From Bacilliculturomica massiliensis (lineage in GTDB: Bacteria > Bacillota > Clostridia > Peptostreptococcales > Anaerovoracaceae): DNA of 64,000 nucleotides. The notes under the pieces are model-generated. The model worked only from the letters and a program-made list of their open reading frames with translations. It did no database searches and was not told where the DNA came from. A program made the position numbers and the translations under genes. Positions 1 through 64,000 of this stretch are shown here, piece after piece (the stretch's first letter is position 1; each line of letters opens with the position of its first letter). The stretch covers positions 1,831,262 through 1,895,261 of the forward strand of contig NZ_LR027603.1 in NCBI RefSeq assembly GCF_900605495.1, in the 5' to 3' direction.

Positions 1-612
1 CACGACGCCTTTTCCGAAAATAATGCAGCCTTTGATCATCGCGTTGGGAGCCACCTTCAGTCCCACCGCCAGCAGAATGGAAATGACGGCCACGGGGATG
101 GTGTTCATAAGAACCATGACGATATTGTAGCCGGCCATGATACCGCCTGCGATGGATCCGATGGGGATCGTGATCATGCCGATCAACATGCCTTCCGCGA
201 AAAAGGGCTTATCCTCGTGTTCGATCAGTCCCAGGCCTACCGGGATGGAAAAGGCCACGGTGCTTCCCAGCATAGCCGCCACGATCAGTCCCGAATACAG
301 TCCGGCCTGCTCGTTGACCGCAAGGGACATGGCCAGAGGATACCCGCCGGAGTCATTTGCCAGAATGGATCCGAAGATGGCCGGGTCTGCGCCGACCATT
401 GACAGCGCCGGCGCTATGACCGGCGCGATGATGTTGGAGATAACGGGCGAGAGACAGACGATCCCTACCATTCCCAGAGCCAGCGGCCCCATGGCGTTGA
501 AACCCTCTTCAAACTTTTCACCTAACCCCAGCTTGTTGCCGAAGATGCGGTCCAGGCCTCCGATCAGCGCGCCCACCGCCATGACCCACATTGTAGCTTC
601 ACTAAACGACAT
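1..612 (-). CDS. eutH: Ethanolamine permease EutH, N-terminal part (cut by window edge)
   Basis: The first 204 residues of a multi-pass membrane protein are present. The reading frame is open to base 1, so the C-terminal half lies outside the window. The start at 612 is preceded by an AGAGAGG ribosome binding site. The segments FEEGFNAMGPLALGM, ANDSGGYPLAMSLA, LGSTVAFSIPVGLG and TIPIGSIAGGI match the EutH family by recognition. EutH is an inner-membrane carrier for ethanolamine and is normally found with eut catabolic genes. Those would have to lie to the left, because none occur in this window. The gene is separated from the next operon by about 550 bp and is probably transcribed alone or with genes beyond the edge. 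Family identity is fairly sure; substrate specificity is by homology. Confidence 0.85.
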   Translation of the reverse strand, partial: MSFSEATMWVMAVGALIGGLDRIFGNKLGLGEKFEEGFNAMGPLALGMVGIVCLSPVISNIIAPVIAPALSMVGADPAIFGSILANDSGGYPLAMSLAVNEQAGLYSGLIVAAMLGSTVAFSIPVGLGLIEHEDKPFFAEGMLIGMITIPIGSIAGGIMAGYNIVMVLMNTIPVAVISILLAVGLKVAPNAMIKGCIIFGKGVV

Positions 613-1160
613 AAAAACCTCTCTTTCTTATTCGCCGACGCCAACGCGTGTAGCTCCGCGGTCCATCCTGCTTTTCCCGTCATTTCCGGTTGTCCCGCCC
701 GCGTTTCGTCAGCCCGACACTGTTGCCATAACTGCATTTATAATAACGTATCTGTAATAAGAGCAATTTTCATGCCAAAGAACCCATAGGCCGCCCCGGA
801 CCGCGCCGCCGGTTTTGCCGGTTTTCCGATCATTCCGTATTTTCAAGCATATCCGAACGTTGGATCCTCAATAATTTTTTACTCCCTCATCAGATAAAAG
901 AAAGAGAGAGGGCCGCTTCCCCGGGCCAGCGGGCCGCCGCTTTAATTCGTATCTGATTTCAGCGATTCAAAATTGTATCAGTATTCAGACAATAGCAGTT
1001 TCACCTCATCCCGCCTTTATATTAAAAGGTAAACTTTTGCGAACCATACGGAAATATCAACGGACATATTTCCTATGTTATAAAAGATGCTCCCCGAGGG
1101 CTCCTGCAGGATGGTCCATACAGTTTGTCGCAAGAGGAGCGTCTGTGGCAGCCGCAGTCT
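613..1160. other. Intergenic region with no recognisable gene
   Basis: About 550 bp between the eutH start and the stop of the helicase gene. Apart from the putative eutH promoter, I see no open frame with a plausible ribosome binding site, no clear terminator hairpin after the helicase stop and no recognisable RNA. Confidence 0.5.
737..766 (-). promoter_or_regulatory. Putative sigma-A promoter of eutH
   Basis: On the minus strand TTGCTC (761-766) and TATAAA (737-742) are separated by 18 bp, about 125 bp upstream of the eutH start. The match is moderate and the assignment is an inference. Confidence 0.35.
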
Positions 1161-3395
1161 TTACCGGCCGGTCTCCCAGCTTCGGATGCGCGCTTTCATT
1201 TCATCTATTCCCAGAATGCCATACGCGAAGCCCTTTTTCACCAGCTCGGGCGGCAAAAACTCGTCGTATTTCTCAAACATTGGGACCTCCCCTTTGTACA
1301 CCAGTTCCATGGGGTCCAGCGGCTGTTCCGCCATCTCCCCCAGTACCCGGAAGAATTCCTCTCTGGAAGCCTTCATTTTAAACTGAATGAAATAAGGCCG
1401 GGATGAGTCCAATGACGACAGGGCCAGATGGGGCGCGCATTTGATCTTGATGAATCGTTCCAGCGCGAGAAACGCGTAAGTCCCCAGCCACGGGAACAGG
1501 CACCACATATCGCCGCCCAGGCAGATCAGCGGCTCCTCCGTCATGCCTGAGCCCGCCGCCGTGCTCCTGGCCTGTTCCAGCCGCACCACCGCGTTTTTCA
1601 TCAGATACGGATATCCCTCCGTCTCGCGGAGCACATCCCGCATCCGTTCCAGCACTCTGGTATTGATATCCCCGGGGCATTGGCCAAAATACGCGGGGAC
1701 CTTTCCCTTTACCTGCTCGCAGTAGACCAGATGACGCTTGTGGTCCACTTCTTCCACGATCCACACGTGGCCTGCCAGCGCGATCTTCTCCCCTGGGGGA
1801 GGCGGAGTCACGATCGTTCCCAGCTCCTGGGACCTGCTGCGCACGGTGTACTCCTCATTCTCTTTGAATACCGCATAAAATTTATAAGAATTGGTCTGTC
1901 TCTCCCCCGCCAGTCCCACGATGAGACCGCCTGTCTCCGTTCTCTGAATGTGCTCGATGGACAGGAGATGCCGCAGAAGAAGTCTGTAGTCTTCCTGGGA
2001 GATCCGGCGGAAACAGCTGAGCGAAAGCACTCTGGACGCCAGCGCCGCCGCCGACATTTCCCCGCAGGACGCCAGCGTGCACATGGTCTGATGGTACAGC
2101 AGACTGTAGGGAAGCCGGTCCAGCTTTGGCGGTTCCACCCAGCGTTCCTGCACGTAAAGCTGGACCAGCGCGATGCCCTGCAGCAGCGACCATGGAATAG
2201 TCACCGGCAGCATGGCCCGGGGCTCCGGCTGCTCTTCTCTCATGACGAACCACATTTCCGGCGGCAGATCCCGTCTGCCCGTGCGGCCCATCCTCTGCAG
2301 GAAGGAGGACACGGTAAACGGCGCGTCGATCTGAAAGGCGCGTTCCAGCCTGCCGATGTCGATGCCCAGTTCCAGCGTGGCCGTAGTGACCGTGGTCTGA
2401 TATTGATCCTCATCCTTCATCACCGCCTCGGCCGTTTCCCGATAGGACGTAGACAGGTTCCCGTGATGGATGAGAAACCGGTCCGGCTCGTGATTCGCCT
2501 CGCAGTACTGGCGAAGGGTGGTGGTCACCGCCTCGCATTCCTCACGGGAGTTCACAAATACCAGACATTTCTTTCCTCTGGTGTGCGCAAAAATGTAGCC
2601 CATGCCCGGATCGGCGCCGGACGGCGCCCGGTCTGTCTCCCGGTCCAGAACCTGCAGCGCTCCGGGGACCTCCTTCTCATCAGCGTTCTGCGGTCCCTGA
2701 ATAAAGAAGTGTTCCATGGAAAGACGCCATTTGGTCCCCTTCGTCTCGATCCGCGGGATGGCCGTTTTTCTTCCTGTGCCGGAAGAGAGGAATTCTCCTG
2801 TACTTTCCAGATCGCCGATGGTGGCGGATAGTCCGATCCTCCGGGGATTGACCCCCGCCATCCTCGACAGTCTCTCGATCAGGCACAGCGTCTGGCCGCC
2901 CCGGTCGCCCCGCATCAGGGAATGGACCTCGTCGATGACGATGAACCGCAGATCGCTGAACAACCGCGCGATATAGGCGTGCTTGCGGAGCAGCAGCGCT
3001 TCCAGAGACTCCGGCGTGATCTGCAGAATGCCGGAGGGATTTTTCAGCAGCTTGTTCTTATGGGACTGGGCCACGTCGCCGTGCCAGTGCCAGACCGGGA
3101 TATCCGCTTCCCTGCACAGGTCGTTGAGACGCTGAAACTGATCGTTGATCAGCGCCTTCAGCGGACCGATGTAGACGGCCCCCACCGATTTCGGCATGTC
3201 CTCTGAAAACAGGGTCAGGATCGGGAAAAAGGCCGCCTCGGTCTTTCCCGACGCCGTGGAAGCCGACAGCAGCACATTGTCGTCCGTGTGAAACACCGCG
3301 TCCCCCGCCGCCACCTGAATGGCGCGCAGAGACTCCCAATTGTTCTGGTAGATAAAGTCCTGGACAAACGGCGCATAGCGATCGAAGATATTCAT
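1161..3395 (-). CDS. Lhr-like superfamily 2 DEAD/DEAH-box helicase
   Basis: A 744-residue helicase with all SF2 motifs. Motif I is ASTASGKTEAA near residue 48, Ib is ITPESLEALL, II is DEVH, III is SAT, IV is KCLVFVNSREE, V is TATLELGIDIG and VI is QRMGRTGRR. A C-terminal Lhr-type region of about 350 residues follows, including VWIVEEVDHKRHLVYCE. It should unwind or translocate on nucleic acid using ATP. The start at 3395 has a GGGTGGAAAT binding site; an earlier ATG in the spacer runs into a stop within nine codons. It is the third gene of an operon, 22 bp after the ATPase gene. The pairing of an Lhr-like helicase with a DUF2791 ATPase is known from BrxHI and BrxD of type 2 BREX, but no BREX methylase or PglZ is present here. 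Confidence 0.88.
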   Translation of the reverse strand: MNIFDRYAPFVQDFIYQNNWESLRAIQVAAGDAVFHTDDNVLLSASTASGKTEAAFFPILTLFSEDMPKSVGAVYIGPLKALINDQFQRLNDLCREADIPVWHWHGDVAQSHKNKLLKNPSGILQITPESLEALLLRKHAYIARLFSDLRFIVIDEVHSLMRGDRGGQTLCLIERLSRMAGVNPRRIGLSATIGDLESTGEFLSSGTGRKTAIPRIETKGTKWRLSMEHFFIQGPQNADEKEVPGALQVLDRETDRAPSGADPGMGYIFAHTRGKKCLVFVNSREECEAVTTTLRQYCEANHEPDRFLIHHGNLSTSYRETAEAVMKDEDQYQTTVTTATLELGIDIGRLERAFQIDAPFTVSSFLQRMGRTGRRDLPPEMWFVMREEQPEPRAMLPVTIPWSLLQGIALVQLYVQERWVEPPKLDRLPYSLLYHQTMCTLASCGEMSAAALASRVLSLSCFRRISQEDYRLLLRHLLSIEHIQRTETGGLIVGLAGERQTNSYKFYAVFKENEEYTVRSRSQELGTIVTPPPPGEKIALAGHVWIVEEVDHKRHLVYCEQVKGKVPAYFGQCPGDINTRVLERMRDVLRETEGYPYLMKNAVVRLEQARSTAAGSGMTEEPLICLGGDMWCLFPWLGTYAFLALERFIKIKCAPHLALSSLDSSRPYFIQFKMKASREEFFRVLGEMAEQPLDPMELVYKGEVPMFEKYDEFLPPELVKKGFAYGILGIDEMKARIRSWETGR

Positions 3396-3417
3396 ATTTC
3401 CACCCTGATCTCATCCA

Positions 3418-4734
3418 TCATATTTCAAATTCCTCAAATTCTTTCTCCAGCGACTCCTCGTCCACCTGAGACCTGGCGTAGGCAAATTCTTCCGAAGTCA
3501 AAAGCTCCCCGACTTTGATCTGCGGATTCTGATACACGATGTTCAGCAGTTCGATAAAATCGCGGATCACCTCCCGCGGCGTGATCTTCGTATCCGCCCC
3601 GATGCGGCCGAACTCGATCCTGATAAAATTGATCAGGTCCTCCTGCCCCAGCGTCTGCTGGTAGTCGAAAAGACCGGCGTGGATATCCGCCAGCTTTTCC
3701 ACCAGCACCAGCATCTCCTCGTTGGTCAGCGGGGACAGCCTGATCACCGGCGCCAGCACATCCTTCACATCCCCCCGGCTGAAGCGCCCTTCCTCCAAAC
3801 GGGATCGCAGGGCCTCATAGCTGAACACCCCCCGTCTGGTATCCTCGATGCACTGAGGCGTGCCGCACATGATGATCCCCAGATACCGGGCCTTGCCCTG
3901 CAGCGTATCGTTGTACATGGTAAGTATCTTTTCATAATTATACTGTCTGGTGATACTGTTGGGGATCTTATAGATATTGACCAGTTCGTCGATGAGGATC
4001 AGCATCCCGCCGTATCCCGCCTTCCGCAGAAACATGGCGAACAGCTTGATGTATTCATACCAGTCGTCGTCTGAGATCACGATGTTGACTCCCAGTTCGG
4101 CCCTGGCCTCCGTCTTGTTGTGATACTCGCCGCGGAACCATTTCACCACCTTGGCCTTGCTTTCATCGTCCCCCGCCGCGCAGGCCCGGTAATACATGGT
4201 CAGCAGTTTCGCAAAATCGAAACCGTGGACCATCTCCTGCAGGGAGTTGACCACCTGAAAGATCTTTTTCTCCACCAGTCCGCTCAACTTCGGATCCTCA
4301 AAAGAAAGGCCGCTCTCCGCGGCGGTCTCGCTCTGCACGCTGCTGATCCAGCGGTCCAGGATCAGCGTCAGCGCGCCTCCCTCCGGTCTGGTCTTCGTGG
4401 ACATATTGGAGATCAGTTCCTTGTAGGTCGCCAGGCCCTGCCCCTTGGTCCCCTGCAGCCGCCGCTCAGGGGAGAGATCCGCGTCCACCACCACGAAATT
4501 TTTATCCATCACATAATTGCGGATGGTCTGCAGCAGGAAGCTCTTCCCGCTTCCGTATCTTCCCACGATAAAACGGAAGGAAGCTCCGCCGTCCTGAATA
4601 ATATCCACATCCCGAAGCAGCGCGTCGATCTCCGTCTCCCTGCCCACCGTAATATAGGGCAGGCCGATCCGGGGCACGACCCCGCCCTTCAGAGAATTTA
4701 TGATCACGGTGGCTATTCTCTTTGGTATTTTCAT
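3418..4734 (-). CDS. BrxD-like (DUF2791) P-loop ATPase
   Basis: A 438-residue cytosolic ATPase of the DUF2791 / BREX ATP-binding family, by recognition. Walker A is GRYGSGKSFLLQ near residue 60 and Walker B is MLILIDELVNIY near residue 250, followed by a sensor-like IIMCGTP strand. The protein is expected to couple ATP hydrolysis to a DNA-bound partner; its exact reaction is not known. The start codon overlaps the stop of the preceding TerB gene by four bases (ATGA), so translation is coupled, and the helicase follows after 22 bp. This tight order of TerB protein, ATPase and helicase suggests one complex. Family assignment is good; a role in phage defence is inference from the relatives. Confidence 0.8.
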   Translation of the reverse strand: MKIPKRIATVIINSLKGGVVPRIGLPYITVGRETEIDALLRDVDIIQDGGASFRFIVGRYGSGKSFLLQTIRNYVMDKNFVVVDADLSPERRLQGTKGQGLATYKELISNMSTKTRPEGGALTLILDRWISSVQSETAAESGLSFEDPKLSGLVEKKIFQVVNSLQEMVHGFDFAKLLTMYYRACAAGDDESKAKVVKWFRGEYHNKTEARAELGVNIVISDDDWYEYIKLFAMFLRKAGYGGMLILIDELVNIYKIPNSITRQYNYEKILTMYNDTLQGKARYLGIIMCGTPQCIEDTRRGVFSYEALRSRLEEGRFSRGDVKDVLAPVIRLSPLTNEEMLVLVEKLADIHAGLFDYQQTLGQEDLINFIRIEFGRIGADTKITPREVIRDFIELLNIVYQNPQIKVGELLTSEEFAYARSQVDEESLEKEFEEFEI

Positions 4735-6422
4735 TCCTCAATCATCCCTTTCAGTTCATCTATATAATCTTCGATCAGTTCCGGCCGCTCTCCGTCAAAG
4801 AGAATGACCGTATCGCTGAACACATCAAACAGTTTTTCATTGATCGAATCCACCAGCACAGACAGAAGCAGACCTCTGGACCGCAGCAGCCCGCCCCAGT
4901 CTTCTCCATGGATCAGACAGCGCAGCAGACCGTATTCCGCATCGTCCAGGCCTGTCCCGTTTGCTGATCCGGTCTCCATCTGGGAGCCGGACTCATCTGC
5001 AGGGTCTCTTTCACTTGGAGACCCTTTCTCAACTTGGGGACCGCCAGCAATTGGGAGACTGGACTGGATTTGAAGGCCGGCCCCACCGGCCGCAGTTTCG
5101 GCGCCGTTCCCGGCGGCCCCTGTCCCCTCCGGACCGGCGCCCGCCGCCAAATTTCCATCTGAGCCGTCATCCGCCCACGGCTCCGGTCCCCCATACAGCT
5201 CCTTCTCCGCTTCCTCCGATCCCTCCACGATCAGTTTGCTCTGGGTTTTCAGAGAAGTCCTTCTGATGGAATCCAGCACGGAGAGGTCGATCTCGATCTC
5301 CGGCGCGGCAGGCCGCTCCGGTTCTTTGCTCTCCCAGTATTTTTCCACCTCTTTTCTGACCGCATCCAGAAATATCTTTGTGGATTCCGCCCCTTTCAGA
5401 TTCGACTTAAAATCATATCTGCGGCGCATTTCGAAATCGATATTCTTCAAGAGCGCGCCGATCTCCTTGTTTTTGCTCTCGCTTTTAAAATACCGCTCGC
5501 ACAGCCAGCGCCCGTTTTCGCATCGGTATTTGTGGACCTGGCTGATCTCATAGACAAAGGACCTGCGTCTGATCCGATCGAAGAACACGGCGGACTGAAA
5601 CATGGTATGCGGGTTGGAATAGATCCTTCCGAAGAACTTGTCCCAGAGCGTGCCTTTTCGATTTTTTTCATAATAAGCCGCCAGCTCTCCCAGCACGTTA
5701 TAGACCACCTGCTTTACGTCCTCCGGATATTTCTTAAAAAATCTGGAATTTTCCATATTATACGAAGACAGTGAGTTCAGCGCGTCAAAGACCTGATCCG
5801 CGCCGGAGGTGCGAAAATGCAGAAGCGTCAGCCGGGCGCGGTCAAATCCCTGGTCCACAGACTCGGCCAGCAGAGACGCGTCCAGATCGTAGTAGACCAC
5901 ATAGTCCTGCATCCACGGCGCCACATAGCGGTCGATCCGCGGATCCAGCTCCCTGTACGCCGTCCAGAAATCCCTCAATTTAAAATAGCCCTCTTCCGGG
6001 GAAGCCGCGCCGATCTGATTGATCAGTTCATAGATGTACACAAATGCAAAGGAAAGGGATGTCTTTTCGATCCGCCCCTTTCTGAGCTTGGTCCTCCAGG
6101 AAAAATATCCCCGCAGCTCCCGGTCATTCATGGCCTGATAGGTGGGAAAGTACCGCACGAATTCGCCGTTAAATTCAAAATCATCCTCGAAGTCTTCCAT
6201 GAATTTCCCCTGTTCATAGAACAGCCTCGCGTCATAATCATAATAAATGCCTGCGTCCTTGGCTATCTTCCGCATCTGCCGGTACCTGGGCGGCGTATAG
6301 TTTTTCATCTGAGACGCGGTCATCAGGATCGGCTCGTCGCGGTATACCTTCTCCTGGCCGCCCTTGTCCCCATGTTTCGCAGTGGACAGGATCGTCTCGA
6401 TCAGCTTTTGAATGCCGGACAT
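4731..6422 (-). CDS. TerB N-/C-domain protein
   Basis: A 563-residue protein. Roughly residues 45-250 resemble the TerB-N domain (RYFPTYQAMNDRELRGYF and following). The last 70 residues resemble TerB-C (LVDSINEKLFDVFSD, YIDELKGMIEE). Between them lies a Gly/Pro/Glu-rich low-complexity linker at about residues 410-490. The start at 6422 is chosen because AAAGGAGGTGGGAGT precedes it; an in-frame ATG 33 bases upstream has no such site. It is the first gene of the TerB-ATPase-helicase operon. TerB-N/C proteins have been proposed to act in stress or DNA-restriction systems together with P-loop ATPases and helicases. The biochemical role is unknown. Confidence 0.75.
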   Translation of the reverse strand: MSGIQKLIETILSTAKHGDKGGQEKVYRDEPILMTASQMKNYTPPRYRQMRKIAKDAGIYYDYDARLFYEQGKFMEDFEDDFEFNGEFVRYFPTYQAMNDRELRGYFSWRTKLRKGRIEKTSLSFAFVYIYELINQIGAASPEEGYFKLRDFWTAYRELDPRIDRYVAPWMQDYVVYYDLDASLLAESVDQGFDRARLTLLHFRTSGADQVFDALNSLSSYNMENSRFFKKYPEDVKQVVYNVLGELAAYYEKNRKGTLWDKFFGRIYSNPHTMFQSAVFFDRIRRRSFVYEISQVHKYRCENGRWLCERYFKSESKNKEIGALLKNIDFEMRRRYDFKSNLKGAESTKIFLDAVRKEVEKYWESKEPERPAAPEIEIDLSVLDSIRRTSLKTQSKLIVEGSEEAEKELYGGPEPWADDGSDGNLAAGAGPEGTGAAGNGAETAAGGAGLQIQSSLPIAGGPQVEKGSPSERDPADESGSQMETGSANGTGLDDAEYGLLRCLIHGEDWGGLLRSRGLLLSVLVDSINEKLFDVFSDTVILFDGERPELIEDYIDELKGMIEE

Positions 6423-6460
6423 ACTCCCACCTCCTTTCAGCTTTATTCGCTCCACCCATT

Positions 6461-6489
6461 ATTATATGGTAACAGTCTTCCGCGCACAA
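6461..6489 (-). promoter_or_regulatory. Sigma-A promoter of the TerB-ATPase-helicase operon
   Basis: TTGTGC (6484-6489) and a perfect TATAAT (6461-6466) are separated by 17 bp, 38 bp upstream of the TerB start. A good match in spacing and in the -10 hexamer. Confidence 0.6.
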
Positions 6490-6510
6490 GGCGGAATAAC
6501 CGGTGAAGAC

Positions 6511-6550
6511 ACAAAAAGAGCCGCAGCTCCTGTTGAAGCGGCTGCGGCTC
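6511..6550 (-). terminator. Rho-independent terminator of the AraC-GNAT gene
   Basis: Ten-base arms GAGCCGCAGC (6518-6527) and GCTGCGGCTC (6541-6550) form a hairpin. On the minus strand it is followed by TTTTTGT. It lies 26 bp after the AraC-family stop codon and just upstream of the TerB operon promoter, insulating the two units. Confidence 0.8.
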
Positions 6551-6576
6551 CGTATTCTTCCCAAAATGACCGAAAC

Positions 6577-7461
6577 TCAATTTTTCCGATGCGGTTCTCC
6601 GTTCCCATCGGCGGGACGGCCCGCGGAACCGGCCCTCCGCAGCACAAACCTCTGTGTGGGATATCCGAATTCCACCAGCAGCTCCGCTTCCGCAAAACCC
6701 AGCTCCATGATCTCCCGGCGCCGGCCCGTATCTGCCTTGTCGTCCTCCCGATATGTGGTAATGGTGACGTCCCTTCCCTCCGGAAGCTCGTCGATGACTC
6801 TGGCTAGAAACTCCTGCGGGATCCCTTTCCCCCGATAAAGGGGATGGGTGCCCAAAAAGTCTATGCTTCCGGTCCGGCGGGAAAAAATCAGTATTCCCAC
6901 GGCCGTTTTCCCGTCTTTTATGATCAGCGCCTCGTCCGCGCGGATCCGTCCTCTGAGGGTCCTCACATACGCTTCCTCGTCCAGGTGAGGAAAACCGTCG
7001 ATCACGAGCCGAACCAGCTCCATCCAGCAGGGAATGTCCTCTTCGGCGGCTAAAGCGGTATTCCAGCGCACCTCCGTATCTTTCAGCATATCGTATCGTC
7101 CGTCAAACTCGAACTTCAGCTGCAGGGGATAAAACTCCTCGTTTTTCCGATATTGATTTGGGGTCTGCTTATACATGGCCGCAAAGGCCGATGTAAATGC
7201 CTGCTGACTCTCGTATCCTGCCGTCAGCGCGATCTCCAGAATGGGCCGGTCAGAAAACACCAGCAGTCTGGCGGCCTCGGTGAGCTGCCTTCTCTGTACA
7301 TACTCGCGGACCGTCAGTCCCACGGTCCTGGAAAACACGCGGTGCAGGTGATGTTTGGAATAGTGCACCCCCCGGGCGATATCATCCAGTTCCAGCTTTC
7401 GCGTCAGGTGGCTCTCAATGTATTCGACTGCCGCCCGGACCTTCTCGATTTTTCCCTCCAT
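6577..7461 (-). CDS. AraC-family regulator fused to a GNAT-like acetyltransferase domain
   Basis: A 294-residue protein. Residues 1-105 form an AraC/XylS double helix-turn-helix (LELDDIARGVHYSKHHLHRV, then ILEIALTAGYESQQAFTSAF). The remainder resembles a GNAT N-acetyltransferase, with the acetyl-CoA loop region FLGTHPLYRGKGIPQEFL and an IMELGF strand near the end. The start at 7461 follows GGAGGCGCT; the longer frame beginning 36 bases upstream lacks a binding site. AraC proteins usually carry a ligand-binding partner domain, so the acetyltransferase-like part may sense acyl-CoA or an amine, or may modify a small molecule. It is monocistronic, with its own terminator. Targets are unknown; the ABC exporter operon lies just upstream on the same strand. 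Confidence 0.8.
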   Translation of the reverse strand: MEGKIEKVRAAVEYIESHLTRKLELDDIARGVHYSKHHLHRVFSRTVGLTVREYVQRRQLTEAARLLVFSDRPILEIALTAGYESQQAFTSAFAAMYKQTPNQYRKNEEFYPLQLKFEFDGRYDMLKDTEVRWNTALAAEEDIPCWMELVRLVIDGFPHLDEEAYVRTLRGRIRADEALIIKDGKTAVGILIFSRRTGSIDFLGTHPLYRGKGIPQEFLARVIDELPEGRDVTITTYREDDKADTGRRREIMELGFAEAELLVEFGYPTQRFVLRRAGSAGRPADGNGEPHRKN

Positions 7462-7595
7462 AGCGCCTCCTTTCCCTGAATGTTTATTATACACCATCCA
7501 GCTGCAGGAGTTTTCATATTTCTTGCTTTTTCTCCCCCGGCGCTCTGGGCTTTGCTGTGCGCGCTCTGCATCGGTCCACGAAGTTTACATGTCCG

Positions 7596-8792
7596 TCAGC
7601 TCTTGATCACAGCCACTCTGGCGCCGTCTTCCAGATCGCCGCCGGCCTGTACGACGACCTCGTCGCCTTCCGCCAGTCCGTCTTCCACTTCAATATACTG
7701 GTTTTTCCGCAGACCGGTCCGCACTTCCCTCTTGCTGACCCTGCCGTCGCCGACCACGTACACAAAGGACTTTCCGTCCTCCTTCACGATGCTCTTTTCC
7801 GGCACGTAGAGCGCGGCCGCCCCTGTTCCGTCCGCCCCTGCGTTCCTGTCCGTCAGGCGTACGTCCGCCGCCATACCGGACAGCACGCCGCTGTCCGCCG
7901 GGTCGAAGACCACGGTCACCTGGAACATTCCCGTCTGTTCGTCGGCGGAAGGCGCGATCTCATGCACAGATGCCTTGCAGGTCTGGCCCAGGGACTGGAC
8001 CGTGACCTGCGCCTCCATCCCCTCAGCGATCCGTTTCACATCTTTTTCCAGAACCTCCACGGCCACTTTCAGACTGCTGTTGTCCACTACAGTCATTGCC
8101 GCGGTCTGGGCCGACACCACAGAACCGCTTTCGATCTTGATCTGCGAGACCTGACCGTCGATCGGCGCTTTTACAGTGCAGTCCGCCAGTCTCTGCGCCG
8201 CCAGCTCGTAGGCCGCCCGGGCGCTTTCCACCTGAGCTGCGGCGTTGTCCGACGCGGAATTCTGCGAGATCTGCGCCGCCGCCAGCTGGGCGTCGGCGGT
8301 CTCCATCTTCGACCGGGCCGCCTCAAAATCCGCCTCCGAGATGCCGCCCGCGTCGTAGAGCTGCTTCATTCTATCGTAATTCGCATGAGCGTCCGCGCTA
8401 GCCGTCCTGGCCGGAATGACCGCGGCGTCTGCACTCTGCGAGGACCGGGCGCTTGACAGCGCCACCTGCGCCGCAGAGAGAACCGCTTCGGCCTGTTTTG
8501 CCTGAAGCTCGTATTCCGTCTCGTCCAGCCGGAACAGCACGTCTCCCGCTCTCACATTCTGTCCTTCCTTCACTTCCACAGACGCCACTTTGCCGGACAC
8601 GTCCGCCGTGATCTCCTGCATGGATCTGGCCTTTACCGTACCTGTGTACGCGGTCTCGGACAGCGCGCTGTCCGTCTTGACCTTTGCCGTGGTTACATTG
8701 ACCGCGCCGCCGCTGCTTCCGCAGCCGGCCGCCGTCATACAGAGAAGCAGCACCGCGGTGAGTCCCATCCATCTTTTCTTTATATTCTGCAT
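7596..8792 (-). CDS. Membrane-fusion lipoprotein (MacA/RND adaptor type)
   Basis: A 398-residue HlyD/MacA-type periplasmic adaptor. A lipobox LLCMTAAGC near residue 20 predicts a lipid-anchored extracytoplasmic protein. A biotinyl-lipoyl half (VASVEVKEGQNVRAGDVL), a long alpha-helical hairpin (about residues 90-200), the second half KAPIDGQVSQIKIESG and a beta-barrel follow. The start at 8792 is preceded by AGGTG at good spacing; an ATG nine codons earlier overlaps the end of the previous gene and has no site. It is the last gene of the exporter operon and probably docks onto the ABC dimer. In a single-membrane cell such adaptors may guide substrate across the wall. No terminator is obvious after it. 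Confidence 0.85.
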   Translation of the reverse strand: MQNIKKRWMGLTAVLLLCMTAAGCGSSGGAVNVTTAKVKTDSALSETAYTGTVKARSMQEITADVSGKVASVEVKEGQNVRAGDVLFRLDETEYELQAKQAEAVLSAAQVALSSARSSQSADAAVIPARTASADAHANYDRMKQLYDAGGISEADFEAARSKMETADAQLAAAQISQNSASDNAAAQVESARAAYELAAQRLADCTVKAPIDGQVSQIKIESGSVVSAQTAAMTVVDNSSLKVAVEVLEKDVKRIAEGMEAQVTVQSLGQTCKASVHEIAPSADEQTGMFQVTVVFDPADSGVLSGMAADVRLTDRNAGADGTGAAALYVPEKSIVKEDGKSFVYVVGDGRVSKREVRTGLRKNQYIEVEDGLAEGDEVVVQAGGDLEDGARVAVIKS

Positions 8793-8820
8793 CTTGTGCA
8801 CCTGATTCCTTTCCCGCATT

Positions 8821-9492
8821 CTATCTCAAATGGATCGTGACCGTAGCGTTCATCCCGAAGGCCATAGGCAGCCCCTCGCCGTCCAGAAGCGTCACCTTCA
8901 CAGGGATCAGCTGGGTGACCTTTGTATAAGTCCCGCTGGTGGAAAAGCTGGAAGCGCCCGAAAAATAAGTCTGCGTGGCCGGATCGATCTCCGTCACCTG
9001 GCCTCTGAAACTCTTTCCCGGATAAGCGTCCAGTTTCACATCCACTGTCTGCCCTTCATGGATCTTGGCGATCTCCGTCTCTTCCACATTGACGCCGATG
9101 TACATGTCGTCCGTATCCGCCACCACAGCCAGCGCGGACCCCTGGGAGACCATCTGATTGACGGCGGCGTCGTTTTTCACCACGGTTCCCGTCACCGGAG
9201 ACGTAATGTAGGGAAGGGTCTCCTGCCGCCCTAAGATCTGATCTTTCTCCACCAGGTCCCCTGTCTCCACATCCCATTCCAGCAGTTTCCCGCCGGTGAC
9301 GGGCATTACGCTGTACATCTTCGCCGTGACCCTGGCATTGTCGGTGGTAAAATAGTTGGCCCGAAGGCTGAAGTAATAATATCCCCCGCAGCATGCCGCG
9401 ATCACGATGACCAGCGCCGCCAGACAGAGGATCTGCCTGATCTTTTTCTTATTTGGATCCCGCTTCTTCGATCCATCCTTTCTTTCGTCCAT
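8821..9492 (-). CDS. HlyD/EmrA-like membrane-fusion protein
   Basis: A 223-residue adaptor with a basic N-terminus, one transmembrane helix (about residues 22-42, ILCLAALVIVIAACCGGYYY), a lipoyl-like half (GKLLEWDVETGDLVEKDQIL), VTGTVVKNDAAVNQMVSQG and a beta-barrel. It lacks the long coiled-coil hairpin of EmrA, so it is short for the family. The start at 9492 has GGAGGAGG, which lies inside the end of the ABC gene; that gene stops at 9494. It belongs to the TetR-controlled exporter operon. Having two different adaptors beside one ABC pair is less usual. Confidence 0.82.
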   Translation of the reverse strand: MDERKDGSKKRDPNKKKIRQILCLAALVIVIAACCGGYYYFSLRANYFTTDNARVTAKMYSVMPVTGGKLLEWDVETGDLVEKDQILGRQETLPYITSPVTGTVVKNDAAVNQMVSQGSALAVVADTDDMYIGVNVEETEIAKIHEGQTVDVKLDAYPGKSFRGQVTEIDPATQTYFSGASSFSTSGTYTKVTQLIPVKVTLLDGEGLPMAFGMNATVTIHLR

Positions 9493-9493
9493 C

Positions 9494-11356
9494 TTATTCT
9501 TCCTCCTCCATGTTTCCATTTTCAAACTGGCTCATGTACAGGTCCGCGTAGAAACCTTTTTTCGCCAGCAGCGTTTCATGACTGCCCTGTTCGATAATAT
9601 CCCCGTCCTTCATGACCAGGATCAGATCCGCGTCCCGGATGGTAGAGAGCCTGTGGGCGATGACGAAGCTGGTCCGCCCCTCCATGAGATTGCTCATGGC
9701 TTTCTGGATCAGTACCTCCGTCCTGGTGTCGATGGAGCTGGTCGCTTCATCGAGGATCAGGATCGGCGGATCGGATAAAAATGTTCTGGCGATGGTGAGC
9801 AGCTGCTTCTGTCCCTGAGACAGATTGCTGGCCTCCTCGTTTACCACCATATCGTAGCCCCCCGGCAGCGACCGGATGAACTCGTCGCAGCAGGCCGCTT
9901 TCGCCGCCCGGACTACGTCCTCGTCGCTCTTTCCGAAACAGCCGTAACGGATATTCTCCCGCACGGAAGCGTGGTACAGCCAGGTATCCTGCAGTACCAT
10001 GCCGAACATGGACCGCAGATCCTTTCTCGTGAAATCCAGAATATCGTGTCCGTCAATGAGAATACTGCCCCCGTTCAGCTCATAAAAACGCATGAGCAGC
10101 TTTACTACGGTGGTCTTTCCCGCCCCTGTGGGCCCCACGATGGCCACCATCTGACCGGCCTTTACATCCGCCGAAAAATCGTTGATGATGATCTTGTCGC
10201 TGGTATAGCCAAAATGGACCCGGCGGAATTCCACGTGCCCCTCCACCTTATCCAGATGAATGGGATCCTCCGACTCCCCGATCTCCTCCTCCTCATTGAG
10301 AAATTCAAACACCCGCTCCGCTGCGGCCGCCGTCGACTGCAGCGTGTTGGAGATGTTGGCCAGCTGGGCGATGGGTTGGTTGAAGGACCTGACATACTGG
10401 ATAAACGCCTGGATATCGCCGATGTCGATGACCCTGTGGACCGCCAGGTAACCGCCGAGGATACAGACGGCCACATAGCCGAGATTTCCCACAAAGGACA
10501 TGATAGGCATCATCATGCCGGAGAGAAACTGAGATTTCCACGCGGTCCCGTACAGGCTCCTGTTCAGGCTGTTGAAGATGCGGATCGCCTCCGCTTCGCC
10601 GTTGAACGCCTGCACCACATTATGGCCGGCGTAGTTTTCTTCGATATGTCCGTTTATCATGCCCAGGTACTTCTGCTGATCGCGGAAGTATTTCTGCGAT
10701 CTCTTCACCACCCCCATGATCAGTCCCATGGAAAGCGGTATGATCAGCAGCGTGACCAGCGTCATCCGGATGCTGATGGTAAGCATCATGACCAGAACGC
10801 CCACCAGCGTGGCAGCCGAGGTGATGATCTGCGTCAGGCTCTGGTTCAGCGTCTGGTTGACCGTGTCCACATCGTTGGTGATGCGGGACAGTACCTCCCC
10901 GTGGGACCGCGCGTCGAAATAAGCCAGAGGCAGTCTGTTGATCTTCTCTGAAATATCCTTTCGGAACCGGTACGTGATCTTCATGGATACGCCCGACATG
11001 ATGAAGCTCTGCAGGTAGGAAAAAAGCGCCGATATCACATAGAGCACCACCAGCAGGGCGATGCAGTTCCCGATATAGCGGAAGTCCGTGAGCAGGCCCA
11101 TGCCCCCCATCCACGCCATCAGCCCCTCGAAAAGTTTCGTGGTAGCCTTGCCCAGTATCTTGGGGCCGACGATGGAAAACACAGAGGAAAATGCCGCCAG
11201 GCAGACCACCAGGATCACCTGGGTCCGAAAAGCGTCGATATAGCGCAGAAGATTCTTCATGGTCCCCTTGAAGTCTTTCGCTTTCTCCACGGGACCGCCT
11301 CTCATGCCGGCCGGCCGCCGGCCCATCATGGGAGGCGCAGCTTTTTTATCCGTCAT
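9494..11356 (-). CDS. ABC exporter half-transporter, canonical Walker B subunit
   Basis: A 620-residue type IV ABC exporter subunit. Six membrane helices occupy about residues 40-340 and a nucleotide-binding domain about 375-610. Walker A is GPTGAGKTT and Walker B is ILILDEATSSID with the catalytic glutamate. The signature is LSQGQ instead of LSGGQ. The partner encoded upstream has the opposite defect, which is typical of heterodimeric exporters such as BmrCD or TM287/288. The first bases overlap the partner's stop by four bases (ATGA). A basic, glycine-rich N-terminal extension of about 30 residues precedes the membrane domain. The likely substrate is a drug, lipid or peptide. Confidence 0.9.
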   Translation of the reverse strand: MTDKKAAPPMMGRRPAGMRGGPVEKAKDFKGTMKNLLRYIDAFRTQVILVVCLAAFSSVFSIVGPKILGKATTKLFEGLMAWMGGMGLLTDFRYIGNCIALLVVLYVISALFSYLQSFIMSGVSMKITYRFRKDISEKINRLPLAYFDARSHGEVLSRITNDVDTVNQTLNQSLTQIITSAATLVGVLVMMLTISIRMTLVTLLIIPLSMGLIMGVVKRSQKYFRDQQKYLGMINGHIEENYAGHNVVQAFNGEAEAIRIFNSLNRSLYGTAWKSQFLSGMMMPIMSFVGNLGYVAVCILGGYLAVHRVIDIGDIQAFIQYVRSFNQPIAQLANISNTLQSTAAAAERVFEFLNEEEEIGESEDPIHLDKVEGHVEFRRVHFGYTSDKIIINDFSADVKAGQMVAIVGPTGAGKTTVVKLLMRFYELNGGSILIDGHDILDFTRKDLRSMFGMVLQDTWLYHASVRENIRYGCFGKSDEDVVRAAKAACCDEFIRSLPGGYDMVVNEEASNLSQGQKQLLTIARTFLSDPPILILDEATSSIDTRTEVLIQKAMSNLMEGRTSFVIAHRLSTIRDADLILVMKDGDIIEQGSHETLLAKKGFYADLYMSQFENGNMEEEE

Positions 11357-13104
11357 TGCAATTCCTCCTCGCTCAGCTGCGACAGCGCGATCTCACGGTA
11401 AATATCGCAGGAATCCAGCAGCTCCCTGTGGGTGCCGATCCCCTTTATCCTGCCGTGATCCAGCACGATGATCTGCTCCGCTCCCATGATCGTACTGATC
11501 CGCTGGGCCACCAGAAGCACCGTGCTATCCCCCGTCTGTTCCTTCAGCGCGGCCCGCAGGGCGGAATCCGTCTTAAAGTCCAGCGCGGAAAAACTGTCGT
11601 CAAATATGTAGATCTGCGGTCTCTTTACCAGCGCCCGGGCGATGGAGAGCCGCTGTTTCTGTCCTCCCGACACGTTGCCGCCGCCCTGGGCCACCGGCGT
11701 GTCGAAACGTTCCGGCTTCGATTCAATGAATTCCATAGCCTGAGCGATGGCGGCCGCGGAAACGATCTGTTCCTCCGACGCCTCCGGATCCGCGTAGGCC
11801 AGATTGCTTCGTATGGTACCGGAGAAGAGCACGCCTTTCTGGGGCACGTAGCCCAGCCGGTTCCGCAGATCGTGAAGGCGGAGCCGCTTCAGCGGAACGC
11901 CGTCGATGCGGATCTCCCCGCCGGTCACGTCGTAAAATCGGGGGATCAGATTCACCAGAGCAGACTTTCCGCTTCCCGTGGAGCCGATAAACGCCGTGGT
12001 CTGTCCCGGCTTCGCCGTAAAGCTGATATCGTGCAGCACATCCTCGTCCGCGTCGGGATAGTGAAAGGAAACGTGATCAAAGACCACCTCGCCGCCTCCG
12101 CGGCGGGCTCCGTCCTTTTTCTCTTCCTCAGGCAGAAGGAGGTCTTCTTCATCTTCCACCGAGGCCTCCGCAGCCAGCACCTCCGCCACGCGGTTTGCGG
12201 AAACAGACGCTCTGGGGATCATAATGAACATCATCGACATCATGAGAAACGCCATGATGATCTGCATAACGTACTGCATGTAGGCCATCATGTCCCCCAC
12301 TTCCATCTGAAAGGAGGACACCTGATGGGCGCCCACCCATACCACCAGCACGGTGACCAGATTCATGAGCAGCATCATCGCCGGCATCATGCCCGCCGTG
12401 ATCCGGTTGACAAACAGATTGGTAGCCGTCAGCGTTCCATTTACCTGATCGAACCGGTCCTCTTCGAAACGCTGGGTGTTGAAGGCTCTCACCACCAGCA
12501 TGCCGTCCAGATTCTCCCGAACCACCAGATTCAGCCGGTCGATCAGATTCTGCACGATCTTAAATTTTGGTACCGCCGCCGTAAACATGATCATGACCAG
12601 CCCGATCAGGATCGTCACCGCGATGCCGATGATCCAGGACATGGATGTGCTTTTCGCCAGAGCGTGAAAGAAGCCGCCCACGCCCATGATCGGTGCGTAA
12701 AATACCATTCGTATCATCATCACGATCAGCATCTGTATCTGCGTGATGTCGTTGGTGGTCCTGGTGATCAGCGAGGATGTGGAAAAGCGGTCAAACTCCG
12801 CGTTGGAAAAGCTCTCCACCTTTTCGAAAATATCGATCCGCAGATCGCGGCTCACCCCGGCCGCCGCTCTGGACGCCAGCAGTCCCACAGCAACGCTGCA
12901 GGCGGCGCTGAGGAGGGAGACCCCCAGCATCTGCGCTCCGGCCTGCAGTATGTAGGATGCATTTCCCGTGGTGATCCCCTCGTTGACGATGTCCGACATA
13001 AAATCCGGCAGCGCCAGATCACAGGCCGCCTGACCGAACAGCAGAACCACGGCTCCCAGCACATACCCGAAATACGGAACGATGTATTGGATCAGAGATA
13101 TCAT
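11353..13104 (-). CDS. ABC exporter half-transporter, degenerate Walker B subunit
   Basis: A 583-residue ABC exporter subunit: six membrane helices in residues 1-310, then a nucleotide-binding domain. Walker A is GSTGSGKSALVN and the signature is a proper VSGGQ. Walker B reads IYIFDDSFSALD, so the catalytic glutamate is replaced by aspartate. This marks it as the degenerate partner of the downstream half-transporter. It is the first gene of a four-gene operon (two ABC halves, two membrane-fusion proteins). The promoter upstream is overlapped by palindromes next to a divergent TetR gene, so expression is probably repressed until an effector binds TetR. Confidence 0.9.
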   Translation of the reverse strand: MISLIQYIVPYFGYVLGAVVLLFGQAACDLALPDFMSDIVNEGITTGNASYILQAGAQMLGVSLLSAACSVAVGLLASRAAAGVSRDLRIDIFEKVESFSNAEFDRFSTSSLITRTTNDITQIQMLIVMMIRMVFYAPIMGVGGFFHALAKSTSMSWIIGIAVTILIGLVMIMFTAAVPKFKIVQNLIDRLNLVVRENLDGMLVVRAFNTQRFEEDRFDQVNGTLTATNLFVNRITAGMMPAMMLLMNLVTVLVVWVGAHQVSSFQMEVGDMMAYMQYVMQIIMAFLMMSMMFIMIPRASVSANRVAEVLAAEASVEDEEDLLLPEEEKKDGARRGGGEVVFDHVSFHYPDADEDVLHDISFTAKPGQTTAFIGSTGSGKSALVNLIPRFYDVTGGEIRIDGVPLKRLRLHDLRNRLGYVPQKGVLFSGTIRSNLAYADPEASEEQIVSAAAIAQAMEFIESKPERFDTPVAQGGGNVSGGQKQRLSIARALVKRPQIYIFDDSFSALDFKTDSALRAALKEQTGDSTVLLVAQRISTIMGAEQIIVLDHGRIKGIGTHRELLDSCDIYREIALSQLSEEELQ

Positions 13105-13155
13105 AGCCCATTCTCCTTCTTTCCCGTACGCGCGTTTCCACGCGCAAAATTAAGT

Positions 13156-13193
13156 GTAGTATTTATGATACTACGGTATCATACATTTGTAAA
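13156..13193 (-). promoter_or_regulatory. Exporter promoter with overlapping TetR-type operator
   Basis: TTTACA (13188-13193) and TATCAT (13165-13170), 17 bp apart, form a promoter reading toward the ABC genes. A perfect inverted repeat GTAGTAT-5-ATACTAC (13156-13174) and a second GATAC-TACG-GTATC (13167-13180) cover the -10 region. These are the best candidates for the binding site of the divergent TetR protein. The regulator-site link is inferred from position. Confidence 0.6.
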
Positions 13194-13229
13194 TACGTAT
13201 ATAAAAAAACCTTACTATATATTATTATC

Positions 13230-13258
13230 TTGAACTATTGTGAAACTCCTGTTAAGAT
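13230..13258 (+). promoter_or_regulatory. Putative promoter of the tetR gene
   Basis: TTGAAC (13230-13235) and TAAGAT (13253-13258) with 17 bp spacing lie 181 bp upstream of the regulator start. This leaves a GC-rich leader containing two copies of GCCCGCAGCCCAGGCG (around 13350-13380). Confidence 0.4.
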
Positions 13259-13438
13259 AAGATCATCAGGAAGTCCCTCGATTTCCACACCAAGCCTTCC
13301 CCGACAAGGGCAGGGACGCGCCGGCCGGCTGCCGTCCGGCGCAGTTTGGCCCGCAGCCCAGGCGGGCCCGCAGCCCAGGCGCGGCGCCGCGTATCTGTCA
13401 GAGAAGGCACTCCAACGACAGAAAGGAGACCGCGCCTC

Positions 13439-14104
13439 ATGGAACGAGAGAATAAAACGAAGAAGAGGATCCGCAGGACCGCCCTCGAACTCTTTCAGCA
13501 AAAGTCCTTCGAAAAAGTGACGCTGAATGAGATCTGCGAAAAAAGCGGAGTCAACAAACACACCTTCTACTATTATTTCAAATCGAAGGACGAGCTTTTG
13601 GACCACTACTATGAAATACCAGACGGCGTGGCATCCTGCGATCTCTCCTCGCTCCTCACCGCCGATTCCTACGTGGAGCAATTCTGGCTTCTCATAAAAA
13701 AAATGATCGATTTTATGGAAGAGTCCGGCGTCGCCATCGTCAGGCAGATCTTCATTAAAAATATGATGGAAGACGTGGGCACCTTCAACGTAGCCGAGAA
13801 AAAGAAGGAAATGATCCGCGCCCAGATCGCCATCATAAAAAAAGGCCAGGAGGCCGGCCAGTTCCGCAATCAGGCCGACGCCCGGTTTCTGGCCATTCTT
13901 TTCCACCAGATCGCCATCTCCACCGCCTTCATGTGGAGCGTGCGCAACGCCTCCTTCTCCTATTCCGGCATGATGCGCTACATGTACGAGATGGCCTTCG
14001 ACGTGGCGCCTGAATATCGAAAGGCAGACGATACCCAACTGCCCGGCATGGGTTTCGGTCCTCCCTTCGGGGAAAACTGCAAAGACGATCCCCCAACGGT
14101 CTAG
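13439..14104 (+). CDS. TetR/AcrR-family transcriptional regulator
   Basis: A 221-residue regulator. An N-terminal TetR helix-turn-helix occupies residues 10-55 (KVTLNEICEKSGVNKHTFYY, YYFKSKDELLDHYY), followed by an all-helical ligand domain. The start at 13439 has AAAGGAGAC in front; the open frame extends further upstream but without a site. It is transcribed away from the four-gene ABC exporter operon, and the shared intergenic region holds two inverted repeats. It most likely represses the exporter and itself. The effector is unknown. A bidirectional terminator lies about 140 bp after the stop. Confidence 0.85.
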   Translation: MERENKTKKRIRRTALELFQQKSFEKVTLNEICEKSGVNKHTFYYYFKSKDELLDHYYEIPDGVASCDLSSLLTADSYVEQFWLLIKKMIDFMEESGVAIVRQIFIKNMMEDVGTFNVAEKKKEMIRAQIAIIKKGQEAGQFRNQADARFLAILFHQIAISTAFMWSVRNASFSYSGMMRYMYEMAFDVAPEYRKADDTQLPGMGFGPPFGENCKDDPPTV

Positions 14105-14239
14105 CAAAAATCTGCGTTTAAGACCATGTGAAACGTCGGATAGACAGGCCAGGCAAAAGACCGGCAGCCGATCATCATCTTATTCAGAATATGCGCTGTT
14201 TATGCATGTTCGGATGACCTTCTCCTGACGGGAACCCCT

Positions 14240-14303
14240 AAAAAAACGACCTGCAGCGAGAAACATTTTCTGTCGAAAATGGATCTCACTGCAGGCCGTT
14301 TTT
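14240..14303. terminator. Bidirectional terminator between tetR and the LytTR gene
   Basis: Arms around CGACCTGCAGCGAG (14247-14260) and CTCACTGCAGGCCG (14285-14298) pair with few mismatches. They are flanked by an A-run (14240-14246) and a T-run (14299-14303), so the hairpin can stop transcription from both sides. It separates two convergent genes. Between it and 14390 lies a run of degenerate CGTCCG-TTCTTT repeats. Confidence 0.75.
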
Positions 14304-14390
14304 CTATTCGTCCGTTCTTTGCCCATTGGTCCGTTCTTTCCGAATTCGTCGGCTCTTTCCGAGTTCGTCCGCTCTTTCGGCCCTTCCCTC

Positions 14391-15137
14391 TCAGCACGTT
14401 CCTCCGCTTCCATTCAGCCAGTAGTCGCCCCACCGCCTTTTCACCCCGGTGGAAAGCCCCCGGGGAAGCGACACCCGGGCCCCGTTCCTCAACGTCACCT
14501 CCGCCTTGTCCACAGAAGTCACATAATGGAGATTGACTGCAAAACTGGAACCGCACAGAACGAAACGCGGGTCGGCCAGCAGCGCTTCCACCGCCGACTG
14601 AAACGGTCCCTGGAGTGTCACGCTGTTCACAGTCTCCCCTCCCGCAAGATGGTATCGAACAGCCCGTCCCGCCAGCTCCGCATAGAGGATCTCATCCAGC
14701 AGCAAAAGCCTCAGCCCGTTTTTCACCTTGACCTGAACAGAGGCCGCACGCCGCTTCTGCAGCCGTTCTGACGCACGGTCCAGCACACTGTACAGCTGAA
14801 CCGGATCCGCCGGCTTTAACAGGTAATAAAATGCCTGGGTCAAATAAGAGTCTACGGCAAAATCCGGCGATGTGGTCAGATAGACGATGGGCGCGTCCCT
14901 CCCCATTTCCCGCAGCCTGAGACCCAGGTCAATACCCGAGAGACCGGGCATGATGACATCCAGCACATAGAGGTCGAAGCCGCCCCCGTCCTCCTCCTGT
15001 TTCAGCAGCTCGTCGCCGGAGGAAAAGACCGTCAGCCGGGCCGCAAGGCCGGGGCGTTCTTCCATATACCCACGGAGCAGGCCGCCTGTCAAGGCAAGCT
15101 GTTCCGGTTCGTCGTCGCAAAGAGCAATATTTAACAT
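14391..15137 (-). CDS. LytTR-family response regulator
   Basis: A 248-residue two-component response regulator. The receiver domain (residues 1-120) has the acidic pocket CDDEP and phospho-acceptor Asp in LYVLDVIMPG near residue 57. A LytTR DNA-binding domain follows (about residues 135-240: LLLLDEILYAEL, FVLCGSSFAVNLHYV). The start is the ATG at 15137 with AGGAGG six bases upstream; an in-frame TTG two codons earlier is less likely. No histidine kinase is adjacent, so it is an orphan here. LytTR regulators often control bacteriocin, peptide or wall functions; no target can be named. Confidence 0.87.
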   Translation of the reverse strand: MLNIALCDDEPEQLALTGGLLRGYMEERPGLAARLTVFSSGDELLKQEEDGGGFDLYVLDVIMPGLSGIDLGLRLREMGRDAPIVYLTTSPDFAVDSYLTQAFYYLLKPADPVQLYSVLDRASERLQKRRAASVQVKVKNGLRLLLLDEILYAELAGRAVRYHLAGGETVNSVTLQGPFQSAVEALLADPRFVLCGSSFAVNLHYVTSVDKAEVTLRNGARVSLPRGLSTGVKRRWGDYWLNGSGGTC

Positions 15138-15470
15138 GCGCAACCTCCTGTCAGGCTGTATCTCACCAGTTCTGTACCATTCAGCCGGTTTTTCACGGGC
15201 ATCGTGCAGATCGAAGGGTCTTCACAGACATCATAAAAGCTTTTTTTTGCAGCGGCGTGCAAATTTTACGTAAAACGGTACCAGATCCGCACTATGCCCC
15301 ACAAGCGGGCTTCTTTTCGTTAGAATATACAGTAGCAAAAGGCAGGTCCGCTGTCAAGCTGTCCAGCCAAATAAGAACATCGTACCCAAACAGCTGCCGG
15401 GTCCGCCCCCAACTGTTTCCGCAGTTCCCCGGAAATAAAAACAACAGAGCGAGAGGAGAGGAAAAAGACG

Positions 15471-15701
15471 ATGCGAGCAGTTACCGATGCCGGCCGGCGC
15501 GCCGGGGACCGTCCTCTGAAAGAGCCGCGGACAGGCGGGAGCGTCTGGCCGCACCAATGCTGCCCTGCATTCACGCCCCGCCAGACGGCCATGGGAATAG
15601 AACGGGAATGCTGGTACTGCCGGTTTGCAGACTTCCATCTGAAGGAGCAGGTTCCTCTGGATGTAGGCATCTGCTGCTGGCCCAAAAAACAGCTCGACTG
15701 A
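15471..15701 (+). CDS. Possible small cysteine-rich protein
   Basis: A 76-codon frame whose ATG is preceded by GGAGAGGAAAAAGACG, a fair ribosome binding site. The last 32 residues contain a compact pattern ECWYCRFADFHLKEQ ... GICCWPKKQ with four cysteines, which could bind metal. The first 45 residues are basic and low in information. I do not recognise a family. Nothing else in this 1.4 kb gene-poor stretch is a better candidate. It may be a true small gene or chance. Confidence 0.3.
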   Translation: MRAVTDAGRRAGDRPLKEPRTGGSVWPHQCCPAFTPRQTAMGIERECWYCRFADFHLKEQVPLDVGICCWPKKQLD

Positions 15702-16604
15702 AACGGCGTTTCTCTTTTGGCCGGCTATGAGGATCAGAAGGCCCCGTGTCACCAGCGTTGCGCCGCCTGCCGTGGATCAGAACAGCAAGCGGCCTCATCC
15801 GGCAGGGAGGCCGCTCACCTGGCTGGGTTGTCCCCCTTGAGAGTAGATGTGCCCTACGGCAGGCGACGGCTGTTAGCGCTCCCTGTCGTAGAAATCTCAG
15901 GGGAAATAGGTCAGATCTAGTTTTTTTCCCCGATCTCACCGAAACAGAGCTGTGAAATAGGTGAATACTCAACAAAAAATCAATTCTCACCCATTTGGCA
16001 GCAATTATCGAGGATTCAGCACTGATTTTCAAGTATTTTTCGGTGATTTTCTATTTTTTTTGCTCTTTTCACCTATACAGACTCTGACGCTCCTGGTCTC
16101 AACCACTGGTGGACCCGCCGATCTCGCGTCCGGCGCAGCCATCCGGGCCACACACCGATCTTGTCTCCCGGCCCAGCTGCCCTGCGGCCCACCAGTCTCA
16201 CGGCTCAACTTTCATTGGGAAATATTCTGCTCTATATATAAATAAAGAAGGCGTCCCGAAAAAGTCAAATCTGATCGACTCTTGAGACGCCTTCTTGTTA
16301 AGCTTGGTCCATGTCTCTATTTTTCATTTTCCAAGTAATATTTCTATATGGCGTTGTCCGCTGCAGCTTTGCTTTCTTATTGTTTCAAACGAATGATGCC
16401 TTTTCCTGATTTGTCTCATCGCGCACTCCCTAAACCTGCTGAACGGTTTTAATAAATTTTACCACATTTAATATTGAAATGTAGCGCTCATCGTCCTAAA
16501 CCCGAGCCCGCTGTCCGATCAACGAAAAAAGCAGGCGGCCGAACGTTCAGTCTACCTGCTTTTTTCGTAAAAGCTTTCGATATCATTTACACCCGATCTG
16601 CTTA
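15702..16604. other. Gene-poor region with several hairpins
   Basis: About 900 bp without a convincing coding frame. It holds a GCGGCCTC / GAGGCCGC hairpin (15789-15814). An inverted TAGGTGAA / TTCACCTA pair lies at about 15957 and 16074. An 11-base perfect stem AAGAAGGCGTC / GACGCCTTCTT (16245-16255 with 16286-16296) could terminate transcription. The terminator of the aminotransferase operon is at the end. No known RNA family is recognised. Confidence 0.45.
16525..16565 (-). terminator. Terminator of catabolic operon I
   Basis: Perfect 11-base arms AAAAAAGCAGG (16525-16535) and CCTGCTTTTTT (16555-16565) with a 19-base loop, 40 bp after the aminotransferase stop. The T-run on either strand makes it potentially bidirectional. 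Confidence 0.8.
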
Positions 16605-17828
16605 TTATAACGGGACGGGCTGCTTGCCCATGGCTTCCCTGGCCTCCTGATACAGCGCCTCAAAGGCGGGGATGGACGCTTCCACGGTATGACGGGACAC
16701 GCAGAAGGACAGGCGCAGCCATTCGGGACAGCCGAAGCTGGCGGCGGGCACCACGAAAACATTCCGCTTGATGGCCAGATCCATGAAGTCCTCCGCGCTC
16801 ATGCCGAAAGGCGCCTGGAAGAAGAGGTAAAACGCGCCGCTGGGGTCTGCGAAGCGGTAACCGATCCGGCTGAACGCCTCCCGCAGCACCTTGCGGTTAT
16901 GGGCGTAGTCGGCCATATTAGGCGCCACGTCCACACAGCGTTCCACCACCATCTGAAACAACGTGGGAGCGCATACATTGGCCACATCGCTGGAAGCGCC
17001 GCGGAGACCGGCCCAAACGTCGTCGAAATCGTCGATGTTGTTGTCGGTGGCCACGAAACCGATGCGCTCGCCAGGCAGCGACAGGGATTTGCTGTAGGAA
17101 TAGCAGATGATCGTGTTATTGTAATAAGCCGGAATATAAGGAACCACCTCGTCGGTGTACACCAGCTCCCGATAGGGCTCGTCGCAGATGAGATAGATGG
17201 CGTGACCGTATTCAGCGCTTTTCTTCTTTAGCAGGGCGGCCAGTTTTTTGATGGTCTCTTCACTGTAGATGACGCCGGAGGGATTGTTGGGCGAATTGAT
17301 GATGATACCCTGCGTGTGTTTGCTCAGCCGGGGTTCCAGCTCGTCGAAGTTGATCTGGAAATGCTCCGTGTCCGGCGGAACCACGACCATCTTGTTGCCG
17401 CCGCAGGCCACCATGGGATAGTAGCCGGGGAAGAAGGGAGCGATGACCATGATCTCGCTGTTTTCGTCGATGTGCAGCGCCCTGCTGACGGTATGCAGCC
17501 CCGTGCTTGCGCCGGTGACCATCATGAAGTTATCCTTGGTCAGCTGTCGGCCGAAACGGCGATTGAAGGAGTCTGCAATGGCCTGCCGGCAGGAATCCAT
17601 GCCCGCGTTGCTGGAATAGCCGTGGACTGCCACCAGATCGTCCGTGCCGCGAATGATATCGACGATGGCGTCCTCCACCTCCTGCGGCGGAGGCGTGCTG
17701 GGATTGCCCAGTGTAAAGTCGTACACATTTTCTCTGCCGATCTTCAGCGCCAGCTGACCGGCCGTTTCAGAAAGAGCCCGGATATCGGAACGCTTGCCTC
17801 TTGTGGCAAGATATTGAGAAGCTATCAT
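16605..17828 (-). CDS. Pyridoxal-phosphate aminotransferase, class I/II
   Basis: A 407-residue fold-type I aminotransferase. It has the substrate-loop region FTLGNPSTPPP, the cofactor-ring motif INSPNNPSGV, CDEPYRELVY and the lysine-containing loop SYSKSLSLPGERIG, whose Lys should form the Schiff base with PLP. The start at 17828 has GGAGG; seven codons further upstream lack one. It is the last gene of an operon with a 2-oxoacid:ferredoxin oxidoreductase, butyrate kinase and PduL. It should supply the 2-oxoacid from an amino acid (aromatic, branched-chain or alanine-like; not decidable here). The terminator at 16525-16565 closes the operon. Confidence 0.9.
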   Translation of the reverse strand: MIASQYLATRGKRSDIRALSETAGQLALKIGRENVYDFTLGNPSTPPPQEVEDAIVDIIRGTDDLVAVHGYSSNAGMDSCRQAIADSFNRRFGRQLTKDNFMMVTGASTGLHTVSRALHIDENSEIMVIAPFFPGYYPMVACGGNKMVVVPPDTEHFQINFDELEPRLSKHTQGIIINSPNNPSGVIYSEETIKKLAALLKKKSAEYGHAIYLICDEPYRELVYTDEVVPYIPAYYNNTIICYSYSKSLSLPGERIGFVATDNNIDDFDDVWAGLRGASSDVANVCAPTLFQMVVERCVDVAPNMADYAHNRKVLREAFSRIGYRFADPSGAFYLFFQAPFGMSAEDFMDLAIKRNVFVVPAASFGCPEWLRLSFCVSRHTVEASIPAFEALYQEAREAMGKQPVPL

Positions 17829-17869
17829 GGGTTTTCCTCCGTTTCTCAACTGTTATTTGTTGTAATTGT

Positions 17870-18430
17870 TTACAGGATGACCTCAAGCATATCGCCGTTT
17901 CGACAGCCGGCGGCGTTGCCCTCTTCCGTGTCAAGATGCATTAAAAGACCCTTTCCGCCGGGTACCAGCGCCACGTTTTTGAAATCCAGCGCCCGGTCGC
18001 CCCCGGTACGTACCGTCACAAATTCGCCGTACTGCCTGCCCATATCCAAAAGCGTCTCCTTATCCACGTGGATGTGACGCCAGGCAAGGATACCGCAGCG
18101 GGCGGTGTACTCGCCGCAGGGGCCCGCAAGCGTCAGTTCCACAGCGCCGTCCAGCTTCCCGGAGTTCCTCACGGGCGGATCGACTCCCAGCTTGAAGCAG
18201 TCTGATCGGAGAAGTTCCACCTGGGTATAGGGCCGCAGGGGTCCCAGCACTCTGAATTTACCCAGCGCGCCCTTCGGTCCGCGCACTTCCACGAACTCGT
18301 TGGAAGACCAGGGGCCGCCCTCCTCCGCCAGATAGTGGGCGAAGGTGATTCCCCTGTCGCCAAAGAGCGCCTGCGAGGCCTCCTCCGTCAGATGGGCGTG
18401 ATGGTTAGAGAGCATGACTACAGTTTTCAT
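17870..18430 (-). CDS. pduL: PduL-type phosphotransacylase
   Basis: A 186-residue acyl-CoA:phosphate acyltransferase of the PduL family. Two zinc-binding beta-barrel repeats are visible: SNHHAHLTEEASQALFG at the N-terminus and ILAWRHIHVDKE in the middle, where the His residues are metal ligands in the family. Relatives have about 210 residues. It lacks the encapsulation peptide used for microcompartments, so it is probably cytosolic. Placed directly after butyrate kinase (21 bp gap), it should convert the acyl-CoA made by the oxidoreductase to acyl-phosphate, which the kinase then uses to make ATP. Confidence 0.85.
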   Translation of the reverse strand: MKTVVMLSNHHAHLTEEASQALFGDRGITFAHYLAEEGGPWSSNEFVEVRGPKGALGKFRVLGPLRPYTQVELLRSDCFKLGVDPPVRNSGKLDGAVELTLAGPCGEYTARCGILAWRHIHVDKETLLDMGRQYGEFVTVRTGGDRALDFKNVALVPGGKGLLMHLDTEEGNAAGCRNGDMLEVIL

Positions 18431-18451
18431 ATGATCCTTCTCCTTCCCCTA

Positions 18452-19534
18452 TCAATATTCTTCTGCAAACGTATGCGCGCTCTCCTGGCCGTTGAGCACC
18501 CGAAGGATGCCCCGCGCCAGAGCGTCCATTTCAATGGCCCCAGGTCTGACGACCACAGGCGCGATAAACTCCACCCTCCTGCGGACCGCTTCTGTCAGCA
18601 TTTTGGAATGAGCGATCCCGCCGGTGAGCACGATCCGATCCACCTGACCGCAGGTGGTAACGGCCATGGTGCCGATATCCTTGGCGATATTGTAGACAAA
18701 TGCGTCGTAGACCAGCCTGGCCTGCTCGTCGCCGGCCTCCACCAGCTTTTCTACCTCGCGGCAGTCGCTGGTGCCAAAATAGGCCACAAAGCCGCAGTGA
18801 TCCTGAAACAGATCGCGCAGAGATTTAGCAGTGTATTTCCCGGAAAAGCACAGGCGGATCATGTCGTAATTGCCGAACATACCGGCTCTTGAGGGAGTGA
18901 AGGTACCTTCGCCGGAAGGGACCATGTCGATGACCCGGCCGTGCTTGTGCATACTGACGCTGATCCCGCCTCCCAGATGACACATGATAAAGTTCACCTG
19001 CGAATAGCTGGTCCCCATCTCCTCGGCAACTTCTATGGCCACCGCTCTGGTGTTGAGCATGTGCAGAGCGGCATTGCGCTTGATCTGCGGCAGTCCGGTC
19101 ACTTTGGCCACCTCGTCCATTTCGTCCGTCATCACCACGTCGTAACAGTAAGCGGGAATGCCATACTCCTTCACCCACTGATAGGCGATGACGGGAGCGA
19201 GACACATGGGATGCACCGCGTTGACAGGCTGCATACACGCATCCATCATATCCTGATCGATCCTGTAAGCTCCGGCGTGGTAGCGGCGTCCCGAAGGACA
19301 GCCCCTGGCCGCGATGGCGTCCAGATCCGCGGGCCCCACACCCTGCTCTTCGAGATAGGCGTCGATCGCGGCCTTGCGCAGAGGCAGCTGACCGATGATA
19401 TCGTCATACTTGGCCAGGTCCTCGCTGCTGTGCTCGATGCTGATCTCATTCAGCATCCTGTCGTTTTCAAAGAGGGCCAGTTTGGTGCTGGTAGAGCCCG
19501 GATTGATGCAAAGTATCTTGTAAACGTCTTTCAT
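18452..19534 (-). CDS. buk: Butyrate (branched/aryl carboxylate) kinase
   Basis: A 360-residue acetate/butyrate kinase family enzyme, a normal length for Buk. It has the N-terminal phosphate loop ILCINPGSTSTKLALF, the second loop MCHLGGGISVSM and the adenosine-binding region IVLTGGIAHSKML. It transfers phosphate from an acyl-phosphate to ADP. The start at 19534 follows AAAGGAG; the frame extends 35 codons further but with a poor sequence. In this operon, with PduL and a 2-oxoacid oxidoreductase, its natural substrate could be isobutyryl-, isovaleryl- or an aryl-acetyl-phosphate rather than butyryl-phosphate; that is inference. Confidence 0.92.
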   Translation of the reverse strand: MKDVYKILCINPGSTSTKLALFENDRMLNEISIEHSSEDLAKYDDIIGQLPLRKAAIDAYLEEQGVGPADLDAIAARGCPSGRRYHAGAYRIDQDMMDACMQPVNAVHPMCLAPVIAYQWVKEYGIPAYCYDVVMTDEMDEVAKVTGLPQIKRNAALHMLNTRAVAIEVAEEMGTSYSQVNFIMCHLGGGISVSMHKHGRVIDMVPSGEGTFTPSRAGMFGNYDMIRLCFSGKYTAKSLRDLFQDHCGFVAYFGTSDCREVEKLVEAGDEQARLVYDAFVYNIAKDIGTMAVTTCGQVDRIVLTGGIAHSKMLTEAVRRRVEFIAPVVVRPGAIEMDALARGILRVLNGQESAHTFAEEY

Positions 19535-19656
19535 ATTAGGGTCTGCTCCTTTCTGAAAAAATGACGGAAGCAGCGCTCCACAGAGGACCGGAGCGCCGTT
19601 TCGCCAGGCGCGCCGCAGCCGGCGGCAACCCGCGGCCAACTGCGGCGCTGTGGGGA

Positions 19657-20199
19657 CTAGACGGCGTTGAACCCCGTTCTCATAGCGAGAACATTTGCCT
19701 CGTTGAACGATCCCTTCCCCTTATCCGCAAACATTTTGCACATGGCCTGTTCAGCGTATGCTTCGTCAAACAGGCCCATCTTTTTGATCACTGCGCCCAG
19801 CATTACCAGGTTCTGTCCCTTAACATTATGTATTTGATCAGCCAGCTCCACCACATCCAGACGCGTGACGGTCACGCCCGGGGGATAGGAATAATCCGCA
19901 CTGACGGCGTTGGCGTTCACGAAGACGTGACAGTCAGGCCTGCAGAATTCCAGATAGTCCAGAGAAGGTTCGTTCATGGCGATCAGGATGTCCGCCTCCT
20001 CCATGGCGGGACTTCCCACCTTTTCCTCTTCTGTCTCTCCGTACTTGACCGTACAGTTTGCTTTGCCTCCGCGCATGGTGGGACCGTAGGATGGAAGCCA
20101 AACGGCGTTCAGACCTTTCGTGGAAGCGGCGTAGGCGAGGATCAGGCCGCCGGTCAGAACGCCCTGGCCGCCGAAACCGGCAAAAATTATTTCTTTCAT
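19657..20199 (-). CDS. 2-oxoacid:ferredoxin oxidoreductase, gamma subunit (operon I)
   Basis: A 180-residue gamma subunit. It begins with the typical FAGFGGQGVLTGGLILAYAA, continues with SYGPTMRGGKANCTVKYG and ends with the conserved MCKMFADKGKG segment. It forms one layer of the alpha-beta-gamma-delta complex that oxidatively decarboxylates 2-oxoacids to acyl-CoA, reducing ferredoxin. A paralogue of the same design is encoded at 60712-61242. The gap to butyrate kinase is 122 bp, larger than within the rest of the operon. Confidence 0.92.
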   Translation of the reverse strand: MKEIIFAGFGGQGVLTGGLILAYAASTKGLNAVWLPSYGPTMRGGKANCTVKYGETEEEKVGSPAMEEADILIAMNEPSLDYLEFCRPDCHVFVNANAVSADYSYPPGVTVTRLDVVELADQIHNVKGQNLVMLGAVIKKMGLFDEAYAEQAMCKMFADKGKGSFNEANVLAMRTGFNAV

Positions 20200-20211
20200 C
20201 TGTGCGCCTCC

Positions 20212-20949
20212 TTAATCTCTGGTTTTGAATTCGCCGAGAGGATATTCGGCGATGATGGGCCCGGTGATCTGCTCGCGGCACTGTTTGGGAGACATGTGCC
20301 AGTTGGTGGGACAGGGGCTGAGGATCTCCACCACGGAGAAGCCCTCGCCGTTGAGCTGTGCCTCCAAAGCGCTGCGGATCATTCGCTTCGTCTGGTTGAT
20401 GGTCTTGGCGTCGATCACCGCGCCGCGGGCGGCGTAGGCCACGTGGAAACCCTTGGAGCCGGCCACCATTTCGGGAAAATGGAAAGGCAGGCCCGTCAGC
20501 TCGGCGTTGCGGCCGGATACGCTGGTCATTGTTTTCTGACCGGGCAAGGTGGTCCAGCTCATCTGGCCGCCTGTCATGCCGAAGTTTACATTATTGATCA
20601 CGAATTGAGTGATATTTTCGTTTCGGTATGCAGCGTTGAGACTTTCGGCGATGCCGATGGTATAGGCGTCGCCGTCGCCCTGATACGCAAATACCAGCAC
20701 ATCGGGTCTCACGCGCTTTACGCCCTCCGCGGTGGCGGCGGCGCGGCCGTGGGCGGCCTGAAAACGGTCAAAGCGCATGGCAGGTGTAGCGGTGCAGACA
20801 CAGCCTACGCCGGCAATGACGATCTGATTGTTTTCCTGTCCCAGTTCTTCTATGACCTCTTCAATAAGGCGGATGACAATACCATGTCCGCAGCCGGGAC
20901 ACAAATCATGAGTCCCCAGCTTGGCGGGAGTCTTCTTTACAATTTCCAT
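20212..20949 (-). CDS. 2-oxoacid:ferredoxin oxidoreductase, beta (TPP-binding) subunit (operon I)
   Basis: A 245-residue thiamine-diphosphate subunit. The CPGCGHG motif near residue 17 supplies family cysteines. The TPP/Mg motif is GDGDAYTIGIAESLNAAYRN followed by VINNVNFGMTGGQMS. It carries the decarboxylation step. Its start overlaps the alpha-subunit stop by one base at 20949, so the genes are translationally coupled. It is a paralogue of the beta subunit at 61245-61985. Confidence 0.94.
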   Translation of the reverse strand: MEIVKKTPAKLGTHDLCPGCGHGIVIRLIEEVIEELGQENNQIVIAGVGCVCTATPAMRFDRFQAAHGRAAATAEGVKRVRPDVLVFAYQGDGDAYTIGIAESLNAAYRNENITQFVINNVNFGMTGGQMSWTTLPGQKTMTSVSGRNAELTGLPFHFPEMVAGSKGFHVAYAARGAVIDAKTINQTKRMIRSALEAQLNGEGFSVVEILSPCPTNWHMSPKQCREQITGPIIAEYPLGEFKTRD

Positions 20950-22022
20950 CAGTACATCTCCTTTAACTCGCCGGTTATGATCTCATTGTATTTTGCAAGA
21001 ACCATCTTTACGCGGGGAACGCCGCCTCCACAGGGATAGCAGTAGGTGGGAACGCAGTAACCGGCCCGTTTGGCGCCCAGCGCCACGTCGTCTACCATCT
21101 GGCCCATATCGTTCATCTCCACGGAGATAAAGCCCTTGACATGAGGGTTCATGCGGTACAGCTCTTCGAATCCCTTGTGGGGAAAGGGCCACAGAATTTT
21201 GGGACGGAACAGGCCCACCTTCTCGCCGGAACCGCGGAGCTTATCCACCGCGTCCACACACACGCGGGAAGGCAGTCCGAAGGCCACAAACACATAATCG
21301 GCGTCCTCGGTCCGATACTGTTCCCAGCGCTGCATCTCGGGAATGATGCGCTCATACTTCGACAGCTCGAAGTCGATATATTCCTGACCGTCTCCCCCGG
21401 GATACTTCATGCCCTTGGAGCCGGTGCCGTCGATGCCCCAATCCAGATCTCCTTCCCTTTTCTTGAAGGGCGGCATCTCCACCCCCTCCATCATCTGTCC
21501 CAGCACGGCCTCGGAGAAGATCGTGACGCCTACTCTGTATTTCTCTGCGATATCCCATGCCTCATAAATATCGTCCACCATCTCCTGAATGCTGTTTGGC
21601 GCAAACACCACATTGTGATAATCCCCGTGGCCGCCGCCCTTACAGTCGCGGTAATAGTCGGCCTGCCCGGACTTCAGACTGCCCAGACCGGTGCCCCACC
21701 GCTGCACGTTCAGCACCACATAGGGGATGGCGTAATGAGCCGCATACGACATGCCTTCCGCCTTCAGGCTGATGCCCGGGCCGGAAGACGCAGTCAAGGC
21801 GCGCGCTCCGGCGGAAGCGGCCCCCATCACCATATTCATAGCGGCGATCTCGTTTTCAGACTGCACAAAGCGAGTCTCCATGCCTAATTCAGGCATTCTG
21901 TGAGAAAGGTATTCCAGCGTTTCGGTGGACGGGGTAATGGGATAGCCCGCGAAGAAATCACAGCCGCCGCGCAGAGCCGCCTCCGCCACGGCCACATTAC
22001 CTTTTAACAGTTCTTTTGCCAT
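20949..22022 (-). CDS. 2-oxoacid:ferredoxin oxidoreductase, alpha subunit (VorB/KorA type, operon I)
   Basis: A 357-residue alpha subunit. It has GNVAVAEAALRGGCDFFAGY, PITPSTE, the QSENEIAA motif and ASSGPGISLKAEG. It belongs to the KorA/VorB group whose substrates include 2-oxoglutarate, branched-chain 2-oxoacids and arylpyruvates. Sequence alone does not separate these. The start is the ATG at 22022 after GAGGGAAT, overlapping nothing; the ferredoxin subunit ends 11 bp before it. The operon partners (aminotransferase, PduL, butyrate kinase) favour amino-acid-derived 2-oxoacids. Confidence 0.92.
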   Translation of the reverse strand: MAKELLKGNVAVAEAALRGGCDFFAGYPITPSTETLEYLSHRMPELGMETRFVQSENEIAAMNMVMGAASAGARALTASSGPGISLKAEGMSYAAHYAIPYVVLNVQRWGTGLGSLKSGQADYYRDCKGGGHGDYHNVVFAPNSIQEMVDDIYEAWDIAEKYRVGVTIFSEAVLGQMMEGVEMPPFKKREGDLDWGIDGTGSKGMKYPGGDGQEYIDFELSKYERIIPEMQRWEQYRTEDADYVFVAFGLPSRVCVDAVDKLRGSGEKVGLFRPKILWPFPHKGFEELYRMNPHVKGFISVEMNDMGQMVDDVALGAKRAGYCVPTYCYPCGGGVPRVKMVLAKYNEIITGELKEMY

Positions 22023-22033
22023 TTTGTATTCCC

Positions 22034-22240
22034 TCACTCTTCTACCATGGTATATACATAGTCCGGGCACACCGTATAACAGGTACCGCAGCCTATGCAC
22101 GCCTTTTCGTCGATAACAGCATAGTTGTAACCTGCAGGGTTAAATTCTGCGCTCAGGGAAAGTGCCTGTTTCGGGCAAACATCCACGCAAAAGCCGCACC
22201 CTTTACATGCCGCAATGTTGATTAGAGCTTTTTTACTCAT
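22034..22240 (-). CDS. 2-oxoacid oxidoreductase delta subunit, 2x[4Fe-4S] ferredoxin (operon I)
   Basis: A 68-residue ferredoxin-like subunit with two complete CxxCxxCxxxCP motifs: CKGCGFCVDVCP (near residue 12) and CIGCGTCYTVCP (near 48). It passes electrons from the TPP site to soluble ferredoxin. The start at 22240 follows GGGAGGAATC. It is the first gene of catabolic operon I; about 140 bp upstream is a perfect CATTATGCATAATG palindrome likely bound by a GntR regulator. Confidence 0.93.
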   Translation of the reverse strand: MSKKALINIAACKGCGFCVDVCPKQALSLSAEFNPAGYNYAVIDEKACIGCGTCYTVCPDYVYTMVEE

Positions 22241-22380
22241 GATTCCTCCCGTAAATTTACTGGCTGTTCCAGCCCTGAAAAATAGGTTACCGGGCGCTCC
22301 GTCTGTGCCGGACAGAGCGCGTGTCTGTCGGTCTGTGCACATTCCGTCTCGTGAGACGAAATCTTAATTTATACATTTTG

Positions 22381-22394
22381 CATTATGCATAATG
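22381..22394. promoter_or_regulatory. ATGCAT-centred operator upstream of catabolic operon I
   Basis: CATTATGCATAATG is a perfect 14-base palindrome in the control region of operon I. The same ATGCAT core with A/T flanks occurs in front of the SLC13 carrier (two sites) and the APC permease (TTTATGCATAAA). Because a GntR-family gene lies among them, these are probably its sites. A TGATTATAC element nearby may be an extended -10 box for the operon. Confidence 0.5.
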
Positions 22395-22470
22395 TATAAT
22401 CACACTGTAGCACACCGGCGAAAAGGTTTCAAGCCCTTATTCAGAAAAAATAGACAATTTATTATTTTAG

Positions 22471-22533
22471 AAAAAAGCCCCCTTCAGAGACTTATCCGCC
22501 CTGCGGGCTCACCTTCACAAGGCAGGCTTTTTT
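22471..22533. terminator. Long hairpin flanked by A- and T-runs
   Basis: AAAAAAGCC...CCTT (from 22471) pairs with AAGG..GGCTTTTTT (ending about 22533) around an inner GCCCTGCGGGC hairpin. The shape is that of a bidirectional terminator, but it stands between two divergent promoters, so it may instead insulate them or be a small structured RNA. Confidence 0.4.
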
Positions 22534-22722
22534 GTTATTCCGTCAATATCACCAAAGAAAGGCGATATTGATCGCTGCCGCCGGCAGGGCTGCCCCGTCC
22601 ACATAGGGACGAAAAACATACCGTCGGAGAAGCGCGGCAGCGGACAAAAAGAGCGGCAAGGGAGGATGGATGAATAACAGCGGGCGGAAAAACCGGCGGG
22701 CAGACAAAATCGAGGAAAAGTA

Positions 22723-22786
22723 TTGACAGGAGAAAATCATGGTGATAGGGTTAAAAATAATGCATAATCGAAAATATATAATGCAT
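22723..22786 (+). promoter_or_regulatory. Promoter of the SLC13 carrier with two ATGCAT operators
   Basis: TTGACA (22723-22728) and TAGGGT (22746-22751), 17 bp apart. Directly downstream are AATGCATAATCG (22759-22770) and AATGCATATCG (22780-22790) as direct repeats with cores 21 bp apart, two helical turns. A protein bound there would block the start of transcription, so repression by the nearby GntR protein is likely. Confidence 0.55.
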
Positions 22787-22808
22787 ATCGAAAGGAGACG
22801 ATAGGGCA

Positions 22809-24194
22809 ATGAAGCAAAATGTGGTTAAACTGATCAAGTTTTTATTGGCGGTGGTCGTCGGACTTCTCATCGCCTTTGTGCCGCCGGCCACGGAAGCGAT
22901 GAACGCCGGCGCACTGGCATTTCTCGGTATTTTCACTTCCATGATAGTTCTGATGATCTTTGGCCTGTTTCCCGACGCCATCACGGTGCTGCTGGCTCTT
23001 ACGATGATCTTTGCCTGCGGGATCGCAGATTTTACCACAGTGTTTTCCGGATTTGCCTCTTCAACGGTGTGGATGGTAGTGGCGCTGGTAGGATTTGCCA
23101 CAGGAGTGGTCAACAGCGGACTCATGAAACGGGTGGCCTTTCAGATCATGAAGTTGTTTCGGCCCACCTACAACAGCCAGATCCTTGCGGTGATGATGAC
23201 CGGGGTTGTGCTTACGCCGTGTATTCCCAACATGTTGGCTAAAGTTGCCATCGTAGCGCCGTTTACCACCCAGATCGCCAGTGAGTTCGGCCTGCCAAAA
23301 AACAGCCGCGGAGCGGCCGGTCTTTTCAGCGCGCTCCTCTACCCCTCCAACGTCTTCGGACTTTGCTTCCTCACAGGCTCCACCATGGTCTACATGCTGA
23401 TCGGGATCATCGGTCAAAGCTATTCCTGGCTCAGCTGGACCGGAGCTACCATCGTTTGGGGCGTCGTGTGCCTGATCGGCTTTTACTTCTTCAATATCAC
23501 CTATTACAAGGCGGACGTGAAGGAGCTGCCGGCGGATCTCACACAAAAAGAGCTGGCCAAACTGGGTCCCATGACGGAAAATGAAAAGTACGCGGCCGCA
23601 GTGCTGGCGCTGGGGATCGCGGCCTGGATGACCACATCTCTGACGGGACTGGACAGCTTTGTCATTGCCGTGGCGCTGTGGCTGCTGATGATCATCAAAG
23701 GTCTGTTTACTATCGAAGAGCTGTCTCTGAAGATCCCCTGGACGGTGATCATCATCGCCGGCGGAATCACAGGTCTGTCCACGCTCTTCTCCCTTACAGG
23801 CGTCAGCAGCTGGCTGCAAATGGTTCTGGAACCTGTTCTCAGCACTTTTGTGACCGGCGGCTTCATGCTCGTACTTACCGTCACCATCTCCACTTATCTG
23901 CTTCGCTATTTCGTGGTGTCCATGATCGCCACTGTGACCATCATGTTCGCCATCTTTTCACCGGTCTGCACGGCGCTGAGCATTTCGCCCTTTGTGGTGG
24001 TATGGTGCGCCTATACGGCGGCGCAGGTCTGGAGCCTGTCCTTTAACAACACCACCTTTATCATGGCCCAGGGCGTATCCGACCAGCTGGCCAACTGGCG
24101 CAGCGCCGTGCCCTCCTGCTACTGCTACATGTTCTTGAACCTGCTGGGCAATCTGTGCTGTATCCCCGTGTGGCATCTGATGGGCGTCATGTAA
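22809..24194 (+). CDS. SLC13/DASS-type sodium-coupled carboxylate carrier
   Basis: A 461-residue integral membrane protein with about 11 hydrophobic segments. Features include FGLFPDAITVLLALTMIFA, the loop PCIPNMLAKVAIVAPF, a second re-entrant segment FNNTTFIMAQG, and a charged cytosolic loop near residues 235-260. These resemble the divalent-anion:sodium symporter family (SLC13, CitT/DASS). The start has AAAGGAG about 11 bases upstream. It is transcribed divergently from catabolic operon I and shares ATGCAT sites with it, so it may import or export a carboxylate (2-oxoacid, branched or aryl acid) handled by that operon. The substrate is not determinable from sequence. Confidence 0.82.
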   Translation: MKQNVVKLIKFLLAVVVGLLIAFVPPATEAMNAGALAFLGIFTSMIVLMIFGLFPDAITVLLALTMIFACGIADFTTVFSGFASSTVWMVVALVGFATGVVNSGLMKRVAFQIMKLFRPTYNSQILAVMMTGVVLTPCIPNMLAKVAIVAPFTTQIASEFGLPKNSRGAAGLFSALLYPSNVFGLCFLTGSTMVYMLIGIIGQSYSWLSWTGATIVWGVVCLIGFYFFNITYYKADVKELPADLTQKELAKLGPMTENEKYAAAVLALGIAAWMTTSLTGLDSFVIAVALWLLMIIKGLFTIEELSLKIPWTVIIIAGGITGLSTLFSLTGVSSWLQMVLEPVLSTFVTGGFMLVLTVTISTYLLRYFVVSMIATVTIMFAIFSPVCTALSISPFVVVWCAYTAAQVWSLSFNNTTFIMAQGVSDQLANWRSAVPSCYCYMFLNLLGNLCCIPVWHLMGVM

Positions 24195-24207
24195 CGAGCG
24201 TACCGTC

Positions 24208-24252
24208 AAAACGGGCCTGCCGCAGATTTTTATTCTGCGGCAGGCCCGTTTT
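24208..24252. terminator. Bidirectional terminator between the carrier and GntR genes
   Basis: Eighteen-base arms (24208-24225 and 24235-24252; core ACGGGCCTGCCGCAG) pair perfectly around a T-rich loop, with A- and T-runs at the outer ends. It serves both convergent genes. Confidence 0.9.
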
Positions 24253-24271
24253 GTATTCGTCCGCTCACGGA

Positions 24272-24946
24272 TCAGATCTTTTCATTGTGCAGCTGCGCGA
24301 TGGCCTTGGCTTTGGAGGCGTCCATATGGCGGCGCAGCGCTTCCTCTGCAGCAGCGTCGTCGCCGGCCTCCAAAAGCTGAAGGATCTGTTCGTGTTCCTG
24401 ATGGATCAATAACTGATTTTCCGGTTCCTTCTGATACAGATTGGAAAAGATCGACAGCTGCGTACGGGTCTTTGTGGCCGCGTCACTCAGTCTGGCATTG
24501 CCCGCATGGCTGTAAAACACCATGTGGAACCTGTTGCTCAGGTCCTCCCACTGTTCCAGCTCTCCGTCCTGCAGCCGTCTGCTGGCCTTGTCCTGCAGAC
24601 GGCGAAGATCCTGGATCATTCCCGCCCGGTCCTCCGACCTGCAGGCGAACCGCAGCGCCACGCATTCCAGCTCCTGCATCAGCGCGAAGATATCCTCCAC
24701 ATCCTTGGCGGTAAAGACCATAACGCTCATGCCGACGTTTGGCTGGTATTCGATGAGACCCTCTTGCTGAAGGCGGGTCAAAGCTTCCCGGATCGGAGAA
24801 GAGCTGACGCCCAAACGCTCCTGCAGGAACTTCATGGTCAATTTTTCACCAGCCTTCAGGTTGTGAGTCAGAATATCCGTGCGGATCAGATTGTAGATCT
24901 GCTCCGTAATCGTCATGATTCCACCGTTCATAATGCTGTTGCTCAT
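24272..24946 (-). CDS. GntR-family (FadR-type) transcriptional regulator
   Basis: A 224-residue regulator. The winged helix covers residues 12-75 (GEKLTMKFLQERLGVSSSPI, REALTRLQQEGLIEY). A helical FCD effector domain follows, with the metal-site pattern NRFHMVF, TQLSIF and HEQILQLLEAGD...HM. GGAGG precedes the ATG at 24946; an alternative start MTITEQ lies 10 codons in. Such proteins bind carboxylates or acyl-CoAs. Its place between the divergent carrier/operon I promoters and the APC permease, all with ATGCAT palindromes, suggests it controls them. Confidence 0.88.
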   Translation of the reverse strand: MSNSIMNGGIMTITEQIYNLIRTDILTHNLKAGEKLTMKFLQERLGVSSSPIREALTRLQQEGLIEYQPNVGMSVMVFTAKDVEDIFALMQELECVALRFACRSEDRAGMIQDLRRLQDKASRRLQDGELEQWEDLSNRFHMVFYSHAGNARLSDAATKTRTQLSIFSNLYQKEPENQLLIHQEHEQILQLLEAGDDAAAEEALRRHMDASKAKAIAQLHNEKI

Positions 24947-25028
24947 ATTTTTATCCTCCGTACTGTGTAACGGCCCATCCGGGCATAATGTTTTCATATT
25001 TTGCATTTTCAAATATGTAATGTGGATA

Positions 25029-25057
25029 ATTCTAGCATAAGAAAAAGCAAAATGCAA
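25029..25057 (-). promoter_or_regulatory. Promoter of the GntR gene
   Basis: TTGCAT (25052-25057) and TAGAAT (25029-25034) with 17 bp spacing; a TG one base before the -10 makes it an extended -10 promoter. It lies about 85 bp upstream of the gene. Confidence 0.6.
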
Positions 25058-25243
25058 ATGTTTTCTGCCCCTATTGACGTTCAATGGGTACAGAAAGCAT
25101 TTGCAAAGGAAACTGATCTCACACTCGGCCGATACAGGTCGAGTGAAAATATTTAGGCAAAACATTAAAACCATCAGGTTGTCCAGTAAAAAATCTCGTC
25201 TGATGCGGACAAAAAACTAAAAAATCAAGTTCGGCGATCTTAT

Positions 25244-25289
25244 TTTATGCATAAAGCATATTGCACAAACGAAAATATAATGCTATAGT
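25244..25289 (+). promoter_or_regulatory. Promoter and ATGCAT operator upstream of the APC permease
   Basis: TTTATGCATAAA (25244-25255) is a perfect 12-base palindrome five bases before the -35 box TTGCAC (25261-25266). An extended -10 TGCTATAGT (25281-25289) follows at 17 bp spacing. Transcription would run through the ferredoxin remnant into the permease. The operator position upstream of -35 could allow activation or looping. Confidence 0.55.
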
Positions 25290-25293
25290 TGAG

Positions 25294-25568
25294 GTGTCTG
25301 ATCGGCTTGTGCAAAAGCAAAAGAAAGAAGGGTGTATCTGCAGCAATCAATGCGCTGATATCTGTCAGTGCGATATTATGCTGCCCAGCCCGGAAAAGGA
25401 GAAACACCCTGCCGCCGCCTGTCCCGGCCAGTGTCATTACTGCGAGCCAGTGTGAAGGCACGACCCCGGAAGGGCGCCGTCAGGCGGCGGCATCCCGTTA
25501 TGAACCGTGCATCATTCGTCCCGGTTAAATCAGTGCCCCAGACATGGGACACAAAAACAGGAGGATAA
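25294..25568 (+). pseudogene. Decayed AprB-like ferredoxin gene
   Basis: The frame starting at GTG 25294 reads CADICQCDIMLPSPEKEKHP ... CPGQCHYCEP and then meets a stop at 25453. The next frame continues RRRHPVMNRASFVP. Together they match the intact ferredoxin at 43697-43975 (CVEVCQVDIMIPNPEKGRPP, CYYCGSCVMEC, HPLMNRAKFVP). Inserting one T after 25449 would join the frames and restore a cysteine, so a single-base deletion explains the break. The first cluster spacing is already irregular and one cluster-2 cysteine reads as Arg. It sits between the promoter and the APC permease gene. Confidence 0.65.
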
Positions 25569-25574
25569 ACAACT

Positions 25575-26972
25575 ATGAGCAATAGCAAGGCCACTGTGAA
25601 AAAAATCGGTCTGATCAGCTGTATTGCCACAGGCATCGGCTGTATCGTCGGTTCTGGCATTTTCGGTTCCCTCCCCACTGTCATCAACGATATCGGCCCC
25701 AGCGTCATTATCGCGCTGATCGGCGCCGTGATCTATACCTTAGCTAAGATGATCCCCAATGTTTACGTTTCCGCTGTAGTTCCCACCTCCGGCAGCTTCT
25801 TTGTTGCGCCTACCAAGCTGGTCCACCCTGCGCTGGGCATGTTTATGGCCGCTCAGAACCTGCTGCAGCCGGTCCTGGTTTCGGTATTCGCCGTACTGTT
25901 TGCTGATTACTTCGTAGCTTTATTTCCTGCCCTGGCCGGTAAAGAGACCATTGTCAGTATCGGTATTTTGATCGTATACGCGATCCTGGGCTATCTGGGA
26001 AATCACACCTTCGCCTCTATCAACAGCATTATGGTCGGCGTTCTGCTGGTGGCCATGGCTCTGTATATTTTCGTGGGCATCCCCAACATCCAGCCGGAAC
26101 GATTGACGATGAGCGGTATACTGGCTCCCGGCATCAGGGTCACTACCCTGGGCGCAGCCATTGCGGTCCTGTCCTCTTCGCTGTCCGGCGGCGCCTCTAT
26201 CACCCAGATCGCCGACGACGTGAAGAATCCCCGCCGCAACATCCCTCTGGCGCTGATCCTGGCTCCCACGCTGGTAGCCGTGATCTACATTCTGATGGCC
26301 GTAGTCACTCTGGGCGCGATGACCACTCCGCAGATCACCACTCTGGCTGAAGTGGGCGGCCATTTCCTGAGCAGGAGCCTGCTGACCTTCTTCATTGTGG
26401 GCGGTCCCCTGTTTGGCGTTCTGACCTCCATGGTACCCGTTATCATGCTGTGCTGCGCGCAGATCCAGGCGGCCAGCGACTGCGGGTTGTTTCCCGCCTT
26501 CGTGGGAAAGAAAAACAAGTACGGCATCGCACCGGCGAGTCTGGGGTTCGTAATGCTGTTTGCCATTTTGCTGTGCGCCACAGGTTCTACCTTCGGCGTA
26601 CTGATGACTATTTTTTCCTTCGTCAACTGCGTAGGCGATATCGTGCTGTGCATCCTGCCCTTCTTCCTGAAGAAGCGCTATCCCTATGCCTGCCTCTATC
26701 CCGGTTTCAAGCTTCCGTCGTGGATGGTAAACGTACTCTCCATTTTCGCAGTCTGTGTAGCTGCCTACCTGTCCTTCTCCGCGCTGGCAACGCTGGACGC
26801 CGTGGTATGGATCCTCATCGCCGCCTTCGCCGTGCTGTTCTTCCTTTACATGTATCTGCGACTTCGCTACCTCAAAAAGTTCGGCAGCGATCTCATTGCA
26901 GAACTGAAAGCGCCCTATGCGCCCTGGGAAGCCCGCGAGGCAGAGTGCAAAGCTATGAGCAAGGCCGGGTGA
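25575..26972 (+). CDS. APC-family amino acid permease
   Basis: A 465-residue permease with 12 predicted membrane helices. The first helix holds the substrate-binding break ATGIGCIVGSGIFG typical of the APC superfamily, and IADDVKNPRRNIPLA follows helix 6. The binding site AGGAGGATAAACAACT precedes the ATG at good spacing. It imports or exchanges amino acids or amines in the cytoplasmic membrane. It probably shares a transcript with the upstream ferredoxin remnant and may bring in the amino acid fed to operon I, because both have the same type of palindrome in front. A weak hairpin follows the stop. Confidence 0.88.
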   Translation: MSNSKATVKKIGLISCIATGIGCIVGSGIFGSLPTVINDIGPSVIIALIGAVIYTLAKMIPNVYVSAVVPTSGSFFVAPTKLVHPALGMFMAAQNLLQPVLVSVFAVLFADYFVALFPALAGKETIVSIGILIVYAILGYLGNHTFASINSIMVGVLLVAMALYIFVGIPNIQPERLTMSGILAPGIRVTTLGAAIAVLSSSLSGGASITQIADDVKNPRRNIPLALILAPTLVAVIYILMAVVTLGAMTTPQITTLAEVGGHFLSRSLLTFFIVGGPLFGVLTSMVPVIMLCCAQIQAASDCGLFPAFVGKKNKYGIAPASLGFVMLFAILLCATGSTFGVLMTIFSFVNCVGDIVLCILPFFLKKRYPYACLYPGFKLPSWMVNVLSIFAVCVAAYLSFSALATLDAVVWILIAAFAVLFFLYMYLRLRYLKKFGSDLIAELKAPYAPWEAREAECKAMSKAG

Positions 26973-27006
26973 TCGCTTCGATTCAGTAAAATGTTTTCTC
27001 TTACAG

Positions 27007-27040
27007 GCTGCCGCATGGATGACTGAATGCATGCGGCAGC
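27007..27040 (+). terminator. Possible terminator of the permease gene
   Basis: Arms GCTGCCGCATG (27007-27017) and CATGCGGCAGC (27030-27040) form a perfect 11-base stem 35 bp after the stop. Only a weak T-stretch follows, so termination may be inefficient. Confidence 0.5.
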
Positions 27041-27229
27041 TTCCGTAAAACGACTGCAGTCTGTTATTGTTGAGAAAATGCCCCATTGGTCGAAGTATCG
27101 CACTTTCTTTTGGGGCGACTACATTAGGAGCAGCAGTTCAAAAAATGTGTAACGTACCCATCATAAAACGAAAAACCGGGAAGGAGCTGCCTGTCCTTCC
27201 CGAAAAAATGAATAAAGCTTACACAGACT

Positions 27230-27949
27230 CTATTCTTCCACTTGTTCCGGCTGTAATAGCCCCAGTGCTTTCTGTTCCTCGATCCAACGTTTTTCCTGTA
27301 TTCTAAACCAATCATCCTGCCGCATCCAATAATTACATACAATGATTTTTTGTCTCACTACTACTGCAAATTCTTCTACACTTGTCTGTCGATCACCAAA
27401 GTCTTCATAATTGCGTACAGTGTAGTATCCCCCCGATGGCTCCTCTGGAAATGTATCTGCAAGTTTATGTTCGATCCTCTGCTCGCCAGCCCATGATACA
27501 TTATACATATATCCATAGTAATCACTTCCGAAATATGGATCTTCTGTCATGAGGACCGGCTTAAATTCTGGATATTCTCTTAAAATAATCTGCATGACCA
27601 GATCCACAGCCTGCTCCTTGCTGATCATCTGCCCATCTGATTGAAAAGAATAGATTCCGTCTTCTATCTCCTCCCCCAGTTCAACATAACTGCTCGGTGA
27701 AGACAGTTCCTCTTCACTGAATGATTCTAATACATCATCGATCGGAAGCTCTTTTTCTGTTGCCAATGGAATCTCCGATCCTGATTCAGTCGTTTCTACC
27801 GGAGGGAGCGTAGGATCTTTCTTTTCCTCGATCTCCTGGATCGCTGAACAGCCCGCCAGCAAAAGGCAAACTGTTACGATGTAGATCTGTTCTATAACAT
27901 ATCCCAGTTCCTTCTTTCGCTGATGCTCACATACGGAAAGCTCTGCCAT
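27230..27949 (-). CDS. Hypothetical lipoprotein
   Basis: A 239-residue protein of unknown family. Near residue 33 the lipobox LLLAGCS suggests lipid attachment outside the membrane. An acidic, Pro/Ser/Glu-rich linker (residues 40-95) follows, then a globular part rich in Tyr and Trp with DGQMISKEQAVDLVMQIILR. The ATG at 27949 is four bases after the stop of the PH-domain gene, so the two form an operon; the binding site is weak. It is the last gene of the Rhs-associated island. By position it could be an accessory or immunity protein, but nothing in the sequence proves this. Confidence 0.6.
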   Translation of the reverse strand: MAELSVCEHQRKKELGYVIEQIYIVTVCLLLAGCSAIQEIEEKKDPTLPPVETTESGSEIPLATEKELPIDDVLESFSEEELSSPSSYVELGEEIEDGIYSFQSDGQMISKEQAVDLVMQIILREYPEFKPVLMTEDPYFGSDYYGYMYNVSWAGEQRIEHKLADTFPEEPSGGYYTVRNYEDFGDRQTSVEEFAVVVRQKIIVCNYWMRQDDWFRIQEKRWIEEQKALGLLQPEQVEE

Positions 27950-27953
27950 CGGA

Positions 27954-28517
27954 TCAGCCTGCCCTTCCTGTCCGCTCCGCCGTCCTTTTTATGATCAGAT
28001 CATACACCTGATCAACCTTTCTGATATTTTCAAAGGCCCTCGGTCTCCATGCATTTCCCAGGTAATACTCCGCCTGAAAAGCGTAGGTCATCAGATAGGT
28101 CATAAACGGTCCGAAAAAAATCGTTCCCACGCCGTCTTTGCGCTCCCTCTTTTTCAGCTGAATGATATTGGTGTAGAAAATGGAATCGATCCCTCTGGCG
28201 TTTATGAAGATCAGTCTCCGATCTGTGGCAAGATAGCGGCAGGAACGAAGCCGTCTCTCATTGATAAAAAAACGTCCCACCAGCAGATACAGACCGATCA
28301 GTAAAAATCCAACGCCCGCCACACATAAGATCATGACGCCCATTTTGAAAGCCAGAATTCCCCACACCACCATGAATACACACCAATAGATACTGAGTGG
28401 TATCAGCAGGATATCCGCACGCTCCAAATAAATTTTCGGTTCCGGCTCTCCCTCCCATAGCACCTGCTCACCCCGCTGCAGAATATTCTCCGTGTATATT
28501 TTATTCTCGCTGTCCAC
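27954..28517 (-). CDS. Bacterial PH-domain-like membrane protein
   Basis: A 187-residue protein with two adjacent membrane helices (about residues 38-80), a cytosolic beta-rich part with the bPH-type stretch CRYLATDRRLIFINARG and ITNII-like LKKRERK segments. The best start is GTG at 28517, directly after GGAAGGGAGGGAAC. An ATG 18 codons earlier would overlap this site. The sequence upstream is an Rhs fragment. Function is unknown; small PH-like membrane proteins occur near toxin loci and in stress responses. Operon with the downstream lipoprotein gene. Confidence 0.6.
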   Translation of the reverse strand: MDSENKIYTENILQRGEQVLWEGEPEPKIYLERADILLIPLSIYWCVFMVVWGILAFKMGVMILCVAGVGFLLIGLYLLVGRFFINERRLRSCRYLATDRRLIFINARGIDSIFYTNIIQLKKRERKDGVGTIFFGPFMTYLMTYAFQAEYYLGNAWRPRAFENIRKVDQVYDLIIKRTAERTGRAG

Positions 28518-28653
28518 GTTCCTTCCCTCCCTTCCTACGCCCCATGAGATGGCATATTCTATTTTCTTCAAATATGCGTAATAACCGCCTTACTCTCATA
28601 TGTCCGATCCGCTTCCAGCCCTGCCCGCCAGCTTTGTTACAGCGGCTGTTCGC

Positions 28654-28905
28654 CTGTTTACCATCATTGTAATTGATATTCGTCGCCAGATCAAGATAAT
28701 TGTAAGAATATTCCGTCATATTGCCGTCTACGTCGGTGGTCTGGACCAGGTTTCCGTTGCCGTCGTAAACGTTCAGCGTTTCCTTCCCGACTGCATCGAG
28801 GACCTTTGTCACCTGTCCGTTGCCGTCATGCTGGTATATGGTAATCTGGTACTCGTCAACATCGTGCAGGCCGTCAATCCGGTGCAGGGCGCTCTTCACC
28901 AGCTT
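28654..28905 (-). pseudogene. Orphan Rhs/YD-repeat fragment 1
   Basis: Eighty-four codons (KLVKSALHRIDG ... NINYNDGKQ) match an internal part of the large Rhs protein (KLVKSTLHRVDG ... NINYNDGKQ, around 35480-35740) with scattered substitutions. The frame around it is unrelated and there is no start or toxin tip. It is a leftover of Rhs recombination or duplication, not an expressed gene. Confidence 0.8.
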
Positions 28906-29010
28906 GCTGGCAAACTTTTTATTTCTATAATGGTTGACCAATGAGAACTTGGAATGAGTCCATAGTTTTGACTGAAAGTATTTCATAACAACCTCTATTC
29001 ACTGTTAGCG

Positions 29011-29073
29011 CCGGTTCAGGGAGCTGTACTGGTGGTCCGAATAGTGACTGCCGTTGTGTCCCGTCTCGTAGAT
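29011..29073 (-). pseudogene. Short Rhs remnant
   Basis: About 63 bases read IYETGHNGSHYSDHQYSSLN on the minus strand, matching IYETGNNGSHYVDYQYNSLN of the large Rhs protein. It is the smallest of three orphan fragments and ends in a stop after the match. Confidence 0.7.
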
Positions 29074-29186
29074 TTACCCAATCGGCATACGCATTTGCTG
29101 TGGCTAATGATAATTTTTTTGTCTTTGACATACTGCACAAGTTGTTAGACCATGTATTTGCTCTCAACAGTGTTGAGAATTCCGGT

Positions 29187-30215
29187 TTATCGTTCGCATA
29201 CTTGAATCTGCTTATCGCCATCTGTTTCCAAGGCATGATGATAATATAAACAGTTTCCAATCACACATAAGTCATCCGTCTGTATATCTAAAAGCTTTTG
29301 CTGCTCAGCGGTTTCCATATTAACGCTATAAGTCCCATCCTGAGCTGAGAAGTATAAGAATTGTGTATCTGCAGCGCATTGATCCAAGAGGAATTCATCT
29401 TTGAAAATGGGCTCCCTGTTTTTATCTATCAATATTTCCGGTTTTTTATTGCATGATAACTTGTAAACCACGCTTTCATCTTCGCATAGCAGATCATTAT
29501 TAATGAGAAGCACATCATATATCTCATCTGCTGGAATACCTTCTAATAAATATTCCGTATGAGTTTCAGTCACTGGATCAAAGGCATACAGCATGCTGTC
29601 CTTTTTCAGTTTATAACACATTCTGTTATCCGGCGCTTTTGCAAATGCATAATCAGCAGCAATTAACTGTAACTCATCATTCTTAACACAATATAAATCA
29701 TCTATACTATCTTCATATAATCCTGGTTCCCAAAAGGCAATAAATAGGTTAGAGGCTGTCCAATAAAATCCTTGTACGCATTTATTTACTTGTCGACACA
29801 ATTGATAAATATGTTGATCCTCCTCTTGTATTTCATTGGTTTGTAAATTTACAGAAACATAATCAACCTCCCAATACTCCGTTCCTTCTATTGTTTCACT
29901 GATTTTCTCAATATATAATATGTCATTTTGTACAGTAAGCCTCATTAGTACCTGCTCACTGCTATAAAGAATTTCCTTATTTTCAGTTCCTCCTGAGTAT
30001 ATTCTCACCACAAAATATTTACCGTTCTTCCTTTCAATACCCAGACATGAATCTTGATATGAAATGATTTTTCTATTTTGAAACTGCACATTTCTGTCTT
30101 CTGCTATTTCGTTGTCTGTTCTTCCCATCTGTATCTCACTTTTATTTTTACAAGACGAGAAGCAAAATAACATACAAATCACTAGTATGATGCATCCAAA
30201 ATTCTTAATCCGCAT
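29187..30215 (-). CDS. Hypothetical lipoprotein, possible orphan immunity protein
   Basis: A 342-residue protein. The signal peptide ends in the lipobox CFSSCK near residue 21, so it is probably membrane-anchored outside. The rest has many short beta-strand-like repeats (DLYCVKNDELQLI, MLYAFDPVTETHTEYLL, VYKLSCNKKPEIL), suggesting a propeller. The ATG at 30215 follows AAAGGAGTGGTGATC. It lies immediately downstream of a truncated Rhs core fragment, the usual place of an immunity gene for a displaced Rhs tip. The gene is AT-rich compared with the metabolic operons. No family is recognised; the immunity role is inference. Confidence 0.6.
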   Translation of the reverse strand: MRIKNFGCIILVICMLFCFSSCKNKSEIQMGRTDNEIAEDRNVQFQNRKIISYQDSCLGIERKNGKYFVVRIYSGGTENKEILYSSEQVLMRLTVQNDILYIEKISETIEGTEYWEVDYVSVNLQTNEIQEEDQHIYQLCRQVNKCVQGFYWTASNLFIAFWEPGLYEDSIDDLYCVKNDELQLIAADYAFAKAPDNRMCYKLKKDSMLYAFDPVTETHTEYLLEGIPADEIYDVLLINNDLLCEDESVVYKLSCNKKPEILIDKNREPIFKDEFLLDQCAADTQFLYFSAQDGTYSVNMETAEQQKLLDIQTDDLCVIGNCLYYHHALETDGDKQIQVCER

Positions 30216-30267
30216 GATCACCACTCCTTTTTCAGGACTATTAATGAATGGGACTATTACAGATTGA

Positions 30268-30987
30268 TTAAACAGCACGTAGAATTTTACATAAAAAGTC
30301 CGTGTGGTAATACAGCTTCACCGCACCGTTTTCCATGATCGCTCCCGCCGCCTGCTCGATGGGGCTCACCTTCACCGACAGCCGGTGTTCGTTCATCCCG
30401 TAGCCGTAACGGTAGGTCAGGCCTTCTTCTTCCGTCTCCAGAAGCACATTGGCCAACTCGCTGGTGTAATCCAGTACGAAGTCCTTCTTTACCACCTCAT
30501 GGTTTTTCAGCGTGGTGGGCACGGAGGGCTCCAGATCGTCGAAGCCGTGGTAGCCGTAAGCGTTCTTTCTCACGCTCCACTCGTTTCCAACCAGATTGCC
30601 CATGCCGTCTCTGGTGTAGAGGGAGATCTCCCCCGCTCCGTTGGTCCCCTGGGTCAGCTTGTTCGTCTCGTCGTAGACGTAGGTTCCAGTGGCTGTGACC
30701 TTTTTGTTCTTTCCGTACAGCTCCTTCACCTGGTTGCCGCGGCCGTCGTACTCATAGGTATAGACGTTCTTGTCCTTATCCACCTGCTTTCTCACCAGCT
30801 GATTCAGCACATTGTATTGGTAATCCACGTAGTGGCTGCCGTTGTCTCCCCTCTCGTAGATCAGGTTCCCGGCGGTGTCGTACTCGTAGGTCCTGGTCTT
30901 GTTGCCGTAGTTCTCGTGGGCCTGCACCACCCGGTTCAGCGCGTCATAGGTGTAGTGTAGACAGCGTTGCCCTCTAGCGTCGGACAT
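30268..30987 (-). pseudogene. Orphan Rhs core fragment 2
   Basis: The open frame of 239 codons matches the large Rhs protein almost residue for residue between HYTYDALNRVVQAH and VKLYYHTD (30298-30957 against about 34350-35005). It then ends after nine unrelated codons, before the conserved YVDPLGL core end. Upstream in another frame (about 31000-31035) is GNVVLATDAL, a second, differently placed Rhs piece. It has no ribosome binding site. It is a displaced cassette remnant whose toxin tip has been lost, followed by a lipoprotein gene. Confidence 0.85.
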
Positions 30988-31073
30988 ATTTTCAGTGCAT
31001 CAGTCGCCAGAACCACATTCCCGGCTGCAACAATTGCATTTTATCATTCTTCATGATTTGTATCAATTTACTA

Positions 31074-32085
31074 TTATTTTACATATGTATAATCATCTAA
31101 CAGCCATTCTTCCTCGATTCTAACAACAGCTATTTTATCTCCATTTTCATCTGGTGTACCATAGTAGAAAATTTGCCAGTAATCATTCCATCTCGAAATT
31201 TTTGCAGGAAATGCGATCTCTTCATCTTGTAAATCAATGCGTAATACATTGCGTATTGATTCATCTTCTATACTAATTATCACCAATAGCGGTTCTGTTT
31301 TTTGGCCCAACGATACTGCCGCTATTCCGATGGTATTTTCGTTTATAAAAAATACTGTTTCACTGTTTTTCTCCAGCTTCAAGCCGTTCAGGATATCAGT
31401 AACATTAATTTTTTTATCACCTTCCTCAAATTCATATCTAAACAAAACCACATATGAAATTCTATTGCTTGCGTTGATACCGCCTGCTATCATATAATTG
31501 TGGTATATACCACCGCTATAAAAAAGACAGTCATCAAGATATATTTTTATCGGCGTTTGTTAGTCGTCTCCCTCAGTACCCACTAGCAAGGTTGTTTTAC
31601 CACTATTTGATGTAAAGTAACAGTTAAAGTCCCCCAATTCCCAGACTGCAAACATAACTAATTAAATCGGAATCCGGATTTACTGAATTAAGAACAGCAT
31701 AATCGCACACTTCGCCTCCAGCCAATGCCGCGACTTTATATGGGACATTCACTCTTTGAATTTCTGATAGTTCTTCATCAATCCATATGAGAAAATTTTG
31801 GTCTTCCAGATCGTTCGCTCCTGCTAGAATCTGCTTTTCTGAGCTGCCATATAATATACAGTTGATCTGAAAATCAAATTCTTTCTTTTTTATCTCACCT
31901 GTATCAGTATTTATCCGTTTTACAACACTTTTCTGTGGCACCACAAATGTATCATAATCATCGCCTCTATATATTTTAGTATATTCCGGCGAGATTATTG
32001 TAAAGTCATGATCGCCGCTTGCCACACAGGCGCTGAAGAGAAAAAGTTGAAGAACCAGTACTACCAAAAACTTATAAATTTTCAT
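31074..32085 (-). pseudogene. Frameshifted lipoprotein gene
   Basis: A frame from 32085 (GAGGGGG site upstream) encodes a signal peptide with lipobox LFSACV and 153 codons, then stops at 31624. Reading shifts at a run of five C (31631-31635). The second frame continues with GDFNCYFTSNSGKTTLLVG, meets one in-frame TAA at 31560-31562 and runs on as an open 139-codon piece to 31074. The rebuilt product of about 335 residues is close in size to the neighbouring 342-residue lipoprotein. The two lesions argue for a real pseudogene, though the homopolymer shift could be a sequencing error. Confidence 0.65.
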
Positions 32086-32318
32086 TTCAAATTATCCCCC
32101 TCGCCTGTAATATAAAATATCAAGTCCGGCAAAATTATGGAATTACAAAAAATGTGTCGGGGGGGGATAATTATCCCTTCCCTCACATCGCCAAAAAAGA
32201 AAGCCGTCAGCGGATCTGTCCGCCGTATGTACTGGATTTAGTCTGTAAAAGTTGTCATTGACTCAATGTCTGACTTATTTGAAATGAACAGCTCATCGTA
32301 GCCTACGTTTTATTCTCC

Positions 32319-33011
32319 TCATCTCCCCGTAAACGGCATATATTCTTTTAATAATTTTTTATCACCCTTGATTTCCTCATATTTTTCTAAATCCCCAGAA
32401 GTCGTGATTCGATCGAACAAAAGATCTCTGCATATCCTGACAAAATCAAACTCCAGACGATCCTCTGACACATTCATAATTTTATTTATCTGATCTTCAT
32501 TCAAATTAACATCTTTAAATTTCAAAACATTTCCGTCTATGCTTATTTGATTGAATCCGGATATATCTTTTCCCATATAACGATCCGCTATTAGTCTAAG
32601 CTCAATCAATCTTCCAATTTCATTTTTATGAATAGTAAGCGCCGATAATATTTCTTCCTCATCTGCAAATAATGAGCTTTGCATTTCATTATCTACTATT
32701 TTGTAAAGTTCCATAATCCCACGCATATAGGTCTCGTCTGTTATGTGATTGGTTAATGTCACAATGTCCTTAATATTATCGTTTATATCCGGTTTTATAT
32801 AAGGTCTGACTCCATTTATGAGTTGTCCTTCAACAAATTCTGTTATCTCCATGTATTTACTATAAAAAGCCGCTTGATATTTGCAGCATTCTTCATACTC
32901 TTTCAATTCCCGATTTTCTTGAATTACATATATTGCAAGCACGCAAATGATACCTATTATTAATAAAAAGAACGACCACAGATGTTTTTTATTTTTTAGC
33001 TGATGCAACAT
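32319..33011 (-). CDS. Membrane-anchored protein, candidate immunity protein of the Rhs tip
   Basis: A 230-residue protein with one N-terminal membrane helix (about residues 12-32, LWSFFLLIIGIICVLAIYVI) and a helical, Glu/Asp/Ile-rich external domain. No family is recognised. The start at 33011 is preceded by GAAGGGAACTCTCTT. It is the first gene after the Rhs protein (about 100 bp, with a 13-base-pair hairpin between), is strongly AT-rich and has the orientation and spacing expected for the cognate immunity gene. If the toxin tip acts on the wall or membrane, an externally facing immunity protein would fit. Confidence 0.6.
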   Translation of the reverse strand: MLHQLKNKKHLWSFFLLIIGIICVLAIYVIQENRELKEYEECCKYQAAFYSKYMEITEFVEGQLINGVRPYIKPDINDNIKDIVTLTNHITDETYMRGIMELYKIVDNEMQSSLFADEEEILSALTIHKNEIGRLIELRLIADRYMGKDISGFNQISIDGNVLKFKDVNLNEDQINKIMNVSEDRLEFDFVRICRDLLFDRITTSGDLEKYEEIKGDKKLLKEYMPFTGR

Positions 33012-33038
33012 AAGAGAGTTCCCTTCTTTTTTCAAGTC

Positions 33039-33072
33039 GATTGGCAAGTGTGATTTTTTACACTTGCCAATC
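33039..33072. promoter_or_regulatory. Perfect hairpin between the Rhs gene and candidate immunity gene
   Basis: GATTGGCAAGTGT (33039-33051) and ACACTTGCCAATC (33060-33072) form a 13-base-pair stem with an 8-base loop. On the minus strand no T-run follows, so it is not a standard terminator. It may protect or process the mRNA, or attenuate read-through. Confidence 0.5.
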
Positions 33073-33108
33073 ATATTTCATGACAATCATTTTAAAAATA
33101 GAACTTTT

Positions 33109-36100
33109 TTACTTTAATACATCCTTTACCAGTTCATTTCTCATGGAAGGCAGAACATTTAAACGAACAACATTCAGCAGATAGTTCAGTTCTATTTTTT
33201 TAATCGGCTCAGTCTCGCTATAATTTACCACCGTCTGAATATAATCTGCTGCCTCCTTCATATAACTTCTTCTAATTGCTCTGTATGAATCAGTGTCCAA
33301 ATTATTAGGGTCAATTACAAAGGCCAGCGACGAATTAACAACTTTTTCAAATTGTTTCACAAGTTTCTGTTTCTTTTTGTTAGTTGCCCACTCTGCAAGA
33401 GAACTGTATGCCGGAACAGTTGAGGGATACCCTATCTCTCCTCCAATCAACACTTCAAACAAAGCCTGCCCACCAGACGCCGCCAGTATACCTAACTGTG
33501 TGTAGACATCTGCCGCTCCAGCGGAATTCATCATCTCGTTATAGTCATAGACCCATGTCTGGGCTATCTCTATTGCTGTTCCAAGCACTTTAAACAATGT
33601 CCCTGTGTCATCTGCGCACAGAAGCTTTTCATAGTAAGTTCCTAAGTAGGTATGGGAGACATATGGAGACCTTTTATCTGTTATTAAATAAGTCAACCCT
33701 AACCGCGCATAAGAGAACCCCTGAAGGATATCCTGCATTGTAAAGTTAGTCATATCATTTTCCAGATACAGTCCCAGCACTTTCCACGTTGTTTCACCCA
33801 CTATTCCTCTTACATTATCCTCTTTATTTCCCCCGGGAAGCACCTTATCCTTAAATCGATTAACCGCTTCCAAAGTGACATCATCAAACTTCCCAAAATT
33901 GACTTTTGTTATATCCAAATACTTCAATCCAATCAGCCGAATTTGCAGATCGACAACATCCTTCGTTTGTTGAGTTACTTTACCAAACTCATACCACTTG
34001 CTTCCATCACCTATTTTTAATTGATCGCCACGCTTTAATAGCCCCAGCGGATCCACATAATTCACCGGATTACTCCCCACATACGCATACCAGTTCTCTC
34101 CATCCCGGATCGGGTCGATCTGCGTGAACCGCCGGTTCCCCGCGTCGTACATCCGGTTCTTCGCATAGTACAGATCCAGTACAGAATCGTACTCATATCC
34201 CGTGTAGTTCTTCACCAGATCCAGCTCCCGGTGGCCGCACTTCAGTACTGCATTGTGCGTGATCTCTCCCCACTCGTTGTACATGGTCCAGCTGGTGACC
34301 TTCCCGGTCTTATCGCTGGTCAGGTAGTCGGTGGTCCCCAGATAGTCCGTGTGGTAGTACAGCTTCACCGCGCCGCTTTCCATGATGGCTCCCGCCGCCT
34401 GGTCGATGGGGCTCACCTTCACCGACAGCCGGTGTTCGTTCATCCCGTAGCCGTAGCGGTAGGTCAGGCCTTCTTCTTCCGTCTCCAGAAGAACATTTGC
34501 CAGCTCGCTGGTGTAATCCAGTACGAAGTCCTTCTTGACCACCTCATGGTTTTTCAGCGTGGTGGGCACGGAGGGTTCAATGTCGTCGAAGCCGTGGTAG
34601 CCGTAGGCATTCTTTCTCACGATCCACTCGTTTCCAACCAGATTCCCCATGCCGTCTCTGGTGTAGACAGAAATCTCTCCGGCTCCGTTGGTCCCCTGGG
34701 TCAGCTTGTTCGTCTCGTCGTAGACGTAGGTTCCAGTTGCTGTGACCTTCTTGTTCTTCCCGTACAGCTCCTTCACCTGATTGCCCCGGCCATCGTACTC
34801 ATAGGTATAGACGTTCTTGTCCTTATCCACCTGCTTTCTCACCAGCTGGTTCAGGGAGTTGTACTGGTAATCCACATAGTGGCTGCCGTTGTTCCCCGTC
34901 TCATAAATCAGATTCCCGGCGGTGTCGTACTCGTAGGTCCTGGTCTTGTTTCCGTAGTTCTCATGGGCCTGCACCACCCGGTTCAGCGCGTCATAGGTGT
35001 AGTGGACGTCCTCCTTCGCGCTTCCCGTTCCGTTTCCTCTCTTGTACTCGGAGAGCTTGTTCCCGTTGGCGTCATAGGTGTAGCTCTGCTTGATGGTCTT
35101 CAGATCCTTGTCGGAAGGATCCGTGTCGTTCACCGCCAGCAGCTTTCCAGCCGCGTCGTAGGTGTAGAATTCCTCCCAGTCGTTGGGATAGAGCATGGAG
35201 GTCAACCGGTCCGCCAGATCGTAGCGGTACTCCGTCACCTTATTCTCCGGCTCCGTCACCTTCGTCATCCGGCCCAGAAGGTCGTACTCGTAGTTCGTCG
35301 TGCTGCTGTCCGGATACACAATTTCGGTCTGGTTTCCTACAGCGTCGTACGTGTAGCTGGTGGTCTTCCCCTTCGCATCCATCGTCTTGGTGATCCGCTT
35401 CAGCAGGTCCACCTCGAAGGTCGTCGTGCCGTTCCAGTCCGTCATGGACACCAGTTCGCCCACCTTGTTGTAATGATAGCTCACCTGCTTGCCATCATTG
35501 TAATTGATATTCGTCGCCAGATCAAGGCTGTTGTACGAATATTCCGTCACATAGCCGTCAGCGTCTGTGGTCTGGATCAGGTTGCCGTTGCCGTCGTAGA
35601 CGTGCAGCGTTTCCTTCCCGGCTGCGTCGATCACCTTTGTGACCAGGCCGTTGCCGTCGTACTGGTAGATGGTGGTCTGGTACTCGTCCACCTTGTGGCG
35701 GCCGTCTACCCGGTGCAGCGTGCTCTTCACCAGTTTGCCGCCGGCGTTGTACTCCAGTACCGTCTCGTTTCCGTTGGCGTCGATGGTCTTGACCACATTT
35801 CCCAGTCCGTCGTAGACATACTTTGTCACATTGCCCTTGGCGTCCGTCACCGCCGTGATCTGCCCCTTCGCGTCGTAGGTGAAGGTCTGGGCCGACCCCG
35901 CCGGATCCGTCGTGCCCGTGATCCGGTTCAGCGCGTCGTAGGTGTAGACCGTGGTCTCTCCCTCGCCGTTGGTCTCGCTGAGGAGATTGCCGTTCTTATC
36001 GTAGATGTAGGTGATGACGGCTCCCTCCGCATTGGTCAGCTTCGAGATCAGCCCGGTGGGCGTGTAGTCAAAGGTGGTGGTTCCCTCCTTGGCGTCCACG

Positions 36101-39100
36101 ATCTTTGTCACCCGGTCCATAGCGTCGTAGGTCATGGAGGTGCTGTTTCCCAGGGCGTCGGTCACAAGGACCACATTGCCGTTTTCATCGTAGCCGTAGT
36201 GGGTGACTGCGCCTTCTTCATCTGTTACTTTCACCACCCGGCCGTCCTTGTCGTACTCCACAGAAGAAGCGTTTCCCTCCGCATTGATCCGCTTCACCGG
36301 CAGGTTCCGTCCGTCGTATTCATAATTCGTTACGTTGCCGTTTCCGTCGGTCAGCCGGATCAGATTCCCGTTGGCGTCGTACACATAGCTGACCACATTC
36401 CCTTCTGCATCCGTAGTGGAGGTCAGGCGGTCCAGAAGGTCGTAGCTGTAGGTCACGGCATTGCCGTCGCCGTCCACGATCTTCGTCACATTGCGCGCCG
36501 CGTCGTAGGACAGGGTCGTCGTGTGCCCTTCCGCATCCGTCAGGCTGGTCAGACGGTTCAGCGCGTCATACACATATGCTGTCACATAGCCCAGGGCGTC
36601 CGTCTCCTTCACGATGTTTCCGTTGGCGTCGTATTCCGTGGCCGTCACGCCGCCCATAGCGTCCGTGGTGGACAGGAGCTGACCGATTGCGTCATAGGCA
36701 AACCCAGTCACGCCGCCCATGGGATCGGTCATGGTGAGCAGATTTCCGTTCTTGTCGTAGGTGTAGCTCCAGCCGTCTCCGTTTTCATTGACCGTGGACA
36801 GCAGCAGCCCGTTGGCATCGTAAGTATAAGCGGTTGTGGTGCCGTCCGCATTCGTAATCTTTGTCACCCGGCCCAGAAGATCGTACTCGTAACTGGTCTC
36901 GTTTCCTCTGCAGTCGGCGTCTGTTGTGATCTGACCCACTTCGTCATAGCTGGCGGCGGTGGCGTTTCCTTCCGCGCTGATGGTCTTCACCAGGCGGCCG
37001 GCCGCATCGTACTCATAGCGGACCGTGTTTCCCTCCGGATCCTTCACCGCAGTCAGACGGTTCTCCGAATCGTAGGTGTAGCTCGTCACGTTTCCGTTTC
37101 GGTCTGTCTCCCGGATCACGTTTCCGTTTCCGTCGTAGCTGTACCGAACGGAATGGCCCAGCGCGTCCTTCACCTCCGCGATCCGGCCCGCGCCGTCGTA
37201 GCTGTATCTGGTCCCCGCTCCCCGCTCATTCTCCACGGTGCTGACCCGTCCCATGGAATCATAGGTCATGGAGCTGGTTCCGCTCAGCGGGTCTGTGGTG
37301 CGGACCAGCTGGTCATTTGCATCGTAGCCGTAGCTCCAGCTGTTTCCCCGGGCGTCGGTCATGCCCGTCATTCTTCCCTGAGAATCGTAGGAATAGCGGA
37401 CAGCGTGCCCCAGAGCGTTGGTCTCAGTCACCAGATTTCCCCGGATATCGTAGCCGTAGGTCGTCTCCGCTCCCATCCGGTCTGTTACCGAGACGGGCTG
37501 ATTCTGGTCGTTGTAAATCGTGTGCATGAGGTTCCCGGCGAAATCGCTTTCCGCTGTGGTGAAGCCGTTGCCGTTCACCTCATAGGTCTTGATCTGGCCC
37601 GCCGGGTCGGTTACCTTCACCAGCTTGCCCGCCGTGGTGTATTCGTAGGCGGTCACAGTACCGTCCGCCAGCGTCTCCGTCAGAACCCGTCCCGCGTCGT
37701 CGTAGGTCCAGGCCGTCACATTTCCCAGCGGATCTGTGGCCGTCAGGCAGTTCCCTGCCGTATCATAGGTATAGCTGGTGATCCCGCCCATTCCGTCTGT
37801 AACAGAGGTCAGATTATTGCTGCTGTCGTAGGTGAAGCTTCTGACCACTCCGTTGGCGTCGGTGCTCTCCGTCATCCGGCCTTTTTCATCATAGGTATAG
37901 CCGGCGGTTCCGCCCGCTCCGTCCATATACCGGGTCAGCAGATTCTGGTCGTTGTATTCAAACGTTTCCTGACTGCCGTCCGGGTGCCGGATCTCGGTCA
38001 GATTAGCCCGGTCGTCATAACGGTACTCCCTGCGGTTTCCGTTCTTGTCCGTTTCCGCTGTCCGCTGATGAAGCTCGTTGTATTCGTAGGTCCGCGTTCC
38101 GTAATTGTCCGTGTATTCCGTGATCCGCCCGTACTCGTCGTAGACGATGGAAACCGCGTACCCGTTTTCCCCCTCCACGCGGTTCGTCCGGTTTTCAGGA
38201 TCGTAGGTAAAGACAGAGGTTCCTCTTCCCTCCACATACTGTTCCGTCACACGGTTGTCCCCGTCATAGGTGTTCTGAATGTATACCGTGCCGTTGAAAT
38301 CCTTTATGGTCTCGATGCAGCCCTTTTCATTGTACGTATACCGCAGATCGTCTCCGTCCGGATTCACCGCGGAGACCAGATGCGCTCCGTCGTAGGTATA
38401 GGTGACGGTGCGGCCCGCACTGTCCGTCACGGCCGCGATGTGGCCCCCGCTCCATGTAAAGGAGAAGCTGCCGGAGTCATTGCTGACTGAGGCCAGCCGG
38501 TCTCCATTGTAAGTGTACGCATAGGACTCGCCGTCCACGTTGACAATGGAGACAAGATTCCCTTTCCCATTGAAGGTATAGACCGTTCCGTCCTTATGGC
38601 TCAGCACGTATCCGTCCCCGGTTTTCTCAAAGGTGAAAGAGGAACCTGCAGGCGGCGAGTAGGTATCATCCTGATTCAGGCTGAAATACAGGCCGTCCCC
38701 GTTGGGAAGGATCACTTTCGCATACAGGATTTCTTCCTGCACCTGGTAGAACAGGTTATTCGTCCACCCTTTTCCCAATCCATAGTCGTTTTCCGCATAC
38801 TTGGACGCGTAGTGGCGGCTGAATTCCAGATTCGTCCGCCCGTTCAGGGCGAAGTCTGTGTAATCCCACTCGAAGCTTCCGGTCAGCAGATCCACCGGAT
38901 CTTCCAGTTTGACGACCGCCAGGCCCGTATAATCGATGGGGGACAAGAAGTCCGTCTGGCAAGTCGTATTGAACGCGATTCCCAGAAAGCTGTTGTAGGC
39001 CCGGTTTCTCTCGTCCACCGGTTCAATGACCAGCACATAGACGTCGGTTTCGCTGATCGTATGCTTATTTCCGTCTTTATCTGTATATCTGCCGTCCCAC

Positions 39101-40269
39101 AGAAGCAGATTGTGGATGAATGCTTCCGAACCCGGCTCGGTCTCTTCCAGCACCTGCAGCATGGCTTCGTATTCAGCCTGCGTCATCGCCTCCGGTTCTT
39201 CGATGACCGGCTCCGTCGGTTCGATGGCTGGCTCAGTCGCACCCGGTGTCGCCCCCTCTTCGTCCGGCTCCGGCGGCAGACCCTCTTCTGTGCGTTCTGT
39301 AATGGCAGGTTCCGTCACGGTTTCCTCCTCAATGGCAGGCCCGGACGAGGCTTCTGGTTCTTCCGGCGTATTTTCATCAGAAGACAGCTCCGGCTCATTT
39401 CCGTCGACGCTGAGACTTCCAAGAAGCGAGACGAACCTCATACCCACCGTTTCTCCCTGCTCTGCGGCCGGTTCCTCCGGCTCTGACGGCGTCTCCGGTT
39501 CGGTCGCTTCGACTGATGGTTCCGCGTGAGTCTCTTCGGGTTCTCCGGCCGGCTCTCCCGGCACAGCGGCTTCCTCCTCCGGCTCCGTCGTCGGCGCGGC
39601 GCTCTCTTCCTCCGGCTCAGGCTCCGGAAGGAGGTTCCGCTGTCTCATCAGTGTGCGGACCTCCTCCATCGTCTTTCCGGTGTAGCCGATGAAGGTGGTG
39701 CTGCCGTTCATAGTCTGGAAGTCCTGTTCCTTTACCTTCCCGACCGTCTCCACCAGTTCGTCGCCGTTCAGCGGGTTTGATATCGGATGATCCGTATCCC
39801 AGCCCTGGATATTGTCCCGCACAGGCGCTGCGTACAAATATCCCAGACGTTCGCCCAGAAACGGCTCCGTTTCATCCGGATTTTTGCTGAACATCATGTC
39901 CATTGGATTGGGAATCATCTTATCCTCGACCGGATCAATGTACTGATCGGGGTTGATCCGGTACAGCGATATGGCCGCCTGCTGGGTATGGGACAAGCTG
40001 AATTCCAGCATCATCCTCCCGCCCACGCTGGGATTGACGATACGCTGGATCAGATTTTCATGGTTTTCATTATAGTATGAGATCGGCGTCCAGCTCCCGT
40101 CGGCGTTGAACGCGCGGAAATACTTGAAACGTCCTTCCTTGTCGATGTTCGGATTGTCTGATTCTCCGTCTCCCGCCGCAAACACGGTGACAGGAATCAT
40201 TGTTAAGATCATGGCAATGGTCAGAAGAACAGAAAGTAATCGTCTTCCTCTTTTTTTCAGATCATTCAT
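33109..40269 (-). CDS. Secreted Rhs/YD-repeat protein with C-terminal toxin-like tip
   Basis: A 2386-residue secreted polymorphic-toxin-type protein. Residues 1-31 are a signal peptide (LLSVLLTIAMILTMIPVTVFA). Residues 32-210 are unrecognised; about 213-375 are Glu/Pro/Thr-rich, probably spanning the wall. A DUF6531-like segment (DPVDLLTGSFEWDYTDF, near 456) is followed by dozens of YD repeats that build the Rhs shell. The core ends with RFTQIDPIRDGENWYAYVG and YVDPLGL near residue 2075. The last ~305 residues are the variable tip. Residues about 2105-2163 resemble a peptidoglycan-binding domain (LQIRLIGLKYLD, GIVGETTWKVLGLYL). The final 200 residues are unknown. GGAGGATTCTC precedes the start. 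An ECF-type promoter lies 170 bp upstream. Confidence 0.92.
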   Translation of the reverse strand: MNDLKKRGRRLLSVLLTIAMILTMIPVTVFAAGDGESDNPNIDKEGRFKYFRAFNADGSWTPISYYNENHENLIQRIVNPSVGGRMMLEFSLSHTQQAAISLYRINPDQYIDPVEDKMIPNPMDMMFSKNPDETEPFLGERLGYLYAAPVRDNIQGWDTDHPISNPLNGDELVETVGKVKEQDFQTMNGSTTFIGYTGKTMEEVRTLMRQRNLLPEPEPEEESAAPTTEPEEEAAVPGEPAGEPEETHAEPSVEATEPETPSEPEEPAAEQGETVGMRFVSLLGSLSVDGNEPELSSDENTPEEPEASSGPAIEEETVTEPAITERTEEGLPPEPDEEGATPGATEPAIEPTEPVIEEPEAMTQAEYEAMLQVLEETEPGSEAFIHNLLLWDGRYTDKDGNKHTISETDVYVLVIEPVDERNRAYNSFLGIAFNTTCQTDFLSPIDYTGLAVVKLEDPVDLLTGSFEWDYTDFALNGRTNLEFSRHYASKYAENDYGLGKGWTNNLFYQVQEEILYAKVILPNGDGLYFSLNQDDTYSPPAGSSFTFEKTGDGYVLSHKDGTVYTFNGKGNLVSIVNVDGESYAYTYNGDRLASVSNDSGSFSFTWSGGHIAAVTDSAGRTVTYTYDGAHLVSAVNPDGDDLRYTYNEKGCIETIKDFNGTVYIQNTYDGDNRVTEQYVEGRGTSVFTYDPENRTNRVEGENGYAVSIVYDEYGRITEYTDNYGTRTYEYNELHQRTAETDKNGNRREYRYDDRANLTEIRHPDGSQETFEYNDQNLLTRYMDGAGGTAGYTYDEKGRMTESTDANGVVRSFTYDSSNNLTSVTDGMGGITSYTYDTAGNCLTATDPLGNVTAWTYDDAGRVLTETLADGTVTAYEYTTAGKLVKVTDPAGQIKTYEVNGNGFTTAESDFAGNLMHTIYNDQNQPVSVTDRMGAETTYGYDIRGNLVTETNALGHAVRYSYDSQGRMTGMTDARGNSWSYGYDANDQLVRTTDPLSGTSSMTYDSMGRVSTVENERGAGTRYSYDGAGRIAEVKDALGHSVRYSYDGNGNVIRETDRNGNVTSYTYDSENRLTAVKDPEGNTVRYEYDAAGRLVKTISAEGNATAASYDEVGQITTDADCRGNETSYEYDLLGRVTKITNADGTTTAYTYDANGLLLSTVNENGDGWSYTYDKNGNLLTMTDPMGGVTGFAYDAIGQLLSTTDAMGGVTATEYDANGNIVKETDALGYVTAYVYDALNRLTSLTDAEGHTTTLSYDAARNVTKIVDGDGNAVTYSYDLLDRLTSTTDAEGNVVSYVYDANGNLIRLTDGNGNVTNYEYDGRNLPVKRINAEGNASSVEYDKDGRVVKVTDEEGAVTHYGYDENGNVVLVTDALGNSTSMTYDAMDRVTKIVDAKEGTTTFDYTPTGLISKLTNAEGAVITYIYDKNGNLLSETNGEGETTVYTYDALNRITGTTDPAGSAQTFTYDAKGQITAVTDAKGNVTKYVYDGLGNVVKTIDANGNETVLEYNAGGKLVKSTLHRVDGRHKVDEYQTTIYQYDGNGLVTKVIDAAGKETLHVYDGNGNLIQTTDADGYVTEYSYNSLDLATNINYNDGKQVSYHYNKVGELVSMTDWNGTTTFEVDLLKRITKTMDAKGKTTSYTYDAVGNQTEIVYPDSSTTNYEYDLLGRMTKVTEPENKVTEYRYDLADRLTSMLYPNDWEEFYTYDAAGKLLAVNDTDPSDKDLKTIKQSYTYDANGNKLSEYKRGNGTGSAKEDVHYTYDALNRVVQAHENYGNKTRTYEYDTAGNLIYETGNNGSHYVDYQYNSLNQLVRKQVDKDKNVYTYEYDGRGNQVKELYGKNKKVTATGTYVYDETNKLTQGTNGAGEISVYTRDGMGNLVGNEWIVRKNAYGYHGFDDIEPSVPTTLKNHEVVKKDFVLDYTSELANVLLETEEEGLTYRYGYGMNEHRLSVKVSPIDQAAGAIMESGAVKLYYHTDYLGTTDYLTSDKTGKVTSWTMYNEWGEITHNAVLKCGHRELDLVKNYTGYEYDSVLDLYYAKNRMYDAGNRRFTQIDPIRDGENWYAYVGSNPVNYVDPLGLLKRGDQLKIGDGSKWYEFGKVTQQTKDVVDLQIRLIGLKYLDITKVNFGKFDDVTLEAVNRFKDKVLPGGNKEDNVRGIVGETTWKVLGLYLENDMTNFTMQDILQGFSYARLGLTYLITDKRSPYVSHTYLGTYYEKLLCADDTGTLFKVLGTAIEIAQTWVYDYNEMMNSAGAADVYTQLGILAASGGQALFEVLIGGEIGYPSTVPAYSSLAEWATNKKKQKLVKQFEKVVNSSLAFVIDPNNLDTDSYRAIRRSYMKEAADYIQTVVNYSETEPIKKIELNYLLNVVRLNVLPSMRNELVKDVLK

Positions 40270-40440
40270 GAGAATCCTCCTTCCTCATCTGCACTAAGAA
40301 ATTTGGTAAGACCGCCGGCATGTACACACATCACACCCTTTCCACTTCAAACAACCGTAAGCGTTCCCTCCCGATCCTCTTTGATAAAGTAAAGGTTTCC
40401 CCCCCTCAGCCCTGATCTCCTCCTTTTCTATCCCTTTGTT

Positions 40441-40474
40441 ATATATAACGTAATTCATCCATTCAAACGGGACA
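40441..40474 (-). promoter_or_regulatory. ECF-sigma-type promoter of the Rhs gene
   Basis: On the minus strand TGTCCC-GTTTGAA (TGTCCC at 40469-40474) is followed after 18 bp by CGTTATATAT (40441-40450). The same two blocks with the same spacing stand in front of the small secreted protein gene at 41040. Neither resembles a sigma-A promoter, and an ECF sigma gene lies 1.6 kb away, so it is the likely reader. Confidence 0.65.
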
Positions 40475-40539
40475 CGATTTCAGAATTTTTTTATAATTGT
40501 TTTCAAAAAAGTATGATCCTTCAGCCCCAGACACCGGGC

Positions 40540-40575
40540 AAAAAGAAAAAGCCGCCGGTAAAAACTACCGGCGGC
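40540..40575 (-). terminator. Terminator of the small secreted protein gene
   Basis: Arms GCCGCCGGTA (40551-40560) and TACCGGCGGC (40566-40575) with a T-rich minus-strand tail, 20 bp after the stop at 40597. It ends that transcript before the Rhs promoter. Confidence 0.85.
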
Positions 40576-40596
40576 GGCTTAAAAATTGATTTACAT

Positions 40597-41040
40597 TTAA
40601 AAGGTTACATTTGGGCTGTCATATGCAGCAGTGTCGATCACAGTGCCATTTTTATAGGCTTCTATGCTTGCGGACATGTAATATTCCCCCCGTCTGCTGG
40701 GAGTATAGGTTTCACCAAACACAAAATCCCCCATTCCATCTGCATACAAAGTCTGACTCCATTTTTTCACCGAATTATCATTAACGTCCCGAATATGTAC
40801 GACTACCTTAACATAATCGATCGTTCCGTTCTTATACGGTGTGACGATTAGATACGCATGAAGCTTCCCCGATTCCAGATAATACTGCGGCGAAATACTC
40901 GCAATGGCAGTCCATCTGGGGCTGATTCCATCCCCTGATACACTCGCCGGACTATCGATCGGCCCCTCCATAGCCGAACACGTAAGTCCACTTGATAAAA
41001 GCATGATGAAACAAGTGAAGATTATAGCAATTTTTTTCAT
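40597..41040 (-). CDS. Small secreted protein of unknown function
   Basis: A 147-residue protein with a signal peptide (MKKIAIIFTCFIMLLSSG, cleavage near CSA-ME at residue 23). The mature part is beta-strand rich: TAIASISPQYYLESGKLHAY, VKVVVHIRDVNDN, GEYYMSASIEAYKNG. This looks like an immunoglobulin-like or cell-surface adhesive fold. The start follows AAAGGAGGGCAAACGG. It is monocistronic, with an ECF-type promoter identical in layout to that of the Rhs gene and its own terminator. Probably co-expressed with the Rhs protein; the function is not known. Confidence 0.75.
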   Translation of the reverse strand: MKKIAIIFTCFIMLLSSGLTCSAMEGPIDSPASVSGDGISPRWTAIASISPQYYLESGKLHAYLIVTPYKNGTIDYVKVVVHIRDVNDNSVKKWSQTLYADGMGDFVFGETYTPSRRGEYYMSASIEAYKNGTVIDTAAYDSPNVTF

Positions 41041-41068
41041 CCGTTTGCCCTCCTTTCGCTTCACTACT

Positions 41069-41102
41069 ATATATAACGTAAAACACAGGTTGAAATGGGA
41101 CA
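41069..41102 (-). promoter_or_regulatory. ECF-sigma-type promoter of the small secreted protein
   Basis: TGTCCC-ATTTCAA (TGTCCC at 41097-41102) and CGTTATATAT (41069-41078) with an 18-bp spacer, about 30 bp upstream of the start. It matches the Rhs promoter in both boxes and in spacing. Confidence 0.65.
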
Positions 41103-41113
41103 AAAACAAAAAA

Positions 41114-41866
41114 TTATTTTTGCATCAGATGAATATTTTCTGCTATTTTTTCCGCTTCTGATAAACTTCCATCTGTTTTTATGTAAAACGTGCTGTTCTC
41201 ATTCCTCCAGTATAACTGAAAACAACCTTCGAAAGCATACCAGGTTATGTCGTCTCCATCATGATCCAGTACGCCCGTCTCTGTAAACTCCATATCTACG
41301 AGCATTGGCATTTCTTTATCATTTACTTCTTTTTGATTGAAATATATCGTTTGTTTTCCATCAGAAAAAGCCAGTCTGTATTCATTTCCAACTTTTTTAG
41401 CAGAAATTAGTGCAGTTCCTTCCGGGAGCCATTCAGGATAATAATACCTCTTCCACTCATCAGGAAGCACTTGATCTGCATTCACATCATTAAAATTGAT
41501 GACTGCGTAATCTTCACCCTCTTCTTCAACAAAAAATCTGTAAATTCTTTCTCTGATCGCTTGAACTTCTGGTATTGTAATAAAAGAAACAACAGTCACC
41601 GCTGCAAGCAGCAGAATACTGATTTTCACGATTTTTATAATACGCCTTTTTCTCCGTCTCCTTTTGGATTCAAACAGCAGACTTTCTTTCGTTTTTTTCA
41701 GTCGTGAATTCAAACGATCCGGCAGCACCATATGCCGGGCTTCTTCCAGTTCATCAGCAGCTTGTTTTTCCAGGTTTTCATCAATAACAGCGGCAATATA
41801 CCGCAGATTGGCCTCTGCCTTCTCTTCTACAGCTTTTTTGTATCCTTCTTCGCGCTTGTCAACCAT
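41114..41866 (-). CDS. Probable anti-sigma factor (single membrane helix, DUF4367-like sensor domain)
   Basis: A 250-residue protein. Residues 1-70 are a charged cytosolic part, then a very basic stretch (ESKRRRRKRRIIK) and one membrane helix (about residues 70-92, IVKISILLLAAVTVVSFI). The outer domain (residues 95-250) has ITWYAFEGCFQLYWRNEN and LPEGTALISAKKVGNEY, resembling DUF4367 domains of sporulation-type or anti-sigma proteins. The ATG at 41866 follows the stop of the sigma gene by one base, so translation is coupled. It probably holds the ECF sigma factor inactive until an outside signal arrives. Confidence 0.7.
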   Translation of the reverse strand: MVDKREEGYKKAVEEKAEANLRYIAAVIDENLEKQAADELEEARHMVLPDRLNSRLKKTKESLLFESKRRRRKRRIIKIVKISILLLAAVTVVSFITIPEVQAIRERIYRFFVEEEGEDYAVINFNDVNADQVLPDEWKRYYYPEWLPEGTALISAKKVGNEYRLAFSDGKQTIYFNQKEVNDKEMPMLVDMEFTETGVLDHDGDDITWYAFEGCFQLYWRNENSTFYIKTDGSLSEAEKIAENIHLMQK

Positions 41867-41867
41867 C

Positions 41868-42407
41868 TTATACCCCGGCGTTCCCTTTCTTTTCAATGAC
41901 TTCCCTTAGATGCTTTTTGGCCCGATATAGACGTTTCCTGACTGTTTCTTTTTTTAACCCATAAATTTTTGCAATACCATCAACATCATATCCAATCTGA
42001 TACGTCATCCATAGGATATCCTGATCTGCTTGATCTAAAACTTCTAACCAAACATCAACGTGCGCTCCAATTTTCACTTCGCCAATGGCCTCGACAATAT
42101 CAAATTCTTCTGTAATATATCGTTCAAATTCATCAGGATCTACGTAGGTCACATTTGAATTTTGGTTTTGTTTACGCAAATAATCTATCGCTTTATTCCT
42201 TGAAACAGTCATTACAAATTTAATCATATCATTCTCGTCAATTTTCTGTAAAACATCCTGACAATTTAGCAGAGTCAAAAAAACATCATTCACGGTTTCT
42301 TCTATGAGACCCTCGTCATCCAGATATTTGCGAGTATTATTTACGACTAAGTTCCAGTAATTCTGCATCAGACCCTCGAACCAATCCTCAGAATTAAATT
42401 TTTTCAT
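41868..42407 (-). CDS. ECF-type RNA polymerase sigma factor
   Basis: A 179-residue sigma-70 family protein. Region 2 includes TRKYLDDEGLIEETVNDVFL and IKFVMTVSRNKAIDYLRKQN (about residues 20-85). Region 4 is ILWMTYQIGYDVDGIAKIYG with KKETVRKRLYRAKKHLREV (about 130-172). No region 3 or 1.1 is present, as in ECF sigmas. It lies 7 bp after an XRE gene and one base before the putative anti-sigma gene. Two promoters with TGTCCC and CGTTATATAT blocks downstream are its probable targets. I see no such promoter before its own operon, so autoregulation is not evident. Confidence 0.87.
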   Translation of the reverse strand: MKKFNSEDWFEGLMQNYWNLVVNNTRKYLDDEGLIEETVNDVFLTLLNCQDVLQKIDENDMIKFVMTVSRNKAIDYLRKQNQNSNVTYVDPDEFERYITEEFDIVEAIGEVKIGAHVDVWLEVLDQADQDILWMTYQIGYDVDGIAKIYGLKKETVRKRLYRAKKHLREVIEKKGNAGV

Positions 42408-42414
42408 TGAATCT

Positions 42415-42759
42415 TTACCCTTGCTGCTTCTTCATCAAGTTCTCAAAAACATCAATTAACTTATTTAGATCCTGTCGCTCTATCCTGCCTAAAATACGTT
42501 TGACACGTTCATCTAACTCTGGAGCAGCATTTTTATTGCCAGTTTCAATTTTCAGAAAAAAATCAGAGAGTGTCATTCCAAATCCATTGCATAATTTATT
42601 TAGAGTTTCTATTGTAGGGCAATATTCATTGGGATGATATAAAATCGACTTTATTGTATTTGCCGATACATCTGATTTTGTCGCCAATTCATTGATGGAA
42701 AAACAATTTTCCACCATTAATTCTTTCAGCAAATATCCAATTTTTCCGCTGTTAAACAT
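42415..42759 (-). CDS. XRE-family transcriptional regulator
   Basis: A 114-residue protein with a Cro/CI helix-turn-helix at residues 5-68 (INELATKSDVSANTIKSILY, TIETLNKLCNGFGMTLSDFF) and a charged C-terminal tail. GGGAGGATATAA lies in front of the start. It opens a three-gene operon with the ECF sigma factor and the anti-sigma gene. It probably controls that operon and so the Rhs locus; operators are not evident, though the upstream region has repeated TATAAT/GATATAA segments. Confidence 0.85.
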   Translation of the reverse strand: MFNSGKIGYLLKELMVENCFSINELATKSDVSANTIKSILYHPNEYCPTIETLNKLCNGFGMTLSDFFLKIETGNKNAAPELDERVKRILGRIERQDLNKLIDVFENLMKKQQG

Positions 42760-42944
42760 TTATATCCTCCCTATTTCCTATATTTTTACGTCTAATACTA
42801 TTATATGTTATATCATTATACTTCGATATGATGAGCAATTTGTATTTTTAGTATGAGTATTAGAACTGAACAGGAACGCTCTCCTAAAACGGTCAAGTCA
42901 AATCCTCCCTGCTTTATCCTTTCATCGCCCGTTCTAAACTTTAA

Positions 42945-42990
42945 AACAAAAAAATCAAAAGCCTTGAAAGCAACAGCTTTCAAGGCTTTT
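42945..42990 (-). terminator. Terminator of the tRNA cluster
   Basis: AAAAGCCTTGAAAGC (42957-42971) and GCTTTCAAGGCTTTT (42976-42990) pair perfectly; the minus strand then reads GATTTTTTT. It stands 10 bp after tRNA-fMet. Confidence 0.85.
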
Positions 42991-43000
42991 AGGAAATTTT

Positions 43001-43076
<76 letters not shown>

Positions 43077-43108
43077 ATATCAGATACATCGCAATGTATT
43101 TAGTTGAT

Positions 43109-43197
43109 TGGTGCCGGAAACCGGGGTCGAACCGGTACGATCGGTAAGGATCGCAGGATTTTAAGTCCTGTGCGTCTGCCAATTCCGCCATTCCGGC
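43109..43197 (-). tRNA. tRNA-Leu (TAA)
   Basis: An 89-base tRNA with a long variable arm, acceptor GCCGGAA/TTCCGGC and anticodon TAA in GACTTAAAATCC. The CCA end is encoded. Confidence 0.93.
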
Positions 43198-43259
43198 CTG
43201 GTCGGCTCCGAAGCGGGACCGCCCTTGCTGAACAGGCCCCGTATCCGGTTCCTCTAGTT

Positions 43260-43334
<75 letters not shown>

Positions 43335-43614
43335 ACATTTGAACACGATCTCTCACAACAAAACTAATTATACATCACATCACAACTGTATGTCAAGAAC
43401 AATATTTCAGTTTTTCTCAATATTTCTTACATGCCCCTTGTGACCTCTCTATCATATGCAGTTTCCACACAATTATACATGAAAGTTAAATAAAATTGTG
43501 TCGCTGTTATGATCACACCAGATCGGCCTCAGACGTCCAAGATACCATTCTTGCACGGTCTCTGCCGCGCACAAAATCGTACCATAAGCCTGTAAAGGTT
43601 ATTATACCAGAAAC

Positions 43615-43650
43615 GCGGTCCGGATCAAAGCTCATCATGATCCAGACCGC
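43615..43650 (-). terminator. Probable terminator of the flavoprotein/ferredoxin operon
   Basis: GCGGTCCGGATC (43615-43626) pairs with GATCCAGACCGC (43639-43650) with one wobble pair. On the minus strand GTTTCT follows, a weak T-run. It is 47 bp after the ferredoxin stop. The 280 bp from here to the tRNA-Asn gene hold nothing recognisable. Confidence 0.55.
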
Positions 43651-43696
43651 CTCTTTCATAAAAAGGTTTCCTTCGGAAATCGAATTCGTTCTTCCC

Positions 43697-43975
43697 TTAC
43701 CCCCTTGCCGGCACGAACTTGGCCCGGTTCATCAGCGGGTGCTGGAGCCGCAGCGCCCGATCCACCGGACATTCCATTACGCAGCTGCCGCAGTAATAGC
43801 ATTCTCCGGGGTACAGAACCACAGGCGGCCGGCCCTTTTCCGGGTTGGGGATCATGATATCCACCTGACACACTTCCACGCAGCGGTTGCACCCCGCGCA
43901 GAGCGTTTCGTCAAACAGCAGCGGCTGCGCGCTGCAGGGCACCACGGCCGCGGTCAGTCTATTTTTCTCATTCAT
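43697..43975 (-). CDS. AprB-like 2x[4Fe-4S] ferredoxin
   Basis: A 92-residue ferredoxin. Cluster motifs are CAGCNRCVEVCQ near residue 27 and CYYCGSCVMECP near 58, with a conserved tail HPLMNRAKFVPARG. It resembles the beta subunit of adenylylsulfate-reductase-like pairs. The ATG at 43975 lies inside the end of the flavoprotein gene (8-base overlap), with GGAGG upstream, so the two are made together. It should carry electrons to or from the flavin. A broken copy of the same gene is found at 25294-25568. Confidence 0.88.
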   Translation of the reverse strand: MNEKNRLTAAVVPCSAQPLLFDETLCAGCNRCVEVCQVDIMIPNPEKGRPPVVLYPGECYYCGSCVMECPVDRALRLQHPLMNRAKFVPARG

Positions 43976-45917
43976 TTCCCCGGCCTCCTTCGTTTTGTAC
44001 ATAGTCACGATTGTGCTCCAGATAGCCTTCCTCCACATCGCCGTAATAACCGTGAGGAACGTCGCCACGGATCACGCGGCCCTCCTCCTGACGGATCGTA
44101 ATAAAGTGATCGTCCCGCTGCGGATCTGTCTCCGGGTAATCGCTGCGCTGGAAGCAGAGCGGCTTCGAGCTGGATTTCCGCAGCAGACAGGCGTTCAGGA
44201 TCATCTTGGAGACCTCCAGTATATCCAGCACTTCGTGAGTCCGCATGAGATCGTGAGGATTGCGGCAGCTGAGCTGAGGTACGATCTCCTCACTGTAGCT
44301 GTCCAGCAGGTTCAGCCCCTCCTGCAGCAGATCGTCGCACTTCACGCCGCCGCAGTAATTCTGCATGGCCTTGGAGATCGCCATGTTCAGCTCCTTCCAT
44401 CCCATTCCTTCCTTATTATAGATCGGCGCGTACAGCCGGTTCCGCTCCCGCTGAATCTCTTCGCGGTCCGGCTCGGTCAGCTGCACGGTATCCGCGTAAT
44501 CGCAGGCCTTCCGCCCGGCGTAATAGCCGGTGGAAGCCGCGAAGCCGCAGCAGTCCGCAGCGAAGAGCTGATCGCCGGCGGCGTAAATGCCATCAATGTT
44601 AGTCTTCAGATCCCAGTCGTGGAAGATGCCTCCGGGCGCTCCGAAGAGCTGACGCTCCTGATCCAGAAAGCTGGCGGACTGCCAGCCGGAACCGTAGCTC
44701 TGCAGCATGTGTTTCTCCGGATCGAAGCCGCGTTCCGTATAATTCTGCAGGATGGGGATCTTCGTCTTCCCCTCCTCGCCCACCATCAGACCCCAGATCA
44801 CCTTTCGCTCCATCTCGGGCATTTTGCTCAGATCCGCGTAAAAGGGCAGCTGATAGCCCCGCTTCATCAGCTCGTCAAACTCCATAGTCTCAGGACCGCG
44901 CCAGTCGTACTTCGCCTCGTCGATGACGCCTCCCTTCAGGAAGAATTTCTGTCCGGACGCCGGCTGATATCGCTCCGATACGGTCTTCAGCACGTTTCCG
45001 TCCCGGTCCACATAAGGGATCTCCACGCCCCGGGCGTCCACCATGGTCGCCGCGTACCAGGTATTGTGATTGTTGCCCGCGCCGTAGGGCGGAAAGCTGC
45101 GGCCCGCCGCGGAAAACTCGCCGCGCACAGATTTTTCCATCATCGTAAACTCCAGCCCTGCCCGGTATCCCATAGCGTGGCCGCTGCCGATGCTCTGGGG
45201 CGGCCGGAATTCACAGAGACCCACTAGGTCCGGGTTGAACAGCCAGACCCGGGCCGGCCGGGACATGGTCATGATGGTGGCCTTCGCTTTCAATACGCAG
45301 AGCTTTCCCGTACGGACGTTCATGCCCACCGCGCCCACGCCCCGCTTTTTGCCGTTCACCCATGCCGTCAGCAGGGCCGTGGCCTCCGTGCGCTCCACAA
45401 GACGAACCTTCAGCCGCTTCAGCTCCCTGTACAGCGCCGGCTTGAAGGTAGATCCCCACACTCTCATGAAAAACTTGTTTTTATAATCGTAGGCAAACAG
45501 AAAACCTGTGTCGTCGTCCCGAAACTCAGCGCCCTTAAATTCTCCTTCCGTGTCCCGCACCTTGCCGCCGAAGGCTTCCATGTCCAATAGACGGTCGTAT
45601 CCCTCCCGGCATTCAATGTAATGCGCAATGCCATTGCTGTAATGGTCCTGCTCCTCTATGTACGCTTCGGCGATCTCCTTGGGCGTCACCTGGGAGCAGG
45701 GATTCGTGCAGGCCACCTCCCAGTGATCGAAGCCGCTGCCCGCGGACCCGCTGCGGACGATGGCTCCCTTTTCGACCAGCGTAACGCTCTTCCCCCTCCG
45801 CGCTGCCGCGATTGCAGCGTAACAGCCTGCAATGCCGCCTCCCAGGACCAGCACCTCGGACTCCATCGTCTCCACCGCTCCAAACTCATCTTTGTAAGGC
45901 CAGTCGTACTGACTCAT
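43968..45917 (-). CDS. FAD-dependent oxidoreductase, AprA/fumarate-reductase-like
   Basis: A 649-residue flavoprotein. The N-terminal FAD fold is VLVLGGGIAGCYAAIAAARR with VTLVEKGAIVRSGSAGSG. GIYAAGDQLFAADCCGFAAS near residue 470 is the second FAD site. The C-terminal helical domain includes EVLDILEVSKMILNACLLRKS. Overall it belongs to the succinate dehydrogenase/fumarate reductase/AprA group. The start at 45917 follows GAGGGTG. The ferredoxin partner is encoded in overlap. No other sulfate-reduction gene is present, so sulfate respiration should not be assumed; the pair may reduce an organic acceptor or an enoate. The divergent GntR gene probably regulates it. Confidence 0.85.
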   Translation of the reverse strand: MSQYDWPYKDEFGAVETMESEVLVLGGGIAGCYAAIAAARRGKSVTLVEKGAIVRSGSAGSGFDHWEVACTNPCSQVTPKEIAEAYIEEQDHYSNGIAHYIECREGYDRLLDMEAFGGKVRDTEGEFKGAEFRDDDTGFLFAYDYKNKFFMRVWGSTFKPALYRELKRLKVRLVERTEATALLTAWVNGKKRGVGAVGMNVRTGKLCVLKAKATIMTMSRPARVWLFNPDLVGLCEFRPPQSIGSGHAMGYRAGLEFTMMEKSVRGEFSAAGRSFPPYGAGNNHNTWYAATMVDARGVEIPYVDRDGNVLKTVSERYQPASGQKFFLKGGVIDEAKYDWRGPETMEFDELMKRGYQLPFYADLSKMPEMERKVIWGLMVGEEGKTKIPILQNYTERGFDPEKHMLQSYGSGWQSASFLDQERQLFGAPGGIFHDWDLKTNIDGIYAAGDQLFAADCCGFAASTGYYAGRKACDYADTVQLTEPDREEIQRERNRLYAPIYNKEGMGWKELNMAISKAMQNYCGGVKCDDLLQEGLNLLDSYSEEIVPQLSCRNPHDLMRTHEVLDILEVSKMILNACLLRKSSSKPLCFQRSDYPETDPQRDDHFITIRQEEGRVIRGDVPHGYYGDVEEGYLEHNRDYVQNEGGRGNE

Positions 45918-46044
45918 AATCGTCACCCTCTCTTTCCTCCTCTCCTGCACCCGCATAGCGCGTTTTCCATTCGATCCGATCCGATCTCGCTTATTTGTTC
46001 CGCATCGCGCTGATTCCAAGCTTATTCAGCATATTATTCGATGC

Positions 46045-46100
46045 GTGATGCATCACTTTTCCTTCATCATCATACTACCACCCGTGCCATGTCTTGTCAA
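46045..46100 (-). promoter_or_regulatory. Promoter and palindromic operator of the flavoprotein operon
   Basis: TTGACA (46095-46100) and TAGTAT (46072-46077) are 17 bp apart. Sixteen bases downstream of the -10 box is GTGATGCATCAC (46045-46056), a perfect 12-base palindrome with an ATGCAT core. The nearby divergent GntR protein is the natural candidate to bind it. Confidence 0.65.
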
Positions 46101-46208
46101 CGTTACTATCAGAATCTTTGTGCAATACTGGCGATTCGAGCCCATTCAAAAGGAATCTGAATGTTATTTTGCAGATGCGTCATTCTGTTCCCTAAAGTGT
46201 ACGGCCAC

Positions 46209-46519
46209 TTTTTTCTTTTTTGATCTTTTAACGACACAAAAAGAAAAAATCAGCCGGCTTATCAGAGGTTTTACTAGGATTTATTTCTAAATAGAGACGA
46301 TTTTTTCTTTTTGCATACTTTTTTATACACAAAAACGAAAAGCGCACCCTTTAAATTTGATTTTTAGCAAAAATAATACATTATTTTTTTCTTTTCCCGC
46401 TTCATTTCAATGCAAAAAGAAAAAATTGCCCATATGGGTATGCCGTTTTTTCGTTTTTCCGCTTATAGACCTTTCCTTTTTTTCTTTTAGAACACGATTT
46501 CGGTGAAAAAAGAAAAAAA
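46209..46519. repeat. Array of paired inverted T-tract/A-tract elements
   Basis: Nine copies of a T5-7 / C or CG / T4-6 element in alternating orientation. The interrupting bases are at 46215(+), 46243(-), 46307(+), 46336(-), 46391(+), 46419(-), 46452(+), 46484(+) and 46512(-). Four +/- pairs are each 28-29 bp centre to centre and repeat every 84-93 bp. Each pair could form a hairpin with a stem of 9-12 pairs; the first is TTTTTTCTTTTT with AAAAGAAAAAAT-like arms. The sequence between pairs is not conserved. It lies between the flavoprotein promoter and the divergent GntR gene. The function is unknown; A-tract bending or a protein-binding array is possible. Confidence 0.7.
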
Positions 46520-46684
46520 TCGCTTCGGCCGGCAGGCAGATTCTTGGAAACAGACTCGCATCATTGACATTCCCTCCCACAGCCATTAGAATTTAAGAAA
46601 ACCAGGAACGGCGTCGTACCACTTGCGGCATGCCTGAAAAGCCGGTCGTCAGCGACGGCGGCGCAGCGGATTTTAATGGAGTAG

Positions 46685-47350
46685 ATGAATTTGATAAATA
46701 AAAAAAACCTCAGCGAACAGATCTACGAAGCGATCAAATCGGATATCCTCACGCAGAAGATCGGTTTCGGCGAAAAACTGACTAACCGCGGGCTTCAGAC
46801 AAAGTTTGGCGTCAGCTCCACGCCCGTGCGCGACGCCATCAACCGGCTGTACCTGGACGGCATACTGGAGGACATATCCAACGGCGGCGCCCGTGTTATC
46901 CCCTTCGATATCAAGATGGCTCTGGAGGTCAACGAGATCATCGCCCTGCTCAGCCGCGACGCCCTGGGCCTGACGGTCTCAAGGCACAACCAGGACAAGG
47001 TCATCCGCCGCCTGGAACACGTCATCGGCAAACAAAAAGAATATCTGGAAACGCCCAGATACCTGACTTACGACAAGCAGTTTCACCGTACCTTCTTTGA
47101 ATACTGCGGAAACTCCAGGCTGATAAGGGCTTACGACGAACACAGCGTACTCTGGGACATGCACATCCAGATCTACCATCAAAACTCAGAATCCACCCGC
47201 GCCCACGCCCTGGCCCAGCATCAGCAGATCCTGGACACCTACCGGAGCGGCGACTGTCTCGAAGCCCAGCGTCTCCTTGCCTCCCATTTTCTGGACGCCG
47301 TAGGCTCTCTCGAACGGCAGCTGACGGAACAGGGATCAAAACAGAAATAG
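46685..47350 (+). CDS. GntR-family (FadR-type) transcriptional regulator
   Basis: A 221-residue regulator. The winged helix is at residues 10-75 (IGFGEKLTNRGLQTKFGVSS, TPVRDAINRLYLDGIL). An FCD-like helical effector domain contains DKQFHRTFFEYCG and HALAQHQQILDTYRSGD...SHFLDA. GGAGTAG precedes the ATG. It faces away from the AprBA-like operon, whose promoter carries an ATGCAT palindrome, and probably controls it. It is related to, but clearly distinct from, the GntR protein at 24272-24946. Confidence 0.87.
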   Translation: MNLINKKNLSEQIYEAIKSDILTQKIGFGEKLTNRGLQTKFGVSSTPVRDAINRLYLDGILEDISNGGARVIPFDIKMALEVNEIIALLSRDALGLTVSRHNQDKVIRRLEHVIGKQKEYLETPRYLTYDKQFHRTFFEYCGNSRLIRAYDEHSVLWDMHIQIYHQNSESTRAHALAQHQQILDTYRSGDCLEAQRLLASHFLDAVGSLERQLTEQGSKQK

Positions 47351-47396
47351 GCTGATTTTCTTCAAAAAACACTGACCGCTGTCTTTCCATTTCTTT

Positions 47397-48044
47397 TCAT
47401 GGGGTCTCCAGTCCATTTCCAGAGGGCAGGGTCTGCATGAGAGCAAAGAAATGTTCAGGGTCGCCGGTACTGAAATAGCGATACCAGGATTCCAATGTGT
47501 CCGATCGAAAAACGCCTAAACGTTCTATCATTTGCTTCGCCCACAGCAAGGCCCCCACAGAGCTGGCAGTGATCAGGCTGCCGTCTGCCACAGAAGGCTT
47601 GTCTATATAAAAGCTTTGTCCTTTATAACTGGGAGAAAACATCTCAAGGAATCCCGGGCCATTGCTGGTATGCGGGCGCTGATCCAGCAGCCCGAAGTTG
47701 GCAAGCGCTACGGTGGCCCCGCAGATCGCGCACACCGAAGCCCCCGAAGAGAGAAATTCGCCCGCTTTTTCGATGACTGCGCCATGCTTTGGGTCGTTCC
47801 ATGTATCTGCGCCCGGCAGCAGCAGCATGCTGGTTTCACTCACAGCCATATCATCGATGATGCAGTCTGGCACGATCGTCAGCCCGCCCATGGTTCGAAC
47901 TGGTTCCTTTGAAAGACTGACCGTTTTGAGCGTTACATGCGGCGCGTCTCTTTTGAAAAATCGGCCGGAATTCAGCTCCGCAGTCACATACCCCAGCTCC
48001 CAGTCGGCTAACGTGTCAAGAACGTAAACATACACCTTATACAT
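47397..48044 (-). CDS. DJ-1/PfpI-family protein
   Basis: A 215-residue protein of the DJ-1/PfpI superfamily. It starts with YVYVLDTLADWELGYVTAEL; the nucleophile elbow is ASVCAICGATVALANFGLLD with the conserved cysteine. Length and order fit the group of class I glutamine amidotransferase-like proteins. Activity (glyoxalase, deglycase, hydratase or none) cannot be told from the sequence. GGAGGGAATTT precedes the start at 48044. It is divergent from a WYL regulator, which probably controls it through the palindrome in between. Confidence 0.85.
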   Translation of the reverse strand: MYKVYVYVLDTLADWELGYVTAELNSGRFFKRDAPHVTLKTVSLSKEPVRTMGGLTIVPDCIIDDMAVSETSMLLLPGADTWNDPKHGAVIEKAGEFLSSGASVCAICGATVALANFGLLDQRPHTSNGPGFLEMFSPSYKGQSFYIDKPSVADGSLITASSVGALLWAKQMIERLGVFRSDTLESWYRYFSTGDPEHFFALMQTLPSGNGLETP

Positions 48045-48102
48045 AAATTCCCTCCATTTTGATAAGCAGATTGATCGGTCTGTTTTATTTTGCTCTGTGA
48101 AC

Positions 48103-48125
48103 ATTATACGTTGTCATTGCTGACA
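48103..48125 (-). promoter_or_regulatory. Promoter element and palindrome between the DJ-1 and WYL genes
   Basis: TATAAT on the minus strand (48103-48108) is followed upstream by TGTCA-TTGC-TGACA (48112-48125), an inverted repeat in the spacer/-35 area. It is a likely operator for the WYL protein on the DJ-1 gene. Confidence 0.45.
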
Positions 48126-48174
48126 CCTGTATGGCAGCAATCGATAATGAAATATTTCGGAAGGCGGCGATCAG

Positions 48175-49146
48175 ATGAAAGTTGACAGGCTTCTCAGCAT
48201 TATCCTCATACTCCTGGATAAAAAGCGTATCGGCGCGCAGGAGCTGGCAGATATGTTTGAAGTTTCACCCCGTACCATCTACCGTGACATCGAGACGATC
48301 AGCATGGCGGGTATTCCTGTTCGCGGGACTTCGGGCGCGGGCGGCGGATTTGAAATCATGCAGAACTATAAGCTCGACAGAAAGGTTTTTTCCGCCGGCG
48401 AGCTTTCCGCTCTCCTTGCCGGGCTTTCCTGTCTTTCCAACACGACACAGGGAGATGAGCTGGTACATGCTCTTGCGAAAGTCAAGAGTCTCATCCCCGC
48501 CGACAGAGCGAAAGACATCGAACTGAAAACAAATCAGGTATGCATAGATTTGAGTCCATGGATGGGCAACGAAAACATGCAGCCATATTTAGAAATGATC
48601 AAAACAGCGCTGGAGGAAAGCAGGCTGCTTTCATTTGAATATACGGCCCATCACGGAATTAAGACCGCGCGGACAGCGGAGCCGTATCAGCTTGTATTAA
48701 AAAACAGTCATTGGTATCTGCGCGGGTATTGCCATAAGAGAAATGATTTTCGCTTATTCAGACTATCCCGCATGTCAAATCTGCAGATGCAGAAGGAATC
48801 TTTTACACCGCGGGACTATTTAAAACCGGAGCTGGATTTTACCGATCTTTTGGCAGCAATGCAGACAAAGATCAAGCTTCGCATCCATGGATCGATCTTG
48901 GACAGAGTCCTTGATTTCTGCACGTTCGAACACGTTTTTCCAGACGGGGACCAGCATTACATCGTCTGGTTTCCTTTCATAGAAAATGAGTACTGCTACG
49001 ATATTCTTTTGAGTTTTGGAGATAAATGCCAGTGTTTAGAGCCGGCGCATGTCCGCGCAGAAATGAAGCGCAGAATACATGATCTGGCTGCCGTATACGA
49101 AAACCACAGCGAAGGGTGTGAACAGGACGGAAGAACAGAGCCTTAG
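48175..49146 (+). CDS. WYL-domain transcriptional regulator (YafY-like)
   Basis: A 323-residue protein. An N-terminal HTH_11 helix-turn-helix occupies residues 5-58 (GAQELADMFEVSPRTIYRDI, ETISMAGIPVRGT). A WYL domain follows (about 140-225: LLSFEYTAHHG, AEPYQLVLKNSHWYLRGYC, FRLFRLSRM) and a WCX-like C-terminus. WYL proteins sense a ligand, often a nucleic acid or nucleotide, and act as repressors or activators. It is divergent from the DJ-1 gene. GGAAGGCGGCGATCAG lies in front. A terminator follows the stop. Confidence 0.87.
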   Translation: MKVDRLLSIILILLDKKRIGAQELADMFEVSPRTIYRDIETISMAGIPVRGTSGAGGGFEIMQNYKLDRKVFSAGELSALLAGLSCLSNTTQGDELVHALAKVKSLIPADRAKDIELKTNQVCIDLSPWMGNENMQPYLEMIKTALEESRLLSFEYTAHHGIKTARTAEPYQLVLKNSHWYLRGYCHKRNDFRLFRLSRMSNLQMQKESFTPRDYLKPELDFTDLLAAMQTKIKLRIHGSILDRVLDFCTFEHVFPDGDQHYIVWFPFIENEYCYDILLSFGDKCQCLEPAHVRAEMKRRIHDLAAVYENHSEGCEQDGRTEP

Positions 49147-49176
49147 TGAAGCAAAATCCTATGATAACAAGAAAAA

Positions 49177-49203
49177 AAGACGGGGCGATCGGCGTCCCGT
49201 CTT
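49177..49203 (+). terminator. Terminator of the WYL regulator gene
   Basis: AAGACGGG (49177-49184) and CCCGTCTT (49196-49203) form a hairpin followed by CTTCTGTTCT, 30 bp after the stop. The A-run before it may allow action on the minus strand as well. Confidence 0.65.
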
Positions 49204-49380
49204 CTTCTGTTCTGCATCATCGTCGCTTGTCTGCGCGGCTGACCGTACCGGTTCGATAAAAGGAGCCGATCATCTCAAATGCTGATCAGCTTTTGTTTCC
49301 AAACCCCAGCCCGGTCTGCAGCAGATCTGGATCCGATCCGCCGCCGGCATCCGCCCTGCAGCCGCAGGCCCGTTCCCGCC

Positions 49381-50220
49381 CTACAGGCAGAACAGGTTCC
49401 GGCTGCTGCACTTCTCCACCTCCCGCTCCAGAGAAGCGGCGACGGCCTCGGGGCTCTTCTTCGCCAGACAGTTGGCGATCAGGTTGACCATGGCCAGAGT
49501 GGCCACGTGGGTATAGTCCACCGCAACTCCCTTGACGGGCGCCACCAGCACGTAGTCGCAGGCGCAGGCCAGGGGGTTGGCGGAATTGTCCGTGACAGCC
49601 ACCGTGGCGGCTCCCTGTTTTTTTGCAAAGGACACGGCCTCCACCACCTCCCGCAGCACGCGCTGACTGCTGAAGGCGATAAATACATCGTTCTCCCCGA
49701 TCTCACTGAATTCCATCTTCTTTGACAGGCCCACTCCCAGCAGCTCCACGCTGGGTTTCCCCAGCCGCCACAGGTAGTGTCCCAGCGCCCGCACGGCGAT
49801 CTCGCTGGCGAACATGGCTGCCATGTAGACTGTGCCGCATTTGTCCACCACGTCCACCACGGACTCCAGCACGCTGGGATTCAGCAGCTTCTCCATATTG
49901 GACAAGTTTGCCATATCCTGAATGACGGAGGTCTGGATGACCTCTGTCATCTCTCCTTCGGTGAGAAAACTCTGAAACATATCGTAGGGAGAAGTGGTCT
50001 TCTTATAAAGCTCCTCCAACTGATCCTTAAACTCTGTAAATCGCTCGTAGCCCAGCTTCCGCACCAGTCTGGTGATAAACGGCGCCGAGACGCCGCACTC
50101 CTCCGCCAGCTGTACGCCGCTGAGAAAAGCTGTCTTGTCGATTTCCTTGGTGATGTGCTGAACGACCAGCCTTTCTTTCTGAGATAAATTTGCGTTCTTG
50201 ATCCTTGTTGTCAGCTCCAT
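49381..50220 (-). CDS. RpiR/MurR-family transcriptional regulator
   Basis: A 279-residue protein: an HTH_6 domain in residues 1-77 (LSQKERLVVQHITKEID, AEECGVSAPFITRLVRKLGY) and a SIS sugar-phosphate-type domain at about 105-250 (VYMAAMFASEIAVRALGHYL, IAFSSQRVLREVVEAVSFAK). It follows hpdA by 20 bp and probably belongs to the same transcript, so the operon would encode its own regulator. SIS domains usually bind phosphosugars; a link to arylacetate decarboxylation would be unusual, so it may act on other genes. Confidence 0.85.
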   Translation of the reverse strand: MELTTRIKNANLSQKERLVVQHITKEIDKTAFLSGVQLAEECGVSAPFITRLVRKLGYERFTEFKDQLEELYKKTTSPYDMFQSFLTEGEMTEVIQTSVIQDMANLSNMEKLLNPSVLESVVDVVDKCGTVYMAAMFASEIAVRALGHYLWRLGKPSVELLGVGLSKKMEFSEIGENDVFIAFSSQRVLREVVEAVSFAKKQGAATVAVTDNSANPLACACDYVLVAPVKGVAVDYTHVATLAMVNLIANCLAKKSPEAVAASLEREVEKCSSRNLFCL

Positions 50221-50240
50221 AAGCGATCCCGTCCTTCTTG

Positions 50241-51182
50241 TCAGTAGACAACTTCACTCCCTATATAACAGGCGATATCGCAAAACAGAAAAAGCTGCTG
50301 AATCTCCTTCAGCTTTTGTTCACTCCCAGGCGGCTGGCGACCGTAGGGGTATTCCAGTCCCAGCTGCGTCCATTTCGTCGTCCCCATACGGTGAAACGGC
50401 AAAATATTGATCTCGAACAACCCGTTCATCTTCATGAACCGAATCACTTCTCTGATATGCTCCGCACCGTCATTATACCCCTCAATGACCGGAATACGCA
50501 AGATTAATCTTCCATTCCAGGGGGAAGTGCTCAGACGGGAGATATTCTGCAAGATCCGTTCGTTTCCCACTCCTGTCTCTCTTTTATGCAGGCCGCTGTC
50601 CATGTGCTTGATATCCACAAAGGCCAGATCGATGTAGGACATGACCTCCAGAAAGTCTGCCGTTTCCGCATAGCCCGCCGTCTCGATGGCCGTGTGGATG
50701 GCTTCCTTTCTGCAGCGTTTCAGCACGTCGAGCAGGAAATCCTTCTGAAACAGCGGGTCGCCGCCGGAGAAGGTCACCCCGCCCGCGGACCAGAACTGGC
50801 GGTCCCGTCTCAGGACCTGCATCAGTTCCTCCGCTTCGTACCATCGGCCTGAGAGCCGCAGCGCCTCGTGATAACACGCCCTGGCGCACTCAAAGCTGCC
50901 GCATCCTTTGCACATGGACGCATCCCGCTTCGGCATTCCTCCGGAAACGGTGATCGCCCCTCTGGGGCAGGCCGTCGCGCACCGCTGGCAGCCCGATTTC
51001 TCACAGAGACATTTCTGGGCGGAGAAGAGGAGCTGACGGCGCAGCTCTCTCCCCTCTGGGTTGGCGCACCACCGGCAGCGGAGAGGGCAGCCGCTCAGGA
51101 ACACCGTGGTGCGGCTTCCCGGCCCGTCGTGGACCGAGAAGCCCTGAATGTCAAAGATGAGCCCGCCTTTATCGGTCTTCAT
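50241..51182 (-). CDS. hpdA: Glycyl-radical enzyme activase (radical SAM), HpdA-like
   Basis: A 313-residue radical-SAM activase. The SAM cluster motif is CPLRCRWC near residue 32. An inserted ferredoxin-like region (about residues 58-110) has two cysteine groups (CLCEKSGCQRCATACPRG, CKGCGSFECARACYHEAL), as in HpdA-type activases. TFSGGDPLFQ is the SAM-binding GGDP motif. It should abstract a hydrogen from Gly877 of the decarboxylase, forming the radical. The gene overlaps hpdC by 14 bases, so the three genes are coupled. Confidence 0.9.
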   Translation of the reverse strand: MKTDKGGLIFDIQGFSVHDGPGSRTTVFLSGCPLRCRWCANPEGRELRRQLLFSAQKCLCEKSGCQRCATACPRGAITVSGGMPKRDASMCKGCGSFECARACYHEALRLSGRWYEAEELMQVLRRDRQFWSAGGVTFSGGDPLFQKDFLLDVLKRCRKEAIHTAIETAGYAETADFLEVMSYIDLAFVDIKHMDSGLHKRETGVGNERILQNISRLSTSPWNGRLILRIPVIEGYNDGAEHIREVIRFMKMNGLFEINILPFHRMGTTKWTQLGLEYPYGRQPPGSEQKLKEIQQLFLFCDIACYIGSEVVY

Positions 51183-51432
51183 ATCCCTCGCAGGTGACGG
51201 CGATCATCTCTGCAGAGATCCAGTGCTCACCGTCAGAAAGCCCTGAGCAGACGCCCGTTCCCTCTTCCGCGCCTTCCGCGTAGTGCCTGCAGAATCCGCA
51301 CTTAGGCTTTCTCTCGTATCTGGGGCAGGCAGTCCCGTCGAAGGGGACAAAGCCCTCGTCCAGCAGGCACACGCCCTTGGTCACATCCACGTTCTCATAA
51401 TTTCTGCAGTCGCAGTGTCTGTATTTTTCCAT
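51169..51432 (-). CDS. hpdC: 4-hydroxyphenylacetate decarboxylase small subunit
   Basis: An 87-residue iron-sulfur protein. Ligand order is His6, Cys9, Cys22, Cys36 for one cluster and Cys45, Cys48, Cys62, Cys81 for the other, the pattern known for the HpdC gamma subunit. The stretch CDCRNYENVDVTKGVCLLDE is typical. GAGGAAG at the end of hpdB serves as its binding site, two bases between the genes. Among arylacetate decarboxylases, 4-hydroxyphenylacetate decarboxylase is the one described with a small subunit; to my knowledge, indoleacetate and phenylacetate decarboxylases lack it. Confidence 0.9.
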   Translation of the reverse strand: MEKYRHCDCRNYENVDVTKGVCLLDEGFVPFDGTACPRYERKPKCGFCRHYAEGAEEGTGVCSGLSDGEHWISAEMIAVTCEGYEDR

Positions 51433-51434
51433 CT

Positions 51435-54143
51435 CTACACTTCCTCATACTCTGTCCGCGCGATAACTTCGTCCTGGATCGCCTTTCCGATCTCCACCCA
51501 GTACTGTGTAAATCCGGCCACCCGGACCATCAGATCCCGGTAGCTCTCCGGCCTGGCCTGGGCCGCCTTCAGCGTCCTGTTATCCACCACGTTGAACTGA
51601 ATGTGGAAGCCGCCCTTGCGCAGGTACGACTTGGCAAGCTCCGCCAGGTGCTTCGTTCCCGCGTCGCCGCGGATGGCGCTGGGATGGATCTTCATGTTCA
51701 TCTGCGAATTCTGGGAAGCGCTGTGATCCCAGCACACCGCCGAGGTGAACAGCGCGTAGGGGCCGTTTTTGTCCGTCCCCGGGTAGGCCGACATGGAGGC
51801 GTCGGCGAAGGTGGTCTCCGCCAATCTGCCGTCCGGAGTGGCCCCGCAGCCCGAGCCCAGAAGTCCGTGACTCGACACAGAGATCTGACAGGCGTACATG
51901 GGCTTGGCGTACAGGGACTCGAAATTGGCGCAGGTTCCGCAGAGCCATGTCTCGTACTCGTGAAGGATCGAATCCGTATAGGGATCCGCATTCCCGTATT
52001 TGTTCGCGGTCAGGCAGTCTCCGTAAATATCGTCGTACCGGTCTCCGTCAGGCCGGCGCACCTGCTCGCTGATGGAGTTGCTCTTGATCTCCGACGACAG
52101 ATAATAGCCAAAGTTGTTCAGGAGCGCATCCTTCATGTCCTCAAGGGTGTATTTCTTCTCCTCGTAGACCAGTTTTTTCAGAGCGGCCAGGGAGTTCACC
52201 ATGGTGACGGTGCCCGTGGTCTCGATGTTGTAAGTGGCGTTGTAGCGGAAGCCCATGTTCCCGCCGTGGAGTCCCTTATCCAGACAATCGGGCTTCAGCA
52301 CGGACTGCCAGATGGGCACGTTCTTCTTCCGCCAGATATCGTGCTGGATGTTGCAGCATCTCCGCTGTACCTCGATGATGTACTCGTAGTATTCTTTGAA
52401 CTGCGCCCACAGTTCCTCATAGGTGTCCAGAGATTTGTTGTGAGGCGGCAGCAGCTGAATATCGTTTTTCACGTCTTTTCCGTTGAAGAGCACCAGGGAA
52501 AGCACCTTCGGGTTGGAGATGAAGTGCACGCCCACGGAGGTGGAATTGCTGGCTCCCACGGGGATCTCGTAGGTCTTCCCGTTCAGGGTCAGCTCCTTCC
52601 AGCAGCCCGGAGCCGTCTCCAGACAGCCTCCGATGGAGAAGGCTCTGGCCTCTTCCACCGTCATGCCCTCCGATCCGTACTGGCGCAGCAGGAAGTCGGT
52701 AGCCACCCGGTTGTTCATCCAGGCCGGATACCCGGCTCCGATCTTCACCACCTCCGCGCACTTGAGAACGAATTCCTCCGGCAGTCTCTCGTCCCAGAGC
52801 ACGCTCAGGGTGGGCTGCGGCGACGGCAGAGCCATACCAGCCTCCAGTATCAGGTACTCCAGACGGTTGCAGGCCGGCAGCCCCTCTCTCGTCAGACCGC
52901 CCACACACAGATTGTTGAAGGTGTTGCCCATGAGCACGCTGTTGGAGCCGGAGCTGACGAACAGATCGATGGCGGTGAACTTCACGCGGTAGAGCTCCAA
53001 AAGCTCCAGCGCCTGCTCCTCCGTCAGCCTGCCCGCCTCCATGTCCTGCTCGAACCAGGGCCAGAGGACCTGACCCACGCGGCCCGGCGCCACGCCGGAA
53101 GCCACTTCCTCGTTGAGAAGCGCCAGATGGGTGAAATAGCTGAGCTGCATGGCCTCCCGGAAGGTGCGGGGCTGCTTGTGGGCGATCCAGCCGCAGATCT
53201 CCGCGATTTCCGCGTACTCCTCCTTCTGACGGCCCGGCTTCGCCAGGGAAGCCCGGCGCTCCGCCTCCTTGGCGTAGTTCAGGATCCACTTCTGAATACC
53301 CTCCGTGACGATGGCCGCGGCCTCATAGAAATACAGGCGGTCCATGCCGGAAACGCCGTCCCCGTCCGCGTTGCCCGCCACCTGGGAGGCCCGCTCGTGA
53401 CACAGCTCGATCATGGCGTCAAATCCCATCTGCAGCGGATAATAATAGCTGACTACTTCTCTGCCCACCGGAACGGTGTAGGCCGAATCGCCCCGGGAGG
53501 TCAGGGTCCTGGTCAGGTTGTTTTTCACCTCAAAATCCGGCACCCATCTGCTGTGCTTTTCGCCGATCTCCTCGATGGTCTTTCCCGACCAATACTCCGT
53601 GATCTTGTTCAGCATGGGTACTTCAGAAGCCCGCAGGCCGAACTTTCCGGCCAGGGAGATGACGCCGGGCAGATCGGCGGTCACATTGCCGCCGCCCAGG
53701 CCCAGTTCCGCCGCCTGGTCCACCGCCTGCCTTGAGCTGCTGTCGCTCTTGTATTTCTCAAAGAGCTCGCTGCTCTTGGATACGAAAAAGGACTGGATCA
53801 GCCAGGGCATGGGAAAGGTGCCGCGGAGATAGCCGGTCTTCGCTCCCACCAGCAGTTCGCCGGGATAGATGACCGGCGTGGTGTGGGCGAAGGCGCAGGC
53901 CAGAGCCTTTGCACGGCGTATGATCTGCAGCTCGCCGTCCTCCTCCTCGAATTTTCGCGTATACCAGTAGGTCCACTCCATGGACGTGGAGGCCAGGGAC
54001 TGATAGTACAGGTCCATCAGCTTCTTCGCCCTCGGTGCCGCTTCTCTGCGGTTCTCACAGTCCTCCCCCTCCGCCGCCGGGCAGTCTACGCGGACCCCCT
54101 TTCCCTCCAGGATCTCGAATATCTTTTTTTCTTCCTCTTTCAT
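51435..54143 (-). CDS. hpdB: Glycyl-radical 4-hydroxyphenylacetate decarboxylase, large subunit
   Basis: A 902-residue glycyl-radical enzyme. The thiyl/acid pair is in GGCLETAPGCW (Cys507, Glu509), His is near 540 in GVHFISNP and the radical glycine is Gly877 in VRVAGFTQYW. These lie at a constant +4 from the residues I recall for the Clostridium scatologenes enzyme (503, 505, 536, 873). Much of the sequence, for example KPDCLDKG and GTVTMVNSLAALKKLVY, is shared with HpdB. The reaction is 4-hydroxyphenylacetate to p-cresol and CO2. Another arylacetate cannot be excluded, but the adjacent small subunit favours HPAD. GAAGG precedes the start. Confidence 0.88.
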   Translation of the reverse strand: MKEEEKKIFEILEGKGVRVDCPAAEGEDCENRREAAPRAKKLMDLYYQSLASTSMEWTYWYTRKFEEEDGELQIIRRAKALACAFAHTTPVIYPGELLVGAKTGYLRGTFPMPWLIQSFFVSKSSELFEKYKSDSSSRQAVDQAAELGLGGGNVTADLPGVISLAGKFGLRASEVPMLNKITEYWSGKTIEEIGEKHSRWVPDFEVKNNLTRTLTSRGDSAYTVPVGREVVSYYYPLQMGFDAMIELCHERASQVAGNADGDGVSGMDRLYFYEAAAIVTEGIQKWILNYAKEAERRASLAKPGRQKEEYAEIAEICGWIAHKQPRTFREAMQLSYFTHLALLNEEVASGVAPGRVGQVLWPWFEQDMEAGRLTEEQALELLELYRVKFTAIDLFVSSGSNSVLMGNTFNNLCVGGLTREGLPACNRLEYLILEAGMALPSPQPTLSVLWDERLPEEFVLKCAEVVKIGAGYPAWMNNRVATDFLLRQYGSEGMTVEEARAFSIGGCLETAPGCWKELTLNGKTYEIPVGASNSTSVGVHFISNPKVLSLVLFNGKDVKNDIQLLPPHNKSLDTYEELWAQFKEYYEYIIEVQRRCCNIQHDIWRKKNVPIWQSVLKPDCLDKGLHGGNMGFRYNATYNIETTGTVTMVNSLAALKKLVYEEKKYTLEDMKDALLNNFGYYLSSEIKSNSISEQVRRPDGDRYDDIYGDCLTANKYGNADPYTDSILHEYETWLCGTCANFESLYAKPMYACQISVSSHGLLGSGCGATPDGRLAETTFADASMSAYPGTDKNGPYALFTSAVCWDHSASQNSQMNMKIHPSAIRGDAGTKHLAELAKSYLRKGGFHIQFNVVDNRTLKAAQARPESYRDLMVRVAGFTQYWVEIGKAIQDEVIARTEYEEV

Positions 54144-54168
54144 ATTATACCTTCTTTCTGATTCCGTT

Positions 54169-55461
54169 CTAAACCGCTGTTTTATTCACGCTCTCCGTCT
54201 GCCGATACTCCGACCTTTTTCGATAGCCGCCCTTTGCCAGAAGCAGCAGGCCTGTCACCAGCACCGCGGACAGAAGAGCCGTGTAGAGGATGAAGGCGGG
54301 CGCGTAGCTTCCGGTCTTATCGTAGATCACACCGGACAGCGGCGGCGCCAGGCTGGGACCTAAAAACAGGAAAATGGAGCCGAATCCATAGATGTTTGGA
54401 AAATCCTTTCCGCCAAATGTGAAAAGCGTGATCTGCGGCGACAGCACAAAGGGAGACGCCACCGCGATGCCAAAGAGCGCCGCGCCGGCCATGGTCAGGA
54501 TGGTGGATCTGGCGATAAACAGCAAAATGATGCCCGCCACGGCCAGAGACGTCATCAGCGTAAAATTCCATCTGGTGCCGATCTTATCGTTGAGCCATCC
54601 AAAGAACAGCTTCCCAAAGGCCATGCCGAAACTGGCCACGCTGACAAAGCCGGCGGCGGTGTTCTGCTCGTAGCCCACGTCTGTAAAATAAGCGGCCAGC
54701 TGGGTGAAGATCCCCATCGAGCCCGCGCTGAGACCGAATATGATAAAGCAGAGGGCCCACATATCCGCCGTCTTTACCGCCTCGCTGCGCATGATCCCTT
54801 CCTGAGCCTCGCCCTGGTGTCCGGCCTTTTCCCCGCTCTCCCCGCTCTTTGCCTCAAGGCCAAGCGGCGCCAGACCGATGTCCGCAGGCTTGTAGCGGTA
54901 GAGCAGAAACATGGGGACCGCGCAGAGAAAGATGAACAGTCCCATGCAGCGGTAGGCGGTCTGGTAGCCGAAGGCCTCGATGAGCCGGCTGGCTACGGGA
55001 TTGAAGATCATGCTGCCGATGCCTGAGCCGGTGAGGGCGATGCCCATGGCCGTCCCCTTGCTGGCGTGAAACCAGTTGTTCATGAGGATGTTCACCGAAA
55101 CCATGCCGCAGAAGGCGGAACCGGCTCCGATGAGAAAGCCCAGCACGTAGAACAGCCGGATGTCCCCCGCAAAGGACAGACAGGTCCACATCAGCGCCAT
55201 GAAGCTGCCCGCACAGATCGTGACGATCCTGGGGCTCCACTTTTCAAAGACCTTTCCTATCAAGGGGCTGAACACCATGGACGCTACCGAGACCATGGAG
55301 AGATAGATTGAAAATTGTCCCCGGGAGACGTGAAGCGCCTCGCAGACGGGTTTTAAAAACTGACTGGCCGAGTTGATCACGATCCCCGCGCCGCCGATGA
55401 GCATCAGCGTGCCGGACAGACACAGAAGCCAGCCGTAGAAAATTTTGTTTTTGCGCTCCAT
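54169..55461 (-). CDS. MFS transporter (oxalate/formate antiporter-like)
   Basis: A 430-residue major-facilitator protein with 12 predicted helices and a cytosolic loop of about 40 residues in the middle (residues 205-240). It has GWLNDKIGTRWNF, the cytosolic loop motif after helix 8, and SGTLMLIGGAGIVINSASQF in helix 1. It resembles OFA-type monocarboxylate carriers. The start at 55461 follows AGAGGGAA. It is 25 bp before hpdB and clearly in its operon, so uptake of 4-hydroxyphenylacetate or export of a product is plausible. Confidence 0.85.
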   Translation of the reverse strand: MERKNKIFYGWLLCLSGTLMLIGGAGIVINSASQFLKPVCEALHVSRGQFSIYLSMVSVASMVFSPLIGKVFEKWSPRIVTICAGSFMALMWTCLSFAGDIRLFYVLGFLIGAGSAFCGMVSVNILMNNWFHASKGTAMGIALTGSGIGSMIFNPVASRLIEAFGYQTAYRCMGLFIFLCAVPMFLLYRYKPADIGLAPLGLEAKSGESGEKAGHQGEAQEGIMRSEAVKTADMWALCFIIFGLSAGSMGIFTQLAAYFTDVGYEQNTAAGFVSVASFGMAFGKLFFGWLNDKIGTRWNFTLMTSLAVAGIILLFIARSTILTMAGAALFGIAVASPFVLSPQITLFTFGGKDFPNIYGFGSIFLFLGPSLAPPLSGVIYDKTGSYAPAFILYTALLSAVLVTGLLLLAKGGYRKRSEYRQTESVNKTAV

Positions 55462-55596
55462 AACATTCCCTCTGCCGTATGACGAACTCAGGCCGGCGCC
55501 ATGGCAAGCCACCGACGCCAGCCCTTTTACCGCGTGTGTTTCACACAGTGAGCCGTTTATTCAAATTCCTGGATCTCAATAACGAATTGTCCTGCG

Positions 55597-57051
55597 CTAA
55601 GCGCTCTTCCTCATGCTCACGTCGCCGTGCACGACCATGGGGCATCTGTTTTTCTGGTCGATGGAGCTCACGATGACCATCACGATCACGGACACTCCGT
55701 AGGCCAGCATCAGGCCCATATCGGGATTCACCCATCCGTTGAAGGGTCCCGGGATACCGGCCAGGAAGCTTCCCGTTCCGATGACGGCTCCCACGATCAT
55801 GGCGGCGAAGCAGCCCTTGACGGTGGCCCCTTTGTACAGAACCGCCGCGAACAGCGGGACCAGCATGCTGCCCATGTACGGGTAGTTGAAGAGGATGATG
55901 GCGTCCAGCACATTATCCATCTTGAAGGCGAAGAAGATGCCCAGCAGGCAGGCGCCTACGATGGTGAAACGGGCGATGTTCTTTGCCGCGGGCAGCTCCT
56001 CCAGCGTTTTTTCCGGATGGAGCAGCTTGTTGTAAAAGTCTCTGGAGAAGGACGCTCCCATGCAGATCAGCAGGCCGTTTCCGCTGGACATGGCCGCCGC
56101 CAGAACGGCGGTGACAACGATGCCGGCCAGAATCGGACTCATGGTCGAGGATACCGTGAAGGCGAAGATCCCGCCCACATCCGCGTTGGGATAAAGGATA
56201 TGCCCCGCGGCGCCGATGGCGGAGGCCATGGTGCCGATGAAGATGGTGATGATCCCGCCGCCGATGCAGCCCAGCTTGGCCGTGCGCACGTCCTTCGCGG
56301 ACTGATACCGCAGGAAGGCGTCATAGGAAACGGAGATGGAGAGCAGCATAGGCGTTACCATGTAGATAAACTTGGAGAACAGTCCTTCCGGGATGAACGG
56401 TGTGCCAAAGATGGCGGAAACCGCCTCCACGCCGGTGTTCTTCAGCGCTACGAAAGCCACGATGGCCGCGATGGGAATGCCCACCATGATGACCGCGATG
56501 TTCACCGTGTCGCCTACGACCACGGACCACATTCCGCCCATGGAAGCGTAGATCAGGATGACCACGGCGCAGACCACGACGCCGATCCAGAAGGGGATGC
56601 CGAAGGCCGACAGAATACTTCCGCAGGCCAGCAGCTGCGCCACGAAGATCCCCAGCATGCTGGGCACGTTGCTCGCCCACGCCCAGGCGCGGATAGGTCT
56701 GTGCTGCCCGAAGCGGACGTCAAAATAATCCATGGGCACGACTGCCTCTACATCGCGCATTTTACCCGCGATGAACAGTCCTGCCACGATGCATCCAAGG
56801 CCGCAGCCCAGGGCGTAGTACATACCCGGCCACACGCTGTAGGTGCCTCCGGTGCTGGCTCCTCCGACGATGACTCCGGCGCCGATCTGGACCGCCGCGA
56901 TGGTACAGGCGCACATGACAGGTCCCAGCTTTCTGCCGGCGACCAGGAAATCAGTAACCTTGCTGGCTCTCTTCTGAGCCCAGAAACCGATGCCGATTAA
57001 CGTTGCCAGATAAATGACAGCTACAATAACGATGTATAATCTTTGATCCAT
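55597..57051 (-). CDS. Sodium:solute symporter (SSS family)
   Basis: A 484-residue carrier with 13 predicted membrane helices. SSS hallmarks are DFLVAGRKLGPVMCACTIAA, VQIGAGVIVGGAS and MGGMWSVVVGDTVN. AAGGAGATGAGAAA precedes the ATG. It lies between catabolic operon II and the hpd operon on the same strand, 135 bp before the MFS gene. Family members carry amino acids, carboxylates, sugars or vitamins; with its neighbours an amino or organic acid is the best guess. Confidence 0.87.
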   Translation of the reverse strand: MDQRLYIVIVAVIYLATLIGIGFWAQKRASKVTDFLVAGRKLGPVMCACTIAAVQIGAGVIVGGASTGGTYSVWPGMYYALGCGLGCIVAGLFIAGKMRDVEAVVPMDYFDVRFGQHRPIRAWAWASNVPSMLGIFVAQLLACGSILSAFGIPFWIGVVVCAVVILIYASMGGMWSVVVGDTVNIAVIMVGIPIAAIVAFVALKNTGVEAVSAIFGTPFIPEGLFSKFIYMVTPMLLSISVSYDAFLRYQSAKDVRTAKLGCIGGGIITIFIGTMASAIGAAGHILYPNADVGGIFAFTVSSTMSPILAGIVVTAVLAAAMSSGNGLLICMGASFSRDFYNKLLHPEKTLEELPAAKNIARFTIVGACLLGIFFAFKMDNVLDAIILFNYPYMGSMLVPLFAAVLYKGATVKGCFAAMIVGAVIGTGSFLAGIPGPFNGWVNPDMGLMLAYGVSVIVMVIVSSIDQKNRCPMVVHGDVSMRKSA

Positions 57052-57328
57052 TTTCTCATCTCCTTAGAATCAAAACGGGACGGTGGAAAAATTGATTTGG
57101 TATTCGTCGTTTGTAGTGATAACTGCCTGTGTGCCGGCACATGCGCCGGCGCACTATTTCAGATCCGGATCTTACGTACCTTCGTTTTCGTGCGTGTAAT
57201 TATAAATAATTGCGGTGGGCGGGCCGCGGCGCGTCCGCCGCGCCCCCCCAATTATTCATCTGTTTCTGTTCCGCCGCGCTTCTGTCCGGGGCGTTATCAT
57301 GCCCCTGGCGCCGGCATCGTATTATGCC
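57052..57328. other. Intergenic region with GC-rich hairpins
   Basis: It holds a ten-base hairpin with one wobble (57129-57138 with 57145-57154, core GCCGGC) and a GC-rich stretch at 57214-57250. A minus-strand TATAAT lies near 57195 without a clear -35 box. This may be where operon II ends and the symporter promoter begins; no classical T-tailed terminator is seen. Confidence 0.4.
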
Positions 57329-58582
57329 TTATACTTCGTGGCCCGCGTACAGGTCTTTGATCTTCGTCGCCAGGCCCGGGATCTTGCTTGTGGGTACGGC
57401 GCTGAGTGCCAGACGGATAGCCTTGGCCAGCGGAATGACGAAGATATTCTGATCGGACAGCTTTCCTGCCAGCGCCCCGGTTTCCTTGGCGGGTACGGTG
57501 GCGAAGAAGCCTGCCGTGTAGGGCAGTGTGTGAAGTCCCACGGACTTCGCTTCGGAAAAGAACATCTGCGCCCTCTTCTCCAGCATGATCCGGTAGGCCG
57601 TTCTCTCCCGTTCCACGGTCTCCAGGAGACCTTTGTCGCCCATGACCTCTGCCAGAAGCCGCTGAGCCCCTCTGGAGCCGTTGGACCAGGTGGCCCGGTT
57701 CGAGAAGGTGTTCACCTGCTCGAATTCGTCGGCCACAGCCCTGGACGGGGTCAGGCACAGCAGAGCGCCGGACCGCAGGCCATAGCAGAGGAAAGACTTC
57801 GACATGCTGAACGCGATGGCCACGAGAATGTTTTCAGGCAGCCCCTCGAAGTTCTTTAAAAATTCTCTGAGCTTGTGGGGATCGCCGGCGTAATCGATGT
57901 ACGCCATATCCCACAGGATGATGATGCGTTTGCTGGTATCCCTGGCGCAGTCCCTGTAAAACTCCGTCACCTCGGCCCAGTCTTCGTTGGTCATGGAGTA
58001 GCCGGAGGGATTGTGGGCCGGTGTGTTGAAGATCGTCACCAGACTGTCCTGGACCTTCAGCAGTTCCACGGCCTTCTTTTTCAGGTCTTTTAGACTGAAC
58101 TTCCCGGATTCGTCAAACATTTCATAGGTCTCCCATTTGCGGTCGACCTCGGTGGCCATCTCTCTGTACGGCCCCCAGTGCCAGACGGGGATCATGAAGG
58201 TGCCGCCCTGCTCCACATAGTTGAAGATGATGTGGTGGATGGCGCCGCTGCCGCCGGGAGTGGCCACGCCGGTGCAGTAAGTCCCTTCCGGCTGATGACC
58301 GCGGAACACGTATTCCTTTGCGGCCTTGATGAAGTCGCCCAGACCCTCGATGGGAGCGTAATCCATCAGCTCGTTTCCCGGCAGGCTCCGGTAGCAGGCC
58401 TCCACGGACGGCAGTGTGAGGAAATCGCCGTTCTCATCCTTGAGCACGCCCAGGGTAGCGTCGGTCACCTTGTCTTTTCCAAATTTAGCGATGGCAGAGC
58501 CCGCGCCGTGAGCGGAGCTGAAGCTGGGGTCCGGTTTCCCCTTTCCCACAGCGTGGGACGCGGTCATTGTGGTAATTGCCAT
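57329..58582 (-). CDS. Aspartate/aromatic-type aminotransferase (operon II)
   Basis: A 417-residue fold-type I aminotransferase related to AspC/TyrB-like enzymes. It has LPGNELMDYAPIEGLGDF, TPGGSGAIHHIIFNY, the PLP contact FNTPAHNPSGYSMT, ILWDMAYIDYAG and the lysine loop AFSMSKSFLCYGLRSGALL. It supplies the 2-oxoacid to the oxidoreductase of the same operon. It is not close to the aminotransferase at 16605-17828, so the two catabolic operons recruited different transaminases. It is the last gene of the operon, 14 bp after the acyl-CoA synthetase. Confidence 0.87.
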   Translation of the reverse strand: MAITTMTASHAVGKGKPDPSFSSAHGAGSAIAKFGKDKVTDATLGVLKDENGDFLTLPSVEACYRSLPGNELMDYAPIEGLGDFIKAAKEYVFRGHQPEGTYCTGVATPGGSGAIHHIIFNYVEQGGTFMIPVWHWGPYREMATEVDRKWETYEMFDESGKFSLKDLKKKAVELLKVQDSLVTIFNTPAHNPSGYSMTNEDWAEVTEFYRDCARDTSKRIIILWDMAYIDYAGDPHKLREFLKNFEGLPENILVAIAFSMSKSFLCYGLRSGALLCLTPSRAVADEFEQVNTFSNRATWSNGSRGAQRLLAEVMGDKGLLETVERERTAYRIMLEKRAQMFFSEAKSVGLHTLPYTAGFFATVPAKETGALAGKLSDQNIFVIPLAKAIRLALSAVPTSKIPGLATKIKDLYAGHEV

Positions 58583-58596
58583 TTGACTCTTCCTCC

Positions 58597-60699
58597 TCAG
58601 TCAGTGTATTTCACGATCAGAGCGTCCACTGCGCACACGCCCTGTCCCTCGGGATAAACAAATACGGGATTCAGGTCCATTTCCTTGATCTCGTCGCGGT
58701 GCTCGTAGGCGTAGTCGGAGATCTTCACGATCATGTCCGTCAGCGCCTCCACATCGCAGGGCTCGGAGCCCCGGAAGCCTGTGAGCATCTTGTAGGACTT
58801 GAGCTTTTTCAGCATATCGCCCGCTTCTTTTTTATTCATGGGAGCCGGGTACAGCGCCGCGTCCTTGAATACTTCCACAAACACGCCGCCCATGCCCACC
58901 AGCACCATGGGTCCGAACTGCGGGTCGTTGGTGACGCCGATGATCATCTCCACTCCGAAGGGCGCCATTTCCTGGATCAGCACGCCGTCTACGGCTGCGC
59001 CGGGCATGCGCTCCGACACGTTTTTCAGGATCTCGCGGTAAGCCTCGACCGCTTCTTCTCCGTCGCCGATATTCAGCTTTACGCCGCCCGCGTCGGTCTT
59101 GTGGAGGATCTCCGCGGAATTGATCTTCAGGACCACTGGTTTCTTCATCTTCTCCAGAGCGTCCCTGACCTCAGCTTCGCTTCGGGCCACGGTCTGCGCT
59201 GGAACGGGGATACCGTAGTTCCGCATCTCGTCCTTGCTGTCCGATTCGGAAAGGGCTGCGGTTTTGTGTGCGTCATGGACCCGGGGCACGCTGGAGAGTA
59301 GCGTTCTTTCCCCGGCGTCGTATGCACCGAAGGCAGCGATCTGTTTCAGACAGTGAAAGGATGTGCCCATAGAGGACATCAGCGGTACGCCGGCGTCTTC
59401 CAGAATCCTTCTGGACTCCCGACAGCGGTATCCCTCCAGCGATGGTATAGCAAAGACCGGCTTTGTGACTCCCTGCCGCTTTGCTTTGGCTATGGCGCCG
59501 CACAGCTCTGCCGTGGTGGCGTCCGAGTCTTTCTTAACGTTGGTCCCCACGGTGATGGCCGCCACCGCCGGGTCGGCCTGAAGGGCCTTCAGCAGTCCGA
59601 TGGTCTTGTCGTCGTCGTGGAACAGGTTGGTGGTCGCGTCCAGCGGGTTCTTCGCCACCGCGAAGCCCGGTATGTATTTCTGCATCTCAGCCTTTGTTTC
59701 CTCGGAGATCTCCGCCAGATCCACGCCGATCTCCTCGGCCAGGTCCGCGCTGAGGGTGCTCTCTCCGCCGGAGAAGCTGATGACCGCATACTCCTTCTTC
59801 GCAGGGAAGTTGCCTCTGAGAACGCTCATGGTCTGCGCCAGACACATGAATTCCTCCAGGGTCTCCGCCACCAGTACGCCGTACTTTTCAAAGATGCTCA
59901 TGAAGGTCTTGTTGGATCCGGCCATACTTCCCGTGTGGGAAGCGGCCGCCAGGGCTCCTCTGGCAGAGCGTCCGGCCTTGAGGATGACCACGGGCTTTTT
60001 CAGCTCGGCGGCCTTGCGCAGCGCTTCCACGAAGCGGGCACTGTTTCTGACGCCTTCCAGATAGAGGGCTACCACGGAGACCTTGTCGTCCTCCACCACG
60101 AACTCCAGAAATTCTTCCAGAGTCACGATATTGCCGTTTCCGGAGGAAATGGCGTAGGACACGTTGAAGAAATCAGTGTTGAGGATCTCCGCGGAGACGA
60201 AGCCGCTCTGGGCCACGATGGCGATGCCGTGGGCGTCGTCCTCCAGATCCCAGTAGGTGTGGCCTCCCCAGAGGTTCACCTTGTCGATATTGTTCAGCAT
60301 TCCCATGCAGTTGGGACCCAGCACGCTCATGTCGTATTTCGCGGCGATCTCCTTCACCTGCCGTTCCAGCTCTTTTCCCTCTTCCGTTCCCTCTTCCGAG
60401 AATCCGCTGGCGTAGATCACAGCCGCCTTGATTCCCTTTTGCCCCGCCTCTTCCATCAGGCCGGGCACGGTGGCGCAGGCGGTGCAAAGGACCGCGCAGT
60501 CTACAACCTCCGGCAGATCCGTGATGGAAGGATAGCATTTCTTTCCAAACAGTTCATCCCGCTTCGGATGGACGAAATAGGCCCGGTCGGCGATCCTGCT
60601 GTTGACGGCGCCCATGGCGGCCCCCCGTCCAAAGCCGGGCTTGTCGGTCACGCCGATGACGGCGATGCTCTTTGGTTTGATCAGTTTTTCCAGATTCAT
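58597..60699 (-). CDS. ADP-forming acyl-CoA synthetase, fused alpha-beta
   Basis: A 700-residue enzyme of the acetate-CoA ligase (ADP-forming) family. It has an N-terminal CoA-binding domain (KPKSIAVIGVTDKPGFGRG), a succinyl-CoA-ligase-like part with LGPNCMGM, the phosphohistidine loop AASHTGSMAGS near residue 258, and a C-terminal ATP-grasp part (PVVLKINSAEILHKTDAGGV, LIQEMAPFGVEMIIG). It converts acyl-CoA, ADP and phosphate to the free acid, CoA and ATP. In operon II it replaces the PduL/kinase pair of operon I. AAAGGGGGAACAGT precedes the start. Confidence 0.92.
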   Translation of the reverse strand: MNLEKLIKPKSIAVIGVTDKPGFGRGAAMGAVNSRIADRAYFVHPKRDELFGKKCYPSITDLPEVVDCAVLCTACATVPGLMEEAGQKGIKAAVIYASGFSEEGTEEGKELERQVKEIAAKYDMSVLGPNCMGMLNNIDKVNLWGGHTYWDLEDDAHGIAIVAQSGFVSAEILNTDFFNVSYAISSGNGNIVTLEEFLEFVVEDDKVSVVALYLEGVRNSARFVEALRKAAELKKPVVILKAGRSARGALAAASHTGSMAGSNKTFMSIFEKYGVLVAETLEEFMCLAQTMSVLRGNFPAKKEYAVISFSGGESTLSADLAEEIGVDLAEISEETKAEMQKYIPGFAVAKNPLDATTNLFHDDDKTIGLLKALQADPAVAAITVGTNVKKDSDATTAELCGAIAKAKRQGVTKPVFAIPSLEGYRCRESRRILEDAGVPLMSSMGTSFHCLKQIAAFGAYDAGERTLLSSVPRVHDAHKTAALSESDSKDEMRNYGIPVPAQTVARSEAEVRDALEKMKKPVVLKINSAEILHKTDAGGVKLNIGDGEEAVEAYREILKNVSERMPGAAVDGVLIQEMAPFGVEMIIGVTNDPQFGPMVLVGMGGVFVEVFKDAALYPAPMNKKEAGDMLKKLKSYKMLTGFRGSEPCDVEALTDMIVKISDYAYEHRDEIKEMDLNPVFVYPEGQGVCAVDALIVKYTD

Positions 60700-60711
60700 A
60701 CTGTTCCCCCT

Positions 60712-61242
60712 TTACACGCCGTCGTAGCCTTCCATGAAAGCCGCCTCGTTCATGTCGGCGTACTTTCCTTTTCCCTTTTCAGTGAAAATCTTGCGCAGAG
60801 CGGCCTTCGCCTGCTCCGGTGGAAACAGCCCGCACTTCTTGATCATGGCGCCGATGGCCACGATGTTGGCGGCCTTCGGATTGTTTACTTTCTGCGCCAG
60901 CGTCAGGCACGGGATGCGGATCACGTCATATTTTTCGTCGATCTTCACATCGTCGTCCACGTGGTCGCTGTTGATCACGATCAGCCCGCCGTCCTTCATC
61001 AGAGAAGCGTACTCCAGGGACGGCTGGTTCATGGCCACCAGAATGTCGATCTCCTCCATGTCGGGGCCTCCGATCATGCCGTCCATGTATTTTACGACGC
61101 TGTAAGCTTTTCCGCCGCGCATTGTGGGGCCGTAAGCGGGCATCCAAGTCACATTTTTTCCTTCTTCAAGGGCCATTTCCGATACGATAAGCCCTGAGGT
61201 CAGCACTCCCTGACCGCCAAATCCGGCAAATACGATTTCCAT
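60712..61242 (-). CDS. 2-oxoacid:ferredoxin oxidoreductase, gamma subunit (operon II)
   Basis: A 176-residue gamma subunit, beginning EIVFAGFGGQGVLTSGLIVS, with AYGPTMRGGKAYSVVKYMDG and ending LRKIFTEKGKGKYADMNEAA. The ATG at 61242 is right after the beta-subunit stop, with AAAGGGGGAGTAAGT as binding site; the open frame extends far upstream but is not used. It is a paralogue of the operon I subunit at 19657-20199. Confidence 0.92.
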   Translation of the reverse strand: MEIVFAGFGGQGVLTSGLIVSEMALEEGKNVTWMPAYGPTMRGGKAYSVVKYMDGMIGGPDMEEIDILVAMNQPSLEYASLMKDGGLIVINSDHVDDDVKIDEKYDVIRIPCLTLAQKVNNPKAANIVAIGAMIKKCGLFPPEQAKAALRKIFTEKGKGKYADMNEAAFMEGYDGV

Positions 61243-61244
61243 AC

Positions 61245-61985
61245 TTACTCCCCCTTTCTTTCCTTCAGCGCGCCCAGGTTGTAATACGGCACCACTTCTT
61301 TTTCGATCCAGTCCACCGACTGCTTCACGCTCATTCCCCAGTTGGTGGGACATGGGCACAGGACCTCTACCAGGGAATAACCCTCGCCGGAGAGCTGAGC
61401 CTCGATGGCGTCTCTCACGTAGCCCTTCAGGCGGTTGATCTCCTTGGCGCTGTGCACGGAACCCCGGGCCACATAGGCCACGTTCGGGAACTCCGCCACG
61501 ATCTCGGGCACCTTGATGGGCAGGCCCGTCTCGTCTGTATTGCGCCCGTGGACGCTGCTGGTGGTCACCTGACCGGGCATGGTGGTCCAGGACATCTGGC
61601 CGCCGGTCATGGCGAAGTTGTTGTTGTTCACCACAAATACGGTAATGGGTTCGTTGCGGTAAGCCGCGTTCAACGTCTCCGCCAGGCCGATGACGTACGC
61701 GTCGCCGTCGCCCTGATAGGCGATGGAGAGCAGATCTTTTCTCGCTACCTTGACTCCTGTGGCTGTGGAAGCGCCTCTTCCGTGGGCGCACTGGATCTTG
61801 TCTCCGTTCCAGCTGGAGTTCATGTTGCAAGAACATCCTACACCCAGAGTCAGTATGGTCTTATTTTCAAACCCCTTTTCCTGGATCACTTCCGCGATAA
61901 GCCGATTTAAAATACCGTGGCCGCATCCCGGACAGAAGGAGTTCGCAATGCTTACCATCGTTGGCGTCGTCTTTGTAACTGCCAT
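61245..61985 (-). CDS. 2-oxoacid:ferredoxin oxidoreductase, beta (TPP-binding) subunit (operon II)
   Basis: A 246-residue TPP subunit with FCPGCGHGILNRL, the TPP/Mg motif GDGDAYVIGLAETLNAAYRN and VVNNNNFAMTGGQMSWTTMP. It follows the alpha subunit without a gap and precedes gamma by two bases. It is close in sequence to the beta subunit at 20212-20949, indicating gene duplication or separate acquisition of related complexes. Confidence 0.94.
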   Translation of the reverse strand: MAVTKTTPTMVSIANSFCPGCGHGILNRLIAEVIQEKGFENKTILTLGVGCSCNMNSSWNGDKIQCAHGRGASTATGVKVARKDLLSIAYQGDGDAYVIGLAETLNAAYRNEPITVFVVNNNNFAMTGGQMSWTTMPGQVTTSSVHGRNTDETGLPIKVPEIVAEFPNVAYVARGSVHSAKEINRLKGYVRDAIEAQLSGEGYSLVEVLCPCPTNWGMSVKQSVDWIEKEVVPYYNLGALKERKGE

Positions 61986-63035
61986 TTAGAACACCTCCTT
62001 TTCCTGGCCGGCTATGACCCTCTCACAAAATTCCGTGATCTCCTTCGTCTTGGGGATCTTCTGTCCGCTGAACAGCCCGTAGACAGGGATATTGGTCTCA
62101 AATTCTTTTTTAGCGGCCAGCGCCACGTCCTCGATCAGCTGACCGGCGTCTGTGGATTCCACGGAGATGAACGCCTTCACATTGCCTTTCGCTTCCTTAA
62201 ACGCGTTGTAGGGGAAGGGCCACACGGTGATGGGCCGGATCAGGCCGGCCTTCTGTCCCTTGGCTCTCAGCTGATCCACGGCGTTTCTCGCCGTTCTGGA
62301 GGGAAGCCCGAAGGCTACGAATATGTATTCCGCGTCCTCCACCTGATAGCTCTCCCAACGCTGCTCCTCGGCCGCGATCCGTTCATACTTTTCTTTTACC
62401 ATTCTCGGTTTATCCGGATTGGCGATCCTGCCGTGGGGCCGGTTCGTTCCGTCGAAGGTCCAGCCCAGATCCTCGGTGCGCTCCTTGAATTCGGGGAATT
62501 CGACGGGTTCCATCATCTGGCCCAGGGCCGCCTCGGAGAGGATCTCCACAGGATTTCTGTATTTCTCCGCCAGGTCGAAGACCTCGTACATGAGGTCTAC
62601 CGTTTCCTGAATGCTGTTGGGCGCCAGGACGATGACTCTGTAGTCGCCGTTTCCGCCGCCTCTGGTATCTCTCAGGTAGTCAGTCTGCGCCGAATCCAGC
62701 GTTCCCAGGCCGGGCCCCCATCTCTGTACGTTGACCAGAACGGAAGGATAGTTGTTGGCGCAGAGGTAGGCGATGCCTTCCTGCTTCAGCGAAAATCCGG
62801 GGCCGGAGGAACTGGTCATGGACCTCATTCCACAAGCGTAGGCTCCATAGATCATATAAACAGCGGCCATCTCATTTTCAGCCTGCAGAAACTTTCTCCC
62901 AAGCTCCGGCATTCTGGCTGACAAATACTCGCTCACCTCCGTCTGAGGTGTAATGGGATACCCCGCGTAAAACTGGCAGCCGGCTCTGAGGGCCGCCTCG
63001 GCAATCGCGTGATTGCCCTTCCACATTTTTTTCAT
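61986..63035 (-). CDS. 2-oxoacid:ferredoxin oxidoreductase, alpha subunit (VorB type, operon II)
   Basis: A 349-residue alpha subunit: GNHAIAEAALRAGCQFYAGY, PITPQTE, FLQAENEMAAVY and SSSGPGFSLKQEGIAYL. It resembles VorB-type subunits used for branched-chain or aryl 2-oxoacids. The ATG at 63035 follows GGAGG by 10 bases; a GTG three codons upstream is possible but its site would be too close. A short error-rich copy of bases 62407-62461 of this gene appears at the very end of the window and is an artefact. Confidence 0.92.
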   Translation of the reverse strand: MKKMWKGNHAIAEAALRAGCQFYAGYPITPQTEVSEYLSARMPELGRKFLQAENEMAAVYMIYGAYACGMRSMTSSSGPGFSLKQEGIAYLCANNYPSVLVNVQRWGPGLGTLDSAQTDYLRDTRGGGNGDYRVIVLAPNSIQETVDLMYEVFDLAEKYRNPVEILSEAALGQMMEPVEFPEFKERTEDLGWTFDGTNRPHGRIANPDKPRMVKEKYERIAAEEQRWESYQVEDAEYIFVAFGLPSRTARNAVDQLRAKGQKAGLIRPITVWPFPYNAFKEAKGNVKAFISVESTDAGQLIEDVALAAKKEFETNIPVYGLFSGQKIPKTKEITEFCERVIAGQEKEVF

Positions 63036-63059
63036 AACTCTCACTCCTCCGACTTTTCG

Positions 63060-63260
63060 CTACTCGCTGATTTCAAATACGTTGTCCGGACAGACGGTGT
63101 AGCAGAGACCGCATTTCGTGCATTTCCCGTCGTCGTGCTCCACATAATCGTACCCGTCTGCGTTCAAGTTTCCGCTGAGCTTCAGCGCCTTCACCGGGCA
63201 GGTAAAAATGCAGAACCCACAGCTCTTGCACCTCTCCGTGTTCAAACAAAGCGTCGCCAT
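63060..63260 (-). CDS. 2-oxoacid oxidoreductase delta subunit, 2x[4Fe-4S] ferredoxin (operon II)
   Basis: A 66-residue ferredoxin subunit with CKSCGFCIFTCP near residue 11 and CTKCGLCYTVCP near 47. GGAGGGAGGAACGAAAGGTT precedes the ATG. It is the first gene of operon II, whose order (delta, alpha, beta, gamma, acyl-CoA synthetase, aminotransferase) parallels operon I except for the energy-conserving enzyme. Confidence 0.93.
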   Translation of the reverse strand: MATLCLNTERCKSCGFCIFTCPVKALKLSGNLNADGYDYVEHDDGKCTKCGLCYTVCPDNVFEISE

Positions 63261-63314
63261 AACCTTTCGTTCCTCCCTCCTGGAATAGACCTGTATGACA
63301 TGAATCCTTCCGCG

Positions 63315-63363
63315 TGTGAAATTTTTGTTTCACATCACATTTCATTTTGAAATATTAATTTCA
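63315..63363. promoter_or_regulatory. Clustered inverted repeats in the operon II leader
   Basis: TGTGAAA-6-TTTCACA (63315-63334) is followed by ATTTCA-TTT-TGAAAT-ATTA-ATTTCA (63339-63363), alternating half-sites of one motif. They lie between the promoter and the first gene, a position suited to a repressor. The regulator is not identifiable. Confidence 0.55.
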
Positions 63364-63370
63364 CAATCAC

Positions 63371-63398
63371 ATTCTACCATTAAATATATTTTTGTCAA
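63371..63398 (-). promoter_or_regulatory. Sigma-A promoter of catabolic operon II
   Basis: A perfect TTGACA (63393-63398) and TAGAAT (63371-63376) with 16 bp spacing, in an A/T-rich setting about 110 bp upstream of the first gene. Confidence 0.75.
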
Positions 63399-63628
63399 CA
63401 GGGATTATATTTAATATTTATAATTATCAGAAAAATAAATTTTTGCAAAAATAGGCGGTATATCGGCTAAAAATACCCGTTTTATGGTTAAACCCTAAAA
63501 TAATTTTCTTCAATATAACTTTTGGCCGAAATGTAGCCGCCCCGTCATTTGAAAATTTCTGAAAATTATCCGGTAATTTTTTTTACAAAATTCGCGGTGC
63601 TTCTGGTCAGAGACGGCGACGCGGGATT

Positions 63629-63802
63629 ATCCACCGATGAGAGTATGTACTGAAAGTTGCGCCGTGTTGATCCACCGATGAGAGTATGTACTGAGAGTGG
63701 CGCCGTGTTGATCCACCGATGAGAGTATGCACTGAGAGTGGCGCCGTGTCGATCCACCGATGAGAGTATGTACTGAAAGTTGCGCCGTGTTGATCAACCG
63801 AT
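63629..63802. repeat. Tandem array of a 41-bp unit
   Basis: Four full copies start at 63629, 63670, 63711 and 63752. The unit begins ATCCACCGATGAGAGTATG and ends GCGCCGTGTTG, with one to four differences per copy. A fifth partial copy starts at 63793. There are no spacers, so it is not a CRISPR array. The unit length is not a multiple of three, so it does not encode a peptide repeat. Confidence 0.85.
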
Positions 63803-63834
63803 TCCCGGGAGCGGCAGGCTGATTTTTCGGCGGA

Positions 63835-63906
63835 CGGCAGGCTGCTTCCGGGCGGTGGGCTGGTTCCGGGCGGCAGGCTGCTTCCGGGCGGCAGGCTGCT
63901 TCAGAG
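63835..63906. repeat. Tandem array of an 18-bp GC-rich unit
   Basis: Four units of CGGCAGGCTGCTTCCGGG start at 63835, 63853, 63871 and 63889. The second and fourth have small changes. It directly precedes the adapter sequence at 63908. Confidence 0.75.
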
Positions 63907-63907
63907 C

Positions 63908-64000
63908 CTGTCTCTTATCCACCTCTTGATGTGTATAAGAGACCGCGGGTTATCCGGATTGGAGATCCTGCCGTGGGTCCGGGTCGTTCCGTCGCAGGGC
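63908..64000. other. Library adapter junction and chimeric tail (artefact)
   Basis: Bases 63908-63926 match the Nextera mosaic end (CTGTCTCTTATACACATCT) at 17 of 19 positions. Bases 63927-63945 match its reverse complement at 17 of 19. The last 55 bases copy 62407-62461 with six substitutions, mostly to G or C, like low-quality read ends. This is not genomic sequence. Confidence 0.9.

Follow-up and report, generated by a model that had tools for sequence, protein, structure and literature searches.

Tip-less Rhs core pieces and lipoprotein genes behind an Rhs gene in Bacilliculturomica massiliensis

The locus lies in a 64,000-nt stretch of Bacilliculturomica massiliensis contig NZ_LR027603.1 (the window), and all coordinates are positions in that window. 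The full-length Rhs gene (33109..40269, reverse strand) is one complete ORF encoding a protein of 2386 aa. Behind it, on the same strand, lie in order a gene for a membrane protein, the disrupted lipoprotein gene lipA, an Rhs core piece of 661 bp, the intact lipoprotein gene lipB, a pair of small core pieces, a gene for a 2-TM membrane protein and a third lipoprotein gene, lipC. The composition is a mosaic in which GC-rich core pieces are interleaved with AT-rich genes (57.2% GC in the core of the gene, 40.0% in its tip, 32.3% in the candidate immunity gene, 35.8% in lipA, 56.3% in the largest core piece and 34.7% in lipB). The RHS_repeat matches detected in the whole genome (E<=0.001) were all inside this locus (36 of 36). 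Searches of viral contigs and of plasmids gave nothing. Terminator-like hairpins were predicted 3' of lipC (27176..27203, reverse strand) and ahead of the Rhs gene (40551-40575) by a hairpin scan that overall performed no better than chance (13 found, 12.0 expected).

A preliminary description of this DNA had recognised one full secreted Rhs protein, and the domain analysis agrees with it. The N-terminus is signal-peptide-like as judged by eye, an acidic Pro/Glu-rich stretch is present, DUF6531 was located at residues 457-513, and 38 RHS_repeat stretches were detected with Pfam. Rhs_assc_core (TIGR03696) at residues 1997-2077 scored 58.4 bits, above its cut-off of 32.5. The protein therefore combines the RHS/YD repeats and the Rhs-associated core that define secreted WapA-like Rhs polymorphic toxins.

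The C-terminal tip, which starts at residue 2078 (33109..34038, reverse strand), is AT-rich (40% GC vs. 57% in the core) and is likely a toxin domain. It has a weak match to PG_binding_1 (E 2.7e-4; 21.5 bits, below the cut-off of 23), and the remainder of the tip received no assignment. Among 99 relatives the tip matched one, i.e. itself, and none of 2004 candidates from a large protein database scored, a weak negative given that the window's own protein was also absent from the returns. The next gene (32319..33011, reverse strand; 230 aa, 32% GC) encodes a protein with one N-terminal membrane helix, and its position makes it a candidate immunity gene for the current tip. One relative of this protein (87%) was found, on a 5.4-kb contig.

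The three displaced Rhs fragments noticed earlier were all recovered by alignment on the reverse strand. Piece 1 (30297..30957) is 93.3% identical to 34344-35004 (44 of 661 positions differ), piece 2 (29010..29073) is 82.8% identical to 34845-34908 (11 of 64 differ) and piece 3 (28650..28907) is 84.9% identical to 35481-35738 (39 of 258 differ), identities that are too low for the almost exact copies originally claimed. The BLASTN scores of pieces 1, 2 and 3 were 994, 67.1 and 290 bits, far above the best score (34.6 bits) from 60 copies of the region shuffled by triplets, and seven of seven other equal-sized stretches of the window gave no match at E<=1e-5, so the pieces are not chance matches.

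Compared with the gene, the order of the pieces is scrambled: two from the late core come first, and one from an earlier part of the core comes last. Piece 1 breaks off 101 residues short of the DPLG tip junction, and not just before the junction as had been proposed. No tip was found behind any of the three pieces, nor a convincing tip tail between piece 1 and lipB. Like the core piece of an orphan module, the pieces are homologous to the resident core and lie downstream of it on the same strand, but none continues through the junction into a tip. Because piece 1 stops short and no tip follows, the pieces are regarded as remnants and not as intact orphan modules. Most substitutions in piece 1 are silent, with 35 of the 44 at third positions and a dN/dS of 0.067, which indicates divergence while the core was still functional rather than decay in place.

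Lipobox starts were found in lipA, lipB and lipC, confirming that lipoprotein genes are interleaved with the core pieces. lipA (31074..32085, reverse strand) is interrupted by a frameshift as well as an in-frame stop. lipB (29187..30215, reverse strand) encodes an intact lipoprotein of 342 aa with an FSSC lipobox and starts 81 bp after piece 1; it thus has both the lipobox and the place right behind a displaced cassette expected of a lipoprotein immunity gene. lipC (27230..27949, reverse strand) encodes 239 aa. The lipoproteins compared showed no similarity to each other at E<=0.1 and no sequence relation to known immunity families, and the genes of the fetched Rhs loci included no convincing relative. 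Against a small local set, the best match of lipB was a lipoprotein of locus L051 (E 0.0005), followed by lipoproteins of L083 (E 0.0035 and weaker); these matches were discounted, the 14.5 bits of the L051 match being too little. Among 148 family genomes lipB was present in its own genome only (1/148), and its absence from the other 147 is as expected for a cassette gene. lipC was found in its own genome with three weak matches among the 148, so for lipB and lipC conservation in genomes without Rhs, named in the preliminary description as evidence against its reading, was not seen. Searches of solved structures with lipB and with the protein of one relative gave no useful match. Since structure models built without homologues were poor (mean pLDDT 35.7 for lipB and 36.8 for the tip), no fold is claimed for either. 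A beta-propeller for lipB was rejected, its sole basis being a sub-threshold DUF5050 match (18.4 bits vs. a cut-off of 27).

The 2-TM protein (27954..28517, reverse strand) had been called a PH-domain protein, for which Pfam gave no support; its only domain match was to NCBIfam PuhB (E 5e-6), at 26.5 bits, well under the cut-off of 110. Relatives were found in 8 other genomes of the 148 (best 34% identity), and because the best relative has no Rhs alongside within the 3.5 kb read, an immunity function is doubtful. Membership of the 2-TM protein and of lipC in the cassette array is likewise doubtful.

Tips and next genes were surveyed in relatives of the same family, with core ends located by HMM coordinates; the window genome (G000) and three contig-edge places (G352:C9, G265:C38 and G050:C24) were left out. 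Seventy core ends had a host ORF, and 12 of these were either at an edge or without a next gene in the following 350 bp, leaving 58 tip/next-gene cases. Locus L047 is outside the count, its host ORF having been displaced by a longer ORF on the opposite strand, and a 194-aa tip is visible there. Three of the 70 tips were shorter than 60 aa, and 9 of 67 tips, which had no neighbour, were left out of the Pfam scan. Lipoproteins were called with a simple lipobox pattern of our own and membrane segments with a hydropathy window, in place of trained predictors. Most scanned tips had no Pfam match. The next gene encoded a lipoprotein in 5 of the 58 cases, four of them behind wall-enzyme tips, and an anchored protein in 26; lipoproteins were frequent away from tips too, at 9 of 112 background ORFs. 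All five recognisable wall-enzyme tips had a lipoprotein or membrane-anchored neighbour and all eight nuclease-type tips a soluble one (Fisher p 0.0008; p 0.008 with only matches over cut-off), both labels being our own and drawn from family names. The strict table without Ntox35, which we take to be a nuclease, gave 4/0 vs. 0/4 (p 0.014, by hand).

It had also been proposed that the tip and next gene vary together on a constant core. Both vary between related cores of genus g58, and related cores of genomes G057 and G400 carry different tips across genera. A swap within one species or genus was not shown, as the same-genus search covered the window's own genome alone. A core search in named genomes gave five loci (best segments 26-51%), which were left out of the synteny comparison.

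Displaced cassettes that retain their tips occur elsewhere in the family, e.g. at L043 (twice), L044, L048, L071, L076 and L080. Tip-less cores with a lipoprotein no more than 150 bp behind them were found at L036 and L094 (both G057) and at L071 (G446), while at L043 and L095 the tip-less core precedes an N-terminally anchored protein and a soluble protein, respectively. With the window excluded, a lipoprotein followed 4 of 6 tip-less pieces (a 24-bp match in L073 being left out) vs. 5 of 58 tips (p 0.003), and an anchored protein 5 of 6 vs. 26 of 58 (p 0.08), under a 150-bp rule that was chosen after the loci were inspected and that drops tip-less or short pieces in L037, L039, L042, L044, L045, L050, L064, L070, L076, L078 and L079. 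The tip-less pieces in L043, L071, L036 and the window break 94-102 residues before the junction. A common break site was rejected, since the motifs interrupted are not the same and the break in L094 falls at the junction.

What is seen directly in the window comprises the core pieces and the order in which they lie, the mosaic of GC content and the lack of any tip behind the pieces; in relatives, too, a core piece is seen with a lipoprotein after it. On balance it seems probable that the pieces are leftovers of earlier tip-plus-immunity cassettes, pushed downstream by core recombination with loss of their toxin tips, and that the lipoprotein behind the largest piece was likely kept as a surface immunity protein. 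In such a process, a donor core with a new tip and immunity gene would recombine into the resident core, thereby placing the old core end, tip and immunity gene downstream. A later deletion that began within the old core and reached almost to the end of its tip would take the toxin and spare the next gene. Judging from sequence, lipB is likely the immunity gene of a displaced cassette whose tip was lost, and lipA, less surely, a former one, because the neighbours of wall-enzyme tips are anchored and a tip-less core followed by a lipoprotein recurs in relatives. As recognisable wall-enzyme tips in the family precede lipoproteins or membrane-anchored proteins, lipB, and lipA before its breakage, may have neutralised wall-acting tips. 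No cognate tip was found for lipA or lipB. The lost tips of both cassettes probably acted outside the cell; the current tip, which matches a peptidoglycan-binding domain weakly and has a membrane-anchored candidate immunity protein, would do so too. The displacement, toxin loss and retained surface immunity put forward in the preliminary description thus fit the best-placed pair, piece 1 and lipB, whose arrangement recurs in relatives, but the 2-TM protein and lipC could not be tied in.

The lipoproteins could instead be ordinary AT-rich accessory genes that landed amid Rhs recombination debris and are unrelated to immunity. Their lack of sequence relation to known immunity families would agree with this, as would the lipoproteins among the background genes and the relatives of the 2-TM protein away from Rhs. 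However, the recurrence of a core piece directly followed by a lipoprotein in L036, L094 and L071, and the wall-enzyme character of four of the five tips with a lipoprotein directly behind them, make such an origin rather unlikely. Decay in place of a second, tandem Rhs gene, duplicated with no incoming cassette, is more improbable again: every piece matches the one gene and is tandem to it, but the mainly silent differences of piece 1 are unlike decay, the pieces are out of gene order, and AT-rich genes lie between them.

Very little weight is given to the possibility that the lipoproteins are surface partners which anchor or display the Rhs protein and have no immunity role. Such a partner has a precedent in the lipobox protein MAFA, the likely anchor for MafB toxins in the available text of Zhang et al. 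2012 (PMC3482391); it should however be conserved with the core, as reported there of MAFA, whereas these lipoproteins are mutually unlike and have no convincing relative in the fetched Rhs loci.

Displaced Rhs cassettes and orphan immunity are already known; new here are the lipoprotein class of the retained gene and its tie to wall-enzyme tips. In the portions available of Zhang et al. 2012 (PMC3482391), polymorphic toxin genes are described as trailed by series of immunity genes left over from tip swaps, in which a new tip and immunity gene enter ahead of old immunity genes that remain. The immunity proteins of that collection are described there as nearly all cytoplasmic, with Imm65 named as the sole lipoprotein; in the window, by contrast, core pieces remain as markers and the retained genes encode lipoproteins. 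Orphan modules of Rhs/WapA genes have been attributed to rearrangement in which older pairs are moved downstream, and the WapA-CT2 orphan module of Streptococcus suis is likewise a partial Rhs core shifted downstream in a Gram-positive bacterium, although, as far as the accessible text of PMC12704120 goes, it retains toxin and immunity whereas the window pieces have no tip. An immunity gene without a toxin also lies behind Serratia rhs1, where excerpts of PMC10539506 report demonstrated protection, but in that Gram-negative system the immunity is to a NADase and cytoplasmic, and delivery is by T6SS. For TelC/TipC of Streptococcus intermedius, the text at hand describes a Gram-positive toxin that acts outside the cell on a wall precursor, and an immunity protein with a signal sequence (PMC5555719) present in several copies (tipC paralogues, PMC9484751, in the part available); these differ in LXG/Esx delivery and in having no Rhs core pieces (PMC5555719).

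If wall-acting tips of secreted Rhs proteins pair with surface-lipoprotein antidotes, the anchor of the neighbour would predict the tip type and vice versa, and lipoproteins annotated without function beside Rhs core pieces would become testable defence genes. As a tentative extension, which we would not yet back, the Rhs loci of the family may hold a lipoprotein "shield" against wall-attacking Rhs tips, in which the toxin is deleted on displacement between late core and tip end, while the lipoprotein immunity is retained for its protection of the cell exterior against kin still carrying the toxin. Lipoprotein immunity to wall-enzyme tips could then be a general rule for Gram-positive secreted Rhs proteins, and folds new to immunity proteins might turn up among these lipoproteins. 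The tip-less pieces also amount to a readable record of past cassette swaps within one genome.

The window is part of contig C21 in a genome of 4.5 Mb, and all 36 RHS_repeat matches in the whole genome fall inside the Rhs locus. The Rhs gene (33109-40269, minus strand) encodes a protein of 2386 residues, the start of which resembles a signal peptide. The protein carries a profile match to DUF6531 (residues 457-513), 38 RHS_repeat stretches and an Rhs-associated core (residues 1997-2077) that ends in DPLG; the tip begins at residue 2078, and the sole match within it was a weak one to PG_binding_1 (Pfam, E 2.7e-4, 21.5 bits against a cut-off of 23). A 1419-residue open frame antisense to the repeats (34231-38490, plus strand) probably arises from the GC-rich repeats themselves and is unlikely to be a gene.

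The genes 3' of the Rhs gene, all on the same minus strand, are arranged as follows: the candidate immunity gene (32319-33011; 230 residues, one N-terminal membrane helix), the broken lipoprotein gene lipA (31074-32085), core piece 1 (30297-30957, matching Rhs gene positions 34344-35004), the lipoprotein gene lipB (29187-30215), core piece 2 (29010-29073, matching 34845-34908), core piece 3 (28650-28907, matching 35481-35738), the gene of a protein with two transmembrane segments (2-TM protein, 27954-28517) and the lipoprotein gene lipC (27230-27949). A 15-pair hairpin (33039-33072) separates the tip end from the candidate immunity gene. Terminator-like hairpins were found 3' of lipC and 5' of the Rhs gene, but the hairpin scan detected 13 sites against 12.0 expected by chance, so the locus may be transcribed as one long unit.

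Core pieces 1, 2 and 3 matched the Rhs gene with 994, 67.1 and 290 bits, against a maximum of 34.6 bits for 60 shuffled copies of the region, and none of seven control stretches of the window matched it. The preliminary description had the fragments matching the large gene almost exactly, which the identities of 93.3%, 82.8% and 84.9% do not bear out, and had a core piece ending just before the tip junction, whereas piece 1 stops 101 residues short. Of the 44 sites at which piece 1 and the Rhs gene differ, 35 are third codon positions; the codon changes comprise 33 silent and 8 replacing ones (dN/dS 0.067). Because these differences are mostly silent and at third positions, they indicate that piece 1 diverged as a working core, probably in another lineage, rather than decaying in place as a copy. 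Pieces 2 and 3 are more diverged than piece 1 (dN/dS 0.22 and 0.19), as would be expected of older remnants, but both are short.

The GC content was 57.2% for the core, 40.0% for the tip, 32.3% for the candidate immunity gene, 35.8% for lipA and 34.7% for lipB (window 53.5%). In composition, lipA and lipB are similar to the tip and its neighbour, and unlike the core. The values for pieces 1, 2 and 3 were 56.3%, 57.8% and 50.8%, and those for the 2-TM protein and lipC were 47.9% and 43.5%.

The locus recognized in the preliminary description is real, and its main lines are of a known kind, namely Rhs cassette turnover with orphan immunity. A single crossover would bring a donor cassette into the resident core, so that this core is followed first by the new tip with its immunity and then by the old core piece with the old immunity; the old tip would later be lost by deletion. 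We infer these two steps from the remnants, whose order and make-up are as described and which recur in relatives. Under this scheme lipB and lipA would act as immunities, and the lost tips, like the current one, would presumably act outside the cell.

Core matches were detected in 65 of 393 genomes of the order, and the Rhs-associated core in 43 of 247 family genomes. The window's own genome was the sole member of its genus among those compared, and the best core matches beyond it came from the genus g58 (genomes G057 and G400; best segments 44-59% protein identity), whose Rhs genes have differing tips and differing next genes. The tip of the window was found in one of 99 relatives, i.e. in itself alone. 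In 57 fetched regions and six g58 regions, the genes behind 76 core ends were surveyed; 70 core ends lay in an ORF, and behind 58 of the 70 came a same-strand next ORF within 350 bp. These next genes comprised 5 lipoproteins, 21 proteins with an N-terminal membrane segment, 2 with an internal segment and 30 soluble proteins, compared with 9, 24, 10 and 69 among 112 background ORFs further downstream. Anchored proteins were more frequent among next genes (26/58 versus 33/112, p 0.03), but lipoproteins alone (5/58) were not above background (9/112).

Core pieces 3' of the resident gene were present in 18 of 46 loci with sufficient sequence. Classic orphans (core end and tip, plus the next gene where the contig continues) occurred twice in L043 and once each in L044, L048, L071, L076 and L080. 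Other pieces had no tip. In G057, one core ends in YYHQDRLGTT 64 bp before a lipoprotein start (L036, C50) and another ends at the junction, 95 bp before one (L094, C126). In L071 (G446), a 352-residue lipoprotein begins 84 bp beyond a piece that breaks off 287 bp before the junction, and a 221-residue lipoprotein begins 135 bp beyond a very short piece (33 bp, E 7e-6); in L043 (G046), a piece 281 bp short precedes by 146 bp a 212-residue protein with an N-terminal membrane segment. In the window, piece 1 and lipB share this anatomy of tip-less piece and lipoprotein. A counter-case is L095, where a core end outside any ORF is followed 144 bp on by a soluble protein. With the window excluded, and under a distance rule chosen after the loci were inspected, the proportion followed by a lipoprotein was 4/6 for tip-less pieces and 5/58 for tips (p 0.003; 4/7 and p 0.005 when a 24-bp match in L073 is counted), but for anchored proteins of all kinds the difference between 5/6 and 26/58 reached only p 0.08. 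By eye, L036, L043, L071 and L094 contain roughly 23-35 codons of open frame that end within about 50 bp of the surface-protein start, as if just the tail of a tip remained, though chance may also account for them; no convincing tail was seen in the 81 bp between piece 1 and lipB.

The 58 tips were scanned with Pfam, and since the majority had no match, the class comparison covers a minority. Wall-enzyme tips (VanY, L059; CHAP, L070; M23 and PG_binding_1, L096; Amidase_6 and NLPC_P60, L040; sub-threshold C39_2, L061) were followed by a lipoprotein in four of five cases and by an N-terminally anchored protein in the fifth. Nuclease-type tips, over the cut-off (AHH, L046 and L060; Tox-REase-7, L054; LHH, L075; Ntox35, L090, which we take to be a nuclease) or below it (PDDEXK_11, L063; GIY-YIG, L067; EndoU, L077), all had soluble neighbours (8/8; Fisher p 0.0008, or 0.008 with over-cut-off matches alone). 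That the retained genes encode lipoproteins, tied to wall-enzyme tips in the family, is the less expected part, and these sequence comparisons support it in small numbers. The fifth lipoprotein neighbour lies behind the DUF4474 tip of L083 (G333, C1), where it opens a run of 11 look-alike lipoproteins (4037-10299 as oriented, the last cut by the region end); the first matches DUF5104, and the run is a candidate multi-copy lipoprotein immunity array.

lipB was confined to its own genome, both in a large protein database and among 148 family genomes (1/148), and comparison of lipA with lipB revealed no likeness. The candidate immunity gene had one relative (87%), on a 5.4-kb contig, and a search of 148 genomes with lipC gave, apart from its own sequence, three weak matches. 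Relatives of the 2-TM protein occurred in 8 other genomes of 148; the best adjoins a sigma-factor-like gene, with no Rhs within the 3.5 kb examined, and the 2-TM protein and lipC may therefore be simple flanking genes.

Zhang et al. (2012, PMC3482391) interpret rows of immunity genes that follow a toxin gene as tip-swap remnants, note secreted or transmembrane immunities for L,D-peptidase toxins, give Imm65 as the sole lipoprotein immunity of their collection, and state that no immunity protein had been found to be a beta-propeller. An orphan immunity behind an Rhs gene is protective in Serratia (PMC10539506), a displaced WapA pair is on record in Streptococcus suis (PMC12704120), and TelC/TipC is a Gram-positive example of an outside-acting toxin (PMC5555719). 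Full-text searches of a library with few subscription journals yielded no paper on lipoprotein immunities of Rhs in Clostridia, as judged by title or abstract start.

In L041 (G400, C234), a displaced tip lies downstream of the resident Rhs; the two have their pre-tip region in common and are separated by transposase-like ORFs. Genes for Tpt1/KptA-like RNA 2'-phosphotransferases were observed behind Rhs tips, at a distance of two to a few genes, in L071 (6189-6737; PTS_2-RNA match, E 5e-38) and L043 (4552-5100, assigned by eye). Upstream of the window's Rhs gene, AT-rich same-strand genes (40597-42407) encode a small secreted protein, an anti-sigma-factor-like membrane protein and an ECF-sigma-like protein, and may regulate the locus. 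Upstream of these lie tRNA genes for Met, Leu and Asn (43001-43334), a possible island border.
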